DNA of 64,000 nucleotides from Pseudomonas grandcourensis (GTDB lineage Bacteria; Pseudomonadota; Gammaproteobacteria; Pseudomonadales; Pseudomonadaceae), in contig NZ_CP150919.1 in the NCBI RefSeq assembly GCF_039909015.1, positions 4,440,501 to 4,504,500 on the forward strand, in the 5' to 3' direction. The position numbers were made by a program, and so were the translations under genes. Positions 1-64,000 of this stretch are shown piece by piece (positions within the stretch are counted from its first letter, which is position 1; each line of letters begins with the position of its first letter). The notes below the pieces were generated by a model. The model searched no databases and was not told the DNA's origin. It worked only from the letters and a program-made list of their open reading frames with translations.

Positions 1-1153
1 GATGCCCCCCGGCGCGAGCCATTTGCACCGTGCCGGACACCGACTCAAAGGTCGCGCCCTTGAACGCCTTGGCGATCTCCTGCGGCGCGGGGATCTTGCC
101 CTGTTCAACCTTGGCGCTTTCCGCTGCGTGCTTGAGGCCGAGAATGGCTTGGGCCATTTTGCTCGCCGGGTAAGTTGGCGCGGAGTTGTACGCGGTTTGG
201 TACTTGTCCTTGAACCAGCGATTGAGTTCGTTATCTGGCGCGAACGCACCAAACGGGCCACGGCCACCTATGACCATGCCGTTGGGAGCCTGGTCCTTGT
301 AGCGGTCCAGGGCGGACTCGCCGCAGGTCAGGACCGCGGTGGCGTCTTCCAACAATCCACGGGCATTGGCTTGCAACACAAGCGCTTCCATGTCGCCGCC
401 CCAGAAGCTGGAGTGGATGATGTCTGGGCGCTTGACCGACAGAGCGGAAATCTCGGCGCCGTATTGACCCTGGAAGACCTTGGGCATCTGCGACTCGACC
501 ACCTTGGCCTTGGGCATCAACTGCTCCATGGAGTGGGTGAAGTCTTTCCAGCTGTCTTGTCCAAAGGCGTAGTTCTGCTGGATGCCGGCAACTTTCTGCG
601 CGTCGGGGCGGGTCTTGGTCAGGTAACGGGCGGCACCGATATTGTCCACGACCGCATCAAGGCCGGTGCGGAACACAAACTGCGGTGTCTTGTCTTCATT
701 GAACAGCTGAGAAGTGCCGCAATCGTAAAACACGGTCATGGCCCCCAGCTCTTCGGCCACAGGCGCAATGGCCAGGCAGTCACCGGAGGAAATGTAGCCC
801 ACCACTGCATCGACCTTCTGGCGCTGCACCAGGTTACGGAACTCTTCGACCTGTTTAGCCGCGCCTCCCGCTTCGTCGATGATCACCACCTCGATTTCGG
901 CACCGTTGATACCAATGGTGTTGTAAGGCGCCGGGAGCTTGCCTTGGTTTAGCCCTTCCACCAGCAATTTGGCGGCGTTCGCGGACGGCTCACCGAACGG
1001 CCCGGCTGCTGGGCCCGATAGGAAAGTCACCACGCCGATACGAAACTTACCGTTCTCGGCAGCCATGGCCGAGGAGCCCATGGACAGGGCCACGCCAGCG
1101 GTAATAGCGAGGGTCAAACGGTGCTTCAGTATGTTTTTCTTATAATTGTTCAT
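1..1153 (-). CDS. Branched-chain amino-acid-type ABC substrate-binding protein, partial (runs off left edge)
   Basis: Reading the minus strand from an ATG at 1153 gives an uninterrupted frame of 384 codons to the window edge. It opens with a basic, hydrophobic signal peptide (about residues 1-31, cleavage after SSAMAA) followed by FRIGVVTFLSGPAAGPFGEP, the usual opening of a mature type-I periplasmic binding protein (Peripla_BP_6, LivJ/UrtA-like). VVGYISSGDCLAIAPVAEEL and HSSFWGGDMEALV are typical of amide/amino-acid receptors. Family length is about 410-430 residues, so only the C-terminal tail is missing. It lies 30 bp downstream of the stop of a second, different binding protein on the same strand and is probably cotranscribed with it from the sigma-54 promoter near 2570; permease and ATPase genes would be expected further left. 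The plus-strand open frames here are shadows. The family is secure; the ligand is unknown. Confidence 0.9.
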   Translation of the reverse strand, partial: MNNYKKNILKHRLTLAITAGVALSMGSSAMAAENGKFRIGVVTFLSGPAAGPFGEPSANAAKLLVEGLNQGKLPAPYNTIGINGAEIEVVIIDEAGGAAKQVEEFRNLVQRQKVDAVVGYISSGDCLAIAPVAEELGAMTVFYDCGTSQLFNEDKTPQFVFRTGLDAVVDNIGAARYLTKTRPDAQKVAGIQQNYAFGQDSWKDFTHSMEQLMPKAKVVESQMPKVFQGQYGAEISALSVKRPDIIHSSFWGGDMEALVLQANARGLLEDATAVLTCGESALDRYKDQAPNGMVIGGRGPFGAFAPDNELNRWFKDKYQTAYNSAPTYPASKMAQAILGLKHAAESAKVEQGKIPAPQEIAKAFKGATFESVSGTVQMARAGGH

Positions 1154-1183
1154 CTGTGCTTCCACTTTCGATTGATGAATTGA

Positions 1184-2515
1184 CTAGGGACTCTCGGGAC
1201 GACTCTTTTTCGAGTTAGGGCTTTCAGCGTTCATTCGACGCTTGATGGTTGCGCTGTTCTGCTGCAGTTCCTGGGCGGAATACACCACCCAATTACCCAG
1301 CATCACCTTGGCGGGCGGGTAATCGTTGTTGAGCACCGGAGTGCCAATTGCCTGGGTCTGCTGGATTTGGTGGGTTAGCGGATCGATCCTTGAGACGAAC
1401 CCGGGCGGATCTTCTGGCAAGGCAATTTCCAAGCCTTCCAAGGCATGTATCAACTCCTGGGAGTCGACACTGCCCAGCGCTTTTTCATAGGCTTTGGCTA
1501 ACACCATGACACCGGTGTAGGCACCTTCGGCAGCGTAGGTCGGGTAGCGACCGTTGATGGCCTGGAAGCGCTCGACAAAGGAACGATTGCGCGGCGTATC
1601 CGGCCAGTTGTTATGGTGCCGTGCCGAGAGGATCAGCCCCGGAAGCGCCTGGTCGCCCAGGGACACCAGGAAATCGTAGTTACCACCGGTGTCGAAATTG
1701 GCGAGGCGCGAGGTGGCGAACAACCGGGTGCTTGCTGCCTGCTTGACGAAGGCCTGGAAGTCACCGCCCCACAGGGCCGAGACAATGATGTCGGGTTTAG
1801 CTTGTTCCAGAGCAGCGATATAGGCGGAGTAGTCAGGCTCATACAGGCGTGGCCAGAGTTCGGTGACGTCCTCGAACTTGACACCCAGTTGGGCAAAGGC
1901 CTCGTGCAAGTCATCGCGGGACACGTGGCCGTATTCGTAATCCGGGCCTATGAACGCCAGGCGTTTCCATCCGGTTTGTTGTTGCAGGGCTTGCAGGTAG
2001 CGGGCACCGGCGGCCATCGAGGTCCAAGTGTCATTGGTGACTCGGAAATAGTACGGGTGGCCGTTTTCCAGGGTCATGCGCGAGGACGCATGGTCGGTGC
2101 CGATCATCAGTACTTTCTCGCGCTTGGCCAACTGACTGACCGCCAGCCCCACGCCGGACGAGACCATACCGCACAGCACTTGCACACCGTCCTGATGAAT
2201 GAAGTTTTTCGCCAGGCCTACGCCATAGGAAGCCTTGGACTGATCGTCATCGATGATCACGCGCAGACGTGGCACTTGCTGGCCAGCCTCGCGCTGCGCC
2301 TGCAACTCACCTAGGGCAATCTGGATCCCGGCGATGCTGTCCTGGCCGTAGATCGCTGCGCGCTCGGTCATCGGGTAAAGGCAGCCCATCGTCAGGTCCG
2401 CCTGAGAGGCGGCAGCGCCCAACTCCACGCGGCCGACCTGAGCTGAAGCAACAACGCTCAGCAAAAGACTGCACACTGTGAACGAGCAATAAAACCATGG
2501 ACGTGGCAGTGACAT
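1184..2515 (-). CDS. Branched-chain amino-acid-type ABC substrate-binding protein
   Basis: A 443-residue periplasmic receptor of the Peripla_BP_6/LivJ type. It has a signal peptide (residues 1-25, ending VVASA), the N-terminal lobe opening MGCLYPMTERAAIYGQDS, VLCGMVSSGVGLAVSQLAKR at the ligand cleft and IIVSALWGGDFQAFVKQA in the second lobe. The C-terminus has a charged Lys/Arg/Ser-rich tail after the last domain. The start at 2515 has AAGGA 6-7 bases upstream. It is the first gene after the two-component system at 2802-5874. A near-perfect -24/-12 promoter lies about 55 bp upstream, so expression is probably switched on by that sigma-54 activator. Two paralogous receptors in tandem suggest one transporter with two receptors or a receptor/sensor pair. 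Ligand unknown. Confidence 0.9.
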   Translation of the reverse strand: MSLPRPWFYCSFTVCSLLLSVVASAQVGRVELGAAASQADLTMGCLYPMTERAAIYGQDSIAGIQIALGELQAQREAGQQVPRLRVIIDDDQSKASYGVGLAKNFIHQDGVQVLCGMVSSGVGLAVSQLAKREKVLMIGTDHASSRMTLENGHPYYFRVTNDTWTSMAAGARYLQALQQQTGWKRLAFIGPDYEYGHVSRDDLHEAFAQLGVKFEDVTELWPRLYEPDYSAYIAALEQAKPDIIVSALWGGDFQAFVKQAASTRLFATSRLANFDTGGNYDFLVSLGDQALPGLILSARHHNNWPDTPRNRSFVERFQAINGRYPTYAAEGAYTGVMVLAKAYEKALGSVDSQELIHALEGLEIALPEDPPGFVSRIDPLTHQIQQTQAIGTPVLNNDYPPAKVMLGNWVVYSAQELQQNSATIKRRMNAESPNSKKSRPESP

Positions 2516-2568
2516 AAGTATCCTTTAGGGCGTTGGCAACGCCTCTTGTTAGTTCGCCAGAGGGATAG

Positions 2569-2584
2569 AGCAAAGGGTGTGCCA
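2569..2584 (-). promoter_or_regulatory. Sigma-54 (-24/-12) promoter for the binding-protein genes
   Basis: Minus-strand sequence TGGCACACCCTTTGCT. GG and GC are separated by exactly 10 bases, matching the RpoN consensus TGGCAC-N5-TTGCW at every conserved position. The predicted start site is near 2559, giving a 5' leader of about 45 nt before the ATG at 2515. The gene immediately upstream encodes a sigma-54-dependent response regulator. Confidence 0.8.
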
Positions 2585-2761
2585 GAAAGGCTGAAAAGCT
2601 TGTAGGAGTTGCCTAGGCAAGTGGCTGCGATCGGACGCATAGCGGCCGCCAGCTTGGAAATGCAGTCTGCCAGGCATACCTGGGCGCCCGGGGTGAGCGC
2701 ACTTGAAATTGATCGCAGCCACGTGCCTCGGCAGCGGCTACTGAGATTTGCGACGATTGCA

Positions 2762-2810
2762 TTGAGCGCTTAGCGCTCAACCTGCGCGCATTGTTGAGCG
2801 GTTACCGCTC
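2762..2810. promoter_or_regulatory. Two palindromes, candidate enhancer sites for the sigma-54 regulator
   Basis: TTGAGCGCTTAGCGCTCAA (2762-2780) is a perfect 9+1+9 palindrome. GAGCGGTTACCGCTC (2796-2810) is a perfect 7+1+7 palindrome sharing the TTGAGCG half-site. They lie about 180-225 bp upstream of the -24/-12 promoter, a usual distance for enhancer-binding proteins. The second spans the stop codon of the regulator gene (2802-2804). They could alternatively act as a terminator for the regulator gene, but no T-tract follows on the minus strand. Confidence 0.5.
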
Positions 2811-4151
2811 GGTCGAGCGATCCAGTCCCAGGCGATGCAGACGGCGCTTGAGCGCGTGCCGGGAAATCCCCAACAGGCTTGCTGCCAGGCCCTTATGGCC
2901 CGATGCGCGGCTCAGAGCATCGGTGACCAGATCACGCTCGGCGAGTTCGAGCTGCTCGCCCAGTACCAGTGGCTCGATCTGCAGGCCTTGCAACGCTGAA
3001 GGCAACATCGCCACGCTAATCGCCTGCCCTGGTGACAGTATGGTCAAGCGCTCTACCAGGTTTTTAAGCTCGCGTACATTCCCCGGCCAGCGGTGACGGG
3101 CCAATGCCTGGGCACTGTCCGGCGGGAAGCGGATCGGTTCGACCCCTTCCTCCACAGCCTGGCGCCGGGCGAAATGCTCGGCCAGCAACAGCACGTCTTC
3201 ACCGCGCTCGCGCAGTGAAGGAATATCCAGTGTGATCACGTTCAGGCGATAGAACAGGTCCTCACGAAACCGTCCCGATTGCACGTCATCGGCCAGATCC
3301 CGATTGGTCGCCGCCACCACCCGCACATCCGCGCTACTCGCGGCATTGGCGCCCACGGCTCGGTAGCTGCCGTTCTCAAGAAAATGCAAGAGCTTGGCTT
3401 GAAGTGCCAGCGGCAATTCGCCGATCTCATCGAGAAACAGCGTGCCGCCATTTGCCTGACTGACCAGCCCGGCACGCTTTTGGTGAGCGCCGGTATACGC
3501 GCCTTTTTCCGAACCAAACAACTCTGCCTCGATCAACTGCTCCGGCAATGCCGCACAGTTGACCTCGATAAACGGTTGCCCGCCCCGCCCGCTATGGTTG
3601 TGCAGGGCTTGGGCGACCAAAGTCTTCCCTGTGCCGGATTCTCCAAGCAACAAAATCCGCGTTGCGGAACTACGGGCAATGCGCCCCACCGCTGCGTGCA
3701 AGGTGCTCATCGCCGGGCTATGGCCAAGCAGGCCAGCGGCCAGTTCATCACTCACCGCCACTGCGGGTTCTTCGCATCTGGCCAATGGCAAGGTGCTGGT
3801 GATGGTCGCCAGCAGGTCGTCGAGTTCAAAAGGTTTTGTAAGGTAGTCAGTGGCGCCGCTTTTCACTGCCTGTACGGCGGCGCGGGTATCACCGTGAGCG
3901 GAAATCATGATCACCGGCAGTCGTGCGTGAAGCTGGCGTATACCGTCCAACGTGGCTAGGCCATCGATGCCCGGTAAACCGAGGTCGAGCAGCACGATAT
4001 CGATGCCGGTGGTCTCCTCCGCCAACAGCTCCAGTGCTGCCTCACCACTGCCGGCCGTGCTGATGCGCATTCCTTCACCGCGCAGGGCATAGCTGAGGGA
4101 GCGCACCAGCGCCTCTTCGTCATCTACTATCAAAACGTGAATGTCAGACAT
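2802..4151 (-). CDS. Sigma-54-dependent response regulator (NtrC/DctD family)
   Basis: A 449-residue activator in three parts. The receiver domain (about 1-120) has acidic residues DDE at 10-12, the phosphoacceptor Asp56 in LLDLGLPG, and a Lys in LTKPF. The AAA+ domain (about 140-375) has Walker A GESGTGKT, a GAYTGA loop (a common variant of GAFTGA) that contacts sigma-54, and an R-finger region. The Fis-type helix-turn-helix is at the C-terminus (LAASLLGISRHALKRRLHRL). The ATG lies 7 bp after the stop of the sensor kinase, so the two are translated as a pair. The likely target is the -24/-12 promoter at 2569-2584. It resembles DctD/MifR/AauR regulators of solute uptake; the signal cannot be assigned from sequence. 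Confidence 0.93.
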   Translation of the reverse strand: MSDIHVLIVDDEEALVRSLSYALRGEGMRISTAGSGEAALELLAEETTGIDIVLLDLGLPGIDGLATLDGIRQLHARLPVIMISAHGDTRAAVQAVKSGATDYLTKPFELDDLLATITSTLPLARCEEPAVAVSDELAAGLLGHSPAMSTLHAAVGRIARSSATRILLLGESGTGKTLVAQALHNHSGRGGQPFIEVNCAALPEQLIEAELFGSEKGAYTGAHQKRAGLVSQANGGTLFLDEIGELPLALQAKLLHFLENGSYRAVGANAASSADVRVVAATNRDLADDVQSGRFREDLFYRLNVITLDIPSLRERGEDVLLLAEHFARRQAVEEGVEPIRFPPDSAQALARHRWPGNVRELKNLVERLTILSPGQAISVAMLPSALQGLQIEPLVLGEQLELAERDLVTDALSRASGHKGLAASLLGISRHALKRRLHRLGLDRSTER

Positions 4152-4158
4152 CGGTGGT

Positions 4159-5874
4159 TTACTTCGCCTCGTTCCCTGGGGGCGCGGGAAAGTCCAGGAT
4201 CACCTGAGTCCCTACGCCAAGCGTACTGATAATGTCCATGCGCGCACCGTTGGCATCCAGCAGTTGCTGACTGATGCTCAGCCCCAGCCCGGTACCCCGC
4301 GCCTTGGAGGTAAAAAACGGTTGGCGGATGCGCTGCAAGTCCGCCTCGGAGATACCGCATCCCTGGTCAATGACCATGACTCGCACCTGCCCGCCCCATA
4401 CTTGGGCGCACAGGCGCACAGGGTTCTGGTTGTCGCAGGCCTGGAAGGCATTCAAACAAAGGTTGACCAGGATCTGCCGGATCTGGTCCGGGTCGACGTA
4501 AAGCTGCAAGCCTGGTTCTGTTTCGCACAGCAATTGCGGGTCGTCCGGCCCTGCCAGCCGGACGATCTGCTCGAACAACGACGCGACGGCAACCACCTCG
4601 GGTTGAGCCGGGTGAGGCCTCCCATATTCCAACAGATCGCTGGTGACATGGGATAAGCGGTCGATTTCCTTGCCCAGGTCGGTCAGCAAGTGGCGTCGCT
4701 CGGGTTCTTCTTCTCGGCGCAGCAAGGCTTGCACTGTAGTTTTCATGGTTGTTAGGGGATTGCGCACCTCATGGGCCACGCCCGTGGCAAAGGCCCCCAG
4801 TACCGCGAGATTTTCTGTCCGCACAGTGTTTTCCAACATGTCCGCCAAGCGCGCGGCCATTACATTGAACGCCCGCGCTACATGGTTGATTTCGTCGTCA
4901 CGGGGCTGTTCAGCCAGGCGATAACTGAGGTCGCCCATGGACAACTGATGAGCGCCCTGTAACAAGGTGCTGACCCGCGAGCGCAACTGTCGCGACAGAG
5001 TAAAAAAAACTATGAGGATAAACACGATAAAACCAGCAGCTATCCAGTACAACCACCAGCGTGCATCGTTCAACGGCTTAAGGATGGCCCCAGGCTGCAC
5101 TCTGAACACCAGTTGCCAACCGGGAATTATCTGGGGGCCGTCACGCCACTGATTCGGCGCCTCGACCGCGCGCCCGGTGGGGTCGATAAAGGCACCGCCT
5201 GGCACCCGCAGCAACGGCGCAACCACCCCGCTCATCCCGGCACTGACGAGCAACTCGGTGAGTGATGCAAGGCGCAGGTGCAAGGCGATGCGCACACGGT
5301 GATCGGTGCGACCATTGCGGATGGTCTTGCGGATCAAGAAGCCACCCGAGCGCCCGGGTTCAGCCAGCAATGGCCCGATCACTTCGATATCACCTACCCA
5401 CTGGATCGGCAGTCCGGCGATAGACCAATGAGTGTTGGTCCAATAGGGCTCACCAGAGGCGGCTTGCCCCGGCAGCACGTTGACCAAATGATCCTGTTCA
5501 TCGAAAAACAGCACGCCATACAGGAACGGAAAATCCGCTTCGATCTTGAGCAAAGACTCCACGTCACTGCCGGGCGCGGACTGATCGGCAATAAACCCCG
5601 GCATGTTCGGGTGATTGGACAATGCCGAGACCTGGTAAAAGCGATCATCGAGAAATGAAGACAAGCGGTTCGCCGTGGACAAGGCCTGGGCGTCCAGACG
5701 TTCACCAGTCAAGCGATTGAGCAAATCTTTGGCCAATTGCTCATAGAGCACTGCCAGCATAATGAGGGCGATGCTCATCACAAAGACGGACAGCAAGGTA
5801 TAGCGTGCCACCAGGCTGCCGTGCGGCCGGGCGAGCCACTTGCGCAGCAAGCAGAAGTAAGCAGTACGGTTCAT
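4159..5874 (-). CDS. Sensor histidine kinase with periplasmic sensor domain (DctB-like)
   Basis: 571 residues. TM1 (about 24-45) and TM2 (about 272-293) bracket a periplasmic region of about 225 residues, suggesting a double-Cache/PAS-like fold. HAMP follows, then a DHp domain with phospho-His368 in GVAHEVRNPLTTM, and a HATPase domain with N box NLCLNAFQA, G1 DQGCGI and G2 GTGLGLSIS. This architecture matches DctB/MifS kinases that sense C4-dicarboxylates, keto acids or amino acids directly in the periplasm. It forms an operon with the response regulator at 2802-4151, and the pair sits upstream of two amino-acid-type binding proteins, so it probably senses the substrate of that transporter. 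Confidence 0.92.
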   Translation of the reverse strand: MNRTAYFCLLRKWLARPHGSLVARYTLLSVFVMSIALIMLAVLYEQLAKDLLNRLTGERLDAQALSTANRLSSFLDDRFYQVSALSNHPNMPGFIADQSAPGSDVESLLKIEADFPFLYGVLFFDEQDHLVNVLPGQAASGEPYWTNTHWSIAGLPIQWVGDIEVIGPLLAEPGRSGGFLIRKTIRNGRTDHRVRIALHLRLASLTELLVSAGMSGVVAPLLRVPGGAFIDPTGRAVEAPNQWRDGPQIIPGWQLVFRVQPGAILKPLNDARWWLYWIAAGFIVFILIVFFTLSRQLRSRVSTLLQGAHQLSMGDLSYRLAEQPRDDEINHVARAFNVMAARLADMLENTVRTENLAVLGAFATGVAHEVRNPLTTMKTTVQALLRREEEPERRHLLTDLGKEIDRLSHVTSDLLEYGRPHPAQPEVVAVASLFEQIVRLAGPDDPQLLCETEPGLQLYVDPDQIRQILVNLCLNAFQACDNQNPVRLCAQVWGGQVRVMVIDQGCGISEADLQRIRQPFFTSKARGTGLGLSISQQLLDANGARMDIISTLGVGTQVILDFPAPPGNEAK

Positions 5875-6235
5875 GGCTTTTTTTGATTGTTTTTATAAAG
5901 TCGCTGCCAGCATAGAGACGACAGCTTGTATCTGTCTATTCGTCTCGGTGGAAGTACGACTGCGAATTGTCGGAGATACCCTCCTCCCCGCATATTCTGC
6001 GACACACTTGACGCTAACAGCTTCACGATCGCAGAAACCCGACCACCATCGCTAACCTGGAAGGTATCGCTCGCATGGCGAAGGCAAGGCGAACTTTCTT
6101 TCGTGGGGCATGGCTGGAGTTAGCCCGTGGCTCCTCCCACAAATGGATGAGTGTTGATCACAGATGACGTGATCAATACAAAACCTGTGGGAGGAAGCTC
6201 ACCGCAATAGTGTCAGATTGAGCGACTCAGGCCTG
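5875..6235. other. Intergenic region between sensor kinase and permease gene
   Basis: No convincing gene is present in these 361 bp. The segment should contain the promoter of the sensor kinase operon (minus strand, near 5900-6000) and the 3' end of the permease transcript. Its only clear structure is the long inverted repeat at 6130-6198. Confidence 0.6.
6130..6198. repeat. REP-like inverted repeat / possible terminator
   Basis: The outer arms GCTCCTCCCACA (6130-6141) and TGTGGGAGGAAGC (6186-6198) are inverted copies. Inside them lies a second inverted pair, TTGATCAC (6154-6161) and GTGATCAA (6169-6176). The outer TGTGGGAGG core is typical of abundant extragenic palindromes in fluorescent pseudomonads. 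It lies about 38 bp beyond the stop of the permease gene and may also help end its transcript. Confidence 0.6.
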
Positions 6236-7678
6236 TCAGTCAGCCATAGCCTCTTCTGCTACCTTCTTAGTAGTCTTGGGCGACTCAGCACCTTTGGCCG
6301 GCTTGGTATCCGCCGCCTTCAGATCCTTGGCAAATGTCCCATCCACCTCGCCTTTGAAGAAGTTTTTGCCGTAGATCAGCAAACACAACACAACGCCAAT
6401 CCCGAATGCCCAGCTCGCACCCTTGATCGCCAGTACCGCGCCGATCACGCCCGCGATACCCAAGTCGCGCTGGCTACGAGCTTCAAGGATGCCCAGACGC
6501 ACACTCACATAACCCTGGATCAGCAACGTCAGCGACAGGGCAACACCGAGAATAGGCTGTACCAGAGTCACTACCGGCAACAACAGCAGACCGGTGTTGG
6601 TCCCCCAACGGAACGACCCGACACCGCCGATGATCGATTTCATCGCCTTCGGCCCACCTTTAAAACGCTCGATCACCACCACCAGCATCGCCGCCCATTT
6701 TGGGCCGCACATGGCGACATCCGGGCCAAAGATACTCATGAACGCATTACGCGCGCCGAAGATCAGGTGAGAGCGATCGGCGTTGTAGTCGACGACTTCA
6801 TCAGTGCGGACAGTTTCTGCCTCATCGAGGAGCGATTTCGCACTGAGCACATCGCCGAAGACAATGATGTACACCGCCAGCATGGTCGGCAGCGCGGAGA
6901 TGAACATCGACAGTGGCGGCATGCCCAGACCGAACACAGTGTAGTTGCTCCACAGCCCGGCGAAATCCGGTTTGCTGATGCCCCACTGAATGGTTGGCCA
7001 TGGCGCCTCACCGAACAGCGGCGCAATCACCACTGCCAACAGAATGATCGGCAAGATGCCGAGCTTGGCGAAGTTCCACCAGAAGCGGTTGCGCTGTTTC
7101 AGTTCGTTGAAGTGCTGGGAGAAGATCAGATAGAAGGCGATGCCGACCGCAATGGAAATGGTCCAGGGCAGCACATTGAATTTACCGCCAACCTGGAACA
7201 CCGCGATCACCGCACTCAAGCCGGCACCGACGATAATCCCGGATTTGATCGCCGAGGGCACATATTCCACAACCTTCTTCGCCATCCCGGTCGCCCCTAG
7301 GGCAATTGAAAAAACCCCCAACATCAACTGGAAGGCAATCAAGGCGTGGACACGCTCCGGGCCCACTGGAAATTGAGCACAGTAAGCCATCAACAGGGGT
7401 ACCGCCGGGGTGATCCAGCCAGGTACGGTCGGGTCACCGAGCAAATGGTGCACGAGGTAAAGCAAGCCGTTGAGCATCACGACGGCCAGTGCGACCTCAA
7501 ATGGCATGCCGAGCAGTTCGGTCATCAGCGGAATGGCGGCCAGATCCACGGCACACATCAGCAAGCCTTGAAGGTAGTCCGGAAGCTCGATTTTGTAGTG
7601 AACAAACGGCAACCGAACCTTGAAAGGACCCAGCGGGATGTACGGGCTTTCGCTCCGTTGCGCAGTAGTGTTGGACAT
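6236..7678 (-). CDS. NCS2-type (xanthine/uracil permease-like) transporter
   Basis: A polytopic membrane protein of 480 residues with about 12-14 hydrophobic segments and the general plan of the NCS2 nucleobase/ascorbate family, but divergent from characterised uracil or xanthine permeases. The Ala/Lys-rich C-terminal tail is cytoplasmic-like. The start at 7678 (MSNTTAQRSE) is preferred over an upstream one at 7783, because AGGTG lies 8 bases upstream and the longer form would overlap the dehydrogenase gene. It lies 76 bp downstream of the iron alcohol dehydrogenase and is probably in one sigma-54-driven operon with it. The pairing suggests import of a compound whose breakdown yields an aldehyde or alcohol. 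Substrate unknown. Confidence 0.8.
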   Translation of the reverse strand: MSNTTAQRSESPYIPLGPFKVRLPFVHYKIELPDYLQGLLMCAVDLAAIPLMTELLGMPFEVALAVVMLNGLLYLVHHLLGDPTVPGWITPAVPLLMAYCAQFPVGPERVHALIAFQLMLGVFSIALGATGMAKKVVEYVPSAIKSGIIVGAGLSAVIAVFQVGGKFNVLPWTISIAVGIAFYLIFSQHFNELKQRNRFWWNFAKLGILPIILLAVVIAPLFGEAPWPTIQWGISKPDFAGLWSNYTVFGLGMPPLSMFISALPTMLAVYIIVFGDVLSAKSLLDEAETVRTDEVVDYNADRSHLIFGARNAFMSIFGPDVAMCGPKWAAMLVVVIERFKGGPKAMKSIIGGVGSFRWGTNTGLLLLPVVTLVQPILGVALSLTLLIQGYVSVRLGILEARSQRDLGIAGVIGAVLAIKGASWAFGIGVVLCLLIYGKNFFKGEVDGTFAKDLKAADTKPAKGAESPKTTKKVAEEAMAD

Positions 7679-7754
7679 TGAGTGCACCTGTTTTATTGGT
7701 CTTGTAATGGCAGACGCCCGAACCGGCAGGCTGGGGCGTCGCGGCTTTTCGGGA

Positions 7755-8903
7755 TCAGTAGGCTGCGCGGTAGATTTTCTCAATATCGGTGGCGGTCAAC
7801 TTGCGCGGGTTGTTGCGCATCAAGCGGTCGATCTTACTGGCCTCTTCGGCCATCGCCGGGATGGCATCCTCAGGCACGTTGAAACTGCGCATACCGATTG
7901 GGATATCCACCGCGGCACATAGATCCGCCATGGCTTTGACAGCCTGATCCGCCGCATCCTTGTCGTTCAGGTCGGCGACACGCACGCCCATGGCTTCGGC
8001 AATGTCACGGAAGCGCTCGACGCAGGCCATCTTGTTCCACTCCATCACGTACGGCAGCAGCAGGGCATTGCTGACACCATGGGCGATGTTGAACCGGCCG
8101 CCCAACGGGTACGCCAGCGCATGCACTGCGCCTACCCCTGCGTTACCGAAGGCCATGCCGGCCATCAGGCTGGCGGTGGCCATGTCTTCCCGGGCTTGGA
8201 GGTTGGACGGATTGGCATAAGTCTTGGGCAGCGCCTTGGCGATCAGCTTGATCGCACCCAGCGCAATGGCATCAGTGATGGGCGAAGCATTCACCGAAAG
8301 ATAGGACTCGACCGCATGCACCAGCGCGTCGACACCGCTGGCCGCCGTCACACTGCGTGGACAAGTCAGGGTCATGATCGGGCTGACCAACGCTACGTCA
8401 GGCAGCAGGTAGTCGCTGACAATGCCTTTCTTCAGCTTCGCTTGCTTATCAGAAAAGATGGCCACGTTGGTCACTTCCGAACCGGTGCCAGCGGTCGTCG
8501 GAATGGCAATCAGCACGGGGCCTTTGCGTTTCACCTGATCGACACCGAACAGTTCGGCCAGCGGGCCTTCATGTCCGGCAAACGCCGCGACGCCTTTGGC
8601 GATGTCGATTGCACTGCCGCCACCCACAGCAATCAACCCGTCGTGACTGCCCTCGCGATAGGTGCGGGTACAGTCCTCAACAATGGCAATTTCAGGTTCC
8701 GGTTTGACCTGATCGAAAATGCCGTAACAGCGCCCCCCCAACTGTGCCAGCGCCAAGTCCACAGTGCCGGACTGGACCAGAACGGCGTCTGTCACGATCA
8801 GCGGGTTTTTGACATTGAGGCGATTCAGTTCAGTGGCAAGCTGCTCGATAGCAGCCGGTCCAGTGATCAGTTTGTTGGCGATTTTGAAAGCAGAGATGTT
8901 CAT
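7755..8903 (-). CDS. Iron-containing alcohol dehydrogenase
   Basis: A 382-residue member of the group III (Fe-dependent) alcohol dehydrogenases, the length usual for FucO/YiaY/EutG proteins. The NAD-binding part shows GGGSAIDIAKG and PTTAGTGSEVT. The metal site shows the Asp/His series in SGVDALVHAVESY, VHALAYPLGG and NIAHGVSNALLLP. It would interconvert a primary alcohol or hydroxy acid with its aldehyde. A near-consensus -24/-12 promoter sits about 50 bp upstream and a PAS-containing sigma-54 activator gene lies just before it, so the gene is probably induced by that regulator. A second, distinct member is at 62335-63498. Substrate not predictable. Confidence 0.92.
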   Translation of the reverse strand: MNISAFKIANKLITGPAAIEQLATELNRLNVKNPLIVTDAVLVQSGTVDLALAQLGGRCYGIFDQVKPEPEIAIVEDCTRTYREGSHDGLIAVGGGSAIDIAKGVAAFAGHEGPLAELFGVDQVKRKGPVLIAIPTTAGTGSEVTNVAIFSDKQAKLKKGIVSDYLLPDVALVSPIMTLTCPRSVTAASGVDALVHAVESYLSVNASPITDAIALGAIKLIAKALPKTYANPSNLQAREDMATASLMAGMAFGNAGVGAVHALAYPLGGRFNIAHGVSNALLLPYVMEWNKMACVERFRDIAEAMGVRVADLNDKDAADQAVKAMADLCAAVDIPIGMRSFNVPEDAIPAMAEEASKIDRLMRNNPRKLTATDIEKIYRAAY

Positions 8904-8953
8904 AGTGCTCGTCCAGTGGATGTTGTTTTATTGGAAGACGTGCCATATGAGAT

Positions 8954-8970
8954 AGCGAAAGACGTGCCAA
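8954..8970 (-). promoter_or_regulatory. Sigma-54 promoter of the alcohol dehydrogenase/permease operon
   Basis: Minus strand TTGGCACGTCTTTCGCT: GG and GC with exactly 10 bases between, one mismatch from TTGGCACG-N4-TTGCT. Predicted transcription starts near 8944, leaving about 40 nt before the ATG at 8903. A second copy of the -24 half (TGGCACGTCTTCC) lies 25 bp downstream at about 8932-8944 but lacks the GC at -12. Confidence 0.75.
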
Positions 8971-9085
8971 TACCCGCAAAGCCCTGTGGCGTGGGCCTTT
9001 GCGCGATTCACACGAAAAAAGAGGGTTTTTTACCGGTCAGTCCCGATTAGTTTTCTGATCGATTAATTCGGGGCTGATTAAAATC

Positions 9086-10459
9086 CTAATCAGAATGTTC
9101 CCAGCGTTTCATTTTCTGCACCACAGTCGCCTGACTCACGCCCAACGCCTTGGCCGCCAGGCGCGTGGTCTTGTGCACACGCAGCGCGGCACGAATCGCA
9201 CTGCGCTCGGCGTTTTCCAACACCTTGCGCAGCGGTAAGCGGCTGTCATCGGTATTCAGCGGGTTGAGGTTGAGGATCTCCTCAGGCATGTCCAGCGCCT
9301 CAATAGTCCCGGTTTGATTGGTCACCACCAACCGTTCGACGATGTTGATCAACTCACGGATGTTGCCAGGCCAGGTGTAGTCGCACATCAGGTCGAGGGT
9401 TTCGAGACTCCATTGAACCTGGCGTTCATAACGGACATTGAATCTATCGAGGTAGTAGTTTAGAAGCGGCAGAATCTCCTCACGACGCTCGCGCAGTGCT
9501 GGAATGTTGATCGGCACCACGTTGAGCCGGTAATACAGATCAGCCCGAAAACGACCGTCTGCCACCAGACGCTTGAGGTCGTGGTGGGTGGCACTAATGA
9601 TGCGCACATCGACCTCCTTCAACTCCAGGCCGCCGACAGGAATGAAGCGATTTTCTTCGATAACCTTGAGTAACTTGACCTGCACCGGCAGTGGCAAATC
9701 ACCAATTTCGTCGAGAAACAATGTTCCGTGATGCGCCAATTCCAACAGGCCGCGCTTGCCTTTGGGGCCTGCGCCTGTGAACGCTCCAGGCGCATAACCA
9801 AACAGCTCGGCTTCAATCAGATTCTCGGGCAGTGCACCGCAGTTGAGCGCGAGAAATGGTTCACTGGCCCGTGGACTGGCGTTGTGGATGAATTGCGCTA
9901 CAAGGGTCTTTCCGACGCCGGTTTCTCCCTGAAGCAGAACCTTCACCGAGCTACTGGCAACCTGCCGGGCCAGCGAGAAGACGCGGCCTGAAACCTCCTG
10001 ATCGGCCATAAGCGGAGAACGCAAAAGATTGTCTCGTTGGCCAGCATGAAGTTTGGCGGTGCTGTTGCGCAGTTGTTTAAGCTGTTGCAACTCATCGCGC
10101 TCGTGTTTCATGCGCAGCAGTTCGGTCATGTCGCGTACGGTACTGACAACATATGAAATCCGGTTATCAGCGTCGAGAATCGGCGTGGCGCTGACTAGCA
10201 ATTTCTTGCCCTGACTCAGGCTCTGCATCACCGACACCGGCCGACCTTCATGCAATACACGCAGTGTGGCCGATTGCGAGAGGACGCCCTCCTTCACCAG
10301 CTCCTGCATGGATCGGCCGATGAGATCAGCACCACTGAGCCCGGTCTGGCGCTCATAGGCTTGATTGACCTTCAGCGTCTTGCCGTCGCCATCAGTGATG
10401 TAGACGCCGTCATGCAAAGCGTTGAGCAGTTCTTCGAAACTGGCGTCGTTGACGTTCAC
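9086..10459 (-). CDS. PAS-domain sigma-54-dependent transcriptional activator
   Basis: 457 residues beginning with GTG (AGGA about 9 bases upstream). An N-terminal PAS domain (about 8-120) replaces a receiver, so the protein is a one-component sensor of a cytoplasmic signal. The AAA+ domain has Walker A GETGVGKT, the canonical GAFTGA loop and Walker B LFLDEIGDL. The C-terminal helix-turn-helix (TRLAAKALGVSQATVVQKM) is TyrR-like. It lies directly upstream of the iron alcohol dehydrogenase, which has a -24/-12 promoter, so the target is probably that operon. An inverted repeat CTGATTA-N6-TAATCAG (9074-9093) spans the stop codon and could be an enhancer site or terminator. Confidence 0.92.
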   Translation of the reverse strand: MNVNDASFEELLNALHDGVYITDGDGKTLKVNQAYERQTGLSGADLIGRSMQELVKEGVLSQSATLRVLHEGRPVSVMQSLSQGKKLLVSATPILDADNRISYVVSTVRDMTELLRMKHERDELQQLKQLRNSTAKLHAGQRDNLLRSPLMADQEVSGRVFSLARQVASSSVKVLLQGETGVGKTLVAQFIHNASPRASEPFLALNCGALPENLIEAELFGYAPGAFTGAGPKGKRGLLELAHHGTLFLDEIGDLPLPVQVKLLKVIEENRFIPVGGLELKEVDVRIISATHHDLKRLVADGRFRADLYYRLNVVPINIPALRERREEILPLLNYYLDRFNVRYERQVQWSLETLDLMCDYTWPGNIRELINIVERLVVTNQTGTIEALDMPEEILNLNPLNTDDSRLPLRKVLENAERSAIRAALRVHKTTRLAAKALGVSQATVVQKMKRWEHSD

Positions 10460-10899
10460 CGGGGAGATTCCTTCGAGAGTACGGAGCCGTTAAGTGTAAA
10501 CGTTGTGTTGAGGGATGGAGAGTGACGGGAAGACAAGAGAGCAATTGAAGCCTTGAAGTGGTCCCATGCAGCCAAGGGCATGGGGCCTAATCCAATAGAA
10601 GCGTGTGACGCCGGCGTTGACTCAAGGGCTGGCTGGAACAGGTCACCGTCCGACAAGTGAAAAGAGTCATCACTTACCTCCCCTCTCACGAACTGCTCCC
10701 ACACCACCCGCCCACCTGGAAGAACAGCAAAGACACTAACTTCAGAACAACCCGCACGAGCAGTTAGCTTGCTACAACAAGCAAAACGCTCAATGCAACA
10801 AGCCATTTGCCAACTGGCACCTGTGCATTGAAGGTGTAGCATTGAGCGAATAACACGAAACCAACTTCCCCTGCAAAAAAGCATTCAAAGGATGAAATA
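10460..10899. other. Intergenic region between the sigma-54 activator and racemase genes
   Basis: No supported gene in these 440 bp. The two flanking genes diverge, so both promoters should lie here. AAGGATGAAATA just before 10900 is a good ribosome-binding site for the racemase. A 142-codon minus-strand frame here is Cys-rich, has no family resemblance and overlaps the activator start, so it is not called. Confidence 0.5.
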
Positions 10900-12129
10900 A
10901 TGAAAACAACATTTTCTCACTTTGCCGCAGTAGGTTTCATTGCACTTGGCACTCAGGCTGTCGCTGCACCGCTGCTACAGGAGTACAACTTCAAGCAGGA
11001 CGTAAATGCAACAATATCCCAAACAAACGCCTGGTTAGAGATCAGTAAATCTGCTTTCAAGCAAAATATAGAATTCGTAAAAAGCAGATTATCGAAAGGC
11101 AGTAGCTTGTGCGCCGTGATGAAAGCAGATGCTTATGGCCACGGCATCGCATTATTGATTCCGACGATCATGGAAGCGGGCATTAATTGCATCGGCATTG
11201 CGAGTAATGAAGAAGCGCGAATTGCCAGAAAAGAGGGCTACACAGGAAAAATAATTCGCGTTCGGCAAGCCACGGAGGGAGAAATCGTCAGCGCATTGCC
11301 TTATGACATTGAAGAGCTTATCGGCAATGCACAGGTAGCCCAAGCCATCAGCACGCTGGCAGAACACAATGGCAAGCCCATCAAAATTCATCTCGTTACC
11401 AATGCGGGCGCCATGAGTAGGAATGGCTTGGAGCTTGCCACCGAGCAGGGCAAAAAAGACGTGCTGGAAATCACCTCAATGAAGGGACTGAAGGTCACCG
11501 GGATCATGACGCACTTCGCCGTCGAGGATAAGGCCTTCGTCATGGAGGCCTATGACAAGTTCATGTCGGAGCAGGACTGGATCATCAAGACAGCACACTT
11601 GAACCGTGACGAAATTACCGTTCATTGTGCCAACTCGTTCGCAACGCTTGACGTCCCGGCAACCCACTTGGACATGGTGCGCGTGGGCGGAGCACTTTAC
11701 GGCGATTTGATCGGCCGCGCCGAGCTGAAACGCGTCATGTCACTTAAAAGCAAGGTTGCTGCGGTCAACACCTATCCTGCCGGAAACACAGTGGGTTATG
11801 ACCGCACGCTCACACTGACTCGAGACTCCAGGCTCGCCAACATCCCAGTAGGTTACTCAGATGGCTACCGCCGAGTGTTTACCAACAAGTCTTTTGTCGT
11901 TATCAATGGCGTGAAAGTGCCCACGGTCGGAAAAATCTCGATGAACACAGTTATGGTAGATGTGACCGACATAAAAAACGTCAAGCCCGGCGATACCGTA
12001 ACGCTCTATGGCAAACAAGGCGATGCCGAGATTACACAAGCTGAATTGGAAGACATCAATAACGGTGCACTGCTCGCCGATGTTTACACCATGTGGGGCA
12101 CCTCAAACATTCGAATACTGGTCGACTAA
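10900..12129 (+). CDS. Periplasmic broad-specificity amino-acid (alanine-type) racemase
   Basis: 409 residues with a signal peptide (1-23, cleavage after AVA) followed by a complete PLP alanine-racemase fold. The Schiff-base Lys75 is in VMKADAYGHG, and the second catalytic Tyr lies in the C-terminal beta domain. MSRNGLEL and HCANSFATLD fit the broad-spectrum racemase branch (BsrV/Bar type) rather than housekeeping Alr. Such enzymes act in the periplasm on Lys, Arg, Met and other amino acids and supply D-amino acids to the cell wall and surroundings. The gene is monocistronic, with its own ribosome-binding site and a rho-independent terminator at 12155-12181. The sequence is somewhat richer in A+T at its 5' end than its neighbours. 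Confidence 0.9.
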   Translation: MKTTFSHFAAVGFIALGTQAVAAPLLQEYNFKQDVNATISQTNAWLEISKSAFKQNIEFVKSRLSKGSSLCAVMKADAYGHGIALLIPTIMEAGINCIGIASNEEARIARKEGYTGKIIRVRQATEGEIVSALPYDIEELIGNAQVAQAISTLAEHNGKPIKIHLVTNAGAMSRNGLELATEQGKKDVLEITSMKGLKVTGIMTHFAVEDKAFVMEAYDKFMSEQDWIIKTAHLNRDEITVHCANSFATLDVPATHLDMVRVGGALYGDLIGRAELKRVMSLKSKVAAVNTYPAGNTVGYDRTLTLTRDSRLANIPVGYSDGYRRVFTNKSFVVINGVKVPTVGKISMNTVMVDVTDIKNVKPGDTVTLYGKQGDAEITQAELEDINNGALLADVYTMWGTSNIRILVD

Positions 12130-12154
12130 AGCAAGAGGCCCATAGCATGTGATG

Positions 12155-12181
12155 AAAAGCCACCTCATCAGGGTGGCTTTT
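12155..12181 (+). terminator. Rho-independent terminator after the racemase gene
   Basis: AAAAGCCACC and GGTGGCTTTT form a 10-bp stem around a short TCATCAG loop, ending in a T run, 25 bp after the racemase stop codon. It is symmetrical enough to work on both strands and so could also stop the DoxX transcript coming from the right. Confidence 0.85.
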
Positions 12182-12297
12182 CATTGCGCAGTTGCACTGA
12201 TCCGCCAGTTGGCCAAAAACCGCACCAGAGTTCAGTTGGCAACGGAGCTTCGGCCTGGGCAGCGGTCATGGTTTTTTCAGGACGTCTGTTCCGTCTT

Positions 12298-12720
12298 TCA
12301 GCTGGCGGCATTTTTATCCGATGCACGCTGCGGCGTTAGGGCATAAGCACCATCGCCACACAGCGCGATAGCAATCAGCACCGCCGTCCAGAATGCCGGG
12401 TACTCCCAGCCCCCGCCGGTACTGCTGAACAGCCAGCCATTACCCGAGTGCGCCCAGGTGGCACCCAATAAAACAGGAATGGCCGCCAAGGCCGCATAGC
12501 GAGTTTTAAAGCCCAGCACCAGCATTGCACCCGTGGTGACCTCAACTCCGAGAACCAGCCACGCCAACACACCCGGCAAGCCAATCGACTCAAAAAAACT
12601 TGAAGTACCTGACATTGTAAAAACGAAAACCTTTAAATACAGAGAGTGCGCAAGCAACGCAATACCAGCTGTCAGGCGAAGCAATAAAACACCATAGGAT
12701 ATACCTTTAAAATCGTCCAT
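12298..12720 (-). CDS. DoxX family membrane protein
   Basis: A 140-residue integral membrane protein with four hydrophobic segments. The DoxX signature is visible: an N-terminal helix with LLLRLTAGIALLAHSLYLK, GLPGVLAWLVLGVEVTTGAML, then GFKTRYAALAAIPVLLGATW. The start at 12720 is chosen because GGAAG lies 6 bases upstream; the longer frame runs into the divergent regulator gene. DoxX proteins are quinone-linked or thiol-stress membrane proteins, usually of unknown precise role. It is transcribed divergently from the LysR gene at 12831, which probably controls it. Confidence 0.8.
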   Translation of the reverse strand: MDDFKGISYGVLLLRLTAGIALLAHSLYLKVFVFTMSGTSSFFESIGLPGVLAWLVLGVEVTTGAMLVLGFKTRYAALAAIPVLLGATWAHSGNGWLFSSTGGGWEYPAFWTAVLIAIALCGDGAYALTPQRASDKNAAS

Positions 12721-12830
12721 ACAACTTCCAAAATAACACTGACAGCGCACGTTGCGCTGCCTTCCGAATATATTGTTGCGAGTAATCAGCAACCCTACAA
12801 TCTGCAATTTAGCTATTACGGACTGCATAT

Positions 12831-13724
12831 ATGCACACTTGGGACTGGGACGATCTGCGCCTGATACTTGCCGTTGCCGAACACAAGTCTTTTGCCGCCG
12901 CCGGACGCGCACTTCATCTTAATCACACCACCGTGCTGAGGCGTATCAATGCCTTCGAAAAACTTCATGCATTTCGACTATTTGATCGCCTCTCGACCGG
13001 CTACACAATGACTGACGCCGGAGAAGAATTACTGCAGACAGCACAAATCATGAATATCGCCGTCAGCGAACTGTCCCGCAAACTCGAAGGCAAGGATCTG
13101 CGATTGGAGGGCATACTCCGCATTACCACCTGCGATACTTTAATGGCATCCATTTTACCGGAGGCACTTGGAGGATTCAGTGAACTCCATCCCGAGATAT
13201 CACTTGAAGTCACCACCGGCAATTTCATCAGCGATCTGGCCCAACGGCATGCAGATGTAGCAATACGAACCAGTGACAGTCCTCCCGACGCATTGATCGG
13301 TAGGCGTATCGCCGATGTCGGGTTTGCCGTTTACGCTGCCAGGGGATTTTCTCAGCGTCATGGGAGCGTTGATCCAGCGCACTTCAATCGATGGCTTGCC
13401 CCGGATCTCGCACTTGGTCAAATGGATATTGCAAAATGGCTGCGTGCCAGCGTTCCTGCAACGTCCATTGTTTTCAAGGCCGACTCTTTGGTCACCCTTA
13501 GGCAAGCAGCGCTGGGGGGCTTGGGAATAGCCGCACTTCCCTGCTATTTGGGCGATTCAACCCCCGGGCTAGAGCGGGTCCCGTTCGTAGGACTCAACGC
13601 CCTCAAAACGGGACTGTGGGTCCTCACCCATCAGGACCTGAGACATACCGCTCGGGTGCAAGCCTTCACCCGCTTTTTGAATGAAGCACTTCAACGTTCC
13701 TGGCCTGGACCGACAACCACATGA
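12831..13724 (+). CDS. LysR family transcriptional regulator
   Basis: 297 residues. An N-terminal winged helix-turn-helix (WDDLRLILAVAEHKSFAAAG ... HTTVLRRI) is followed by a LysR substrate-binding domain from about residue 90. The sequence belongs to the branch in which the helix-turn-helix follows a short DWDDLR start. It is divergent from the DoxX gene with 110 bp between, the classic LysR arrangement, so it most likely regulates that gene and itself. Inducer unknown. Confidence 0.9.
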   Translation: MHTWDWDDLRLILAVAEHKSFAAAGRALHLNHTTVLRRINAFEKLHAFRLFDRLSTGYTMTDAGEELLQTAQIMNIAVSELSRKLEGKDLRLEGILRITTCDTLMASILPEALGGFSELHPEISLEVTTGNFISDLAQRHADVAIRTSDSPPDALIGRRIADVGFAVYAARGFSQRHGSVDPAHFNRWLAPDLALGQMDIAKWLRASVPATSIVFKADSLVTLRQAALGGLGIAALPCYLGDSTPGLERVPFVGLNALKTGLWVLTHQDLRHTARVQAFTRFLNEALQRSWPGPTTT

Positions 13725-13948
13725 CCGTTGAGCAGAGTGACGTATTTCAGATGGAACGTAACCTTGCGTACCGTTCAATTGCGATTTTTTCCGGACAGTT
13801 ACTTTCTTTATTCATGGGGGGCTTGCCGGGGAGGCAATCCCTGGTTTTCACCAGTGCCGCGATCATTGCGCTGGTGACTGTGCTGCTCCTGTCTCTCACT
13901 CACAAATGCTACTGGATCGGGTAAGTACTGCACCTGATCTCAACCAGC

Positions 13949-15127
13949 TCAAACCAGAAATTGTTCAACTAACCGAACCCAGTAACTAGCCCCCGTCCCC
14001 AGGCAGTCATCGTTGAAGTCGTACCCAGGGTTATGCACCATGCACCCCCCTTCCCCATCACCATTACCGATAAAGAGATAGCTGCCAGGACAATGCTCAA
14101 GCATCACTGCAAAATCTTCACTGGCAGCAATAGGTGCCATGTCTTGAATCACCCCCTCTTCACCCAACCAATCAACAGCGACCTGTCGGGCAAACGCAGT
14201 AAGCTGAGGATCATTGATCAAGGGTGGCAATGATTCTTCCCTATCAACCTCCACACTGACACTGGCACCGAAGCTAAGCGCTTGAGCTTGGGCAACCTGG
14301 ACAATCCGCTTGAGAAGGTCGGCACGAACGTTAGGCTTCAAGGCGCGCACACATAGTTGGAGTACTGCATGCCCCGGAATGACATTGGGCGCCTCACCAG
14401 AATGAAAGGAGCCCACAGTGATCACCGCCGTCTCCAGAGGATCCGTATTGCGCGACACAATACTCTGCAGTGCCATGACAATTGCCCCTCCAGTAAGTAT
14501 GGGGTCAATGGCTTTATGTGGCATTCCGCCATGCCCGCCCGTACCATCAATTCGAATTTCAACCGTATCGGTGGAGGCCATGAACGGTCCGGCCCGAAAA
14601 CCCAACTTCCCTACTGGCAACCCAGGCATGTTGTGCATACCGAACAACGCATTACAGGGAAATCGCTCCAGGAGACCATCATCCAGCATTTTCTGCGCGC
14701 CCCCATCGCTTTCTTCGGCGGGCTGAAAGATGACCACCAGCGTACCGTCGAACTGCCGGCTGTTGGCTAGGTGCTGCGCGGCAGCCAGCAGCATTGCAGT
14801 ATGGCCGTCATGACCACAGGCATGCATGGCGCCTGGATGCTGGCTCGCATAAGGCAATCCGGTCTGCTCCTGAATCGGCAGTGCATCCATATCTGCCCGA
14901 ATACCAATGACCTTACTTCCACAACCTTGCTGAAAACGCCCTACAACACCAGTCCCCCCAAAACCACGATGCACCTCAAACCCCCACGACTCGAGCTTGG
15001 CAGCAACCAGATCTGAGGTTTTGAACTCCTTAAGGCTGAGCTCCGGATAAGCATGAAGCTGACGGCGCAACTCAATCATTTCAGCTTCAATGGCACGGAT
15101 ACCCGGCAGCATGGGTCGAACGGTCAT
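13949..15127 (-). CDS. M20 family metallopeptidase (amidohydrolase, hippuricase-like)
   Basis: 392 residues from the ATG at 15127 (AGGTGA 6 bases upstream); longer starts lack a ribosome-binding site. This is the M20D dizinc hydrolase fold: RADMDALPI, HACGHDGHTAMLL with the metal ligands, QPAEESDGGAQKML with the catalytic Glu, the lid domain GGHGGMPHKAIDP, and the late His in MVHNPGYDFND. Members cleave N-acyl or N-carbamoyl amino acids such as hippurate or indoleacetyl-amino acids in the cytoplasm. It stands alone on its strand between the LysR gene and a sigma-factor remnant. Substrate unknown; an amino-acid conjugate is likely. Confidence 0.9.
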   Translation of the reverse strand: MTVRPMLPGIRAIEAEMIELRRQLHAYPELSLKEFKTSDLVAAKLESWGFEVHRGFGGTGVVGRFQQGCGSKVIGIRADMDALPIQEQTGLPYASQHPGAMHACGHDGHTAMLLAAAQHLANSRQFDGTLVVIFQPAEESDGGAQKMLDDGLLERFPCNALFGMHNMPGLPVGKLGFRAGPFMASTDTVEIRIDGTGGHGGMPHKAIDPILTGGAIVMALQSIVSRNTDPLETAVITVGSFHSGEAPNVIPGHAVLQLCVRALKPNVRADLLKRIVQVAQAQALSFGASVSVEVDREESLPPLINDPQLTAFARQVAVDWLGEEGVIQDMAPIAASEDFAVMLEHCPGSYLFIGNGDGEGGCMVHNPGYDFNDDCLGTGASYWVRLVEQFLV

Positions 15128-15240
15128 GGACTTCACCTGTTTCATGTAAGGGAGGCTCGCCTGCAAAGTGCGAGGATATAAAGCTCATCAACGTTAAGTG
15201 CTGCAAACTCTGCTCAATCACTGGCAGGCAGCTGTATTGT

Positions 15241-15537
15241 CTAGCGAGTCGTGAAACGCATCATGACGCGCCCACCTCGAGCGAGTTTGTAGCGCACAAT
15301 GGCAAATACCTGAGCCGTCGCTGGTTGATCTGGGAGGTACGTTTCGCGCCTGCTATACACGGCCAAGAATGTTTCTTGTAGCAAGTCCTCGATATCACTT
15401 GGTTGACACTGAAGTCTATTACGCAGAAATTCACGCGCATGAACACTTAGCTCCGACAAAAACGTGAGATAGGCTTTTCGTTTCCGCCCAGGCCTGCGAG
15501 GAACGATGCTTGTAGGTGAATCACCCGATTGAGAAAG
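15241..15537 (-). pseudogene. Truncated ECF sigma-70 factor (region 2 only)
   Basis: The minus-strand frame between in-frame stops reads like the N-terminal half of an ECF sigma factor: AYLTFLSELSVHAREFLRNR, DIEDLLQETFLAVYSRRETY (core-binding region 2.1-2.2), then TAQVFAIVRYKLA (region 2.4). It then changes to unrelated residues and stops; region 4, needed for -35 recognition, is absent. No good start codon and ribosome-binding site exist for the piece. It is best read as a decayed sigma-factor gene. Confidence 0.65.
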
Positions 15538-15797
15538 GCAGCATTATGTGTAGTTCGTTCCATCGTTAACCCGGGTCACGTAAAGGTCGGATATTGTTGA
15601 TCGAGTGATTGAATTTTAATGCCTCGAAGTAGTTCGATTTGCTCATAGCTTTTTGAGTTGGCCTCGTTTAAGGCAAGGAGATACATCCGAAACGCGATGC
15701 GATTCAGTTTGCTCAATGGGCCCTCAGTATCAAGAACTCGGGGTTCCCACTGAGCAGGAAAAACTATTAATAATCAACAGCGTTCGATGTATTCAAC

Positions 15798-17687
15798 TTA
15801 AGTACGGAAGCTATCCACCAGATGTTTGAGTCGGCTGGCTTGTTGCTCAAGGTCATCACAGGCGAGCAAGGTGGCCTGGAGATTCTCCACGCCTTCTTGG
15901 TTGAGGGATTTGATCTCGGTGATGTCCATATTCAACGAGTCGATTACAGCGGTCTGCTCTTCAGTAGCAGTGGCTACAGACTGATTTATGCCATCAATTT
16001 CGCCAATACGCTGAGTAACGCTCCCTAGTCGCTCGCCAGCCTGGTTGGCGATAACCACACCTTCATGGCTATAGCGCTCGCTTTCGCTCATGGTGCAAAC
16101 CGCCTCACGAGCGCCGACCTGAAGCTCCTCAATCATCGTATGAATTTCTTGTGCCGATATCTGAGTGCGGTAGGCAAGACTGCGTACTTCATCCGCCACC
16201 ACAGCGAAACCGCGACCTGCCTCGCCCGCCCGCGCAGCCTCGATAGCGGCGTTGAGCGCTAGTAGGTTGGTCTGTTCGGAAATGCCCTTGATCACTTCAA
16301 GGATCCGACCAATGCTCACCGTCTTACCATTAAGCGTCTCTATGTTGCTGCAGGATGCACGAATTTTTCCTGACAACTCGTTCATGGCGTTGATCGTCTG
16401 AGCTACCACTTGCCGGCCACCCTCAGCCTGAAGGCGTGCATCTGACGCCTGAAGTGAGGCATCACCGGCATTACACGCGATTTCCTGAGCGGCTGCACCC
16501 AGCTCGTTGATCGCTGCTGCAATGCTGTTGGTGCGATTGGCCTGTTCGTCGGAATTTGCTATGGATGAGCTGGAGGCAAACATCACTCGCTTTGCCACTT
16601 CGTTGACTTGTTCGGTCGCTGATGAGACTTCGCGTATTGAATGTTGGATTCGCTCCACGAAAAGGTTGAAGTCGCTGGCCAATTCTCCAAACTCATCTTG
16701 AGAATGCACGGCCAAACGTCGGGTCAGGTCCCCCTCCCCCTGGGCTATATCGCGCATGGCTTTGCCCATTAACCTCAGAGGTTGCATCAGTACGCGGATT
16801 AGCATGCCCAGTAGAAGCAACGTGATTAGCACGGCAATCAGAGTGGCGAAAATAGCTGAAGCACGGAAATCGCCTAACGCCTGGTAGGCTTTTTTCTTGT
16901 CGATGGACAAACCGATATACCAGTTGACCGAGGGCAGCCCCTTGATCGGCGAGAACATCAGAATATAAGGAACACCCGCCTGCTCAGTCTCACTGAAATG
17001 GGTGCTGATAGCGGGTGTGTCTTGCGGATAGATATCGATAAGATTTTTCATCACCAAGTCTTTATCCGGGTGAGCAAGTATCTTGCCGTCGGCACTGACC
17101 AGGAAGGCATAACCGATGCCGCCCAGATCGAGCGAACTGACAATTTTCGCCAGGGTATCCAAAGTCAGGTCACCACCGACCACACCGAGAGGTTGGTTTC
17201 CATGGTGAACCGGAGTAGCGATGGTCATCATCAACTGGCCAGTGGATGCATCCAGGTACGGCTCAGTCAAAGTCGTACCACCAGCTGCCATCGCATCCTT
17301 GTACCAAGGCCGGGTACGCGGGTCATAATCGGCGGGCAATTCGTCTTTTGGTCGCATCGCAAAGCTGCCGTCGATACCCCCAAGATAGGTGAAGTTAAAT
17401 GTTGAAAGCAGCGTCTTCTGTTCCAGCAGGCGCACCACACTGTCCGGCGTATTGTCGCTGGCAACAGTCTGAGCGACGGTGTCTATCAGCAAAACACGTC
17501 CAGACAGCCAAGCTTGGACATTGCTTGCAGCAATTTTGCTCATCCCCTCAAGGTGGCTTTCGAGGTTTGTATGTATAGCGTCACGCTGAAAATAATCGTT
17601 GTACAGTGTGAATAATGAGAATGCTGCAATGACTACGAGCGATGCGGCGAGCAGAACTTTGTGGCTGAACCTTAAGTGGACAGTCAT
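15798..17687 (-). CDS. Methyl-accepting chemotaxis protein with dCache sensor domain
   Basis: 629 residues. TM1 is about 10-30, a periplasmic dCache_1 domain about 35-280, TM2 about 285-310, then HAMP and a cytoplasmic signalling hairpin with the conserved tip [19 protein letters not shown]. The sensor carries [12 protein letters not shown] and later [10 protein letters not shown], residues that in PctA-type receptors contact the amino group and carboxylate of amino acids, so an amino-acid ligand is likely. There is no C-terminal CheR pentapeptide. It lies downstream of the Lrp gene and the polar amino-acid ABC importer on the same strand, suggesting that the cell swims toward the same compound it imports. 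Confidence 0.93.
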
Positions 17688-17802
17688 TGGAAATTTACCC
17701 GAGATTAAAAATTTCTGTTTTTATTATTTAACTCCAACCGCAGGCCATTAAGACCTGCGCCAGTTCATCTCATGCGTAGCCCGTATCTTTTACACTACAC
17801 CG

Positions 17803-18300
17803 CTAGTCGTGGTGTGTGGACGAATGTTTAACAACAGCCAATTCAGGGTAGGCAACCAGTTTGTCGATACACAGGTCCTCATTCTCCAACCAAACTTCCG
17901 TAAGCGCACGATAGTGCTTCATATCTGTACAGTGCATACGCAGGCTGTAGTCGAACGGACCACTGATAAGATGGCATTCCAAGACCTGAGAACAGCTATC
18001 TACACATGCTTCGAAGGCTTTTTGTGCAGTGCGCCGATTCTGGCTCGATATAGCGACCAATACCTGTAGTGACAATCCCGGTGAGACCTTTTGCACATCG
18101 ATGAACGCACCATAACCGCGAATCACCCCTAGCCTCTCCAACTTGCGTACGCGTTCCTGGCAAGGGCTTGCGGTCAGGTGCACAAGTGTTGCTAGTTTCT
18201 GGTACGTGATGCGCCCGTCATGGCGTAATACGTCAATGATAGCCTCATCAATACGCCCCAATGTTCGTGAAAAATCGGGATTTTTTTCCTTCCTTTTCAT
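17803..18300 (-). CDS. Lrp/AsnC family transcriptional regulator
   Basis: 165 residues. An N-terminal winged helix-turn-helix (RIDEAIIDVLRHDGRITYQK ... SPCQERVRKLERLGVIRGY) is followed by an AsnC ligand-binding (RAM) domain from about residue 80. It begins only 12 bp after the stop of the ABC ATPase gene, so it is the last gene of the importer operon and probably adjusts its expression in response to the imported amino acid. A second, unrelated AsnC-type regulator is at 27902. Confidence 0.92.
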   Translation of the reverse strand: MKRKEKNPDFSRTLGRIDEAIIDVLRHDGRITYQKLATLVHLTASPCQERVRKLERLGVIRGYGAFIDVQKVSPGLSLQVLVAISSQNRRTAQKAFEACVDSCSQVLECHLISGPFDYSLRMHCTDMKHYRALTEVWLENEDLCIDKLVAYPELAVVKHSSTHHD

Positions 18301-18312
18301 TGTTAACTCTAT

Positions 18313-19074
18313 TCACTTCAGTCCATTAGACAGAAATTGTTGAAGGCGCTCGCTGCGCGGGTTATCCAGAATCTCTGCCCCACCCTGCTCCTCGACTCGG
18401 CCTTGATGCAGAAACAGTAACTGGCTCGACACCTTGCGGGCAAAGCTCATTTCGTGGGTCACCATGATCATGGTCCGGCCTTCTTCGGCCAGGCCCTGAA
18501 TCACCTTTAGTACTTCGCCCACCAGTTCAGGATCCAGCGCCGACGTCGGTTCGTCGAACAGCAGAACTTCCGGCTCCATCGCTAATGCTCGTGCAATCGC
18601 CACTCGCTGTTGCTGACCGCCAGAGAGAAATGCTGGAAACTGCTCCGCAACGCGCGCTGGCAGCCCCACCTTGTCCAGATAACGTCGGGCACGATCTTCG
18701 GCATCTTTTTTGCTGACACCCAGCACCCGGCGCGGGGCCATCGTGATGTTTTCCAGAACGGTCATGTGGCCCCACAGATTGAAGTGCTGGAAGACCATGG
18801 CTAGACGGGTGCGCAGCCTTTGCAACTCAGCGGCATCGGCCACCTGCATGCCATGATGGTTTTTGACCATGCGAATCTGCTTGCCGTCCAGGCTCATGGC
18901 TCCGTCATTGGGTGTTTCGAGAAAGTTGATGCAGCGCAGGAAGGTACTTTTGCCTGACCCACTGGCGCCGATCAAACTGATCACATCACCAGTTTTGGCT
19001 TTCAGAGATACGCCCTTGAGTACTTCGTGGTTACCGTAACTCTTGTGCAGTTCTTCAACAGTCAATTTGTACAT
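18313..19074 (-). CDS. Polar amino-acid ABC transporter, ATP-binding subunit (HisP/AotP-like)
   Basis: 253 residues from the ATG at 19074 (MYKLTVEELHKSYG, as in Pseudomonas AotP/HisP); the upstream in-frame ATG at 19086 directly abuts AGAGG and is less likely. Walker A is GASGSGKST, the Q loop is in VFQHFNLWGHM, the ABC signature is LSGGQQQRVA, Walker B is VLLFDEP, and the H loop is in VTHEMSFARK. Residue lengths and spacing match the histidine/lysine/arginine importer subfamily. It powers the two permeases encoded just upstream (19178-20613). Confidence 0.93.
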   Translation of the reverse strand: MYKLTVEELHKSYGNHEVLKGVSLKAKTGDVISLIGASGSGKSTFLRCINFLETPNDGAMSLDGKQIRMVKNHHGMQVADAAELQRLRTRLAMVFQHFNLWGHMTVLENITMAPRRVLGVSKKDAEDRARRYLDKVGLPARVAEQFPAFLSGGQQQRVAIARALAMEPEVLLFDEPTSALDPELVGEVLKVIQGLAEEGRTMIMVTHEMSFARKVSSQLLFLHQGRVEEQGGAEILDNPRSERLQQFLSNGLK

Positions 19075-19177
19075 GTGCGCAATCATCCTCTAAGGGAAAA
19101 TGTGGCGTCGCTGTGCAGCTGTGACAGCCGGCGACAAAGCCCGAGGCCTAATGAGCGGCCATATGGAGTACCAAGCC

Positions 19178-19888
19178 CTAATGAGCCGGACCAAGGAAAG
19201 CCAACCAACGGCGCTCGGCGATGCGGAATAGTCCGACAAGCGCGAAGGTAACCACCAAGTAAATCAGCGCAGTAATACCGAACGAATGAAAGGTCAGAAA
19301 GGTCGCCGAGTTGGCGTCGCGAGCAACTTTCAGAATGTCCGGGACGGTTGCAGTGAAGGCCACGGTGGTCGAATGCAGCATCAGAATTACTTCGTTGCTG
19401 TAGTACGGCAACGAGCGACGTAGCGCCGATGGCATGATCACGTAGGCATAGAGCTTCCAACCTGTCAGGCCATAGGCCTTCGCAGCTTCGACTTCGCCAT
19501 GGGCCATGTTGCGAATTGCTCCGGCGAAAATCTCCGTGGTGTAAGCGCAGGTGTTCAGCGCAAACGCAAGGATGGTGCAGTTCATCGCGTCGCGAAAAAA
19601 TGCATCGAGCACCGGTTGTGCACGAACTGCAGCCAGGCTGTAGATCCCGGTGTAGCAAATCAGCAACTGGATATAGAGCGGCGTTCCCCGAAACAGGTAG
19701 GTGTAGAACTGTACGGGCCAGCGTAGGTAACACTTGGATGAAACCCGGGCAATGGATAACGGGACCGACACCAAAAATCCGATGAAGATTGAGGCACTGA
19801 GCAACCACAAAGTCATGGCTAGCCCCGTGATCTGGTGGCCGTCGCTATAGAGAAAAGGCTTCCAGTAATCCTGCAAGAGTTCGATCAT
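19178..19888 (-). CDS. Polar amino-acid ABC transporter permease (HisM/AotM-like)
   Basis: 236 residues from ATG 19888, which overlaps the stop of the preceding permease gene as ATGA, implying translational coupling; a start 45 bp further upstream is therefore rejected. About five transmembrane helices and the EAA loop EVEAAKAYGLTGWKLYAYVI that docks on the ATPase. It pairs with the HisQ-like permease as a heterodimer. Confidence 0.9.
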   Translation of the reverse strand: MIELLQDYWKPFLYSDGHQITGLAMTLWLLSASIFIGFLVSVPLSIARVSSKCYLRWPVQFYTYLFRGTPLYIQLLICYTGIYSLAAVRAQPVLDAFFRDAMNCTILAFALNTCAYTTEIFAGAIRNMAHGEVEAAKAYGLTGWKLYAYVIMPSALRRSLPYYSNEVILMLHSTTVAFTATVPDILKVARDANSATFLTFHSFGITALIYLVVTFALVGLFRIAERRWLAFLGPAH

Positions 19889-20613
19889 CGTACAGCCTCC
19901 CGGGAACCTGCCGCATAACGCCGTTCCAACCAACGCAAGACATAGTTTGAAGTACTGGTAATCACCAAATAAATAAGCGCTGCCAAGACCAGAAAATAGA
20001 ACAATTGATAGGTGCTTTTACCAGCGTCCTGGGCTGCCTTTACCAAGTCAGCAAGGCCTATGATCGACACCAGTGCAGTGGCTTTGAGGATGACCATCCA
20101 GTTATTACCAATACCCGGTAAAGCAAAACGCATCATTTGCGGGAAGACCACAAAGCGAAAGCGCTGAGTGCGACTTAAGCCATAGGCGGTGGCCGCTTCC
20201 ACCTGTCCACGGGGCACGGCTAGCATCGCCCCGCGAAAAGTCTCAGTGAAATAGGCCCCGTAGATAAACCCCAGCGTGATGATCCCGGCAACAAACGGAT
20301 TGATCTCTATGTATTCCCAATCCAGTGCCTGCGTGATCCCGGTCAACCAGGTTTGCAGGCTGTAAAAGATCAGTAGCATCAGCACTAGGTCCGGCACCCC
20401 GCGAATCAGGGTAGTGTAGAGCTGTGCTGGGATTCGCAGGAGTTTGACACTGGAAAGTTTGGCACTGGCCCCGATAAGACCAAGCAGCACGCTCAACAGC
20501 AGCGAGAGTATTGACAACTTGACGGTCATCCAGGCGCCCTCCAGCAACAGAGGACCGAACCCTTTCATGCTGTATATGGAGAGCCCGAGGGCCTGCAACA
20601 GTATTTCGAACAT
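19885..20613 (-). CDS. Polar amino-acid ABC transporter permease (HisQ/AotQ-like)
   Basis: 242 residues with about five transmembrane helices and the EAA motif QVEAATAYGLSRTQRFRFVV, followed by LPGIGNNWMVILKATALVS, as in HisQ. It is the first permease gene of the operon, 57 bp after the binding-protein gene; a stem-loop lies in that gap. It forms the membrane channel with the HisM-like subunit. Confidence 0.92.
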   Translation of the reverse strand: MFEILLQALGLSIYSMKGFGPLLLEGAWMTVKLSILSLLLSVLLGLIGASAKLSSVKLLRIPAQLYTTLIRGVPDLVLMLLIFYSLQTWLTGITQALDWEYIEINPFVAGIITLGFIYGAYFTETFRGAMLAVPRGQVEAATAYGLSRTQRFRFVVFPQMMRFALPGIGNNWMVILKATALVSIIGLADLVKAAQDAGKSTYQLFYFLVLAALIYLVITSTSNYVLRWLERRYAAGSREAVR

Positions 20614-20640
20614 AATTCAGGAACCTATCGCGATAATAAA

Positions 20641-20663
20641 GCGCCCGCCCCAAGGACGGGCAC
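20641..20663 (-). promoter_or_regulatory. Stem-loop between binding-protein and permease genes
   Basis: GCCCG-TCCTTGGGG-CGGGC can fold on the minus-strand transcript just after the binding-protein stop codon. GC-rich intra-operon hairpins at this place commonly stabilise the receptor mRNA or cause partial termination, so that the receptor is made in excess over the membrane subunits. No long T run follows, so full termination is unlikely. Confidence 0.55.
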
Positions 20664-20670
20664 CCGGGCC

Positions 20671-21453
20671 TTACTTGCCGCTATAGAGATTCAGATCACC
20701 GAAGTGTTTTTTCTGGATTAAGTCATAGGTACCGTCATCGTGTAACGCTTGGATGCCCTTATCCAAAAAGGCCTTGAGGTCTTTGTTACCTTTAGAGATA
20801 CCAATAGCTGTTTTGGCTGGCAGTAACTCGCTGTCAACGGGCTTGCTGACTTCATAACCAGTGCCTTGGGGGGAATTCAAAAAACCCAGCTGAGCTTGCA
20901 GCATGTCCTGGATCGCCGCATCGAGGCGACCGGAAACCAGGTCGTAGTAAACCTGATCCTGGTTCTGATAGGCCTGAGTTTTGACACCAGCCTTATCCAG
21001 AACCGCTTTGGCATAGGCTTCCTGGATACTTCCTTGCAAATAGCCTACGGTCTTGCCCTTAAGGGAAGTAACCTCTTCGCTCAGACCAGAGTTTTTCTTG
21101 AACACATAAGAGGTTGCGCCGGAGAACAGCTCATTTGAGAAGTCAATGACTTTCTCGCGGGCTGGGGTCACCGTCATGGAAGAGAGAATGCCATCGAATT
21201 TGTTGGCCTTCAGGCCAGGAATCGTGCCGTCGAAATCGCTCTCGACCCACGTACATTTGACCTTCAATTTGGCACAGATTGCATTACCCAGATCGATATC
21301 AAACCCCGTAAGACTACCATCTGCGGCTTTAGATTCGAATGGTGCGTAAGAAGCATCAACGCCAAAACGCAGTTCTTTGTACTCCTTGGCCAGAGCGACA
21401 TTTGCGCAAAGTGGGAAAAGTGCTAACACGAAGAGCTTTCGAAGCGAAATCAT
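20671..21453 (-). CDS. Periplasmic polar amino-acid-binding protein (ArgT/HisJ-like)
   Basis: 260 residues from ATG 21453 (GGGATT upstream). The signal peptide (about 1-22) ends NVALA. The mature protein begins ELRFGVDASYAPFESK, the LAO/HisJ/ArgT signature, with GFDIDLGNAICAKLKVKC and the ligand loops SMTVTPAREKVIDFSNELF and GRLDAAIQDM. It is the first gene of the importer operon. A 59-bp sequence about 260 bp upstream is repeated before the homoserine dehydrogenase gene, which suggests that the ligand may not be a basic amino acid but homoserine or a related compound (inference). Confidence 0.92.
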   Translation of the reverse strand: MISLRKLFVLALFPLCANVALAKEYKELRFGVDASYAPFESKAADGSLTGFDIDLGNAICAKLKVKCTWVESDFDGTIPGLKANKFDGILSSMTVTPAREKVIDFSNELFSGATSYVFKKNSGLSEEVTSLKGKTVGYLQGSIQEAYAKAVLDKAGVKTQAYQNQDQVYYDLVSGRLDAAIQDMLQAQLGFLNSPQGTGYEVSKPVDSELLPAKTAIGISKGNKDLKAFLDKGIQALHDDGTYDLIQKKHFGDLNLYSGK

Positions 21454-21897
21454 ATGAGAATCCCTAGATGTTGTAGTTTGATTAAGGGCAGTGAACGATT
21501 TGACGACTTTAACGATTCTTCTTTCGGCAACTACATTTCGGATATAAACCCCCGCAATAGTTGCATTACTGCACACCCATTTAAGAGCTGTGGCAAGCGT
21601 TACGCAATCAACGGCAATAGAAATTTAGCTATACACCTCCTAAGCAATTTTATATTCACTCATAATCAAGACCTCATGTCCTGGTACTGGACACTGATAG
21701 TACGCCGATGGCTCGCTCATCCAAATATGGCAAACAGATCAATGTTATGAGCAAACCGCTCGTAACAGAGAGCAATCTGCTTGACTGAAAACCTGCTTTG
21801 CAAAGGTAAACAAAAAATCAGCGCATGAACCCCCTCAGGAAATGCTGAGGCGTCACTCCAACTCTTATCATTTATTTTCTAACCGAAACAGAAAAAA
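21454..21897. other. Intergenic region with the importer operon promoter
   Basis: No supported gene in 444 bp of relatively A+T-rich sequence. It holds the 59-bp regulatory repeat (21715-21773), a long leader for the binding-protein gene, and a small hairpin CCTCAG-GAAATG-CTGAGG (21833-21850) that may end the SugE transcript. Confidence 0.55.
21715..21773 (-). promoter_or_regulatory. 59-bp regulatory repeat, copy 1 (upstream of importer operon)
   Basis: This 59-bp block aligns without gaps to 27824-27882 in the same orientation, with about 48 of 59 identical positions. It shares the core ATATGGCAAAC and a palindromic centre, here TGAGCAAACCGCTCG (21748-21762). Copy 2 lies directly before hom and beside an AsnC-type regulator gene. 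Likely an operator/promoter block bound by one regulator. Confidence 0.65.
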
Positions 21898-22215
21898 TCA
21901 AGCTGAAGCCAGCTTCATCATTAGAAGACCGCTGACAATTAAGACAGCTGCGACAACTCGCATAAGGCTGGCAGGTTCCCCTAGAAAGATGATACCCACT
22001 GCAAACGCGCCAACAGCACCAATGCCAGTCCAAATTGTATAAGCAGTACCAAGCGGTAGACTTCTCATGGAAAATGATAGGAGCGCAAAACTTGCCATTA
22101 GCATGACCAAGGTAACAACAGACGGCCCAAGCTTGGTCATACCTTCAGATTGCTTCATGGAGAAAGCCCAAACAACTTCAAGTACCCCTGCAAATATTAA
22201 ACATATCCAAGCCAT
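21898..22215 (-). CDS. Small multidrug resistance (SMR) exporter, SugE/Gdx-like
   Basis: 105 residues with four transmembrane helices. The N-terminal AGVLEVVWAFSMKQSEGMTK holds the essential membrane Glu. The sequence SLPLGTAYTIWTGIGAVGA matches the SugE/Gdx branch (guanidinium or quaternary-ammonium export) rather than EmrE. It works as a dual-topology dimer using the proton gradient. It lies about 210 bp downstream of the PLP-enzyme gene, beyond a terminator, so probably has its own promoter. No recognisable guanidine riboswitch precedes it. Confidence 0.85.
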   Translation of the reverse strand: MAWICLIFAGVLEVVWAFSMKQSEGMTKLGPSVVTLVMLMASFALLSFSMRSLPLGTAYTIWTGIGAVGAFAVGIIFLGEPASLMRVVAAVLIVSGLLMMKLASA

Positions 22216-22313
22216 GATAAGCCTCCATTGAAAGATCCGTCACGACCAAGACGAATACAACCTACAAGTATTGGGGCCGCGCCCCTGAAAATAAAAACAA
22301 TGGATCGGGCTCT

Positions 22314-22340
22314 TAAAAAAGCCCCCGCTGGTACGGGGGC
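22314..22340 (-). terminator. Rho-independent terminator after the PLP-enzyme gene
   Basis: On the minus strand GCCCCCGTACCAGCGGGGGC folds into an 8-bp GC stem followed directly by a T6 run, about 85 bp past the stop at 22425. A strong intrinsic terminator that ends the hom-ALDH-permease-PLP transcript. Confidence 0.9.
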
Positions 22341-22424
22341 AAAGGAGGGTTACCGACCAGACCATATTTTGAGCAATGCCGTACATCCAACGCTAAAGGT
22401 GCCACCAATTTTTTTGCGTTCAGA

Positions 22425-23627
22425 TCATTTGAATGTCTCGTCCAAGGCCAGGGAAATATCTTTGATCAAATCGTCCGGATCTTCGAGCCCCACCGAAAAC
22501 CGAAGGTGACCGTAGGTACGGAACTCTTCAGGGTACTTGTCAAAGCCGCCTCGGCCTTCCGCACCCACATGAACGATGAGGGACTCATCGTGCCCGAGGG
22601 ATACTGCAGAAGTGATGATGCGCAGATTCGAAACGAACCGATTCTGAGTATCCGGATCGCCCTTTACTGCAAAAGCCATCATCGCCCCATATCCCTTGCC
22701 TGCAAATTGCCGACGGGCTAGTTCATGCTGCGGGTGGGACGGAAGCCCCGGATAGTAGATATAGGCTATACGATCATCCGAATTGAGAAACTCAGCCAAT
22801 TTTTCAGCCGTATTTAGAAGTTGTTTCAGTCGCAGAGGCAGCGTGACTGAACCGCGCATTATCATCCAGGCGTTAAATGGAGAGATGGTCGCGCCGAGGT
22901 CAACAAGAGCGTCATTCTTGATCTTGGTAATCATCTGAGTGGAACCGATAACCACCCCGCCCATGGCATCACCATGGCCATTGATATACTTCGTCAGAGA
23001 GTGGACGACCAGGTCGACCCCGTGCTGACTGGCACGGAAAAACGGAGGTGGAGTGAAAGTAGCATCGACGGAAATCAGTGCCCCGTGTGCATGGGCAATT
23101 TCAGCCAGCGCAGCGATATCTGCAACCTTAGTGGTTGGATTAGCAATCGTCTCGGTATGGATCAGTTTGGTATTAGGGCGGATCGCTTGGCGAACAGCCT
23201 CTAGGTCACCTACGTCGACAAATGTGGCTTCAATGCCATAACGCTCAGGCAAAAGCTCCGCGAAAAGACGCCATACAGCCTGATACGTAATATCACTGAC
23301 AATGACGTGGTCACCGCTTTTCAAGAAAGAGAAAAACACTGAATGCAAAGCGGCTACGCCGGTAGCAAATACAACCGCAGCCTCGCAGCCTTCGAGTGCA
23401 GCAAGTTTCTTTTCAAGGCATACCTGGTTATGCCCCTGGTTCCGCGTGTACACAAGGCCGTCTGGGCTAGACCAGTCCATCGTGGCCGGATCTTCAGGCA
23501 AGAGATAAGAGTTAGCCATTACCAGCGGAGTGCGAACAGCACCAGTAGTGGTGTCGGTTACGTTACCACCATGAACTGCGAGTGTAGCCGCCGAAAGTGT
23601 GGACAGATTCTTTTTGTCAGGACGCAT
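22425..23627 (-). CDS. Cys/Met metabolism PLP-dependent enzyme (gamma-family lyase or sulfhydrylase)
   Basis: 400 residues from ATG 23627 (GGAGGA 7 bases upstream). Fold-type I gamma-family enzyme: the cofactor Asp is in ISVDATFTPPPFF and the Schiff-base Lys in VVHSLTKYINGHGDAMGG. Family members include methionine gamma-lyase, cystathionine synthase/lyase and O-acylhomoserine sulfhydrylase, all acting on four-carbon amino acids related to homoserine. The usual YxR-x-NPT segment is altered here to YTRNQGHNQ, so substrate choice may differ. It is the last gene of the hom/ALDH/permease series, 35 bp from the permease stop. The reaction is unassigned; gamma-elimination or replacement on a homoserine derivative is plausible. 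Confidence 0.85.
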   Translation of the reverse strand: MRPDKKNLSTLSAATLAVHGGNVTDTTTGAVRTPLVMANSYLLPEDPATMDWSSPDGLVYTRNQGHNQVCLEKKLAALEGCEAAVVFATGVAALHSVFFSFLKSGDHVIVSDITYQAVWRLFAELLPERYGIEATFVDVGDLEAVRQAIRPNTKLIHTETIANPTTKVADIAALAEIAHAHGALISVDATFTPPPFFRASQHGVDLVVHSLTKYINGHGDAMGGVVIGSTQMITKIKNDALVDLGATISPFNAWMIMRGSVTLPLRLKQLLNTAEKLAEFLNSDDRIAYIYYPGLPSHPQHELARRQFAGKGYGAMMAFAVKGDPDTQNRFVSNLRIITSAVSLGHDESLIVHVGAEGRGGFDKYPEEFRTYGHLRFSVGLEDPDDLIKDISLALDETFK

Positions 23628-23661
23628 GTCTATTTCCTCCAAAGTTATTTTTTGTTGGGTG

Positions 23662-25200
23662 TCATTGATTCTGAAGGTGAGTGAAAGAAGGACGGTTGGT
23701 CTGATCTGCTCGGACCAATTCTTGATTTTCGTCAAAGACTAATTCACCACTCTCAATTGCACGAACACGGCCACGAACCATGTACCAACCAACAACAAGG
23801 GCGGTGGCATAAAACGGCAGCGAAGCAATCGAGTACGTACCTACGGGATAATCGAATGCGATAAGAACCAGAACCAAACCGAAGAACCCCAAAGTCGCGT
23901 AACCACTGTAAGGCGCAAACGGCATTCGAAACCCCGGACGCTCCAGATCACCTTGCTGGGAGTATTTGAAGAGCTTGATCTGACACAGGACGATTGTTGA
24001 CCACGAACCGATCAACATAACGGCAGTGAGTGTCAGCGCGATTTCAAAGGCTTCCCCCGGAACAATGGCGTTAAGTACGACACCAATTAGTGAAGCAACG
24101 GTCGTCAGCATGATGCCAGCGAACGGAACACCTTGACGGTTCATCTTGGCCAGGAAGCTAGGGGCTGATCCGTTGATTGCCAGCGAGCGAAGCACCCGGC
24201 CAGTGGAGTAAATGCCAGCGTTCAGAGAAGACACGGCCGCGGTAATCAAGACCATGTTCATAATCGCGTCTGCACCCTTGATCCCCAGCGAGCCGAAGAA
24301 AGTCACAAACGGGCTTACCCCCGCCGAGTACGCTGTGTGGGGGAGCAGCATTGCCAACAGCAATACAGAACCAACGTAAAAAACAATAATGCGGAAAACA
24401 ACTGCCCGAATGGCTTTCGGCATGACTGTAGCGACGTCTTGGGCTTCGCCAGCTGCAGTACCAACCAACTCCACACTGCCATACGCAAATATCACCCCCT
24501 GGATCATGATTACGGCGGGCAAGAGGCCTGATGGGAACCAACCGCCATTGTCAGAAATCAGTTTGAATCCGACCTCATGGCCTGGCAGCGGAGTGCCGAA
24601 CAGCACCATGTAAATGCCGATCCCAAGGAAGGTCGTTAATGCAGCCACCTTGATCAGGGCAAACCAGAATTCGAGTTCACCAAAAATTTTTACCGAGACA
24701 AGGTTAATCGCAGTAACAAAACCCAATGCTCCCAGTGCCAAGGACCATTGAGGGATGTCGCCCATGAAAGGGACATAGGCTTTGAAGAAATTCAGGTAGA
24801 GCGCTGTCGCTGTGAGATCTGCAATGGCAACCATTACCCAGTCAGTCCAGTACATCCATCCCACGGCAAAAGCCCATTTCTCACCGTAGAACTCTCGAGC
24901 ATAGGAGACGAACGAGCCCGAGGATGGGCGATACATCACCAGTTCGCCCATAGCCCGAATGATGAACCACGCAAAAAAGCCACAGATTGCATAGACAAAC
25001 ACAAGCGAGGGTCCGGCTTCGGCGAGTCGTGCGCCTGCGCCCATGAATAGACCACTTCCGATTGCCCCCCCTATGGCAATCATCTGAACCTGGCGAGGCT
25101 TGAGCACCTTTTGATAGCCCGCATCTTCTGCGCTGAAGTCTCTCTTTCGAGTTACACCAGACGATGGCACGCGTGTGGGATTAAGATCATTCACACTCAT
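23662..25200 (-). CDS. Amino-acid permease (APC superfamily, AnsP/CycA/GabP type)
   Basis: 512 residues from ATG 25200 (AAGG upstream). Twelve hydrophobic segments follow a hydrophilic N-terminus. The first helix contains IAIGGAIGSGLFMGAG, the substrate-binding GSG motif of the AAT family, and GELVMYRPSSGSFVSYAREF follows. It is a proton-coupled cytoplasmic-membrane importer of a neutral amino acid. It lies between the aldehyde dehydrogenase and the PLP-enzyme genes on the same strand, so its substrate is probably the compound that this series degrades. Confidence 0.9.
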   Translation of the reverse strand: MSVNDLNPTRVPSSGVTRKRDFSAEDAGYQKVLKPRQVQMIAIGGAIGSGLFMGAGARLAEAGPSLVFVYAICGFFAWFIIRAMGELVMYRPSSGSFVSYAREFYGEKWAFAVGWMYWTDWVMVAIADLTATALYLNFFKAYVPFMGDIPQWSLALGALGFVTAINLVSVKIFGELEFWFALIKVAALTTFLGIGIYMVLFGTPLPGHEVGFKLISDNGGWFPSGLLPAVIMIQGVIFAYGSVELVGTAAGEAQDVATVMPKAIRAVVFRIIVFYVGSVLLLAMLLPHTAYSAGVSPFVTFFGSLGIKGADAIMNMVLITAAVSSLNAGIYSTGRVLRSLAINGSAPSFLAKMNRQGVPFAGIMLTTVASLIGVVLNAIVPGEAFEIALTLTAVMLIGSWSTIVLCQIKLFKYSQQGDLERPGFRMPFAPYSGYATLGFFGLVLVLIAFDYPVGTYSIASLPFYATALVVGWYMVRGRVRAIESGELVFDENQELVRADQTNRPSFTHLQNQ

Positions 25201-25299
25201 TTTGTTACCTTTTATTGTTGTATTGGGCAAGGCTCTACCGACCAGAAGAGCCTTGCCGAGGACCCGATTTAATCCTAGGGATTCACATCGATCCTTTAA

Positions 25300-26718
25300 T
25301 CAACTTCCGCCAACACCGTTTAAGCAGATCACTTTTGGTTGCGTCATATCTTCATACGCGAAACGCACACCTTCACGCCCCATGCTGCCGTATTTTGAAC
25401 CACCAAATGGCATTGCATCAAAACGATAGTCAGATGAGTCATTAATCATGACGCCGCCGGCTTCGAGTCGTTTAGCTGCTTTCATGGCGACATTCAAATT
25501 GCTGGTGAAAATACCCGCATGCAAACTGTATTCTGGTTCATTAGCCAGTGTCAGCGCCTCATCAAGCGAGGCCACGCGTTGAAGAATGACAACCGGACTA
25601 AATACTTCCTCACACCAAACTTTACAGCTTTGGCTAACATTCTCCAGGACCGTCGGAGAGTAAAGCGAGCCTTGGCGTATATTACCAAATAACAGGTTAG
25701 CCCCTTTATCCATTGCCTCGATAACTACTTCTTCAGTGCGTTTTGCAGCAGCTTCAGTAATCATTGGCCCAACATCCGTGCTTTCGTCAGCAGGATTTCC
25801 CACGACTAAAGCACTTGTCTTCACAACGAATTTCTTTTTGAACTCCTCATATATTGTCTCTTCAACAAGAATTCGTTGGGTACCGATACAATTTTGCCCG
25901 GCCGCCCAAAAAGCGCCTGATACACAGGACTCAACGGCTTCATTCAGATCACAATCGCCCATGACGATAACCGGGGCATTGCCCCCCAAATCCATCGCCA
26001 GTTTTTTAAGGCCTGCATTGCGAGAGATCTGCTCACCGGTAACAAAACCGCCCGTGAAGGAAACCATACGTACCGCTCGATGAGCGACCAGTGCCTTGCC
26101 CAGCGCAGCCCCCCCAGTTGCAATGGACACGACCGCAGGAGGGAGACCCGCAGCGTTCAGGCAAGCCACCAGCTTAATGGCAGATAACGGAGAGAGCTCA
26201 GAGGGTTTGAGTACAACAGCATTACCGCCAGCGATCGCAGGCCCCAACTTGTGAGCGACCAAGTTGAGTGGGTCGTTGTATGGGGTAATTGCAACAATTA
26301 CCCCCAAAGGCTCCCGAGTAAACCATCCCTGACGGGACTCAGATCCTACATAGGAGTCAAACGGAATCACTTCGCCAGCATTACGCTTGGCCTCCTCAGC
26401 GGACAGTTTCAGCGTATTGACGCAGCGTAAAACCTCCTTTCTCGCCTGCTTGATCGTTTTTCCCGACTCGGCAACAATCAGACTGGCAAACGCCTCCTTG
26501 TCGCTCTCAACCAAAGCAGCGGTTTTTTCCAGTATGCGAGCACGTTCGTGCCTTGGAAGTTCTTTGGCAATCAGCGCACCAAGCTTCGCCGTATCAATGA
26601 TCGCAGTGGCAAATGAAGCGGGTATGTCCGTCACCTCTCCAACTGCAGCGCCATCATACGGACTCAAAACTGTTATGGTTTTATAATCAACAGCGAGCGA
26701 AAGACTCAAGCTATTCAT
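25300..26718 (-). CDS. NAD(P)-dependent aldehyde dehydrogenase
   Basis: 472 residues from ATG 26718, which has AGGTAAG 8 bases upstream and begins 2 bp after the hom stop. The ALDH fold shows [20 protein letters not shown], the cofactor loop SFTGGFVTG and nucleophile Cys277 in GQNCIGTQR, and ends with [19 protein letters not shown]. The usual general-base Glu (LELGG) is replaced by Asp243 (MDLGGN), an unusual change. Tight coupling to homoserine dehydrogenase suggests that the substrate is aspartate semialdehyde, giving aspartate without phosphorylation; this is inference. Related ALDHs act on lactaldehyde, succinate semialdehyde and similar compounds. Confidence 0.9.
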
Positions 26719-26720
26719 GA

Positions 26721-27770
26721 TCACTTACCTATCTTAGTTTTGTTCTTGTGAATGCTGACGATATCCGAGAGTAAGGCGAATGCTGTTTCAAACCGACCTG
26801 CACCCGCTCCGACAACCGTTACCGGGCCCAGAACATTTGTATTAAATGTAATTGCATTCGTTGCACCACTCACACCGGCCAGTGCGTCCCCCTGAGGCAA
26901 CAATTGAGGACTAACAGATGCAGTGATGGAGCCATTGCTCATTTTTTCCGCGCTGCCAATTAGTTTCCACCGGGCATTGGCTTTCGTTGCTTCGGCGATA
27001 TCTTTTGACGTGATCCCCGAGATGCCTTTGCAAAGGACATCGCTCGGAGTCAACTTCGCCCCCAGAAGCTCATTCGCCAAAATGACTACTTTAAGACGAA
27101 CATCATGCCCTTCCACGTCTGCAGTGGGGTCAGCTTCTGCGTAACCGAGTTCCTGAGCCTTGGCGACTGCATCAGAGAAGTCGAGACCTTCTTCCATGCT
27201 AGAAAGTACGAAATTGGACGTACCATTCAAGATGCCCTTAAACCCGCTGATTTCCGAGCCGGCCAGCGACTCTTTAGCCAGACGAATGACGGGGGTGCCG
27301 CTCATTACCGAGCCTTCAAACTCGAATTGGGCACCGGTGCTTCTGGCCAATGCTTTCAGGCTTTCAGCGTGCAACGCCACCGGCCCTTTGTTGGTGGTGA
27401 CCACACTGATACCTTTTTCCAGAGCCCAGCGACAGAAAGTCGTAGCTGGCTCTCCGTCTACAGGGTTGGTGAACGTCGCCTCGGCGATAAGATCGGCCCC
27501 CGAGAAACGGATAACCGTCTCATTTGCAGGCTCAGCACTGCCCGCTGGCAATGTTCTAAACCCCCCTTTTACAGCAGGAACTGCGGCCAATTCGTGGGCA
27601 TCCAACCCGTTCTTGTTGATGATGGAGCCAAAGTAAAGATCACTGACACCAACAATTTTTAGCTTAAAACCAAATTCATTAGCCCAGTGCTCGTTCTTAT
27701 CTGCAATGAGCTGCGTCAACGCACGGTTTACACCACCAAAACCAAGCAAAGCAATTTTATATTCAGTCAC
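26721..27770 (-). CDS. hom: Homoserine dehydrogenase, short form without ACT domain
   Basis: 349 residues from GTG 27770 (GAGG 9 bases upstream); no ATG is available in frame near the domain start. The Rossmann motif is [14 protein letters not shown], the catalytic Lys is in [12 protein letters not shown], and the substrate/catalytic site is [20 protein letters not shown]. The protein ends about 80-90 residues earlier than the biosynthetic enzyme of Pseudomonas, so the ACT domain for threonine feedback is absent. It interconverts homoserine and aspartate semialdehyde. In this setting (AsnC regulator, coupled aldehyde dehydrogenase, permease) it more likely works in the oxidative, catabolic direction. 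The N-terminal extension seen further upstream overlaps the regulatory repeat and is not coding. Confidence 0.9.
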
Positions 27771-27823
27771 GACATGGGCCTCATTGTTATGTTTTCGGTA
27801 CTGAAATACTAAACTGCAGCAGT

Positions 27824-27882
27824 GCTCATACGAATATGGCAAACCGATCATTGTTGCGAGCAAAATGCTCGCAGGAGAGAGC
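27824..27882 (-). promoter_or_regulatory. 59-bp regulatory repeat, copy 2 (upstream of hom)
   Basis: Gapless match (about 48/59) to 21715-21773. Its centre is the perfect palindrome CGAGCAAAATGCTCG (27857-27871; 6-bp arms, 3-bp spacer). It lies 54 bp upstream of the hom start and 20 bp from the end of the AsnC gene, so AsnC is the obvious candidate to bind it. Confidence 0.7.
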
Positions 27883-27901
27883 GTTTTGATTTCCTAGCAA
27901 C

Positions 27902-28339
27902 CTACTTCGTGCAAGACAATACAAAAGACGTAACCGTATTCAGAACTCCTGGCAACGTGGATATGTCGCTCCAGACCCGATGAATACAATCCGAACTTGC
28001 CGCTTCAACTGTCACTACGATATCCAGGTCACCACTCATTACATTGCAGGACACGACCTCAGGCATTGAGACAATTGAACGCACTACTTCAGCACCACGC
28101 ATTCGGTCTTTTCGATACACAAAAATAAGGGCATTAATTGGCGCAACCTCGGAAGGTGGCCCACCTTTGATTATGGTATAACCCCTGATATATCCGTCCC
28201 GCTCCAACCGTTCAATCCTGAGCCTGACAGCATTCCTAGACAAATTAACTTTCATGGCAATGTCGTTATGCGCAAGTCGAGCATTACGAGTAAGCTCTTC
28301 CAGTATTTTTTCATCCGTCTTATCTAAAACGCGCTTCAT
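27902..28339 (-). CDS. Lrp/AsnC family transcriptional regulator
   Basis: 145 residues. A helix-turn-helix (TDEKILEELTRNARLAHNDI ... RLRIERLERDGYIRGY) is followed by an AsnC effector domain. It starts 14 bp after the stop of the threonine-synthase-like gene, so both are probably on one transcript, and hom follows after a gap that contains a palindromic operator. Such regulators sense an amino acid; context points to homoserine, threonine or a related compound. Confidence 0.92.
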   Translation of the reverse strand: MKRVLDKTDEKILEELTRNARLAHNDIAMKVNLSRNAVRLRIERLERDGYIRGYTIIKGGPPSEVAPINALIFVYRKDRMRGAEVVRSIVSMPEVVSCNVMSGDLDIVVTVEAASSDCIHRVWSDISTLPGVLNTVTSFVLSCTK

Positions 28340-28353
28340 CTCTAACTCCAGGA

Positions 28354-29757
28354 TTATAGCGAGCGAGACTTCGTGTCTTGGGATATCGTCTTGATGAGTT
28401 CCGTAAGGATGCCAACATCATTGGAAATTGAAATGCATTCGTCATTAGAGAAGGGGTGAGCACTCACCACACTCATTGGAGATTGAACATCGGCTTCAGC
28501 CAGAACTGAGGCAGAGCTTGAAGGATGCGTCGTGGCCAAGCAGATCATTGGTGTCAGTAAGCTACGCCTGTTAATTCGCGCAGCTCGTAATCCAATCGCG
28601 GTATTAGGACTGATCAAGTAACCACTTTTAACAAAGACTTCATGAATACAGGAAAATGCCTCTGCATCCTCTACCGCCAAAGAATCAAATAGCTTTCGCG
28701 CCTCTAACCACTCATCCTGTTCCAGTTGAATTTGGCCATCCGTCTCTAGTAGCTCCATATTTCTAGCCACTTTATCACTGCACCTATTGAGAATGCTCCA
28801 TTGCAGCCGCTCGAAATTAGAGGCTAACGACACATTCATGCAAGGCGTGTTGGTAATACGAATCTCATTACGCCTATAGAGGTTAGACTGAAGAAAGTCA
28901 TGCAAACCCGCATTGGTATTCGTTGCTACAATTAGCTGCCTGATGGGCAACCCCATTTCCCTTGCAATATAGCCTGCATAGAGAGCACCAAAATTTCCGG
29001 TAGGCACACTGAACGCCACCTCTCTTTTAGGCGCACCTAATTGAAGCGACGAGTAGAAGTAGAAGGACAGATGCGCCAGCACCCTCACCCAACTCACCGA
29101 ATTGAAAGATATTAATTGTTGACCTGTTTCGTTAATGCCTCTGTGAAATTTTTCGCACAGCTGATGACAATCGGCGTAATCACCCTCAACCAAGATATTT
29201 ACAACATTTTCTTCGGCAGCGCCTAATAAGCGACGCCGATGTTCATCTGTTATTCCTCTGGAAGGATGCAGAACAATCACAGTCACACCTTCCATGCCAT
29301 TGAAGGCTTTGATGGCCGCGACACCGGTGTCTCCACCAGTGCAGCCAACGACAAGCGCTTTCTTTCCGGACTTTAGTAAAGAGTATTCAACCAGACGAGA
29401 CATCAATTGGAGACCGAAGTCTTGATAGACCCCTGCCGGACCATGGAATAGTTCTAATACCCACTCATTGGTAGCCGTCTGATAGAGCGGCGCAACGGCG
29501 TTACTTTTAAAACGGTCAAATGTCTCCTCAAGAATTCGAGACAGTTCATTTTGAGGGATATAGTCACCTAGGAACGGCTCGATCACATGACGTGCCAGTT
29601 CGTGAAATGGTAGCCATTCAAGCTTCAGGAGATCATCGCTTTTGAAGCGAGGAACCTTGCTAGGAACGAAAAGCCCACCATCCGGTGCGTACGCCCCCAT
29701 GAGGACCTCGCTGAACTCGAATTCTTTACCAGGCGTCCGTGTGCTGACGTACTTCAT
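28354..29757 (-). CDS. Threonine synthase-like protein lacking the PLP lysine
   Basis: 467 residues from ATG 29757, aligning along its length with Pseudomonas ThrC: the opening KYVSTRTPGKEFEFSEVLMG, GCTGGDTGVAAIKAFNG, SVPTGNFGALYAGYIAREMG and WLEARKLFDSLAV. The motif normally HGPTLAFKDF reads HGPAGVYQDF: codon 112 (29422-29424) is CAA, Gln, not the Schiff-base Lys. HPHNRVSE is also changed to HPSRGITDE. The frame is otherwise intact, so this is a divergent paralogue and not a simple pseudogene. It cannot form the normal internal aldimine; it may be inactive, regulatory, or catalyse something else. It is in an operon with AsnC and precedes hom. Confidence 0.88.
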   Translation of the reverse strand: MKYVSTRTPGKEFEFSEVLMGAYAPDGGLFVPSKVPRFKSDDLLKLEWLPFHELARHVIEPFLGDYIPQNELSRILEETFDRFKSNAVAPLYQTATNEWVLELFHGPAGVYQDFGLQLMSRLVEYSLLKSGKKALVVGCTGGDTGVAAIKAFNGMEGVTVIVLHPSRGITDEHRRRLLGAAEENVVNILVEGDYADCHQLCEKFHRGINETGQQLISFNSVSWVRVLAHLSFYFYSSLQLGAPKREVAFSVPTGNFGALYAGYIAREMGLPIRQLIVATNTNAGLHDFLQSNLYRRNEIRITNTPCMNVSLASNFERLQWSILNRCSDKVARNMELLETDGQIQLEQDEWLEARKLFDSLAVEDAEAFSCIHEVFVKSGYLISPNTAIGLRAARINRRSLLTPMICLATTHPSSSASVLAEADVQSPMSVVSAHPFSNDECISISNDVGILTELIKTISQDTKSRSL

Positions 29758-30001
29758 GATTTGAGACACCCTCTCGCCTTTTCTGAGCCTTCCACCCGTA
29801 AGGCGGCGCCCTGCTGAAATTCAGTGCTGCAGTGAGCCTTTCCTGTGAAATGTGAGGCCTTCTTCTGAAGCGTTGAGCGAGATCATCGTCATCTGCAAAC
29901 GCAGATGGTGAGGGGTCGCACATCACCCGCGCCAGGCCAATCACCCATCACTCAGCTACCACACGGCCACTTTCGTCGCTTGCCGTTCAAGCTACCAACT
30001 A

Positions 30002-30030
30002 TTGACTAAAAAAGTCAATATAGTGACTAT
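30002..30030. promoter_or_regulatory. TTGACT-N5-AGTCAA operator, copy A
   Basis: TTGACT (30002-30007) and AGTCAA (30013-30018) form a perfect inverted repeat, followed by a second palindrome ATAGTGACTAT (30020-30030). The same arrangement recurs at 33648-33664, at the start of the cupin-HTH regulator gene. This copy lies between the thrC-like gene (reading left from 29757) and dinB (reading right from 30140), so it could control either. Confidence 0.65.
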
Positions 30031-30139
30031 CCCATCTATCCGACCGTGCACGGCTATCCCCCCTGCGGGAAGGAGCCCTATCCGCATTCCCATCAGAAGG
30101 TCCAGGGCAGCCAGAAAATTAGAAATCCAGGAGAACGCC

Positions 30140-30622
30140 ATGAGTGCCACGAACCTTCTTCATTCGCTTTACAAATACAAGGCATGGTCTGAGGAGGAAC
30201 TGTTCAAGTGCTTGAAAGCCCCCGCGGCAAAAAAATTTCCAACCGAAATGGAGGAAGCACTCTACTGGCTAGCCCATATCAATATTGTTGACCAACTGTT
30301 CATTGCCAGACTGCAGGGAAAACCGGATGAATTTGACTCCATCCTGACCGAACAGAAACAAGACCTAGGTCGACTGGAAGAGTGCTTTTCTTCAGCGAAT
30401 CAATGGTTTGTGAACTACACCCAGTCGATCACTGCAATCGAACTGTCTGATCCGGTTGCGTTTATTTTCAAGGATGGAAAACCAGGCAACATGACGAAAG
30501 AGCAGGTTCTTGCACACGTGCTATCACACGGATTGCAGCATCGAGGAAGTGTGGCGACTATCTTGCCTCGTGAGCTCCTGCTGGATCACAAGGACCATTT
30601 CACAACGTTTTTGAAGCTCTAG
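30140..30622 (+). CDS. DinB family protein (DUF1569/DinB-like putative metalloenzyme)
   Basis: 160 residues from ATG 30140 with AGGAG 6-7 bases upstream; the longer frame to 30002 only reads through the operator. It is a four-helix DinB/YfiT fold with the three metal-ligand histidines in WLAHINIVDQLF and VLSHGLQHRG. Members are thiol-dependent transferases or hydrolases; most lack a known substrate. It is probably controlled by the operator 110 bp upstream. Confidence 0.85.
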   Translation: MSATNLLHSLYKYKAWSEEELFKCLKAPAAKKFPTEMEEALYWLAHINIVDQLFIARLQGKPDEFDSILTEQKQDLGRLEECFSSANQWFVNYTQSITAIELSDPVAFIFKDGKPGNMTKEQVLAHVLSHGLQHRGSVATILPRELLLDHKDHFTTFLKL

Positions 30623-30980
30623 GCACTGATGGGCCGGCCCATGTATGGCGATGATACGTAATAGGAAATCTTTCGATGTTCTGCATACCCGATCAAGCAC
30701 CAGTTGCCCCCAATATGACGAGCGCTGGATGCATAAAAGGAACCTGAGACAATTCCGCTCAAATGTCGAACGAGGCTTCGGTGTGATTCAAACTGAGTAA
30801 GCCGGCCTGCCGGCCCGAAGCAGCGATCTCAAAAAAATGCCTCAGCAAGCCACCTTCTGCTGAGGCGTCCTCACTGCAAAGAAAATTCATAAGTGCCTAC
30901 GATTTTTATGAGGAGCGTGTCACGAATAGAAATGCTCCTTTATTTCAGTAGGCGCCTTTTTGTAAGTGGGAAGGAAGATG
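30623..30980. other. Intergenic region between convergent dinB and PaiB-like genes
   Basis: No supported gene. Contains the palindrome GGGCCGGCCC just after the dinB stop, GCCGGC-CT-GCCGGC near 30800, and a clear terminator at 30830-30865 for the PaiB-like gene. Confidence 0.6.
30830..30865 (-). terminator. Rho-independent terminator of the PaiB-like gene
   Basis: On the minus strand GCCTCAGCA (9-bp arm) pairs with TGCTGAGGC across a 10-nt loop and is followed directly by a run of seven T residues. It ends the transcript about 115 bp past the stop at 30981. Confidence 0.8.
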
Positions 30981-31619
30981 CTAAATGTCTTTATTATCAG
31001 CGCACTCAAGCATGGCTAATCCAATTCCTCGCTCATTACGCGAGACCAAAGCATCGCCAGCACCTCGGATATCACGGGCTTCCTCATCCTGACCGAGCTT
31101 GAATTTCCCCACCAGCCTCGTGATTTCGATCTCGACCCCTACAATTTTTTTCAGCATGGCATCTATGTACTCCTTGGGACTATCGGTCATTTTCCAAGGT
31201 GTGGGCTGAGTTGCTTCATGAGACTTGGTCAGCTTTGCTACGACACGACGCACGTACTGTGCATCATCGTGAAACGTCACACGACCAAATGCGTGCACGA
31301 CCCGGTAGTTCCAAGTGGGGACTTGCTGATGGAAATCCTGTTTGCTCGGATACCATTGCGGCGATATATACGCATCTTGAGCTCGAAATATCACCAACAC
31401 CTCACTGCCCTGGGCGACTTCATGCCATAGGGGGTTATTCCGCGCCACATGCGCCTGCAGCACCCCAAGCGCTCCGCTGCGGAGTACAAGTTCAAAAGGT
31501 AGGTGATTGGCGTCAATCCCATCACCCGAACAAGTGACAAGTGACCCAAGCGGATTTCGCATAATGACTTCTTGCAAAACGCCAACACGAGACTCTTCAA
31601 ACTGAGGGGGGATGTACAT
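30981..31619 (-). CDS. PaiB-like FMN-binding protein
   Basis: 212 residues with the PaiB signature: the start MYIPPQFEE, NPLGSLVTCSGDGIDANHLP, QAHVARNNPLW, AYISPQWYPSK and VPTWNYRVVHAFG. PaiB/FMN_bind_2 proteins form flavin-binding split-barrel dimers. They were named as negative regulators in Bacillus but are probably flavin- or haem-binding enzymes. It is the third gene of a minus-strand set (B3/4 protein, DapA-like protein, PaiB) that diverges from the cupin-HTH regulator gene. Confidence 0.9.
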   Translation of the reverse strand: MYIPPQFEESRVGVLQEVIMRNPLGSLVTCSGDGIDANHLPFELVLRSGALGVLQAHVARNNPLWHEVAQGSEVLVIFRAQDAYISPQWYPSKQDFHQQVPTWNYRVVHAFGRVTFHDDAQYVRRVVAKLTKSHEATQPTPWKMTDSPKEYIDAMLKKIVGVEIEITRLVGKFKLGQDEEARDIRGAGDALVSRNERGIGLAMLECADNKDI

Positions 31620-31770
31620 TTACTTTGCTCCTATAACTGATCTGCTCGCTCAACATTAGGGCCACTGCGCCGGTCAAAGCCGACTAAACATCGGCCCTAC
31701 CGCGCCTGCTGAGCTGTATCATTGTAAAGATGCAGCTTGGCGTTTCGGATGCATTCGCAGCACTTACTGC

Positions 31771-32664
31771 TCAGCTCAGTTCGAGCTCGTCGATCACCGC
31801 AGCAATTTGCTGACGCCCTGCTCCACTGATGGTTCTGAGTGGCAATGGCAAGCTCGGAGAGTGGGTGAATCCACGAAGCTCGGCCGCCGTTGCAACAACG
31901 CGCAAGCTTCCCCCAAATTGTGTAAAGAGGGCCCATAGAGGCTTCAAAGATTCGGAAAGGCGAGTCGCTTCTTTGGCGTTACCCGACAACGCAGCACGCG
32001 TGATTGCCAGGGCTGTTTTCGGGAACAAGCCCCCAATGACGGAGTACCAGACCTGACAGCCTGCGTTCAATCCAGTAGCAGCAAATACATCCCCGCTTAC
32101 CCCGATCGTTACGTGCTCCGGAATCAGTGCCCGAAGGCGATCGACTCGTGCCTTGGCCTGATCTGGTGCTTCAGGAACGCCAGGGATCTTGATCGAGTGC
32201 ACATTCGGCAGGTGGGCAATGCGCCCGTGAAGCTCATCAGTAAATTCGAAATGGGTGGTGCCGGGGTTGTCATAGACGCATAGCGGGACGGAGATATTGG
32301 CGGTGACCGTTTCGTACAGGGAAAAAACATCTTCAGCTGTTAGCTTCTGATAGGAAACGGGTGGCAGCAACAATGCCTTGACTCCCACCTTCTGCGCATC
32401 CTCTGCCAGCAACAGCACATCACGCGTCCGCAGCGACCCAATACTTACCATGACGGGAACATTCCCGGCTGCCTCTACTGCCAACTGCGTAACTCGTGAG
32501 CGTTCAATCCGAGAAAGGTACGCATAGCTTCCTGTAGATCCGAGCGCACCGATAGAATCCACTTTTGCAGCCACCAGTTGCTCCACAAGGCGAGCAAATG
32601 CTCCTTCATCCACACCCTGCTCATTCATTGGCGTCAAAGGAAATGCACTAAGACCGGTAAACAT
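31771..32664 (-). CDS. Dihydrodipicolinate synthase (DapA) family aldolase/lyase
   Basis: 297 residues with the class I aldolase TIM barrel of the DapA/NAL family: GALGSTGSYAYLSRIER, PVMVSIGSLRTRDVL, LCVYDNPGTTHFEF with the catalytic Tyr, and SIKIPG with the Schiff-base Lys. The GSTGS loop (GxTGE in true DapA) indicates a paralogue acting on another 2-oxo acid or hydroxy-amino acid. It stands between the B3/4 and PaiB-like genes under probable control of the divergent cupin regulator. Substrate unknown. Confidence 0.88.
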   Translation of the reverse strand: MFTGLSAFPLTPMNEQGVDEGAFARLVEQLVAAKVDSIGALGSTGSYAYLSRIERSRVTQLAVEAAGNVPVMVSIGSLRTRDVLLLAEDAQKVGVKALLLPPVSYQKLTAEDVFSLYETVTANISVPLCVYDNPGTTHFEFTDELHGRIAHLPNVHSIKIPGVPEAPDQAKARVDRLRALIPEHVTIGVSGDVFAATGLNAGCQVWYSVIGGLFPKTALAITRAALSGNAKEATRLSESLKPLWALFTQFGGSLRVVATAAELRGFTHSPSLPLPLRTISGAGRQQIAAVIDELELS

Positions 32665-32906
32665 AGTTCAGGACTCCATTGTGCGATTCTGCAATTAGAT
32701 CACCACAGGACGGACGGACTCCGAAGCATACATCGCTCAATAATCGACACCATGCGCCATGGAGATTTCTTCGATTCAGCTGCAGGCTTTTTCAAGGTGA
32801 TGTGGGGGGGCATGAATGCCACCGATAAAAAGGCTGCGTGCGAGGCGAAATTGGACATAACCCCGTATGCATCCACACAAGCAGCCCGTACCCTCTCGCT
32901 TATGTA

Positions 32907-33602
32907 CTAATTGGCACCTGGACCGATAAGCACACTCTCAATCTGAGCGCCTGGCATCATCAGTTGCAGGCCTTCTATCAGCTTGTCACCCGCTTCAGTC
33001 AATGCCTCGAGCGGCATTGTCGGCAGACTTTCCAGAATGAACCACATGTGCTTCGCGTCTGCACTGAGCCGTGTTCTGACACCCTGTCGCCAATTCCAAC
33101 GACGGCAAGTCACCCCTTTATCGTCCCGCCAAACAACCTCGCCAGAATCAGGATATTCGTGGGCTGGAGCGCCTTCTTTCATGGTGTCGAAAGGTTCCGA
33201 TCCATCAGCAACAGCGAGTCGCGGCGAGCCCACATAGGCTTCGACGTTCTCACCGCCGACCGGAACTGCGTATTCAATGCTGATGGCGTTATAGAGATCA
33301 ACCACTGGATCGATACTCGGCAGACTGCCGTCACGCAGGACCCGTTTGCGAAGAGCTTCAGCTGAGCAAGGGGTGCGCTGCGGCTTGGCACCGAATTTTC
33401 GGAAGAGATCCGCCCAAGCGGTCAGGTGAGCGTCTGCCCACAGTGCACCACCCGCCGTGACTGATTGACAGGCTCGAGCCAAAGCGTCCTTGCCAATATC
33501 TGGATTGGCGATTGGTGCAGCTTCGACCACAATGCTGAGCGCTCTGAACTCAGGTGCCAAATTGATTACGTCTTGGTCGATTGACGGCAGTACGGACAGC
33601 AT
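32907..33602 (-). CDS. B3/B4 tRNA-binding domain protein
   Basis: 231 residues resembling the B3/4 domain of the phenylalanyl-tRNA synthetase beta subunit as a free-standing protein: DVYDLYNAISI-type segment VVDLYNAISIEYAVPVGGEN, then DGSEPFDTM and SGEVVWRDDKGVTCRRWNWR. Free-standing members are thought to edit or bind misacylated tRNA or to bind amino acids; the role is unproven. It is the first gene of the minus-strand set, diverging from the cupin-HTH regulator across 45 bp, which makes joint regulation very likely. Confidence 0.85.
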   Translation of the reverse strand: MLSVLPSIDQDVINLAPEFRALSIVVEAAPIANPDIGKDALARACQSVTAGGALWADAHLTAWADLFRKFGAKPQRTPCSAEALRKRVLRDGSLPSIDPVVDLYNAISIEYAVPVGGENVEAYVGSPRLAVADGSEPFDTMKEGAPAHEYPDSGEVVWRDDKGVTCRRWNWRQGVRTRLSADAKHMWFILESLPTMPLEALTEAGDKLIEGLQLMMPGAQIESVLIGPGAN

Positions 33603-33647
33603 CAGAGAATCCCTTTAATCCTAAATTTCACTTCATACTAGCGATCA

Positions 33648-33664
33648 ATGACCAAAATAGTCAA
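33648..33664. promoter_or_regulatory. TTGACT-N5-AGTCAA-type operator, copy B, overlapping a start codon
   Basis: ATGACC-AAAAT-AGTCAA matches copy A (30002-30018) with the same 5-bp spacing; it continues with AATATA as copy A does. The first three bases are the ATG of the cupin-HTH regulator. This position, in the 45-bp gap between divergent genes, suits direct autorepression and control of the B3/4-DapA-PaiB set. Confidence 0.65.
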
Positions 33665-34265
33665 TATACCGACCAACACCGGGGCCGACGTTCAAACCGT
33701 TAGCGAGGCAGTTTCCCGTAGGCTCAAACAGGAACGGAAGAAGCGGAAAATCACTCTCGACGAGCTTTCCCGTCGCTCCGGTGTCAGCAAGGGCATGGTG
33801 GTCGAGATAGAGAAATGCACGGCTAACCCAAGCATCGCGATCCTGTGCAAAATCGCTGCTGCTTTGGGCCTTTCAGTTGCTGATGTCGTAAACGTGTCCG
33901 ACGCCCCATCTGCCCACCTCATCGAGAGCAAGGATATTCCCACACTCTGGACAGGAAACATGGGAGGGACGGCTCGGCTCCTGGCTGGAACCAGTGGTCC
34001 GAACATGATTGAGCTTTGGCGCTGGGAAATGTTTCCCGGCGAAAACTTTGCCTCCTCAGGGCACCCTCACGGCACAACTGAGCTACTTCACGTGGAGAAA
34101 GGGACACTCCACTTCATAGTAGGAGATACCGAACTGAGCGTTTCTGCGGGTTGCTCAGCCGTAGCAAAAACAGATGTACCTCATGTCTACTCGAATAAAG
34201 GCAAATCAAAACTGATATTCACCATGTCTGTAACGGAGATCCACCAATCCGGGCGTGAAATTTAA
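33648..34265 (+). CDS. XRE-type HTH regulator with C-terminal cupin domain
   Basis: 205 residues. A helix-turn-helix_3 domain (about 20-80: LKQERKKRKITLDELSRRSG ... GMVVEIEKCTANPS) is joined to a small-molecule-binding cupin (about 120-195: GHPHGTTELLHVEKGTLHF, then VPHVYSN). This is the SutR/PuuR architecture, used to sense small metabolites, often in amine or amino-acid catabolism. No ribosome-binding site precedes the ATG and a palindromic operator overlaps it, so the mRNA may be leaderless and autoregulated. It is divergent from the B3/4-DapA-PaiB genes and 136 bp before a LysE exporter. Confidence 0.92.
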   Translation: MTKIVNIPTNTGADVQTVSEAVSRRLKQERKKRKITLDELSRRSGVSKGMVVEIEKCTANPSIAILCKIAAALGLSVADVVNVSDAPSAHLIESKDIPTLWTGNMGGTARLLAGTSGPNMIELWRWEMFPGENFASSGHPHGTTELLHVEKGTLHFIVGDTELSVSAGCSAVAKTDVPHVYSNKGKSKLIFTMSVTEIHQSGREI

Positions 34266-34401
34266 CGTTCAGACAGCATCGCGCTGAAGCTTACAGAGGA
34301 GTCCGCCGGGTTGGCTCTTATGGTCGGCCATCATCGCCCCGTCATAGGGCTCCTAATAACGGAGCCGCTGACTGGCATAGAACTTCGTTAAGGGGCTTTT
34401 A

Positions 34402-35037
34402 ATGTCATTTGATTACCACCATCTCTTCCTCGTATTCACGGCCTATATTGTTGGAGCGGCGAGTCCTGGACCGAGCAACATGCGAATAATGGGCGTCGCG
34501 ATGCACCAAGGCAGGCAGCCTGCGCTCCTGCTAGCGGCAGGTGTGATCAGTGGTTCGATTTTCTGGGGATCGATGGCAGCCACGGGCGTCTCAGCCGTCC
34601 TGGCGCAGTATGCGCAGGCGCTGGGTGTCTTAAAAACGGTTGGCGGTGCTTACCTGCTCTTCCTTGCCATCAAAGCAGGCCGCTCTGCTCTAACGTCCAA
34701 TGAGCGACTCGTGAAAGAGATAGCTGCCGCGCCAAAAGTCTCGGGCTTCAGTCTTTATCAGCGCGGCTTGTTCATGCATCTCACAAACCCTAAGGCGCTG
34801 CTCGGCTGGATCGCTACCATGACCCTTGGCTTGGGTCCGCACGCTTCGCCAAAAACGGTCGGGATTATTCTGGCCGGTTGCGCCGTGCTTAGCGTCACTA
34901 TCTTCTGTGGCTATGCGATCATCTTCTCCACCGCGCCCATGATTCGGGGATATCGCCGAGCACGCCGATGGATCGAAGGTACCCTTGCGCTAGTTTTCGG
35001 AGCGGCTGGAGTAAAGCTGATGTTCTCCCACTCCTAG
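34402..35037 (+). CDS. LysE/RhtB family amino-acid exporter
   Basis: 211 residues and about six transmembrane helices. The N-terminal AYIVGAASPGPSNMRIMGVA is the LysE/RhtB signature; FLAIKAGRSAL and LFMHLTNPKALLGWIA are typical of the RhtB branch (homoserine, threonine and other amino acids). It follows the cupin-HTH regulator on the same strand and may relieve build-up of the amino acid handled by this region. Confidence 0.9.
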   Translation: MSFDYHHLFLVFTAYIVGAASPGPSNMRIMGVAMHQGRQPALLLAAGVISGSIFWGSMAATGVSAVLAQYAQALGVLKTVGGAYLLFLAIKAGRSALTSNERLVKEIAAAPKVSGFSLYQRGLFMHLTNPKALLGWIATMTLGLGPHASPKTVGIILAGCAVLSVTIFCGYAIIFSTAPMIRGYRRARRWIEGTLALVFGAAGVKLMFSHS

Positions 35038-35198
35038 CCCGGATCTGGGCTGTTTATGCATGTAGAGTCTATTGATTGTGTAAGCCACTTGACCGCGCCT
35101 TGGGTAACGTTCAGACCCAGCGCCGACTGGCTGAAACTGCGATTCCGTGCGACTTCTTCAAAGACTCGCAGCATGTTGAGCGAGGGCATTTGACGCAT
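35034..35198 (-). pseudogene. N-terminal fragment of a LysR regulator (GcvA type)
   Basis: Begins MRQMPSLNMLRVFEEVARNR and continues to LNVTQGAVK, the helix-turn-helix of GcvA-like LysR proteins. It then runs into unrelated residues and stops after about 54 codons, overlapping the 3' end of the LysE gene. The remaining ~240 residues are missing. It is a remnant left by a deletion, not a working regulator. Confidence 0.7.
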
Positions 35199-35335
35199 GA
35201 AAGGATGACTCCGCACCAGCCTCAGTTGTTACGTGGGGCAGGTTTATTGTTTTTCTTGGGGTAGTGATTGTTCTGTAGGGCCTATCTGACTATCAGTGGA
35301 TGGGCTGATGCACGTGTTGTTTGGACTGACGAATT

Positions 35336-35395
35336 AGCGAGCGGGCTCGCTCCCACAGATTATGCGCTAAACCTGTGGGAGCGAGCCCGCTCGCG
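35336..35395. repeat. REPIN (paired inverted REP sequences)
   Basis: AGCGAGCGGGCTCGCTCCCA at the left is repeated in inverted form as TGGGAGCGAGCCCGCTCGCG at the right, separated by a short loop. This is the classic REP doublet of P. fluorescens genomes, mobilised by RAYT transposases. It lies between the LysR remnant and the porin gene end. Confidence 0.85.
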
Positions 35396-35430
35396 AAAAG
35401 GACATTAGGGCTGTTGCCAAAAAATCCGGA

Positions 35431-36612
35431 TCAGAAGTAATACCCGATGTTCATGTACAACTGGTTTTCCCACTGGTTACTACCACCAGCCCCCAGACTC
35501 TGGGTGAGGCTGCCGCCACCGATGACCGGATCATTCTTGCCGTACAACCATTCCGTGGCGATCCATAGTTTGCTGAGGGAGAACGAGGTGCCGAAAATCA
35601 TCCGTTGCGAGGTCTTGAAATCGTCCGCAGATTTATCGAAGGCGCTGTAGTTGGCGTACAGCTTCACACCGCTGATCTGATCGAACAGATACTTGCCGCT
35701 GACGTCATAGCTTACATCCGCCACGTACAAGTTGCCGCGACTGGCGACGTTGAAGGTGGCGTCGTAACTGCCGAAAGTCACCAGTTCATCGGTGCCGGGG
35801 TTGCGCGGGGACATCTGCTGTCGCGCGGCTTGCAGTTGCACGCCCCATGGGCCGTTCTTGCCGATGTAGTGCACCGCCATGGCATTGCGCCGGCCATCGT
35901 TGTTGGTGTCGCGGTTCTCCAGGGACGAGGTCAGGCCGGAGATCCCGACTTCGGACTTCCACGGTCCCAGGTCCAGCGCCTTGGCCACCCGAAGGACCAC
36001 TGTGTTGCGTTCCTGGTTGTTGCTACCGTCGATGACATAGCTGTCCGCTTCGGAGACCACGGTGGAGTAGGTTTCACCATTGCTAGTGCCTTTACCCTGC
36101 CAAGCGGGGCGCAGGTAGTAACCGGCCTGAATATTCCAGTCGCCGCTTTGCTGGATGTACTTGGCGCCGACTTCTTCCACGTCTTCCAGTCCTATGACGC
36201 TGCCCAGGGTTTGGTAGAACGTGCTGCCGAAGTACGGCTGCAAACCGAACGGCAGCTGGTTCAGGCCGACTTGAACCTGCTGGTCGGGGTTGAACTTGTA
36301 GCCGATCCACGCCAATTCGGCGAACTGGACGTCACCGACATTCTCTGTGTACTCGTAAGGGTAGGCTCGACCGTAGAAACGGTATTGGGCCTCGCCGATC
36401 CAGGTATCTGAGTTGTACTTGGCGCTGAGGATCGCGGTGTCGAAGTTGAACTTCTGGATGTCGCGATCCGGGTCATAGTCCCAACGCGCCCGGACGGCAC
36501 CGCCGAGATCGAGGTTGTCGGTGACCTGGATCGCCATCGCAGGGGTGGAAAGGGCCCCCAACAGCGCCAGCGGGGTCAATGAGCGCAAGGCCCGGGTGGT
36601 GTTCAAGTTCAT
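35431..36612 (-). CDS. Outer-membrane porin (beta-barrel)
   Basis: 393 residues. The signal peptide (about 1-27) ends STPAMA. The remainder is rich in alternating aromatic strands such as WIGEAQYRFYGRAYPYEY and ends MNIGYYF, with the terminal Phe required for barrel assembly. It resembles Pseudomonas substrate-selective porins of unknown specificity. Lying downstream of the peptide ABC importer set (same strand), it probably gives the outer-membrane entry route for the same compounds. Confidence 0.85.
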   Translation of the reverse strand: MNLNTTRALRSLTPLALLGALSTPAMAIQVTDNLDLGGAVRARWDYDPDRDIQKFNFDTAILSAKYNSDTWIGEAQYRFYGRAYPYEYTENVGDVQFAELAWIGYKFNPDQQVQVGLNQLPFGLQPYFGSTFYQTLGSVIGLEDVEEVGAKYIQQSGDWNIQAGYYLRPAWQGKGTSNGETYSTVVSEADSYVIDGSNNQERNTVVLRVAKALDLGPWKSEVGISGLTSSLENRDTNNDGRRNAMAVHYIGKNGPWGVQLQAARQQMSPRNPGTDELVTFGSYDATFNVASRGNLYVADVSYDVSGKYLFDQISGVKLYANYSAFDKSADDFKTSQRMIFGTSFSLSKLWIATEWLYGKNDPVIGGGSLTQSLGAGGSNQWENQLYMNIGYYF

Positions 36613-36859
36613 GGTCGCTCCGTCTCTTGTTTATTTTATTGTTGGCAACACTCATCCCGGCCACGGCAAAAGCGCGGTCTGGATGAAAGGGGTAGGGCCC
36701 ACCAGAACGAAGGCTGCAAACAGCGTCCAAGTGAGGGCCGGGGGGGTCAGCCGCCGGCGGCCAGCCGGGTCTGGGTGTAGCTATGCCGAGCCTGCACACC
36801 GCACCTCTTCACCAAGGCTGGGAGGTGCCTGACAAGCCGCGGTCATTCACACTCCCGCG

Positions 36860-38098
36860 TCAGCTGCGTTGCAGTTCTTCAACCACAGCGGCACAAGCAC
36901 GGAAGGTATTCAACGTCCACTCTGCATTGATAAAGTCCGGCCAACTGGAAAGCTTTACGATTGTCACTTCAGAAGCCGGATCCCAATAGATACTCTGCCC
37001 AAATACTCCGCGCGCCGAATAGGTACCCTGTTCACTGTCCAGCACCCAGCACTGATTGCTATAGGCGGCGTCAGGAAAGTGTTTGACATAGAAGCCATAG
37101 AGGACTTCAAAAGCCGGTGTGGAACCACGGCCGCATGCACGCACAAACTCCTCTGGAACAATCTGTTGGCCGTTGAAATGTCCACCCTGCAGATACATCT
37201 GGGCAAAGCGCCCCAGATCACGCAGCGTGGCGCTCATCCCGCCATCGGCCAATGCAGTTCCAACGCAATCGAGGGTGATATTCGCGTCTTGTTCTGCCCC
37301 CAGTCTTGACCAGATTTCCCGGCTCAGTAAAACGGGAAGCCGTTCGCCGCAGGCCCGCTCACAGACCCAGGCCAACATATCGGTATCCACTGAGCGATAC
37401 TCAAAGAACTGGCCATGTTCACGGTCTTTACTCAGCGACTTCAACAAACCATAAATGCTGTCAGGTGACTCTCGCTCTCCCCGTTCACGCCAACCCGAGG
37501 CGATATCCAACTGGATGAATTCAGCATCCGGATCGGTGTAGTCCTCCCTGAATCTCACTCCCGTGCGCATATCCAGAAGATCCTGTACCCGGGCGTCGCC
37601 ATAACCGCTTGCCGAAAGCTCGGGCACATAGTCGCTGACACGCGCTTGGGGATCGATTCTGCCCTGGCCGATCAATCTGCCGACCAGGCTACCGACGACG
37701 GTCTTGGATACCGATTGCAACAGATGCAACGTGTGCGGTTGCATACCGTTGAAATACTGCTCCGAAACCACCTTGCCTTGATGAAGCACCAAAAAACCAT
37801 CGGTGTAACTATCGGTCAAGAAGGTCGCCAGATCGGTTTGTCCGCCGTCGACCCGCTGGAAACGCACGTCGTCCAGTGAGCGTTCGTTGCGCTCAAGTTC
37901 GGTGACCGGCCCGGGACTGCGATGAATAGCGGCCACCGGAAACAACTGGCTCATGTGCTGGAACGACCAGCGGTTATAGGGCGGACTGTCCCAATTATGC
38001 AGGCCAACTTGCTTTTCCCGGGACGGCGGATAGCCCTGCATCAGCCTTAAGTCCTGATAACCAATGCCGGGAGCGGTCATGTCTTTTTTATTGTACAT
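36860..38098 (-). CDS. Serine hydrolase, class C beta-lactamase/NylB-like
   Basis: 412 residues of the beta-lactamase/penicillin-binding fold. The nucleophile is in LLQSVSKTVVGS (SxxK), the second motif Tyr is in FEYRSVDTDML, and the C-terminal block is ARGVFGQSIYWDPASEVTIV. The overall order and YRS-x-DTD segment match 6-aminohexanoate-oligomer hydrolase NylB and related esterases/amidases. No signal peptide is evident, so it acts in the cytoplasm. It sits 6 bp before the end of the ABC ATPase gene in the same operon, so it probably hydrolyses the imported amide or oligopeptide. Possible alternatives are D-aminopeptidase or esterase. Confidence 0.85.
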   Translation of the reverse strand: MYNKKDMTAPGIGYQDLRLMQGYPPSREKQVGLHNWDSPPYNRWSFQHMSQLFPVAAIHRSPGPVTELERNERSLDDVRFQRVDGGQTDLATFLTDSYTDGFLVLHQGKVVSEQYFNGMQPHTLHLLQSVSKTVVGSLVGRLIGQGRIDPQARVSDYVPELSASGYGDARVQDLLDMRTGVRFREDYTDPDAEFIQLDIASGWRERGERESPDSIYGLLKSLSKDREHGQFFEYRSVDTDMLAWVCERACGERLPVLLSREIWSRLGAEQDANITLDCVGTALADGGMSATLRDLGRFAQMYLQGGHFNGQQIVPEEFVRACGRGSTPAFEVLYGFYVKHFPDAAYSNQCWVLDSEQGTYSARGVFGQSIYWDPASEVTIVKLSSWPDFINAEWTLNTFRACAAVVEELQRS

Positions 38099-38104
38099 AG
38101 GGGT

Positions 38105-39061
38105 TCAGTTCTCATCGTTTAGAGGGTGGTGGCAAGAAAAGCGGTGGCCGTGATCCTGGGTCTCGGCTGGCACCTCTCGGCGACAACGCTCACTGGCCCG
38201 CGGACAACGGGGCGCGAAGTGGCACCCGGCAGGCCGGTTCAAGGGGCTGGGGATCTCGCCACTCAGGATTTGCAACTGGTCACGGCGTTCCGGGTCGATG
38301 GAGGGCACTGAATTGAGCAGCGCACGAGTGTAGGGATGACGCGGTCGGCCAAACACCTGCTCCACAGGCCCGGCCTCGACGATGCGCCCCAAGTACATCA
38401 CCAGCACCTGCTGCGCCAGATACTCGACCGTCGCAAGGTCGTGGCTGATAAACAGGTAGCTCAGGCCATTGTCGGTCTGCAGCGTCTTGAGCAGTTGCAG
38501 CACCTGGGCCTGGACCGACACGTCGAGCGCCGCCGTAGGCTCATCGAGGATCAGCAGTTTTGACTCCAGCGCCAGCGCCCGGGCGATAGCGATACGCTGC
38601 AACTGGCCACCGGAGAATTCATGGGGATAGCGTTCCATGTGCTCCTCGCCCATCCCCACATTTCCCAACAGCGTGAGAATGCGCGCATGCAAGGCGCTAC
38701 CGCGCAAACCAAAGGCAACCTTCAGCGGCTCGGCAACAATCGCCTTGATCGTCATTTTCGGGTTCAGCGAGGCGTACGGGTTCTGGAACACCATACTCAA
38801 GCTCCTGCCCCGCTCCCTGGCATCCGTGGGCAGCGGCCGACCTTCAACCAGAATTTGCCCACTATCGGCTGGCAGCAGACCGAGTAAGGTCGCGGCCACC
38901 GTACTTTTGCCACAACCGGATTCCCCCACCAGCGCGACCGTCTCACCGACCTGCACCTCCAGGCTGATGTGGTCAATGGCCGTCACCAGGCCATCGCGGC
39001 TGGCGTAGGTCTTGTGCAGCTGATTGACGCTCAGCAGTGCGGGCTGTTTGTTGTTATTCAT
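38105..39061 (-). CDS. Peptide-type ABC transporter ATP-binding protein (DppF-like)
   Basis: 318 residues. Walker A GESGCGKST, Q loop VFQNPYASLNP, signature FSGGQLQRIAIARAL, Walker B LLILDEP, H loop FISHDLATVEYL, and the C-terminal oligopeptide-transporter Cys-rich element with CHFAPRCPRASERC that binds an iron-sulfur cluster in DppF/OppF proteins. Last ABC gene of the operon; works with the DppD-like ATPase at 39086. Confidence 0.93.
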   Translation of the reverse strand: MNNNKQPALLSVNQLHKTYASRDGLVTAIDHISLEVQVGETVALVGESGCGKSTVAATLLGLLPADSGQILVEGRPLPTDARERGRSLSMVFQNPYASLNPKMTIKAIVAEPLKVAFGLRGSALHARILTLLGNVGMGEEHMERYPHEFSGGQLQRIAIARALALESKLLILDEPTAALDVSVQAQVLQLLKTLQTDNGLSYLFISHDLATVEYLAQQVLVMYLGRIVEAGPVEQVFGRPRHPYTRALLNSVPSIDPERRDQLQILSGEIPSPLNRPAGCHFAPRCPRASERCRREVPAETQDHGHRFSCHHPLNDEN

Positions 39062-39085
39062 AGCCGTTTACCTTTCAAAGAAGCC

Positions 39086-40117
39086 TCACACCTTGACCAA
39101 TATGTTGTGGCAAGCTGCCCAGTGCTCCTTGCCGATGACAACCCTAGGCGCAGCGTGATTGCAGCGTCCGGTGGCGCGTTCACAACGTGGGTTGAAGGCA
39201 CAGCCAGCCGGGGGAGCCGCCATGTTCGGCACCTGCCCCGGGATGAAGCCCAGAGCTTGGGGTCCCTGCCCCAACTTGGGCACGGTGCCCATCAACTTCA
39301 GGGTGTAGGGGTGTGCAGGTCGCTTGAACACCTCGCCCACCGGACCGCTCTCCACCACTTCGCCGGCATACATCACCGCCACCCGGTCACAGAGCGAAGC
39401 CACTACCCCCAGGTTGTGGGTGATAAACAGAATCGCCAGGTCCTGCTCCCGTGCCAGCTTGCGCAGCAGCGCGATGATCTGCGCCTGCACGGTGACGTCC
39501 AGCGCCGTGGTCGGCTCATCGGCGATCAGCAGTTTCGGCCGACAGGCCAGCGCCATGGCAATCACCACTCGCTGCAACTGACCGCCAGACATCTGGTGCG
39601 GGTACTTGGCTAGCGCCAGAGGGGGGTCGGGCATGCTCACCGCTTCCAGCGAGCTCAGCGCCTCGGCGCGGATTTGTGCCTTACTCAGTTGCCGATGGCA
39701 GCCGATGACGTCGAACATCTGCCGCCCGATGGTGAAGAACGGGTTGAGCGCCTTCATCGGATTCTGGAAGATCATCGCCGCGCCACCGCCACGCAAAGCC
39801 GCCAGCTGCGATGCCGAGGCGCCGTTGACCTGTTGTCCGGCGACCCTGACACTGCCTTCCAGCCGAGCGGCTTCAGGCATCAATCCAAGGCAAGACATGG
39901 CCGTCATAGACTTGCCCGAGCCCGACTCCCCCACCAACCCGAGGATCTCACCGCGCCTTACCTTAAGGTCGATGCCGCGTACGGCCTTTACGGTCTTGAA
40001 CAAACCAGGGAAAGACACCGTCAGCCCTTCCACTTCCAGCACCAGGTCTTGAGCTGCGTCGTTATTCGAAGCGGCGAGACGCTCGAAAGCAGAATATTGC
40101 AAGGATTCGTCGATCAT
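39086..40117 (-). CDS. Peptide-type ABC transporter ATP-binding protein (DppD-like)
   Basis: 343 residues. Walker [10 protein letters not shown], signature [15 protein letters not shown], Walker [10 protein letters not shown] loop [12 protein letters not shown] and the C-terminal [14 protein letters not shown] element. The ATG overlaps the stop of the DppC-like gene by one base (TGATG), so the two are coupled. Confidence 0.93.
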
Positions 40118-41001
40118 CAGCGCGTCCCCTTCTTTGGATCGAGCACATCGCGCAGCCCGTCACCTACCAGGTTGACGGCCAGCACCAGGACAAAAATCGC
40201 CACTCCGGGAAACAGCACCGTCCAGGGATTCTCGAGTAACTGCGAGCGCGACGCTGCGGCCATCAGCCCCCATTCGATCATGGGCGGCTTGGCCCCCAGC
40301 CCGATAAAGCTCAGCGAGGCAGCGGCGAGAATGGTGTAACCAAAGTCCATGGAGCCCTGCACGATCACAGGCGTGGTGGCATTGGGTAGTACATGGCGAA
40401 GCAAAATACGGCAGTGACTGACACCCATGGAACGGGCGGCATGGATATAGGTTTCTGACCGAACCCGTACTACCGCACCGCGCATGATCCTCGCGTACCA
40501 GGGAAACCAGGAGACAGCGAGCGCTAACATGGCGTTGGCCAATCCTGATCCCAGCGCAGCGGTGATAGCGATCGGCAACAACAGCGGCGGAAAGGCCAGA
40601 AACACATCTGATAAACGCATCAGCAGCGTATCAACTCGACCACCGAAGTAACCGGAAACAAGCCCAATCGGAATCCCGATCAGCATCGCAATCAGAGTCA
40701 CGCTTACTCCGATGATCAGCGAGGTGCGTGCGCCATAAAGCACCCGTGAAAGAATGTCGCGACCAAACTCGTCGGTGCCCATCCAGTGTGCCCAGTTGGG
40801 TGCCAGCAATTTCTGGGAAAAGACAATCTTGTTCGGCTCATAAGGTGCAAGCCAGGGGGCGAAGACTGCCGCCAGGATGATCAGCAGCAATAACAGCGCG
40901 CCGAATACAAACAACTTGTTATCGCTGGCAAACGCCAGGGCCTTGATACGCCATGATGGGGCTCGCGAGGGCATGGACAGGGATACGTCTTGGATACTCA
41001 T
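40117..41001 (-). CDS. Peptide-type ABC transporter permease (DppC-like)
   Basis: 294 residues with an N-terminal extension, about six transmembrane helices, GTDEFGRDILSRVLYGARTS (DppC signature) and the EAA loop YIHAARSMGVSHCRILLRHV. Starts within the stop of the DppB-like gene (ATGA overlap). Confidence 0.93.
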   Translation of the reverse strand: MSIQDVSLSMPSRAPSWRIKALAFASDNKLFVFGALLLLLIILAAVFAPWLAPYEPNKIVFSQKLLAPNWAHWMGTDEFGRDILSRVLYGARTSLIIGVSVTLIAMLIGIPIGLVSGYFGGRVDTLLMRLSDVFLAFPPLLLPIAITAALGSGLANAMLALAVSWFPWYARIMRGAVVRVRSETYIHAARSMGVSHCRILLRHVLPNATTPVIVQGSMDFGYTILAAASLSFIGLGAKPPMIEWGLMAAASRSQLLENPWTVLFPGVAIFVLVLAVNLVGDGLRDVLDPKKGTR

Positions 41002-42014
41002 TGGACTCGCAACCTCGGATCAACAAGGTGATACAAGAGATCAACGATCAGGTTGATCGACAGATACGTCGTGGCCAGCACCAGGGTGGCGCCCATCACA
41101 GCGGGGAAATCATTCTGGGCAATCGAAAACACCACGAAGCCGCCCAGGCCAGGCCAATCGAAAATGAACTCAACGACTACCGCACCACCGAGCAGGTAAC
41201 CGAAGGTCAGGCCCACCACTGTCAGGAGCGGAATCATTGTCGCCTTCAGGGCATAGGCGTAATGGATACGCCACTTGGGTACACCGTAAGAAACGGCCGT
41301 ACGGATGTACTCCTCGGATAGCACCTCCACCATCATGTTTCGGGTGATCCGGGTGACAGTGGCCAAGGTCACGATGACCAGGGTGAGCACGGGTAGCGTC
41401 AGGTGTTTGATGGCGCTCCACAGTGCTACGAAATTACCGGCCAGCAGCGTGTCAATCAGGTAAAAGCCTGTTACACGCTCAAAAGGGCTATCGAGAAGAA
41501 TGGAAGCATCGATACGTCCTTGTAGTGGCAGCCAGTTGAGCTTGCCGTAGAACAGTAACTGCAAGCCCATGGCCAGGATGAAAACTGGAAACGCCGTCCC
41601 GGCGATGGACCCAGCTCGTGCCGCATTGTCGACCACTGAGTTTTGCCGCGCCGCTGAGATGACACCGATCGGCACCCCTAGCACCACCACCCAGAACATC
41701 GCCAGGAATGTCAGTTCAAAAGTCGCACCAACCCGCCTGACCACTTCCTCCACCACCGGCCGCCCGGTGCGCAGACTAATGCCAAAATCACCTCGGAGAA
41801 GATCACCGATGTAATTGAAGTATTGGATCGGCAGAGGCTTATCCAACCCCAGTTTTTCCCGTGCGACGGCAATCTGCTCCACCGTGGGGTGGTTTCCCAG
41901 CATCATTTCTACCGGAGAACCCGGAAGAGCTCGGCTCAGAACGAAGGTGATGGTCAACACTCCCAAAAGAATGAAGAACATCACTATCAATCGCTGAGCT
42001 ATATACTTCGCCAT
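40998..42014 (-). CDS. Peptide-type ABC transporter permease (DppB-like)
   Basis: 338 residues, about six transmembrane helices; N-terminal TFVLSRALPGSPVEMMLG and the EAA-type loop YIRTAVSYGVPKWRIHYAYA. First membrane subunit gene of the operon, about 180 bp after the binding-protein gene. Confidence 0.93.
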   Translation of the reverse strand: MAKYIAQRLIVMFFILLGVLTITFVLSRALPGSPVEMMLGNHPTVEQIAVAREKLGLDKPLPIQYFNYIGDLLRGDFGISLRTGRPVVEEVVRRVGATFELTFLAMFWVVVLGVPIGVISAARQNSVVDNAARAGSIAGTAFPVFILAMGLQLLFYGKLNWLPLQGRIDASILLDSPFERVTGFYLIDTLLAGNFVALWSAIKHLTLPVLTLVIVTLATVTRITRNMMVEVLSEEYIRTAVSYGVPKWRIHYAYALKATMIPLLTVVGLTFGYLLGGAVVVEFIFDWPGLGGFVVFSIAQNDFPAVMGATLVLATTYLSINLIVDLLYHLVDPRLRVQ

Positions 42015-42191
42015 TTGGAATACCCCTTGTGGCTAAAAAACTTGACCCTGACTTCTTACGCCCTACTAAAAACCCCAAAAGCGGATTAACCCTTGAGGGA
42101 ATGACCAGGCAAATTAACTAACTGCCTGGTTATCGATTTACATGGCAAATCAGGTATTACACGTACCACTTCATCAAAGACGACTCAGCAT

Positions 42192-43736
42192 TCAGCGATT
42201 CAGGTTGTAATAGAGAATCGCCTCATAAGCAGGATTCAGGCTCTTTTCCATACCCTTGATGTCTTTGCGGGAGACACGTATCTGCTGCACGTCGGCGTAC
42301 CAGATCGCAGGAGCGTCCTTGGCCAGTATCTGCTGGGCCTGCACGTACTTTTCAGTGGACTTGGCCCGATCACTGCCCTCTAACGCCGCCGCCTCTTCGA
42401 TCAACTGATCAAAGTTTGGGTTGCTGTAGTGAGACAGATTGAATAGCGTGGTTTTTTCTGTATGGAACTCACTGAAAAGCCAATCACTGGGTGTCGGATA
42501 CGTCGGCCACCAAGCCATAGATTGCATGTTGGGAGCGGTATCCAGCTTCTTTGCCTTATCCCAGATCACACCCCACTCGCCGGGGAGTAACTCCACCTCA
42601 ACGCCAACCTGAGAAGCCGTGGCCTGGAATAGTTCAGCAGCGTTTGCATAGATGCCACTGATGTACTGCATCGAGACCTTCCAGTCCTGCTTAGGTATAC
42701 CGGAGGCTTCCAACAATTGTCGGGCTTTATCCAGATCGTAAGAGGCCATAGGCACGCTGGCATGCCCCCATATACTGGTGGGCAAAGGCCCCTTGGAAAC
42801 GCTGCCGTAGCCATGCAAAATATCTTTGGTGACACTTTCATAGTCCCAGAGGTACTGCAGCGCCTGACGAAATGCTAGGTTGTTCGTAGGGTACTTCTGG
42901 GTATTGATCAAAAATTGAAAGTTCTTCCACGAAGGCGCGGTGCTCACCTTGATGGAGGGGTTCTCTCCCAACACCTTGAGCTGATCAAGAGGGATATCCC
43001 AAGCGACACCGGCCTCGCCATTTTTGATCATCTGGGTACGAGTGGCGGCTTCGGACACGACCTTCACGATGACCCGATCAAATTGCCCTTCTTTCCAACC
43101 TCCCCAGTAGCCTTCGAATCGCTCAAGCACCACTTGCTGGCCCTGTTCGACCTGTCCAAGTTTGTAGGGACCGGTACCGATGGCGTTGGGAGCCATCATC
43201 CAGTCATGACCTTTCTCCACCGCCGCCGGGGCAATGATGTAAGCCGCATACTGACCTGCCGCGATCAGATTTGCCGGAGTGGGACTCTTAAACTTGAGCA
43301 CTACCGTATCGTCAGCGAGGGCCTCGACGGCATCCAGACCGTTCCATACAAATGCAGCGCCCTGTTTCAGCTCCTTGACGTAATCAATGGACTTTTTGAC
43401 CGCTGCGGCATTAAAGGCCGAACCGTCATGAAATTTAACGCCGTGCCGCAGCTTGAAGGTCCAGGTCTTGCCGTTGTCGCTGCTTTCCCAGGACGTGGCA
43501 AGCCCAGGGGAAAACTCCTCAGCACTGCCTGGCGCGTTATATACCACTAGTGTCTCGTAGATATTGCCCAGTACCCGCACTTCCTCCGAAAAGGCCGAGG
43601 CTGGATCCCAATCCTTGAAAGAGGCTCGATCAGCGACAACCAAGGTATTATTTGCCGCATACACCAGACCACTGATCAATGGCGCAGTAATGGACAGCGC
43701 CATCAACCCCGCCATCAATGTTCTTTTGAATTTCAT
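42192..43736 (-). CDS. Peptide/nickel-type ABC substrate-binding protein (DppA family)
   Basis: 514 residues. The signal peptide (about 1-28) ends LVYA. SBP_bac_5 features include LATSWESSDNGKTWTFKLRH, GVKFHDGSAFNA, NAIGTGPYKLGQVEQGQQV and the C-terminal PAIWYADVQQIRVSRKDIKG. It delivers a peptide-like or amide ligand to the permeases encoded downstream. It is the first gene of the operon; the regulator gene lies upstream on the same strand, separated by a strong terminator, so the operon promoter is at 43737-43900. Confidence 0.92.
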   Translation of the reverse strand: MKFKRTLMAGLMALSITAPLISGLVYAANNTLVVADRASFKDWDPASAFSEEVRVLGNIYETLVVYNAPGSAEEFSPGLATSWESSDNGKTWTFKLRHGVKFHDGSAFNAAAVKKSIDYVKELKQGAAFVWNGLDAVEALADDTVVLKFKSPTPANLIAAGQYAAYIIAPAAVEKGHDWMMAPNAIGTGPYKLGQVEQGQQVVLERFEGYWGGWKEGQFDRVIVKVVSEAATRTQMIKNGEAGVAWDIPLDQLKVLGENPSIKVSTAPSWKNFQFLINTQKYPTNNLAFRQALQYLWDYESVTKDILHGYGSVSKGPLPTSIWGHASVPMASYDLDKARQLLEASGIPKQDWKVSMQYISGIYANAAELFQATASQVGVEVELLPGEWGVIWDKAKKLDTAPNMQSMAWWPTYPTPSDWLFSEFHTEKTTLFNLSHYSNPNFDQLIEEAAALEGSDRAKSTEKYVQAQQILAKDAPAIWYADVQQIRVSRKDIKGMEKSLNPAYEAILYYNLNR

Positions 43737-43908
43737 CGGTGTTCCTCTTATTTTTATGGCGAGCGCAGCGGATCACTTATAGAAACAGGCACTCATTCAA
43801 CTGGAATGGATGATGTGATTGGCCGTTAACGAAACTGACATTTGAGTGGTGTATGGCATTATCGATCTGCCGTACGGCCAGCTCAATTTCGCGAGCACGA
43901 ATAAAAAA

Positions 43909-43942
43909 ACGCCAAGTGACGCCCCAAAGCGTCACCTAGCGT
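43909..43942 (-). terminator. Rho-independent terminator of the HTH regulator gene
   Basis: Arms at 43909-43922 and 43929-43942 pair over 14 positions (core GTGACGC/GCGTCAC) around a 6-nt loop; on the minus strand a T7 run follows directly. It lies 17 bp beyond the regulator stop. Confidence 0.85.
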
Positions 43943-43958
43943 CAATTTTAAAAAAAGA

Positions 43959-44786
43959 TTAAAACAGCGGAGGGACGAGGTTGAACTCACCTTCTGATGG
44001 ATGTACCAGCAGCCGCGACCTCACCTCGTCGGGAATCTCAGGGGCATCAATCGGAAAACAGCTGCAACTGGTGAGAGCGTTACGCAGGTCGATCGACTCG
44101 CCTAGGTGCTCAAATACAATATGGGCACCAAAAGGACGGCGAAAATTGTCACCCGAAACGCCGATTACCAAGCCGTTGAGAAAACGGAAACGACTGCGGT
44201 AGGAGGGATAAAGCGCTGACCAGATATAGCCCCGGGACGAGAGGTACTCGCGCTCCACGATGTAAATCAGATCCGATGAGGCAAAGCAGAACCCACGATA
44301 TTTATTGATGCCGAAACTGTTCAACTGGTCATCGCCCAGCCTCATCCGCTCGTAGGTTTTACTCAGGATTTTTTCGCCGGAGCGGGTCAAGCGGGTAATC
44401 GACTTGATCACCTCCCCCGGCGCGGCAGGCGACATCAAATAGACAAAGTAGTAACCCTGGTACTTCGACAACTCCTGCGCGGAGCTCGGGAAAAAATCGG
44501 CTGGTACCGCACTGTCCGGCTCTCGCGCCGCGCGTTGCCTGTTGAGCAGAGCGCGGAAGGATTCATGCTCGGAGAATATTTCCTCCTCATCCACCCCAAA
44601 AAAAGTGCAGATCTTGCGCAGGGTAAAGGACGAGGGAGTCGCTTGCGCCCCCAAGTATTTGTTGAACTGCTGGCGGTTGATATCAAGGGAGCGGCACACC
44701 TTAGCCACCGACTTATAATATCCGCAGAGAAGGCGCAAGTTTTGACTGAAGTCTTGCATCGACTGGGATGAACTGGAACTGACCAT
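43959..44786 (-). CDS. HTH (XRE-like) regulator with unassigned C-terminal domain
   Basis: 275 residues from ATG 44786 (AGGA 9 bases upstream). An N-terminal helix-turn-helix (YKSVAKVCRSLDINRQQFNK ... LRKICTFFGVDEEEIF) is followed by about 190 residues that match no domain I can name, with a repeated R/S pattern and a CSCF motif near residue 250. The DNA-binding part is unusual in replacing the second helix by RQQFNKYL. It precedes the peptide importer operon on the same strand and is the obvious candidate regulator; the C-terminal domain may sense the imported ligand. Confidence 0.8.
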   Translation of the reverse strand: MVSSSSSQSMQDFSQNLRLLCGYYKSVAKVCRSLDINRQQFNKYLGAQATPSSFTLRKICTFFGVDEEEIFSEHESFRALLNRQRAAREPDSAVPADFFPSSAQELSKYQGYYFVYLMSPAAPGEVIKSITRLTRSGEKILSKTYERMRLGDDQLNSFGINKYRGFCFASSDLIYIVEREYLSSRGYIWSALYPSYRSRFRFLNGLVIGVSGDNFRRPFGAHIVFEHLGESIDLRNALTSCSCFPIDAPEIPDEVRSRLLVHPSEGEFNLVPPLF

Positions 44787-45383
44787 AAAGAGTATTCCTA
44801 ACGCCAGAATTGACAACATGCTGAACTGATCGTCGCTTGGGGTTACGGCTTCAAAAGCTCCGTGCAAGACAATGCCTGAAAGTGGCGCAGAAGCTCGGTA
44901 TTGCCAACCCGTGATCGACGCGAGCATCGAGCCCGACCATAGCGTCTCAACAAATACACAAACTTATCCAGCGATTCCTGACGCCTCGGTAGAATTACCA
45001 TCGGCTGCATATTTGTAATTCGCCCCTATTACTACCCAAGATGTCACCGCTGTGGTCTTCATTAGCACCACCGGTGCGGGCGAGGCCGGGGTTGGCACGT
45101 TGCTCCAGACACCTGCATTGGTGCGGCAGCAGCCGCGCATCATTGGCTAGGCATACGACGCGATCGAGCCCATGCCAGGATGCGGCAGCCGATGCGTGGA
45201 TCACTGGCACGCGCTCATGTGTTGGCGTCGGTCAGCACGCTGCACTCAAGCCTTTAGAGGTCCAGAGATCCAGCGATTAAGGAACTGTCGGAAAAATTAG
45301 CCTTTGATCGCAAAGCGCTGAGGCAAACGGGGTATGGGCCAATGTATGGGCTGGTTTTTTTTCAGAAACGAAGAATCGAGTAG
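44787..45383. other. Gene-free stretch at the left edge of the mobile-DNA region
   Basis: About 600 bp without a supportable gene. Short frames on both strands (44995-45280) have unusual composition and no recognisable family. The stretch should contain the promoter of the HTH regulator and then grades into the group II intron remnant; it probably includes decayed coding sequence. Confidence 0.5.
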
Positions 45384-45447
45384 GAGGCGGATTTACATCC
45401 GCCGTCCTCTCACACCACCATACGTACGGTTCCGTATACGGCGGTTC
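45384..45447 (-). ncRNA. Group II intron RNA domains V-VI
   Basis: Domain V: on the minus strand, the paired arms ACCGCCGTA and TATGGTGGT enclose a CGGAAC-type loop, followed by GTGTGAGAGGACGG. Domain VI: GGCGGAT and ATCCGCC (45403-45386) pair around GTAA, with the A-containing bulge of the branch point. This order and sequence are typical of bacterial group II introns just after the maturase stop. Confidence 0.75.
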
Positions 45448-46040
45448 AGGTTATGCGGCTAAGCCGGTTTATCGTATCCAGTATCGAAACCAGTCCCAAG
45501 TTGTCCCACAGCTTCTTTGGAAACGCCCGATTCATATGGGATGCTCCCGAGTTCCACCATGGGCCTCGACCATTGAACGCTGATTTGTAGGCGCGTGCTT
45601 CGCTAAGTCCCAAGCGCATCAGGTTGCGAGCCCTCGTGGAGGACTGCTTCCATTGGCGCCACGTGACGCAACGAAGTTTGCGCCTCACCCAGCCGTCCAG
45701 CTCTTCAAGGGGCTGCTTGCTCTGACTGAGCTTGAAGTAGCCGGCCCAGCCGCGCAGCACAGGGTTTATCCGCTTGATGACGGACGTCACCTTGCACCCC
45801 GCGCTCCGCGCAGCAGGTCTTTAAGCCGGTTGCGCAGGCGCCCTAGGCTCATTGCCGCCACTTTTAGCCTCGGCTGTTTACTCCAGCTCATCCCGTATCC
45901 CAAGTAATCACAGACCCAAGGCCGAGCAACACGGCTCTTTTCCCGGTTCAGCGTCAGCTTCAGGCGTTGAGTCAAGAAGCGCTCAACCTCGGCTAACACT
46001 CGTTCGCCAGCACGATGACTACCTGTGACGATATTGGAAG
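45446..46040 (-). pseudogene. Group II intron reverse transcriptase/maturase, truncated and frameshifted
   Basis: Two adjoining frames make one protein tail. Upstream (46040-45787): SNIVTGSHRAGERVLAEVER, FLTQRLKLTLNREKS and VCDYLGYGMSW, the end of the RT palm and thumb. Downstream (45790-45446): VLRGWAGYFKLSQS, LDGWVRRKLRCVTWRQWK and NGRGPWWNSGASHMNRA, the maturase X domain of LtrA-type proteins. A one-base frameshift at about 45788 separates them, and the YADD catalytic region and everything before it are absent. Non-functional. Confidence 0.8.
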
Positions 46041-46173
46041 CCCTGCATGAGCTGACAAGTGATCGCTTGGAAGTACTAGAACGGTGCCCTCGACAGGCGC
46101 CAGCTCATCCAAAAGAGTGAGGATTCCATACAGAGCCAGTGGTTTTGTGGGGGTAAAAACGACAAAAAATAAA

Positions 46174-46206
46174 AAAGGGTCGCGAGATAAAATCTCGCAA
46201 CCCTTT
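46174..46206 (-). terminator. Rho-independent terminator downstream of the tRNA-Pro fragment
   Basis: AAAGGGT-CGCGAGAT and ATCTCGC-ACCCTTT pair over about 14 bp with a 3-nt loop, and an A-rich run on the plus strand gives T-rich RNA beyond it. It lies 9 bp past the CCA end of the tRNA fragment, the natural terminator position of a tRNA gene. Confidence 0.8.
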
Positions 46207-46214
46207 GAATTATA

Positions 46215-46259
46215 TGGTCGGGACGGAGTGATTCGAACACTCGACCCCTAGCACCCCAT
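46215..46259 (-). tRNA. 3' fragment of tRNA-Pro(GGG), island attachment site
   Basis: The minus strand reads from the anticodon loop ATGGGGT and the 3' half of its stem GCTAG through the T arm GAGTG-TTCGAAT-CACTC to the acceptor CGTCCCG, discriminator A and encoded CCA. The 5' half (D arm and 5' anticodon stem) is absent, so this is a truncated copy, as left at one end of an element that inserts in a tRNA-Pro gene. The intact gene is not in the window. Confidence 0.75.
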
Positions 46260-46340
46260 CTCCTTTTTCATACTTCTTGAAAGACTCCGAAATTTCACTC
46301 TGGATTTTTCTAAGCTAGTATTTACTTGAGCTCCAGCGGT

Positions 46341-46634
46341 GTTCTGCTCTACGAGAGTCCAGTAACGTCCATCAAGAGCCGACGTTTTTGTGGGGGTAAA
46401 AGTAGGGGGAGTCCATTTCATGGCCAAAATCACCATCAAAGAACTCGAGTCGCTGACCGCCAATGATGCCGGCCGGATCCTCCGGGAGTTCTGCTCTACG
46501 AGAGTCCAGTAACGTCCATCAAGAGCCGACGTTTTTGTGGGGGTAAAAGTAGGGGGAGTCCATTTCATGGCCAAAATCACCATCAAAGAACTCGAGTCGC
46601 TGACCGCCAATGATGCCGGCCGGATCCTCCGGGA
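46341..46634 (+). repeat. Perfect 147-bp tandem duplication at the integrase start
   Basis: Bases 46341-46487 are repeated as 46488-46634. The unit covers 79 bp upstream of the integrase plus its first 22-23 codons. Because 147 is a multiple of three, the copies are in the same frame, but reading on from the first ATG (46420) reaches TAA in the second unit after about 30 codons; only the second ATG (46567) opens the full gene. It looks like a recent replication-slippage event. Confidence 0.9.
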
Positions 46635-48021
46635 GGATGGCAATCTCGCGGGTCGAATTTCCCTGCGTAAGGACGGCGTGTCGGTCAGCTTTTTCTATCG
46701 GTATCGCTGGGGCGACCAGAACAAAGAGTACGCCTGCGGGTCTTGGCCACGCAAATCCCTGACCGACATCCGCAAGGCACGCAACCAGGCTAGGGCGCTC
46801 ATCGATGAGCAGATCAATCCCAACGAGCAGAAGAAAACCACCAAGGCACAGGCCTACGCCGCAGCTAACGTAGAGGCCGAACAGGTAAAAACGACGAAGG
46901 TGCAAACGCTGACCGTCCAGAATCTGGCCAGCGCCTGGCTGTTGGATGGCGTGGCGCGCAAAGATGGCAATGCCGAGTTGCAGCGCCGTTTTAACAAGGA
47001 CCTTTTGCCGGCACTTGGCAGGACCGCGGTGAACAATGTTTCCGAACACGATGTTCGGGCGCTGATCCGCACCGTGGTCAACCGCGGCGCTCACCGTCAA
47101 GCCATCAGCTTCTTCGCCGACCTCACCCAGATGTTCAGCTGGGCTAGAAAGCGCCAACCTTGGCGGGCGTTACTGGTTGAGGGTGATCCGACTGAGCTGG
47201 TCGACATCTCCCCCCTGATCCCTGCCGACTACGAAGCGGAAAGAAGCCGGATCCTTTCCCCGGCGGAGCTGTTGGAACTGCACAACCGCTTCCAGCAAAT
47301 GACCGCCGATTACGACGCCCTCCCCGCGGGCCAAAAATACGACGGTATTCGGCCGCTAAAGAAGGAAACGCAGCTCGCGCTCTGGATCAGCCTGGGCACC
47401 TTGTGCCGGATTGGCGAGTTGCTGCAGGCCGAATGGAAAAATGTCGATCTGGACCAGCAGACCTGGTTCCTCCCCAGTGAAAACGTCAAGGGCACCCGGG
47501 GCAAGAAGCAGGACCACCATGTCTTCCTCTCCCCCTTTGCCCTTCATTTCTTTCAGGAGCTCAAAACCCTGACGGGAGACTCCCAATGGTGCTTTCCGAA
47601 CAAGCAGGATGACGGGCATGTGGACGTAAAGGTGGTGAGTAAACAGGTCGGCGATCGCCAGGCCCGGTTCAAAAACCGCAAGGCCCTTTCAAGACGGCGT
47701 CACGACGACACCCTAGTTCTTGCCGACGGCCAGAACGGCGACTGGACGCCACACGACCTGCGCCGCACGGGCGCGACCATGATGCAGGCTTTGGGGGTCA
47801 GCCTGGACGTCATCGACCGCTGCCAAAACCATGTGCTGGCCGGCTCGCGGGTGAGACGCCACTACCTCCATCACGACTATGCCGAAGAGAAGAAGCACGC
47901 CTGGAACTTGTTGGGCGATCGACTGAGTGCCGTATTGTCGTCCACCTACGAGCATCCTCCGGTCGAGTCGATGCTGTCTTTTCCTGCGAATACCGCGACT
48001 GGCTCTTTACCACCTTCTTAA
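46567..48021 (+). CDS. Tyrosine recombinase (island/phage integrase)
   Basis: 484 residues from ATG 46567 (GGGGGAG about 9 bases upstream). An N-terminal arm-binding segment (LTANDAGRILRED) and core-binding domain are followed by the catalytic domain with Arg in GTLCRIGELLQAEW, the HxLRR box HDLRRTGATMMQALG, and the nucleophile region VRRHYLHHDYAEEKKHAW. It resembles P4-type island integrases that use tRNA genes as targets. It reads away from the tRNA-Pro fragment 310 bp upstream, and its start region is duplicated. Catalytic residues look intact, so the protein may be active. Confidence 0.9.
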   Translation: MAKITIKELESLTANDAGRILREDGNLAGRISLRKDGVSVSFFYRYRWGDQNKEYACGSWPRKSLTDIRKARNQARALIDEQINPNEQKKTTKAQAYAAANVEAEQVKTTKVQTLTVQNLASAWLLDGVARKDGNAELQRRFNKDLLPALGRTAVNNVSEHDVRALIRTVVNRGAHRQAISFFADLTQMFSWARKRQPWRALLVEGDPTELVDISPLIPADYEAERSRILSPAELLELHNRFQQMTADYDALPAGQKYDGIRPLKKETQLALWISLGTLCRIGELLQAEWKNVDLDQQTWFLPSENVKGTRGKKQDHHVFLSPFALHFFQELKTLTGDSQWCFPNKQDDGHVDVKVVSKQVGDRQARFKNRKALSRRRHDDTLVLADGQNGDWTPHDLRRTGATMMQALGVSLDVIDRCQNHVLAGSRVRRHYLHHDYAEEKKHAWNLLGDRLSAVLSSTYEHPPVESMLSFPANTATGSLPPS

Positions 48022-48125
48022 GTCGGCGTCTTTAGTGGTGAGCAGAGGCTTCCGGGCTCAGATTTTGCGTAGCAACGCACAAAAAAGGCGTTTTCAGCGG
48101 TTAGTATGTCGGCAGTCTGGAAGAA

Positions 48126-48150
48126 CCGATTTTTGCAACAGAATCGGCCG
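48126..48150 (+). repeat. 25-bp direct repeat, left copy
   Basis: Matches 57282-57306 at 23 of 25 positions in the same orientation; both end CAACAGAATCGGCCG and contain CCGA...TCGG, which can form a small hairpin. The two copies bracket the 9-kb ABC/ProC/oxygenase module. Confidence 0.7.
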
Positions 48151-48204
48151 AATTCGATCACTCGTGGCTGGCAGGAACCCACAGCGGAGTACCTCGACTC
48201 TCGA

Positions 48205-48933
48205 TTATCCCTCATGATCTCTAAGCCAATCGAAAATCAGGATCTTGAGCCGTTCACCTGAGAAACTCGGGAAGTGCCCTCCGTGTACTGTGCGCACTGG
48301 CAGCCTATGTAGGCGCTCAAGGCTTTGACGATATTGGTTCAAGTTCGAGTGGTATGCATCTACTATGAGTGGTCCGTCATAGATCACATCACCGCTGAAA
48401 AGAGTCTGGGTGGAGTGCTCCCACAAGCTGATTCCGCCTGGGGAGTGCCCGGGGGTATGTATCACTTCGAGCACCCGGTCCCCGAGGTCTATGACATCCC
48501 CGTCTTCAACGATTCGACTCGCCGGTGCAGACTTCACTCGATACTCGGCATAGCAAATCTCGCAGTCTGGGTGGGCGTCAAACATCTCGTCTGAGACGAA
48601 CATCGTGGCCAATGTATTATCCCCATCGGGGTGGGCCAGGATATGTGCTTCGTCGGAATGAACCACACGCTCGCTAAACTCATAGTGACCCGCCATGTGA
48701 TCGAAATGAGTGTGACTGGCTATTGCACAGACAGGTTTTTCCGTGAGCAAGGGAATCTGCTCACGCAGACTGACAAGGCCCGAGCCTGTATCGATCAACG
48801 CCCCCTTGTCGCGTCCATGAACGTACCAAAGGTTGCAGCGATAAAAGGGCCGTATGTAGGGCTCATGGATCAGGCTGATATTGTCAGCTTGATGCTGGAC
48901 ATCAAACCATTTGTCTTTGGTCACAATCTTCAT
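48205..48933 (-). CDS. Metallo-beta-lactamase-fold hydrolase
   Basis: 242 residues with the dizinc site of the MBL superfamily: HTHFDH (HxHxDH), the His in VIHTPGHSPGG, the Asp in LFSGDVIYDGP and the last His in VHGGHFPSF. There is no signal peptide. Relatives include glyoxalase II, lactonases and other thioester or ester hydrolases. It is the last gene of a minus-strand series after ProC, 47 bp downstream, within a transport-catabolism module. A lactone or ester product of the neighbouring oxygenase is a possible substrate (inference). Confidence 0.88.
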   Translation of the reverse strand: MKIVTKDKWFDVQHQADNISLIHEPYIRPFYRCNLWYVHGRDKGALIDTGSGLVSLREQIPLLTEKPVCAIASHTHFDHMAGHYEFSERVVHSDEAHILAHPDGDNTLATMFVSDEMFDAHPDCEICYAEYRVKSAPASRIVEDGDVIDLGDRVLEVIHTPGHSPGGISLWEHSTQTLFSGDVIYDGPLIVDAYHSNLNQYRQSLERLHRLPVRTVHGGHFPSFSGERLKILIFDWLRDHEG

Positions 48934-48979
48934 GGTGATTCCAGATGTTCTTTTCCTATGAAATTGTACTTGTACAGCT

Positions 48980-49831
48980 CTACTGCAACCCTAGCTCCAG
49001 ACCCATCTCTCGCCCGCGTTCGGCAGCAGCATGAAGTGCGCGTATGAAAGCCGCTTGCACTCTGTCGGTGTCCATTGAGTTGATAGCTGCATGCGTCGTA
49101 CCGCCCTTCGAAGTCACCCGTTCGCGCAGTGTGGCAAGAGACTCTGATGAATGGGCGACCAGCGCCGTTGCGCCGCGAAAGGTTTCCAGAGCTAGCGTTC
49201 GACCCTGCTCCGCGTTCAAGCCAAGCTCCAGGGCTGCGTACTCCATTGCCTCCATGAAATAAAAAATGTAGGCCGGGCCGCTGCCTGACAATGCCGTGAC
49301 AGCGTCAATTTGGTCATCGCTCTCAACCCAAATGCACCGCCCCACAGCCTCCATCACGGCCGTTGCAATGTTTCGGTCCTGTTCACAGATCTCGGGGGTT
49401 GCTGCCAACCCCGTCATTCCCGATCGAACGAGTGCTGGCGTATTGGGCATGGCACGTACCAGAAGCATTTGCCCTAGCCAGCGTTGCAAGTCATGCAGAC
49501 GCGCTCCTGCCACTACGCTGATGACCAGACTCTCAAGACCAGCACTGTTCAGAAAAGGTTTCAGCGAGGCGATTGCGTCGCGAAGCTGTTGGGGTTTAAC
49601 GGCCAATACAATGACATCGCAGTTGGCAAATGTTGCGTCCGGAGTTTCGGTCGCATGTACACCCAGACGTGTTGCCAGGCGATTACGTGAGTTTTCAGAC
49701 GGTACCGCGACACAAATAGATGTTGCCGGCACACCGCGTGAGATCAGGCCTTCCATCAAGGCGGAAGCCATGTTGCCTCCCCCAAGGAATCCAAAGGTAA
49801 GCGAGTCAAGAATGTTCTCGTTGTACGCCAT
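48980..49831 (-). CDS. proC: Pyrroline-5-carboxylate reductase family protein
   Basis: 283 residues. Rossmann motif FGFLGGGNMASALMEGL, VLAVKPQQL, VRAMPNTPALVRSGMT, then the C-terminal dimer domain with ALSGSGPAYIFYFMEAM and TSKGGTTHAAINSM, all diagnostic of ProC. It reduces a cyclic imine (pyrroline-5-carboxylate to proline in the housekeeping role) with NAD(P)H in the cytoplasm. This copy sits in an accessory module with a peptide ABC importer and a 2OG oxygenase, so it is probably a second, catabolic copy acting on a related cyclic imine. Confidence 0.9.
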   Translation of the reverse strand: MAYNENILDSLTFGFLGGGNMASALMEGLISRGVPATSICVAVPSENSRNRLATRLGVHATETPDATFANCDVIVLAVKPQQLRDAIASLKPFLNSAGLESLVISVVAGARLHDLQRWLGQMLLVRAMPNTPALVRSGMTGLAATPEICEQDRNIATAVMEAVGRCIWVESDDQIDAVTALSGSGPAYIFYFMEAMEYAALELGLNAEQGRTLALETFRGATALVAHSSESLATLRERVTSKGGTTHAAINSMDTDRVQAAFIRALHAAAERGREMGLELGLQ

Positions 49832-49911
49832 CTACGTGAAACCTCTTTCGTGAACTTGATGCAGAAAGTCGAAGCGTTAGCGCTCAGGAGGAATCGGTTG
49901 CGCGCCTGATC

Positions 49912-51582
49912 TCATAGTTCCAATGCCGACCCATCGACAGACGAAGTCGTTCCACCACGTCGTTTCGCGATCAGCGTGTCCAACCAATCGCTGCGCATTT
50001 GCGGTACGGATTCGAGTAATTTTGAGGTGTATGGATGGCGCGTATTTGAGTCGAAAACCTCAGCGATAGGTCCACTGTCAACAGCTTTGCCTTTCTGCAT
50101 CACGACAACCCTGTCACCCAATCGGCGGGCGGCATCAATATCGTGGGTAATAAATAGAATGGCGATCCCGGTTTCCCGTTGTACCTCACGCAGAAGCTCC
50201 AGCGTATGGGCCGCGACTATAGGATCTAGTGCAGCCGTCACCTCGTCGCAAATCAAAAGGTCAGGCTGGGCTGCAAGCGCGCGGGCAATGCAAACACGCT
50301 GTTTTTGCCCCCCCGACAATTGTGCTGGGAGTCGGTCTGCGCAATCGGCTGGCAAATACACGCGCTCCAGAAGCTGCATTACTTGCAGGCATGCTTGCTG
50401 ATGAGAAACACCAAAATAGAAGCTCAGTGGCCGAGCAAGAATATCGCGTATTTTTTGCTGCGGATTGAGAGCCGTATCGGGAATCTGATGCACCATCTGG
50501 ATGCGACGCAATTCATCACGGCTGCGCCGCAAGGCAAAGGGTGCAAGCGGTTCGTTACACAGATGGATAGAGCCCGCTGTCGGTGCCAGTTGGCCAACAA
50601 TTGACTTGGCCAGTGTACTTTTACCACTGCCAGACTCGCCCACGACCACCAGGGTTTCTCCCGGCGCGATCGATAGGCTGACGTTATCCAACACTCGCAT
50701 ACGACCGTAGCTCACACTCAGATCGTTCACCACCAGCGTCACGTCATCCGCTCTGGGCGTACCGATAGTCGTCATGTGAGGTCTCATCTGTACGCTGACC
50801 AATTCGCGTGTGTACGGTGCCTGCGGTGCATGGAGGATTTTTTCCGCTGCTCCCGTCTCTTCTACGCGCCCCTTTCTCATGACCATGATGCGATCTGCGG
50901 TCTGCGCGACCACGGACAAGTCATGAGTAATGTGAAGCGCCGCAGTACCACGCTCACGGATCAACTTGCGCAACGTTTCCAGAACTTCTACCTGAGTAGT
51001 AACGTCCAGTGCCGTTGTCGGTTCGTCCAGAACCAGGATATCCGGCTCTCCTGCCATCGTCATCGCTGCCATTGCTCGTTGAAGTTGGCCGCCAGACACC
51101 TCATGGGGATATCGGTCGCCGAATGTGTTCGGAGAAGGAAGATCAATGGTCCGGAACAGCTCAATGGCTCGGCGCCGTGCCTCTTGGCGGGAGCATAGCC
51201 CGTGCCGAACCGGTACATCGCACACTTGATCCATGATTGGCCGTGATGGATTGAAAGCGGCCGTCGCACTCTGCGCGTAATAGGCAATCCGACGACCACG
51301 CAACTTCTGTCTTTGCTCGAGCGACAAGGCAAACAGATCCATGCCGTCGAAAAAAACATGTCCGCCAGCGATGTGACATCCGGGGCGCACGTAGCCCAAA
51401 GCGGTCAAGCCGAGCGTCGACTTACCAGCTCCGGACTCGCCAATAAGTCCGAGAACCTCACCAGGTCGTAGTTCCAGATTAATACCGTCGAGCAGCGTTA
51501 CCTCTTCACCGCTATCTCGACGGGCAACGATGGACAGCTGTTCTATCCGCAGGATCGCGGGCTCTGAAAAACGGGAGCTCAT
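49912..51582 (-). CDS. Fused double ABC ATPase for peptide-type transporter (DppD+DppF, YejF-like)
   Basis: 556 residues from ATG 51582 (AGGAG 8 bases upstream), overlapping the permease stop as ATGA. Two ABC domains in one chain. The first has Walker A GESGAGKST, signature VSGGQLQRAMAAM and Walker B ILVLDEP. The second has Walker [10 protein letters not shown], signature LSGGQKQRVCIARAL and Walker B LLICDEV, where the usual final Pro is replaced by Val. Such fusions replace the separate DppD and DppF subunits. It powers the permeases at 51579-53467. Confidence 0.93.
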   Translation of the reverse strand: MSSRFSEPAILRIEQLSIVARRDSGEEVTLLDGINLELRPGEVLGLIGESGAGKSTLGLTALGYVRPGCHIAGGHVFFDGMDLFALSLEQRQKLRGRRIAYYAQSATAAFNPSRPIMDQVCDVPVRHGLCSRQEARRRAIELFRTIDLPSPNTFGDRYPHEVSGGQLQRAMAAMTMAGEPDILVLDEPTTALDVTTQVEVLETLRKLIRERGTAALHITHDLSVVAQTADRIMVMRKGRVEETGAAEKILHAPQAPYTRELVSVQMRPHMTTIGTPRADDVTLVVNDLSVSYGRMRVLDNVSLSIAPGETLVVVGESGSGKSTLAKSIVGQLAPTAGSIHLCNEPLAPFALRRSRDELRRIQMVHQIPDTALNPQQKIRDILARPLSFYFGVSHQQACLQVMQLLERVYLPADCADRLPAQLSGGQKQRVCIARALAAQPDLLICDEVTAALDPIVAAHTLELLREVQRETGIAILFITHDIDAARRLGDRVVVMQKGKAVDSGPIAEVFDSNTRHPYTSKLLESVPQMRSDWLDTLIAKRRGGTTSSVDGSALEL

Positions 51583-52406
51583 TGTTCTTCTCCTACGGCA
51601 GGGCTGTTGCGAGAGATCAGCCAATCAGCAATCAAGTTGACGCCAATCGTCAGAAGCGCGATGGCAATTGCGGGAATTAACGGAGCTATCACGCCATAGG
51701 TAATGGCCTGCGCATTGTCACGCACCATACTGCCCCAATCCGCATTGGGTGGACGGATACCCAGCCCCAGGAAGCTCAATGCCGCGATGAACTGAAAGGC
51801 AAAACAAAAGCGCAGACCGAACTCCGCGATAATCGGCGGTAAAGAGTTGACCAACACTTCGCGCCGGATAATCCACCAAAGTCCCTCGCCTCGCAGCCTC
51901 GCTACCTGAACGAAATCCAGCGCGGCTACACCCATCGCGACAGAGCGTGTGATGCGAAACACGCGGGTTGATTCAAGAATGGCGATAGTGCCAATCAAAA
52001 CCGGTATCGATGTGCCGAGCGCCGTCAGAATAATCAATGCGAGAACGAGTTGCGGCAACGACATGAGCAGATCAACCAAACGCGACAGAACCGCGTCGAG
52101 CCAGCCACCGGCAACGGCTGCCGCGATGCCAGAGGAAACACCAATCAGAAAGGAAATTGCAGTGATGGCAAGCGCTAATCCGATGGTTGTCCGTCCGCCA
52201 TCGAGAAGGCGGGCCAACATATCTCGCCCAAGGTTATCGAGTCCGAGTGGATAAAACAGGCTGGGCGCATCCCACGTATCACCAACGATCTCATTGGGGC
52301 CATGACTCATGAACACTGGACCGAATGCGACGGCAAGGATGATGAATAGGGTGATGCCCATTCCCGCAAACGCGCGCGTTGGCACATATTGATTGGCAAT
52401 GATCAT
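51579..52406 (-). CDS. Peptide-type ABC transporter permease (DppC-like)
   Basis: 275 residues, about six transmembrane helices; LGLDNLGRDMLARLLDGGRT is the DppC signature and VQVARLRGEGLWWIIRREVL the coupling loop. Starts inside the stop region of the DppB-like gene (4-base overlap). Confidence 0.92.
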   Translation of the reverse strand: MIIANQYVPTRAFAGMGITLFIILAVAFGPVFMSHGPNEIVGDTWDAPSLFYPLGLDNLGRDMLARLLDGGRTTIGLALAITAISFLIGVSSGIAAAVAGGWLDAVLSRLVDLLMSLPQLVLALIILTALGTSIPVLIGTIAILESTRVFRITRSVAMGVAALDFVQVARLRGEGLWWIIRREVLVNSLPPIIAEFGLRFCFAFQFIAALSFLGLGIRPPNADWGSMVRDNAQAITYGVIAPLIPAIAIALLTIGVNLIADWLISRNSPAVGEEQ

Positions 52407-53467
52407 TTGAGCGCTCCGCGCAAACGAGGGTTAGTGATAATGACAAGTAGGTCGGCTAACAAATTGATGAGCACGTAGGTCGCGCCGAAGATAAGCCCGC
52501 AGGCCTGGACGGTGGGGATGTCGCGCTTGCCGACTGCATCCACCATGTACTGGCCGATACCCGGATAGACGAAGATGGTTTCTACAACGATCACCCCTAC
52601 GATCAGATAAGCCAGGTTAAGCGCCACAACGCTGATGAGCGGCGCCATCGCGTTGGGTAGTGCCTGTCGCAGCACAATGCTGCTGCGCGGTTCGCCCTTG
52701 AGAATGGCCATTTCTATATAGGGTTGCGACATGACGGACAGCACGGCGGTGCGGGTCATGCGCATCGTATAAGCCCAGACCATGGGTGCGAGCGTGAACG
52801 CCGGCAAGATGACGACCGACAACCGCTGCGTCAGATCCATGTCGGGCAAAACCATGGATATTGCGGAAAACCATCCCAGTTGCGTCGAGAAGACCAGAAT
52901 CAGCAGATAACCGAACAGGAACTCTGGAATAGAGATCGCCGCAAGAGCGCCGATGTTGAGGAATGATCCGACACGCCCCTGGCTTTTTATCGCCGAAACG
53001 ATGCCCAGAACAACCGCTAGGGGGATGGAAATAATCGCCGCCACCGCCGCCAATAGCAGTGTGTTCTCTAACCGGAAACGGATCTGGTCAATGATTGGCG
53101 CGCCGTTGGCCAGTGACAGGCCAAAGTCCCCATGCAACGCGTTGGACAGCCAGCTGAAATAGCGCAGTAACGCAGGTTGGTCGAGCCCTAATGTTTGCCG
53201 AAAGGCTCTGAGCGCCTCTTCGGTTGCGTCACGGCCCAACACTGCCGAGGCAACATCGCCGGGCAGGATCTGCGTGCTGGCAAAAACGACGGCCGAAAGA
53301 GCCAGCAGCGTGAGCAGACCGAGGCAGAACCTGCGTCCCAGCAAAGAGAGAAGCTGCGAATGAGCTCTTGGCTGTTTACCGTTCTCGAAAGGCTTGTTCG
53401 TGCTGTGACACGCAGGCGGCAACGGGGCTTCGTCGGATCTTGTTTTTTTCACACCCGTGTTCCTCAT
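52403..53467 (-). CDS. Peptide-type ABC transporter permease (DppB-like)
   Basis: 354 residues with a long hydrophilic N-terminus (about 40 residues), then VFASTQILPGDVASAVLG and the coupling loop YIEMAILKGEPRSSIVLRQA. First gene of the minus-strand series and divergent, across about 120 bp, from the binding-protein gene at 53590. The ATG at 53467 has no strong ribosome-binding site; an internal start is possible. Confidence 0.9.
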   Translation of the reverse strand: MRNTGVKKTRSDEAPLPPACHSTNKPFENGKQPRAHSQLLSLLGRRFCLGLLTLLALSAVVFASTQILPGDVASAVLGRDATEEALRAFRQTLGLDQPALLRYFSWLSNALHGDFGLSLANGAPIIDQIRFRLENTLLLAAVAAIISIPLAVVLGIVSAIKSQGRVGSFLNIGALAAISIPEFLFGYLLILVFSTQLGWFSAISMVLPDMDLTQRLSVVILPAFTLAPMVWAYTMRMTRTAVLSVMSQPYIEMAILKGEPRSSIVLRQALPNAMAPLISVVALNLAYLIVGVIVVETIFVYPGIGQYMVDAVGKRDIPTVQACGLIFGATYVLINLLADLLVIITNPRLRGALK

Positions 53468-53589
53468 TTGAAGATATTATTGGACTTGTAAACTTTAACG
53501 ATATAAACATTGTTTCATTGCTCACGCAAGAACCTGATCGACCCAAGAACATCGGCCCATATGAAATCCAAGAACAAGAGGAACTGACG

Positions 53590-55158
53590 ATGAACGACAA
53601 ACGGCGTGTGGATGAGTATTTGGAAGGGATGACCCGGCGAGGCGTACTCAAAGGCGCCGCAGTGCTTGGCCTGGGCCTTGGCCTTAATCTCTCCCTGCCA
53701 TTCGCCCGGGCTGCGGAGCCGAAAAAGGGCGGGACCTTCCGGCTAGGCATGATTGAAGGTGAAACCACCGATACCCTCGACCCGCGGCTGACAGGCACGA
53801 CCTATGCTGCCCATGTGAGCCTGCAGCTTCGCAACTGTCTGGTGGAAATTGGGCCCGATATGACACTGGTGCCCGAGTTGGCCGAGAGTTTCGAGCCGCA
53901 GGACAAGGGCGCAAAATGGGCCTTCAAGCTGCGCAGTGGCGTGACGTTCCACAATGGCAAGGCGATGTCGCCTGTAGATGTTATCTATTCGATGAACCTG
54001 CACCGGGGGGAGACCTCAACGTCGGGTGCGAAATCGCTGTTAGCGCAAGTCAAAGAAATCGCCTCCGATGGCGATACCGTGACCTTCACATTGTTCGAGC
54101 CCAACGCCGATTTCCCATTCGTTCTGGCCGACTATCACCTCGTGATCGTTCCCGACGGTACGACCAACTTCAAGGACGGCATGGGTACCGGCGGCTATGT
54201 TCTGGAATCGTTCCAGCCCGGTGTGTTGACCCGCGTACGGCGCAATCCCGATTACTGGAAACCCAACCGGGCGCATTTCGAATTTGTGGAAACGATCTCT
54301 ATTCCCGATTCGGTCGGTCGCAACAATGCCCTTCTGGGCGGAGCCGTGGATGCCATCATCCAGACCGATCCCAAGACGGCCAATCTGCTGGCCAGCCGAC
54401 GCGGCTACCAACTCATCGAAACCAAAGGCACCCAGCATGTCACGCTGGCCATGCGAACGGATCTGGCGCCCTTTGACAATGTTGACCTACGTCTGGCACT
54501 CAAACACGGCATTGACCGCGAACAACTGGTCAAGACCCTGCTCAAGGGGCACGGTGTGGTTGGCAATGATCATCCGATAGCCTCAGTCAATCGCTACCAT
54601 GCCGATCATCTGACCCAACGTAGCTACGACCCAGACAAGGCAAAGTTTCATCTCAAGCGCTCAGGCCTAAGCGATCTGAAACTGACACTCGACGCCTCCG
54701 ATGCAATTTTGGCTTTTGGTGTCGACATGGCGGCCATCTTCCAGCAAAGCGCGGCAAAAGCGGGTATCAATTTCGACATCCACCGCAACCCCACCGATGG
54801 CTACTGGGACAGCGTCTGGCTCGCCAAACCTTGGTTCGAAGGCTTCTGGGCCGGGCGACCAACTGCTGACTGGATGTTCACGCAAGGCTACGCCGCCGAT
54901 GCGCGCTGGAACGAAGCGAAATGGAAAAATCCACGCTTCAACCAATTGCTTGTGGCCGCACGTGGAGAACTGGATGAAGGCACGCGCGCGCAAATGTACG
55001 GGGAAATGCAGGCGCTCTGTTCCGATGACGGAGGTTCGATCATCCCATTTTTTACCAACACCCTTGATGCTGCCACCGACAAGGTGCAGTTCGGGCAATT
55101 GTCATCAAACCTCGCTGGCGACGGCGCTCGTTGCGCCGAACGCTGGTGGTTTGCCTGA
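53590..55158 (+). CDS. Tat-exported peptide-type ABC substrate-binding protein
   Basis: 522 residues from ATG 53590 (AGAGGAAC upstream). A twin-arginine signal (MTRRGVLKGAAVLGLGLGL, ending FARAA) indicates export of a folded protein. SBP_bac_5 motifs include LVPELAESFEPQDKGAKW, GVTFHNGKAMSPVDVIYSM and GMGTGGYVLESFQPG. It is divergent from the permease/ATPase genes and is followed by the oxygenase and LacI genes. Ligand unknown; a modified amino acid or small peptide is likely. Confidence 0.92.
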   Translation: MNDKRRVDEYLEGMTRRGVLKGAAVLGLGLGLNLSLPFARAAEPKKGGTFRLGMIEGETTDTLDPRLTGTTYAAHVSLQLRNCLVEIGPDMTLVPELAESFEPQDKGAKWAFKLRSGVTFHNGKAMSPVDVIYSMNLHRGETSTSGAKSLLAQVKEIASDGDTVTFTLFEPNADFPFVLADYHLVIVPDGTTNFKDGMGTGGYVLESFQPGVLTRVRRNPDYWKPNRAHFEFVETISIPDSVGRNNALLGGAVDAIIQTDPKTANLLASRRGYQLIETKGTQHVTLAMRTDLAPFDNVDLRLALKHGIDREQLVKTLLKGHGVVGNDHPIASVNRYHADHLTQRSYDPDKAKFHLKRSGLSDLKLTLDASDAILAFGVDMAAIFQQSAAKAGINFDIHRNPTDGYWDSVWLAKPWFEGFWAGRPTADWMFTQGYAADARWNEAKWKNPRFNQLLVAARGELDEGTRAQMYGEMQALCSDDGGSIIPFFTNTLDAATDKVQFGQLSSNLAGDGARCAERWWFA

Positions 55159-55217
55159 AGAAACACTTGGCTCGCGCCAATGGCTGGAAAAAATAACAAC
55201 AGTGAGGACGTAAAAAA

Positions 55218-56033
55218 ATGACACACGCAACTCCGTTAGGGACTGCCATGCTGATCGATCTTGAACAATATCCGATCACTGACCTGAAAAGCCCTGCGGC
55301 CCAGGCGCTGATCGCTCGCTGTCGCGAAAGCCTGGCCGCCCGTGGTGCCGTTCGCCTGGACGGATTCGTTCGTGCGGAGGCGATTCAGGTAATGGCCGAA
55401 GAGGCCCGAAATTTAGCCGCGAACGCTCATCAGCAGAACGATGATTTCACAGCCTACATCGGCCAAACTCTTCCCGACAGTTTGCCGCCCCATCACCCCT
55501 GCCGTAATTTGCAGCGTACAGCTCAGGCTGCCGTTGCCTATGATTTGATCGGCGACAGCACCGCCGTTCGCAGCTTTTATGAATCAGAAGATCTCACGAC
55601 CTTCATCGGTGCAGTGCTGAGCAAGGAACGTTTTTATCGCAGCGCAGATCCCCTGGCGGCCTGCAATCTGGCTTACATCGGCGAAGGGCAGGAGCTTGGA
55701 TGGCATTTCGATAGTTCTGAGTCTTCCGTAACACTGCAGATCCAGGCACCTCGTGAAGGCGGCGTATTCGAGTTCGTTCCGAATATTCGCACCGACACAC
55801 AGGAGAATTTCGATGAGGTCGGTGCTGTTCTCATCGGCGGCGACAAGAATGTCGTGCGCTCTCCTTGCCAAGCTGGCACGCTTTCAATTTTTCGTGGGCA
55901 TCACGCATTGCATCGTGTCACACCGGTTTTTGGAGAAACCCCAAGGGTTACCGCCGTTCTCACCTATGCAGAAGTACCGGATTTTCGGGTGAGTGACTAT
56001 TCGCGAAAACTTTTCTACGGTCGTCTTGCTTGA
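55218..56033 (+). CDS. Fe(II)/2-oxoglutarate-dependent oxygenase, HalD/ArpA-like
   Basis: 271 residues. The double-stranded beta-helix carries the facial triad His163-x-Asp165 in LGWHFDSSESSVTLQ and His232 in RGHHALHRVTPV, with Arg243 (TPRVTAVLTYAE) placed to bind 2-oxoglutarate. It resembles the family containing the amino-acid halogenases BesD/HalD, but those have Gly instead of the Asp; the intact HxD here predicts hydroxylation, not halogenation, of a free amino acid. It lies 60 bp after the Tat-exported binding protein and its stop overlaps the possible early start of the LacI gene. The family link is from memory of motifs, so moderate certainty. Confidence 0.8.
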   Translation: MTHATPLGTAMLIDLEQYPITDLKSPAAQALIARCRESLAARGAVRLDGFVRAEAIQVMAEEARNLAANAHQQNDDFTAYIGQTLPDSLPPHHPCRNLQRTAQAAVAYDLIGDSTAVRSFYESEDLTTFIGAVLSKERFYRSADPLAACNLAYIGEGQELGWHFDSSESSVTLQIQAPREGGVFEFVPNIRTDTQENFDEVGAVLIGGDKNVVRSPCQAGTLSIFRGHHALHRVTPVFGETPRVTAVLTYAEVPDFRVSDYSRKLFYGRLA

Positions 56034-56080
56034 CCGAGAAGTGCCGAGCAATTATTTCCAGCAACAGTAAGGGCACCGCT

Positions 56081-57148
56081 TTGACTGAAAACCCGAGATC
56101 TCCCCCAACGTTGAACGATGTAGCGGCCCTGGCGGGGGTTTCCGCTCAGACAGTTTCCAATTATCTGACTGGACGTAACAAGCCGCGTAGCGCAAATCTT
56201 CAGCGCTTGGAGGCTGCGATCAAGGAGTTGGGTTACCGACCAAGCGCGGCTGCCCGTGCTTTGCGCCTCAAGCGATCCAATACGATCGCGTTGCTTTTGG
56301 AGGACGGCGCCGACAGCGCCGTCGAAAAGGCTCGGCAAAACTGGGAGCCTCTGCACGCCATGTTCCTTTACGGCGCGACGATGAAGGCCCGCGAGTTGGG
56401 CTATCGCATCACCATTGTTCTGACAGAGCAAGGGACGACCGAAGCCGAGGCGCAGCGATTGGTGCGTGAAGGCATGACAGATGCCTTGATCTGCAGTACC
56501 GAGGCCATGCCGGATGCACAACTGCGTCGACTGCAGAAGCTTGCCAGGACCGAAAACGTTCCCATCGCCATGCTGCAGGAATACCGTGTACATCCCGATA
56601 TCTGTACCGTGGCTGCGGAAGATGAACATGGTGCGACGATGGTAGCAGAGCATTTTGCCGCCCTCGGTCACAAACGTGTTGCAGTCATGATCGTGCTCCC
56701 ACTCTGGCCTGGCCCGATCCGGCGCCGCGACGGGTTCGAAATCGCAGCTCGCCGTCTAGGGCTTGAAGTGCAGGTATGGGAGTGTGAGCGCTACGATGCC
56801 GAGACGATCCGCACGTACGCGGCTAACCGCCTACAGCGTGAAGACAGCCCCACCGCGGTATTTGCAGTCAACGACATCATTGCGATCAACGTGATGAAGC
56901 AAGCAATCGATATGGGGCTAGAGGTCGGTCGGGATATCTCTGTTGTGGGCTTTAACGATCTTGATATCGCCTCGCAGGTCACGCCGCCTCTAACAACAAT
57001 ACGCACCCCGGCAGCCACAATGGGAGCGCGCGCTGTAGAGGTGCTGACCAATGCTCTTGGCGGACAACCACTTCCTCAAAGCACTACCTTGCCTGTCGAG
57101 TTCATCATTCGTGGTAGCTCCGGTCCCCCAATTAGACTTCAAGATTAA
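56081..57148 (+). CDS. LacI family transcriptional regulator
   Basis: 355 residues if translation starts at TTG 56081 (TAAGGGC about 7 bases upstream); a TTG at 56030, overlapping the oxygenase stop, is the alternative. The LacI helix-turn-helix is TLNDVAALAGVSAQTVSNYL, the hinge helix is SAAARALRLKRSNTIALLL, and the periplasmic-binding-protein-like core ends with VVGFNDLDIASQVTPPLTTI. It is the third gene of the plus-strand series and probably represses the divergent promoter region at 53468-53589 until the substrate is present. Confidence 0.92.
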   Translation: MTENPRSPPTLNDVAALAGVSAQTVSNYLTGRNKPRSANLQRLEAAIKELGYRPSAAARALRLKRSNTIALLLEDGADSAVEKARQNWEPLHAMFLYGATMKARELGYRITIVLTEQGTTEAEAQRLVREGMTDALICSTEAMPDAQLRRLQKLARTENVPIAMLQEYRVHPDICTVAAEDEHGATMVAEHFAALGHKRVAVMIVLPLWPGPIRRRDGFEIAARRLGLEVQVWECERYDAETIRTYAANRLQREDSPTAVFAVNDIIAINVMKQAIDMGLEVGRDISVVGFNDLDIASQVTPPLTTIRTPAATMGARAVEVLTNALGGQPLPQSTTLPVEFIIRGSSGPPIRLQD

Positions 57149-57281
57149 AAGCCGCTCCCCATCCCCGGAGGGGCATACCCTAGCCGCTGACTTCAAAAAA
57201 TTAGGCTTCTGAGCGTGGGCTACGGCATTCGCTCAGAGTGGGCCGTTGGTGGTTGCGCCTAAATTCAGGCGAGTTGAAAAC

Positions 57282-57306
57282 CCGACTTTTTCAACAGAAT
57301 CGGCCG
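57282..57306 (+). repeat. 25-bp direct repeat, right copy
   Basis: Near-identical (23/25) to 48126-48150 and in the same orientation. It lies between the LacI gene and the end of the acylase gene, so the pair brackets the whole transport-catabolism module. Confidence 0.7.
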
Positions 57307-57349
57307 TTAACTGCCTCTCGCGAAAGACGACTTTGGCTCGTTTTCTTGA

Positions 57350-59734
57350 CTATTGGGCTGGCAGCAGCGTCAGCGTGCCTTTGGTATTGGCCGCAACTTC
57401 CGACTCTTCGAAGTGCTGCGGCAGGTAGCCACCCTGGATATAGGTTTGCGCCTGATCTGCATAATGTCGATCGAACAGTACACCGCTCTGACCGACCGGA
57501 TTGATGCCGAGGCTATGCGCCGGGTCGGCAAAGTCGATCAGGCGGCGGGTCGACGGGCCATAGACTACTTGCCAGGGTGCCGGGCCTACACGGGCTGAGA
57601 GGTTGTTCGGCGTCTCGTGACCACCAGGGGCGGCGAAGGGGCCAACGTTGAACAGCTTACCCAGCAGCTTTTGCTGGCCGAGCGGGTGACCATGGGTGAG
57701 AGTATGGGCCTTACCCCAACTCCAACTGGCCGGGTCATTACCCAGAGTTTGTTTGAGATGTGCGATGCTGGCCTGCCAGGCCTCTTTGACGATATCGGCG
57801 CGGCTTTCTATTGTCGGCGTGCTGAGGTTATCCCACCAGAGCGAGTCTGCCTCTGCTGCCAACCGTGGCAAGGCGACGTCAAGCACGCGGGTCGACAGCA
57901 GGTTGTCGAAGAAGGCATCACCGAGTTCGTCGTGCATGGCGCAAAAGGTCAGTTGGTACACTAGTTGGTTGAACAACGTGGCGCTGGTCGAGTCGAGTGA
58001 GTGGTCGCCTTTCCAGGCCGCCAACTGTTCGAGCAGCGCGCGCTCTTCCGGTGCCGTCACTACCTCACGCAACAACGTCAGCAGCGGCGCGAGCAAGCGT
58101 GGACCGTAGCCAGTGGCGGTGTCGAGTTGCAGCGCCTGACTGTTGTCCAGATTCCACTTCACCGAGTTGTCGGCCAACTGTTGGTCGAGACGCTGGCCTC
58201 GGTCCGGCAAATTGTAGTAGCCGGGAATTTCCATAGCCGTCGGCGAAACTGGCTGGAAATTGGCGGAGACAATATAGCCACGTGCCGGGTTCTCTTCCTG
58301 CGGGTTGTCACTGAATGGATAGAAGCCGTTCTTGTTCGCCTCGGCGGTGCTGCCGTCGAGAATGAAATTCGGGTTCGCCCCGGCCGGGCGTTTGGGCAGT
58401 TGCGCGGCCGCCCACCAGCCGATATCCCCTTTGGCATTCGCCCAGACTAAGTTGAGGCCAGGGGCCTGGATTTTCGCTGCGGCGCTGCGCATCTTCGCCA
58501 GACTATCGGCGCGATTGATTTGGTAAAAACCGTCGAGCAGCGGGTTCTGGGTTTCGAGGAAGGCCCACCACATAGCAATCGGGGTATTGCCGCCGCTGAC
58601 GCCAAGGGCGTCGTTGATGATCGGACCGTGGGGCGACTGGCGTAGGGTTAGTTTGACTGGGGCCTCGCCTTTAACGCGGATTTCCTGCTCGGTGGTTTTC
58701 AGGTCGACCCACTGGCCATTAAACCAGACCTGATTGGCGTTGGCGGGGTTGACTTTCTCGGCGATCAGATCGAGGTCATCGTTCTGGAACATAGTCATGC
58801 TCCAGCCGAAATCCAGGTTATGCCCGAGCGAGGCAAAGGGATTGAGCGCCTGATGGTGACCGTACAGCTCGAAGCCCGGCGCAGACAACTGCGCCTCGTA
58901 CCAAACCGCTGGGACGGCGAAACGAATATGCGGGTCGCCAGCCAGCAGAGGCTTGCCGCTTTGGCTGCGATTTCCGGCGATGACCCAGGCATTGCTGCCC
59001 TCGAACTGCGGGAGGCCAGCCTCGACCAACGCCTGCTGGCTGATCCGGGCGATAGCGTTGAGGTCCTTCCAGTCGCTGGTCGCCAGGTTGACTTGACCGA
59101 CGACGCCTTGTGGGTGCCAGTCGAGATCAAACACTTTCAGATAGTTGGCGCCCAGTTTATCGCGCACATAGGTCAATACCGGTTCGGTGCGAAAAGCCGC
59201 GGCAAAGCTGTAGGCCATGTAACCCACTACGCTGACGCTGTCTTCCGCGGTGAAGGGACGCGACTCAATCCCCAACAGGTCAAACTCTACAGGTTTGGCG
59301 TGACTGGCCTGGTATTGGTTGATGCCATCCAGATAGGCCTCCAGGGCTCGCCAGGAAGATGACTGCTTGTCGATCCCGGTTACGTATGCGTCGGCATGCT
59401 CGCGGATGCGCAAAGTGCGGAACAGCCGATCAGTCTCGAGCAACTTGGGCCCGAGCACTTCCGCCAGTTCGCCACGCGCCAGACGGCGGAGCATTTCCAT
59501 CTGGAACAGGCGATCTTGAGCATGTACATAGCCCTGCGCACGGTACATATCGGTTTCGTTCTGAGCCTTGATATGTGGTACGCCGCGTTCGTCGTAACGC
59601 ACGTTGACCGCCTTCTGAAGATTCGCGATCTGCGCTTGACCGTCTCGGACCGGCTGCTTGCTGTGGACATACCAGGTCCCGCCGGCAGCCACAGCAGTAA
59701 TCACCACTGCGAGTACAGTTAGGGTGCGTTTCAT
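57350..59734 (-). CDS. Penicillin acylase family Ntn hydrolase (QuiP/PvdQ-like)
   Basis: 794 residues from ATG 59734 (AAGGAA 8 bases upstream). The signal peptide is about 1-18 or an N-terminal anchor. The alpha chain has VRYDERGVPHIKAQNETDMY and YVHAQDRLFQMEMLRRLARG. The autocatalytic site is EGSNAWVIAGNRS, with nucleophile Ser247 becoming the N-terminus of the beta chain, followed by GKPLLAGDPH and FGWSMTMFQNDDLDLIAE. The enzyme cleaves an amide in the periplasm; family substrates include penicillins, acyl-homoserine lactones and N-acyl peptides. It is divergent from an AraC regulator 136 bp away, its probable controller. Confidence 0.92.
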   Translation of the reverse strand: MKRTLTVLAVVITAVAAGGTWYVHSKQPVRDGQAQIANLQKAVNVRYDERGVPHIKAQNETDMYRAQGYVHAQDRLFQMEMLRRLARGELAEVLGPKLLETDRLFRTLRIREHADAYVTGIDKQSSSWRALEAYLDGINQYQASHAKPVEFDLLGIESRPFTAEDSVSVVGYMAYSFAAAFRTEPVLTYVRDKLGANYLKVFDLDWHPQGVVGQVNLATSDWKDLNAIARISQQALVEAGLPQFEGSNAWVIAGNRSQSGKPLLAGDPHIRFAVPAVWYEAQLSAPGFELYGHHQALNPFASLGHNLDFGWSMTMFQNDDLDLIAEKVNPANANQVWFNGQWVDLKTTEQEIRVKGEAPVKLTLRQSPHGPIINDALGVSGGNTPIAMWWAFLETQNPLLDGFYQINRADSLAKMRSAAAKIQAPGLNLVWANAKGDIGWWAAAQLPKRPAGANPNFILDGSTAEANKNGFYPFSDNPQEENPARGYIVSANFQPVSPTAMEIPGYYNLPDRGQRLDQQLADNSVKWNLDNSQALQLDTATGYGPRLLAPLLTLLREVVTAPEERALLEQLAAWKGDHSLDSTSATLFNQLVYQLTFCAMHDELGDAFFDNLLSTRVLDVALPRLAAEADSLWWDNLSTPTIESRADIVKEAWQASIAHLKQTLGNDPASWSWGKAHTLTHGHPLGQQKLLGKLFNVGPFAAPGGHETPNNLSARVGPAPWQVVYGPSTRRLIDFADPAHSLGINPVGQSGVLFDRHYADQAQTYIQGGYLPQHFEESEVAANTKGTLTLLPAQ

Positions 59735-59870
59735 CGAGTTTTCCTTATTCTTATTGAGCGTGGGCATGCGCAGCAATTGAAAGCGCCCTGCATTCTGCGC
59801 AGCCTGGCGCACTGCAACATTGACCGGACACTCGAATCTTGGAAGTATTCGGTCAATAACGGAGTAATCA

Positions 59871-60914
59871 ATGAACTTAGAACAGGCCAGTCACAGCCCT
59901 GCGGCGCTGACCCACTCCCCGACCTTGCGACGCTTGTTGTACGAGGCACTGGCCAGCTTGCAACTGGACCCCACCGTCACCTACCGCCGCGCTTACCAAG
60001 GTGTGCCGCTGCCTCCTCTCTTGTTAAGCGAGCGGCAGGAGCACGACAACGCGCCATTGTTCTGGCAGGCACTGGCCGGACTGACGGGGGATGTGGACAT
60101 TGGCCTGCACTTGGGCGAAGTGATGAAGCCACGGCCGCTGGATGTAGTGGGCTACCTTCTGCTCGCCAGTCGAGACATGCGTGAGGCGGTACTGTGCTTT
60201 GTGCGCTATCAGCACATTCTCTCTGGCGGTTTTGCTGCGCGCCTGGAGGACGATGGCGAATCTGTACGCCTAGTGCTGGACCTGAACTATCGCGGATATG
60301 GCTCGCTACGCCAGCAGATGGAATGCCTGGCGCTGGTACTGATCAAGATGCTCGGCAGCGTCAGCGACGGTGAGTTTGCGCTGCTGGGCATCGACTTCCG
60401 CCATCCGGCGCCCAGACGGCTCAGTGAGCATCAGCGCTTGTTCGGTCTGACTCCACGCTTCGGGCAAGCACATGACGCGTTGATCTTCCCGCGCGTGCTG
60501 CTCGCGCGGCCGTCGCGTAGTGCCAATCCTCGAATGTTTACCTTGCTCAGTCAGCAGGCGGAACTGGAGTTGGCGGAGTTATCGGAGAACCAACTGTTCA
60601 ACCGGGTACGCTATTGGCTGACAGGTAATCTTGGGCAACAGGGCTGTAATTTGAAAGCCTGCGCCGTGGCGCTGGATTTGAGCGGCAGCGCCTTGCAGCG
60701 TAGCTTGGCAACCCAGGGCAGCAGCTTCCGCGCCTTGCATGAGGAAGTGCGTCGACTGCGCGCGCTGGAACTACTGGATACGGGCCAGGCGATCCGCGAA
60801 GTGGCTCGCGCCTGCGGCTTTGCCGAGCTGTCACCGTTCTATCGGGCATTCCGTCGTTGGTTTGGTTGTACCCCACAGGCCTATCGGGTCCGTTGCACAA
60901 TAGTTGAAGGCTGA
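59871..60914 (+). CDS. AraC family transcriptional regulator
   Basis: 347 residues. The N-terminal Arabinose_bd-type domain (about 20-210, PLDVVGYLLLASRDMREAV) is followed by two helix-turn-helix motifs (LKACAVALDLSGSALQRSLA; AIREVARACGFAELSPFYRA, then FRRWFGCTPQAYR). The architecture is that of OruR/ArgR-like and OxyR-independent AraC proteins in Pseudomonas. It is divergent from the acylase gene and probably activates it. Confidence 0.92.
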   Translation: MNLEQASHSPAALTHSPTLRRLLYEALASLQLDPTVTYRRAYQGVPLPPLLLSERQEHDNAPLFWQALAGLTGDVDIGLHLGEVMKPRPLDVVGYLLLASRDMREAVLCFVRYQHILSGGFAARLEDDGESVRLVLDLNYRGYGSLRQQMECLALVLIKMLGSVSDGEFALLGIDFRHPAPRRLSEHQRLFGLTPRFGQAHDALIFPRVLLARPSRSANPRMFTLLSQQAELELAELSENQLFNRVRYWLTGNLGQQGCNLKACAVALDLSGSALQRSLATQGSSFRALHEEVRRLRALELLDTGQAIREVARACGFAELSPFYRAFRRWFGCTPQAYRVRCTIVEG

Positions 60915-61000
60915 AGAACCAAGTTGATGCTGGGCTTGACCGCTAGTGTAAGTGTACGGGGAAGGTTCTTATCTGTAATTGTTCATGAGTAGCGCCAACT

Positions 61001-61470
61001 TTAGTCGGCACCACCCAATGCTCTTCCTGGCGCTGATGAGGCGATGAACTCTTCCATACTCATAAGAACAATATCCATGCTCTCAACCCGCCTCCGCCCA
61101 TGCCTGCTGTGCTTAATACTGAAATTTTTGTCGCCTCGTGTGCTGATCCCCTTCAGTTGGACCTCCCACCGGTGCTGTCCTGCTTGAATACCAAACTGAT
61201 GGAGGCTGCGAATTTTCGACCGCATCCGAACTGTTTGCCATCGCCTATTTCGACAGCTAGCAGGCCGGCAGTGATCTGGCTGACGCCGGGCATACTCAGA
61301 GGATGACTGCCCATATCATCGTCAACCAGTTGGCCAGCCATCTCTTTAGCCAACTGCGTGATTTACTTATCCAGATAAGCAAACAGCCAGGTGCTCATGC
61401 TTGTAAACGAGCGACAGTTCAGCGCCTGGAAATCCCGAATGTATTGAATCGGGAGTTCGTTGTCCCAGCG
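61001..61470 (-). pseudogene. IS110 family transposase, 3' remnant with stop and frameshift
   Basis: The minus strand reads DNELPIQYIRDFQAL, an in-frame TAA, then ITQLAKEMAGQL, MPGVSQITAGLLAVEIGDGK, QFGCGRKFAASISLVFKQ and, after a frameshift near 61155, LKGISTRGDKNF. This is the C-terminal Transposase_20 domain of IS110 elements (usual form GDGKQFACGRDFAASIGLVP). The DEDD catalytic half is missing. The remnant abuts the broken thiolase gene, so the element or a rearrangement around it probably destroyed that gene. Confidence 0.75.
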
Positions 61471-61479
61471 TCGACACGT

Positions 61480-61874
61480 TGGCCAGTTGCATGCGCATGT
61501 TTGGCACCAGACTGATTTGCTCCTGACCGACGCCAATCGTGACCTGCAAGCCGTCAAATATGTCTTGCTTGGCAGCGATGGCAATGGCCATCAGGCCCGA
61601 CGCGCACTGGCGGTTGATCGTCTGCCCGCTTACCGACGTGGGCAAGCCTGACGCCAAGGCCGACAGACGCGCCGGGTTGATTGCCGCAGTGCCGCTCTGC
61701 ATGGCCGTACCCAGCACCAGATCTTCGATCTAGACCCGGCTCAATGCCAGCACGCTCGACTGCTGCTCGAATAGCAATGGCCGTCATACTGGGCGTCTTG
61801 AGGTCATTGAATGCGCCACGCATTGCCTTGGCGATCGGCGTGCGCGCGGTGGAAACAATCACAGCGTCTTTCAC
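61480..61874 (-). pseudogene. Thiolase (acetyl-CoA acetyltransferase), truncated and frameshifted
   Basis: Starts GTG at 61874, overlapping the thioesterase stop: AVIVSTARTPIAKAMRGAFN, then a frameshift near 61730, then TAMQSGTAAINPARLSALAS and INRQCASGLMAIAIAAKQDI with the nucleophilic Cys. Homology ends near ISLVPNM at about 61490, where IS110 sequence begins. Only about the first 120 of ~390 residues remain. It was the last gene of the acyl-CoA operon. Confidence 0.8.
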
Positions 61875-62335
61875 GGTTCAAGTTCCTTGTTTTTAGAAGG
61901 CAAGCACTCGCTGACCAGCTCACTCAGTGCCAGGCGCAGACGTTCGGGAATCGGCGCCGGGCGACGTTGAAGACGGTCAACAAACACATGCACGAAACGC
62001 CCGGTCGCACAGGCCAATGCCTGGCCTTCACGGAATACCGCGAGCTGATAATGCACTGAGCTGTTACCCAATCTGCTCACCGCCAGCGCCACCTCGATGA
62101 GCTCCGGGAACGCGATCGGCATGTGGTAATCGCAACCGGAGCTCACCACCAGGCCGATAACCGGACCATCATGAATATCCAGTCCGCCGTGCTCGATCAG
62201 CACGCGGTTCACGGCGCTGTCGAAGAAACCGTAAAAGACCACATTGTTGACGTGTCCATACACGTCGTTGTCGTGCCAACGGGTGGTGATTATAGTGAAG
62301 TGCCGATAGCTGACGCGCTGCCTGAGGTCGGTCAT
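61871..62335 (-). CDS. Acyl-CoA thioesterase, 4HBT/hotdog family
   Basis: 154 residues with the 4-hydroxybenzoyl-CoA thioesterase signature RWHDNDVYGHVNNVVFYGFF (catalytic Asp) and the hotdog strands SSGCDYHMPIAFPELIEVAL and SSVHYQLAVF. Hydrolyses an acyl-CoA in the cytoplasm. Its ATG shares a base with the stop of the alcohol dehydrogenase gene (TGATG), and its stop overlaps the start of the broken thiolase, so it is in the middle of a tightly packed operon. Confidence 0.9.
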   Translation of the reverse strand: MTDLRQRVSYRHFTIITTRWHDNDVYGHVNNVVFYGFFDSAVNRVLIEHGGLDIHDGPVIGLVVSSGCDYHMPIAFPELIEVALAVSRLGNSSVHYQLAVFREGQALACATGRFVHVFVDRLQRRPAPIPERLRLALSELVSECLPSKNKELEP

Positions 62336-63498
62336 CAGTAAGCCGCTTCATAGATGGCCAACGCGTCGCCCTCAGTGAGTGCGCGCGGGTTGTTTACGAG
62401 CAGGCGCTGCTGTTGCATCGCGTCGCTGGCCAATTGAGCAAGGCTTTCCCCGGGAACCTCGACATCACGCAGCCTTGTCGGCAAGTCGCAACGAGATCCC
62501 AATTGCGCCAACTCATGGACGAACTGTTCGGCGTGACTCTGCTGATCACCTGCCTGCAACCTTTCTCCCAGCAACGGCTGCGCGAGTTCGGCGTAGTCCG
62601 CCATCGCTACCGGCAGGTTGAAGCGCAGCACATGAGGCAGCACCAGCGAATTCGCCAGCCCATGAGGAATGTGAAAATGCCCGCCCAGCGGGTACGCCAG
62701 CGCATGCACCGCCGCCACCGGTGCGTTGGCAAATGCCTGGCCGGCCAGGCAGGCACCCAGCAACATCGCCTGGCGCGCGGCCAGGTTACTGCCGTTGTAC
62801 ACGGCCTGGTCGAGGTTGGCGGCCAAAAGCCGTAACGCCTCTCGCGCCAAGAGGCTGGACAGCGGATTGCGCTTGAGCTTGCTGGTGTAGGCCTCGATCG
62901 CGTGCACTATGGCATCAATACCCGTCGCCGCCGTCACGGCTGGCGGCAGGCCTAACGTACAGACGGCGTCGAGTACGGCGAGATCCGGCAGCAACAACGG
63001 CGAGACGACGCCCATCTTGGTGGTGTCACCGGTGGTGACGATCGCGATCGGTGTCACCTCCGAGCCGGTCCCGGCAGTCGTCGGCACCTGAATCAGCGGC
63101 AAGCGCTGGCCCTTTGCTTTGTCGACGCCATACAACTCGGTGATCGGTTGGTCGCACTGCGGATGCGCCAGCAGCGCGACCAGTTTGGCCACGTCCATCG
63201 AACTGCCACCACCGAAGCCGACGATCAGGTCGGCACCGATATGCCGTGCCCGTTCCACGGCGGCGAGCACGCAGGCCTCGCTCGGATCCACCGTCACGTC
63301 ACTGAAGATCGCCACGGCAACTTTTGCGAGGGTGAAACCAGGCAACACATCGTCGAGCATGCCCAGGCGAGCAATACCCGGGTCGGTGACTATCAATACA
63401 CGGCGCGCACCGCGTTCACTGCACAGATTGGCAAGGCGCGGCGCGGCGCCGGTTTCGCAGAGAATCTGCGCGGTAGTGGCAAAGCTGAAAGACTGCAT
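62335..63498 (-). CDS. Iron-containing alcohol dehydrogenase
   Basis: 387 residues from ATG 63498 (CAGGAG 8-9 bases upstream). GGGSSMDVAKLVALL, PTTAGTGSEVTPIAIV, GIDAIVHAIEAYTS and HALAYPLGGHFHIPHGLANS give the cofactor and metal sites of group III alcohol dehydrogenases. It is related to, but distinct from, the enzyme at 7755-8903. Lying between acyl-CoA dehydrogenase and thioesterase genes, it may oxidise an alcohol or hydroxy acid feeding an acyl-CoA route. Confidence 0.9.
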   Translation of the reverse strand: MQSFSFATTAQILCETGAAPRLANLCSERGARRVLIVTDPGIARLGMLDDVLPGFTLAKVAVAIFSDVTVDPSEACVLAAVERARHIGADLIVGFGGGSSMDVAKLVALLAHPQCDQPITELYGVDKAKGQRLPLIQVPTTAGTGSEVTPIAIVTTGDTTKMGVVSPLLLPDLAVLDAVCTLGLPPAVTAATGIDAIVHAIEAYTSKLKRNPLSSLLAREALRLLAANLDQAVYNGSNLAARQAMLLGACLAGQAFANAPVAAVHALAYPLGGHFHIPHGLANSLVLPHVLRFNLPVAMADYAELAQPLLGERLQAGDQQSHAEQFVHELAQLGSRCDLPTRLRDVEVPGESLAQLASDAMQQQRLLVNNPRALTEGDALAIYEAAY

Positions 63499-63533
63499 GT
63501 CAGCGACTCCTGATTTTTGTAATACGTCTGCAA

Positions 63534-64000
63534 TCAGCAACTGAAGTCGCTCGCGGGCATCGCCATCAAACAGTTCGCGCCACCCAACAATGCTTCCCGG
63601 TGTGCGCTTGCACGGGGTAATACGCGCCGCCAGTAGAAGTCAGCGGTCTGCAGCTTGGCTTGATAGAAAGCGCTTTCACCGGTGCCGTTAGTCAGGGTTT
63701 CACCCGCTCGAACCGCTGCCTGCAGCCAGAGCCCGGCCAGCAGGACGTAAGCCGAATACGCGAGGAACTCCACAGAGACCGCGCCGATTTCCTGCGGGTC
63801 CCGCTGGCAGGCCTCGATGATGGTCTTACCCAATGCGCGCCATTCCTCGAGGCGCTGACTGACTGCACCCGCCATTACCTGCAGCCGGGGTTGATGGCCA
63901 GCAGCTTCGACGTGCTGAGCCAGCTCATCGACCAACGCGTGCAATTCGGCACCGCCATCGCCCATCAGCTTGCGCCGGACCAAGTCCAGCGCCTGGATAC
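63534..64000 (-). CDS. Acyl-CoA dehydrogenase, C-terminal part (runs off right edge)
   Basis: The minus frame is open from the window edge to the stop at 63534 (about 155 residues). It reads LDLVRRKLMGDGGAELHALV, then AVSVEFLAYSAYVLLAGLWL and QTADFYWRRVLPRASAHREA, typical of the extra C-terminal domain of long (~590-600 residue) acyl-CoA dehydrogenases (AcylCoA_DH_C). The N-terminal catalytic part lies outside the window. It is the promoter-side gene of the operon seen here, 35 bp before the alcohol dehydrogenase. Confidence 0.85.
   Translation of the reverse strand, partial: IQALDLVRRKLMGDGGAELHALVDELAQHVEAAGHQPRLQVMAGAVSQRLEEWRALGKTIIEACQRDPQEIGAVSVEFLAYSAYVLLAGLWLQAAVRAGETLTNGTGESAFYQAKLQTADFYWRRVLPRASAHREALLGGANCLMAMPASDFSC

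Follow-up and report, generated by a model that had tools for sequence, protein, structure and literature searches.

Canavanine is an arginine mimic that is present in legume seeds and root exudate. A canavanine-utilisation operon of Pseudomonas canavaninivorans (P. alvandae in current NCBI naming) and Rhizobium leguminosarum was reportedly described by Hauth et al. in 2022 and 2023, and in the 2022 study a homoserine dehydrogenase (Hom) and an aldehyde dehydrogenase (ALDH) are said to take part in the pathway. A homoserine catabolism cluster of R. leguminosarum bv. viciae was reportedly described by Vanderlinde in 2014, a work cited in PMC10228743. In excerpts of PMC10018355, CtdA, which deacylates canavanyl-tRNA(Arg), is placed in front of the canavanine operon of P. 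canavaninivorans, and a homologue is co-localised with the canavanine genes in R. leguminosarum. Excerpts of PMC10228743 cite a homoserine dehydrogenase family specialised in oxidation and described in Arthrobacter, of which the R. leguminosarum member is encoded near the homoserine catabolism cluster of that species; the word canavanine is absent from the main text of this source.

The window analysed here is a stretch of 64,000 nucleotides of Pseudomonas grandcourensis (NZ_CP150919.1), and it very probably contains a locus for canavanine utilisation and canavanine resistance (Table 1). In its main parts, the locus is like the published canavanine operon in having a homologue of canavanine-gamma-lyase (CanγL), Hom and ALDH with CtdA beside them; at the level of genes, these are the features expected of canavanine utilisation. 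It also resembles the R. leguminosarum bv. viciae cluster, as described in excerpts of PMC10228743, in its putative homoserine catabolism and an accompanying Hom. The type of pathway is already known from publications of 2022-2023; the possible novelty is more limited and concerns a “thrC” product with Gln in place of Lys and its pairing with an AsnC regulator. The original prediction had called nine genes on the minus strand between 15798 and 29757, all of which were upheld, and had read them as a homoserine regulon. It had omitted the SugE-type transporter and the Lys-to-Gln change, and left CtdA and the XRE-cupin regulator just outside its interval.

Table 1. Features of the locus, in window coordinates.
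Feature	Position	Strand	Remarks
Threonine-synthase-like (thrC-like) protein, PLP lysine replaced by Gln (Q112)	28354..29757	-	Thr_synth_N + PALP
Lrp/AsnC-family regulator	27902..28339	-	Starts 14 nt past thrC-like stop
Homoserine dehydrogenase without ACT domain (Hom)	26721..27770	-	NF004912, 452.5 bits vs cut-off 373
Aldehyde dehydrogenase (ALDH)	25300..26718	-	PF00171
AAT/APC amino-acid permease, asparagine-permease-like	23662..25200	-	PF00324; NF011623, 594.3 bits vs cut-off 773
Canavanine-gamma-lyase homologue (CanγL)	22425..23627	-	PF01053; 73% identity to P0093 and P0111
SugE/Gdx-type SMR transporter	21898..22215	-	NF008512, 118.4 bits vs cut-off 126
Lysine/arginine/ornithine-type periplasmic binding protein	20671..21453	-	Closest to LAO proteins
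ABC permease 1	19885..20613	-	
ABC permease 2	19178..19888	-	
ABC ATPase	18313..19086	-	
Lrp-family regulator	17803..18300	-	Poorly conserved among relatives
dCache chemoreceptor	15798..17687	-	Closest to PctA/PctB
CtdA, B3/4-domain canavanyl-tRNA(Arg) deacylase homologue	32907..33602	-	PF03483
XRE-family regulator with C-terminal cupin	33648..34265 (start codon uncertain)	+	HTH_3 + Cupin_2
DHDPS-family protein	31771..32664	-	PF00701
hom promoter element with CGAGCATTTTGCTCG palindrome	27824..27926	.	Putative AsnC-type operator
Copy of hom promoter and first hom codons, before ABC operon	21642..21817	.	
Palindromic operator-like element ATTGACT-N5-AGTCAAT, upstream of thrC-like gene	29986..30027	.	
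Weak operator-like element before ctdA	33632..33673	.	74% like 29986-30027

The gamma-family PLP enzyme was correctly assigned to its family, and its closer identity is that of a CanγL homologue. P0093, from R. leguminosarum bv. trifolii WSM2304, is named cystathionine gamma-lyase by NCBI and carries a UniRef name beginning with “Canav”, while JGI names P0111 canavanine-gamma-lyase. The canavanine name is visible on 2 of the 120 homologues listed, others being named methionine-gamma-lyase, cystathionine lyase/synthase, trans-sulfuration enzyme, aminotransferase-fold PLP enzyme and similar, and no NCBIfam cut-off was met among the 25 of 69 matches listed. By homology, the enzyme would cleave canavanine to homoserine and hydroxyguanidine.

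Partners of CanγL were scored at set identity cut-offs in 80 loci kept of 85. In the closest loci (CanγL identity of at least 76%, n = 16), CtdA, SugE and ALDH were each present in 16/16 and Hom in 14/16, thus absent from two. Between 69 and 76% identity (n = 39), CtdA was found in 27, SugE and ALDH in 20 each and Hom in 16; at least one of these four accompanied CanγL in 33/39 loci, CtdA was missing from 12/39, and all four were missing from 6/39, four of which lie on stretches of at least 19 kb. Below 69% identity, none of the four was detected in 25/25 sampled loci at the cut-offs used, 9 of these stretches being truncated. CtdA, which adjoins the degradation genes here, shares 56% identity with its counterparts in two R. 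leguminosarum loci. The XRE-cupin gene diverges from ctdA; in 14 pseudomonad loci a homologue (66-82% identity) neighbours CtdA, in 17 rhizobial loci one (52-55%) is divergent from it, and the protein is probably a local regulator.

The SugE-type gene sits between CanγL and the importer. Its best solved relatives are 8vxu and 6wk5 (E-values of at most 1.8e-29, vs at least 2.8e-13 for EmrE entries), both of which we take to be Gdx-Clo, and the alignment to them spans residues 1-104 of 105, with E13 and W16 among them. Gdx/SugE proteins are guanidinium exporters, and hydroxyguanidine is the predicted substrate in this case. Provisionally, no link between SugE/Gdx and canavanine export was found among the titles and abstract openings of open-licence PMC papers listed, and no passage matching the residue terms was found in the SMR review PMC9574504. 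As for uptake, the gene calls of a polar amino-acid ABC importer hold, and its binding protein is more precisely of lysine/arginine/ornithine type: it scores 216.5 bits to 1lst, with identical Asp, Tyr, Phe, Arg and Asp at the aligned positions, presumably the ligand contacts of LAO, and stays below the model cut-offs of TIGR01096 and NF011586. The amino-acid-binding residues ascribed to the chemoreceptor were confirmed as an RxRPWYKDA stretch common with PctA, which we take to be the amino-acid-binding motif. The substrates of exporter, importer, permease and chemoreceptor are all predicted from such resemblances.

In Pfam, Hom has a match to PF00742 alone and none to ACT, in agreement with the missing domain noted before, and the described coupling also stands, since 2 bp separate the stop codon of hom (26721-26723) from the ATG of ALDH (26718). 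ALDH meets no NCBIfam cut-off among the 25 of 45 matches listed. We infer that Hom is of catabolic type and ALDH an oxidiser of aspartate semialdehyde, so that the suggested route from homoserine to aspartate is plausible, an oxidative Hom family being cited in excerpts of PMC10228743. Hom is likened to this family by description, and one-way oxidation is putative.

The shared upstream element was recovered as two matching pairs, 27824-27926 vs 21715-21817 (71% over 103 nt) and 27749-27784 vs 21642-21677 (78% over 36 nt). As the second pair takes in the first hom codons, the hom promoter and start seem to have been copied before the ABC operon. The palindrome before hom is a probable AsnC-type operator: its core CGAGCATTTTGCTCG recurs in close relatives, preceding hom in 10/12 of them and the binding-protein gene in 12/12. 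The pattern GAGCNNTTTGCTC, with up to one mismatch, has 4 matches in the window vs 1.6 expected and is not significant there by itself, because 9/100 shuffles scored as high; what supports the operator is that it is conserved in relatives. The element ATTGACT-N5-AGTCAAT preceding the thrC-like gene is exact in 6/12 close loci (L006, L011, L012, L014, L016, L017), carries 2-3 mismatches in 4/12 and is absent in L013 and L015. The weaker copy preceding ctdA lacks significance on its own, as TTGACT-N5-AGTCAA with up to two mismatches gave 3 matches in the window vs 1.86 expected and 25/100 shuffles scored as high; coding constraint could explain it because of its overlap with the annotated XRE start. 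TTGAC-N6-GTCAA, with the wrong spacer, had no match in the window. In rhizobial and P. taiwanensis-type loci, (T)TGGTCA-like half-sites occupy the gap between CtdA and XRE. From L090, a motif count alone was used. A search of 10000-36000 for a guanidine riboswitch with a relaxed threshold found none; its sole match was mir-2070 at 35344 (E 0.13, far below the gathering score).

Altogether, a near-complete and testable picture of a rhizosphere Pseudomonas feeding on canavanine can be proposed, spanning import, cleavage, by-product export, oxidation, tRNA editing and regulation; its substrates, direction of flow and regulation are predicted from sequence. The PctA-like chemoreceptor would detect canavanine, which the arginine-type importer, the permease or both would bring in. 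CanγL would then release homoserine and hydroxyguanidine, the latter leaving through SugE/Gdx, while Hom would convert homoserine to aspartate semialdehyde and ALDH convert this to aspartate. CtdA would strip mischarged canavanine off tRNA-Arg. The XRE-cupin protein would regulate ctdA and might also act on the thrC-like/asnC pair, and AsnC would govern, through the common palindrome, both the importer and the hom-ALDH-permease-CanγL genes, with the thrC-like protein as a probable binding or regulatory partner.

This last protein was rightly called thrC-like, although its replaced lysine had been overlooked. Like threonine synthase, it has Thr_synth_N and PALP domains, aligns over residues 1-426 of 467 to the solved threonine synthase 4f4f, its fold being judged from sequence, and reaches 164.9 bits with TIGR00260, marginally below the cut-off of 167.1. 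Unlike threonine synthase, it has Gln at the PLP-lysine site, as do 12/12 locus relatives; the 22 nearest database matches, one of them the window's own cluster, comprise 20 with Gln, one with His and one fragment without the site, vs Lys in 98/98 of the next, canonical matches. Further motifs are remodelled in the Gln type, and the gene is under purifying selection. It is present in 16/16 Pseudomonas-type CanγL loci and was not found in the 64 remaining stretches. Two types of thrC-like gene exist, and in 40/41 loci such a gene adjoins one for AsnC. The Gln motif, written as a degenerate DNA pattern, matched 17 of 149 genomes, and a reversed-pattern control gave about as many; therefore only the three matches inside CanγL loci (G000, G079, G112) were used. 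Without the usual PLP-lysine bond, the protein is probably a pseudoenzyme, conserved and paired with AsnC. That it is still an enzyme, either an altered threonine synthase or a phospholyase, has a real if minor chance of being right: the GNFG loop is retained in 18/22 Gln-type database members, and second-type relatives keep the lysine, the one scanned passing TIGR00260 (197.7 vs 167.1). Against this stand the nearly uniform Gln and the remodelled motifs. We tentatively propose, with a minor chance of being right, that these are catalytically retired threonine synthases serving as ligand sensors with the adjoining AsnC and reporting on the status of homoserine or canavanine. In that case a homoserine-catabolism regulon would have recruited threonine synthase for its sensing half, perhaps along two lineages, the Gln type with CanγL and a remodelled second type that kept Lys and mostly occurs alongside a different PLP enzyme and permease. 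Searches of open-licence PMC papers joining canavanine with threonine synthase, or a threonine synthase pseudoenzyme with AsnC, provisionally returned only unrelated work.

A related ThrC-like/AsnC/Hom/ALDH module of the second type, with another PLP enzyme and permease, lies elsewhere in the same genome, and among 149 Pseudomonas species about 15% carry such a module. This would be a second locus that burns homoserine, headed by a different enzyme. One-strand and both-strand scans of second-type loci gave a convincing AsnC palindrome only before Hom in L125. In 22 retrieved loci the related set occurs without CanγL, which together with the Hom-ALDH coupling and the oxidative Hom family reported in excerpts of PMC10228743 speaks for the original prediction, in which free homoserine, for instance from pea roots, is sensed, imported and oxidised, with the PLP enzyme serving as an accessory gamma-lyase. 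We consider this improbable. Homoserine as the sensed and imported compound is not supported, because the CanγL homologue, the linked CtdA and SugE guanidinium-exporter homologues and the LAO-type binding protein point to canavanine, and no part found here is known as specific for homoserine uptake; its oxidation to aspartate is retained. The likely substrate is thus corrected to the legume toxin canavanine, homoserine being most likely an intermediate and canavanine the compound taken up; free homoserine could be a second substrate. A methionine or cystathionine gamma-lyase within a sulfur-metabolism cluster is hardly credible: the PF01053 fold, the presence of methionine gamma-lyase models among the top matches, solved methionine gamma-lyases as nearest PDB relatives and the JGI name methionine-gamma-lyase on many close homologues would fit it, but TIGR01328 gives 304 bits against a cut-off of 549.7, far below curated cut-offs, and the genomic partners are CtdA and SugE.

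A DHDPS-family gene also lies near ctdA in 10/12 close Pseudomonas loci.

The window (C1:4440501-4504500 of the single-contig, 6.76 Mb genome) very probably contains a canavanine-utilisation locus of a known kind, joined by an unexplained pair of genes, thrC-like and asnC. The original prediction had interpreted nine genes here as a possible regulon for sensing, uptake and catabolism of homoserine. All nine were found, each on the minus strand, and the structural details held as well: the homoserine dehydrogenase (Hom) has PF00742 as its sole domain match and lacks an ACT domain, hom and the aldehyde dehydrogenase (ALDH) gene are coupled with a gap of 2 bp, and a copy of the hom promoter with the first hom codons apparently sits before the ABC operon. 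The chemistry proposed downstream of homoserine is probably right; homoserine as the named substrate is probably wrong. The genome has three PF00742 genes, and 16 locus proteins are 97-100% identical to counterparts in Pseudomonas jessenii DSM 17150 (L006), which makes the bacterium P. jessenii-like.

The gamma-family PLP enzyme is 73% identical both to the R. leguminosarum bv. trifolii WSM2304 protein P0093, which is named cystathionine gamma-lyase by NCBI and carries a UniRef name starting with ‘Canav’, and to P0111, whose JGI name is canavanine-gamma-lyase. Its SLTK motif, the site of the PLP lysine, aligns. Among the 120 listed homologues, the rest of those with names are labelled as methionine-gamma-lyases, as cystathionine or trans-sulfuration enzymes, or as PLP enzymes in general, and scores against methionine gamma-lyase models fell far short of the cut-offs. 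In the following we refer to this canavanine-gamma-lyase homologue as CanγL. Its distribution in Pseudomonas is patchy (4 of 149 species genomes, E 1e-100).

The original prediction overlooked a SugE-type SMR gene that separates CanγL from the importer; the best solved relatives of its product are 8vxu and 6wk5, which are Gdx-type. The binding protein of the importer scored highest with lysine/arginine/ornithine (LAO)-binding proteins, missing the model cut-offs, and the chemoreceptor most resembles PctA and PctB. Beside ctdA there is a divergent DHDPS-family protein, which could touch the pathway via aspartate semialdehyde, a compound that DHDPS uses. A search of the genome for B3/4 domain genes gave two, one in a 795-aa frame that is presumably PheT, to judge by its size, and one encoding a 231-aa protein; B3/4 is the domain found in the canavanyl-tRNA(Arg) deacylase CtdA (PMC10018355).

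Features of the locus (window coordinates) and of the second module in the same genome
Feature	Coordinates	Remarks
Alanine-racemase-like gene	10900-12129	near the locus, identified by eye
M20 amidohydrolase-like gene	13949-15166	near the locus, identified by eye
SugE-type SMR	21898-22215	top model NF008512, 118.4 bits vs cut-off 126
CanγL	22425-23627	
DHDPS-family protein	31771-32664	divergent
CtdA	32907-33602	231 aa
XRE-cupin regulator	33648-34265	
Second ThrC-like/AsnC/Hom/ALDH module	C1:3852833-3861181	7834-16182 of the fetched stretch L089
Second module, gamma-family PLP enzyme		734 bits to the PRK08249 model, above cut-off 600
Second module, permease		661.7 bits to the nearest model, S-methylmethionine permease, vs cut-off 716
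Second module, LysR gene		
Second module, ThrC-like		43% identical; Lys retained, GNFG changed to AASF
Second module, AsnC, Hom and ALDH		60%, 69% and 70% identical

To describe the linkage of CanγL to these partners, loci were sought by six short peptide patterns in about 85,000 species genomes, which brings close relatives only within reach; 80 of the 85 matching loci were kept, and partners were scored by tblastn with an identity cut-off set gene by gene. At a CanγL identity of at least 76% (16 loci, L006-L018 and L020-L022), CtdA, SugE, ALDH and ThrC-like were each present in all 16 and Hom in 14. The 69-76% band comprises 39 loci, chiefly from rhizobia and actinobacteria, with CtdA in 27, SugE and ALDH in 20 each and Hom in 16; tblastn detected the ThrC-like gene in none of the 39. 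At least one of CtdA, SugE, Hom and ALDH accompanied CanγL in 33 of these loci, and all four were absent from the other six, four of which are stretches of at least 19 kb. The 25 loci below 69%, among which 16 span at least 19 kb, all lack the four partners at the cut-offs used; one has an ALDH match at 36%. The comparison is a rough internal control, to be taken with caution as loci of lower similarity are few and come from other lineages.

According to PMC10018355, PMC12508155 and PMC11018352, cleavage of canavanine in this family yields homoserine plus hydroxyguanidine, the latter being secreted by P. canavaninivorans, and canavanyl-tRNA(Arg) is removed by CtdA. Transferred to the window, the LAO-type importer and the permease would take up canavanine, CanγL would cleave it once imported, SugE may export the hydroxyguanidine, and Hom together with ALDH would yield aspartate. 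The abstract of the 2022 paper defining the canavanine pathway reportedly describes induced homoserine and aldehyde dehydrogenase activities. A homoserine dehydrogenase family specialised in oxidation is cited in PMC10228743.

In the case of the ThrC-like protein, glutamine replaces the lysine of FHGPTLAFKDF, the PLP lysine, as it does in all 12 locus relatives. The 22 database proteins closest to it include the window's own cluster; glutamine is found in 20 of them and histidine in one, one is a fragment without the site, and the GNFG loop is retained in 18 of the 22. The next 98 listed proteins all have lysine and a nearly invariant motif set. Values of dN/dS were 0.06-0.07 against L016, L011 and L017, which is rough because dS is 1.3-2.0, and 0.25 against the near-identical L014, with dS saturated against L010. 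The gene looks to be under purifying selection, to a somewhat lesser degree than most of the genes around it. In Pseudomonas sp. A46 the lyase P0020, the ThrC-like P0140 and the CtdA P0340 all come from contigs with a length of 94,130, so this glutamine-type copy probably lies in a canavanine locus too. Of the 41 loci listed, 40 have AsnC beginning where the ThrC-like gene ends (L020 is unsettled; L112, L113 and L133 repeat L017, L016 and L018), and the pairing holds in L125 although Hom is about 10 kb away. Because AsnC accompanies it more steadily than Hom does, a sensing role is favoured for the protein, a proposal that is nevertheless rather doubtful.

Phylogenetically, the glutamine clade, the second-type clade and canonical ThrC were separated with strong support, the joins between the three being unsure owing to long branches; P. 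taiwanensis-type canavanine loci fall inside the second-type clade. Within the 149 Pseudomonas genomes, catabolic-type Hom occurs in 23 and second-type ThrC-like in 24, including all 23 with Hom (Fisher p 4e-26, uncorrected for kinship). In one genome (G134) the second-type gene sits in the canavanine locus, so the second module is present in 22 of 149 (15%); for eight of these Hom was taken from the genome-wide Hom search, and G076, the 24th ThrC-like genome, was left out. The record of that G134 locus (L018) is named Pantoea sp. Ap-967, probably a mislabel. The PLP enzyme, permease and LysR gene accompany ThrC-like and AsnC in 21 of the 22 loci, L124 being without them, and in G130 Hom is on a different contig from the module. 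The substrate of this second module is perhaps another homoserine donor; conversion of S-methylmethionine to dimethyl sulfide and homoserine is an orphan activity.

Regarding regulation, 10 of the 12 close loci have the palindrome CGAGCATTTTGCTCG, with its 13-nt core exact, 98-100 nt upstream of hom. The fetched stretches of L013 and L015 are canavanine loci without a hom match, yet an operator-like copy with two mismatches precedes ALDH by 151 nt. A copy with at most two mismatches also precedes the binding-protein gene in all 12; within the window alone, a looser form of the pattern was not significant. Judged from these sites, AsnC is a candidate regulator of the two catabolic operons. A second element, ATTGACT-N5-AGTCAAT, lies upstream of thrC-like, exact in six of the 12 close loci, with 2-3 mismatches in four and absent in L013 and L015, and copies with 2-3 mismatches precede ctdA in 11, L006 being cut at the stretch end. 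Two points make the operator link between ctdA and thrC-like tentative: the weak copy in the window runs into the annotated start of XRE, and the form with two mismatches is no more frequent than expected by chance. The XRE-cupin gene, which would be a candidate regulator of ctdA and perhaps of thrC-like/asnC, was not found in L006 and L014, where the stretches begin next to ctdA. It is divergent from ctdA in the window and in ten close pseudomonad, four P. taiwanensis-type and 17 rhizobial loci. In actinobacteria the top XRE match is 34-38% and usually shares the strand of ctdA, and in the rhizobial loci the short ctdA-XRE gap carries repeated TGGTC-type half-sites.
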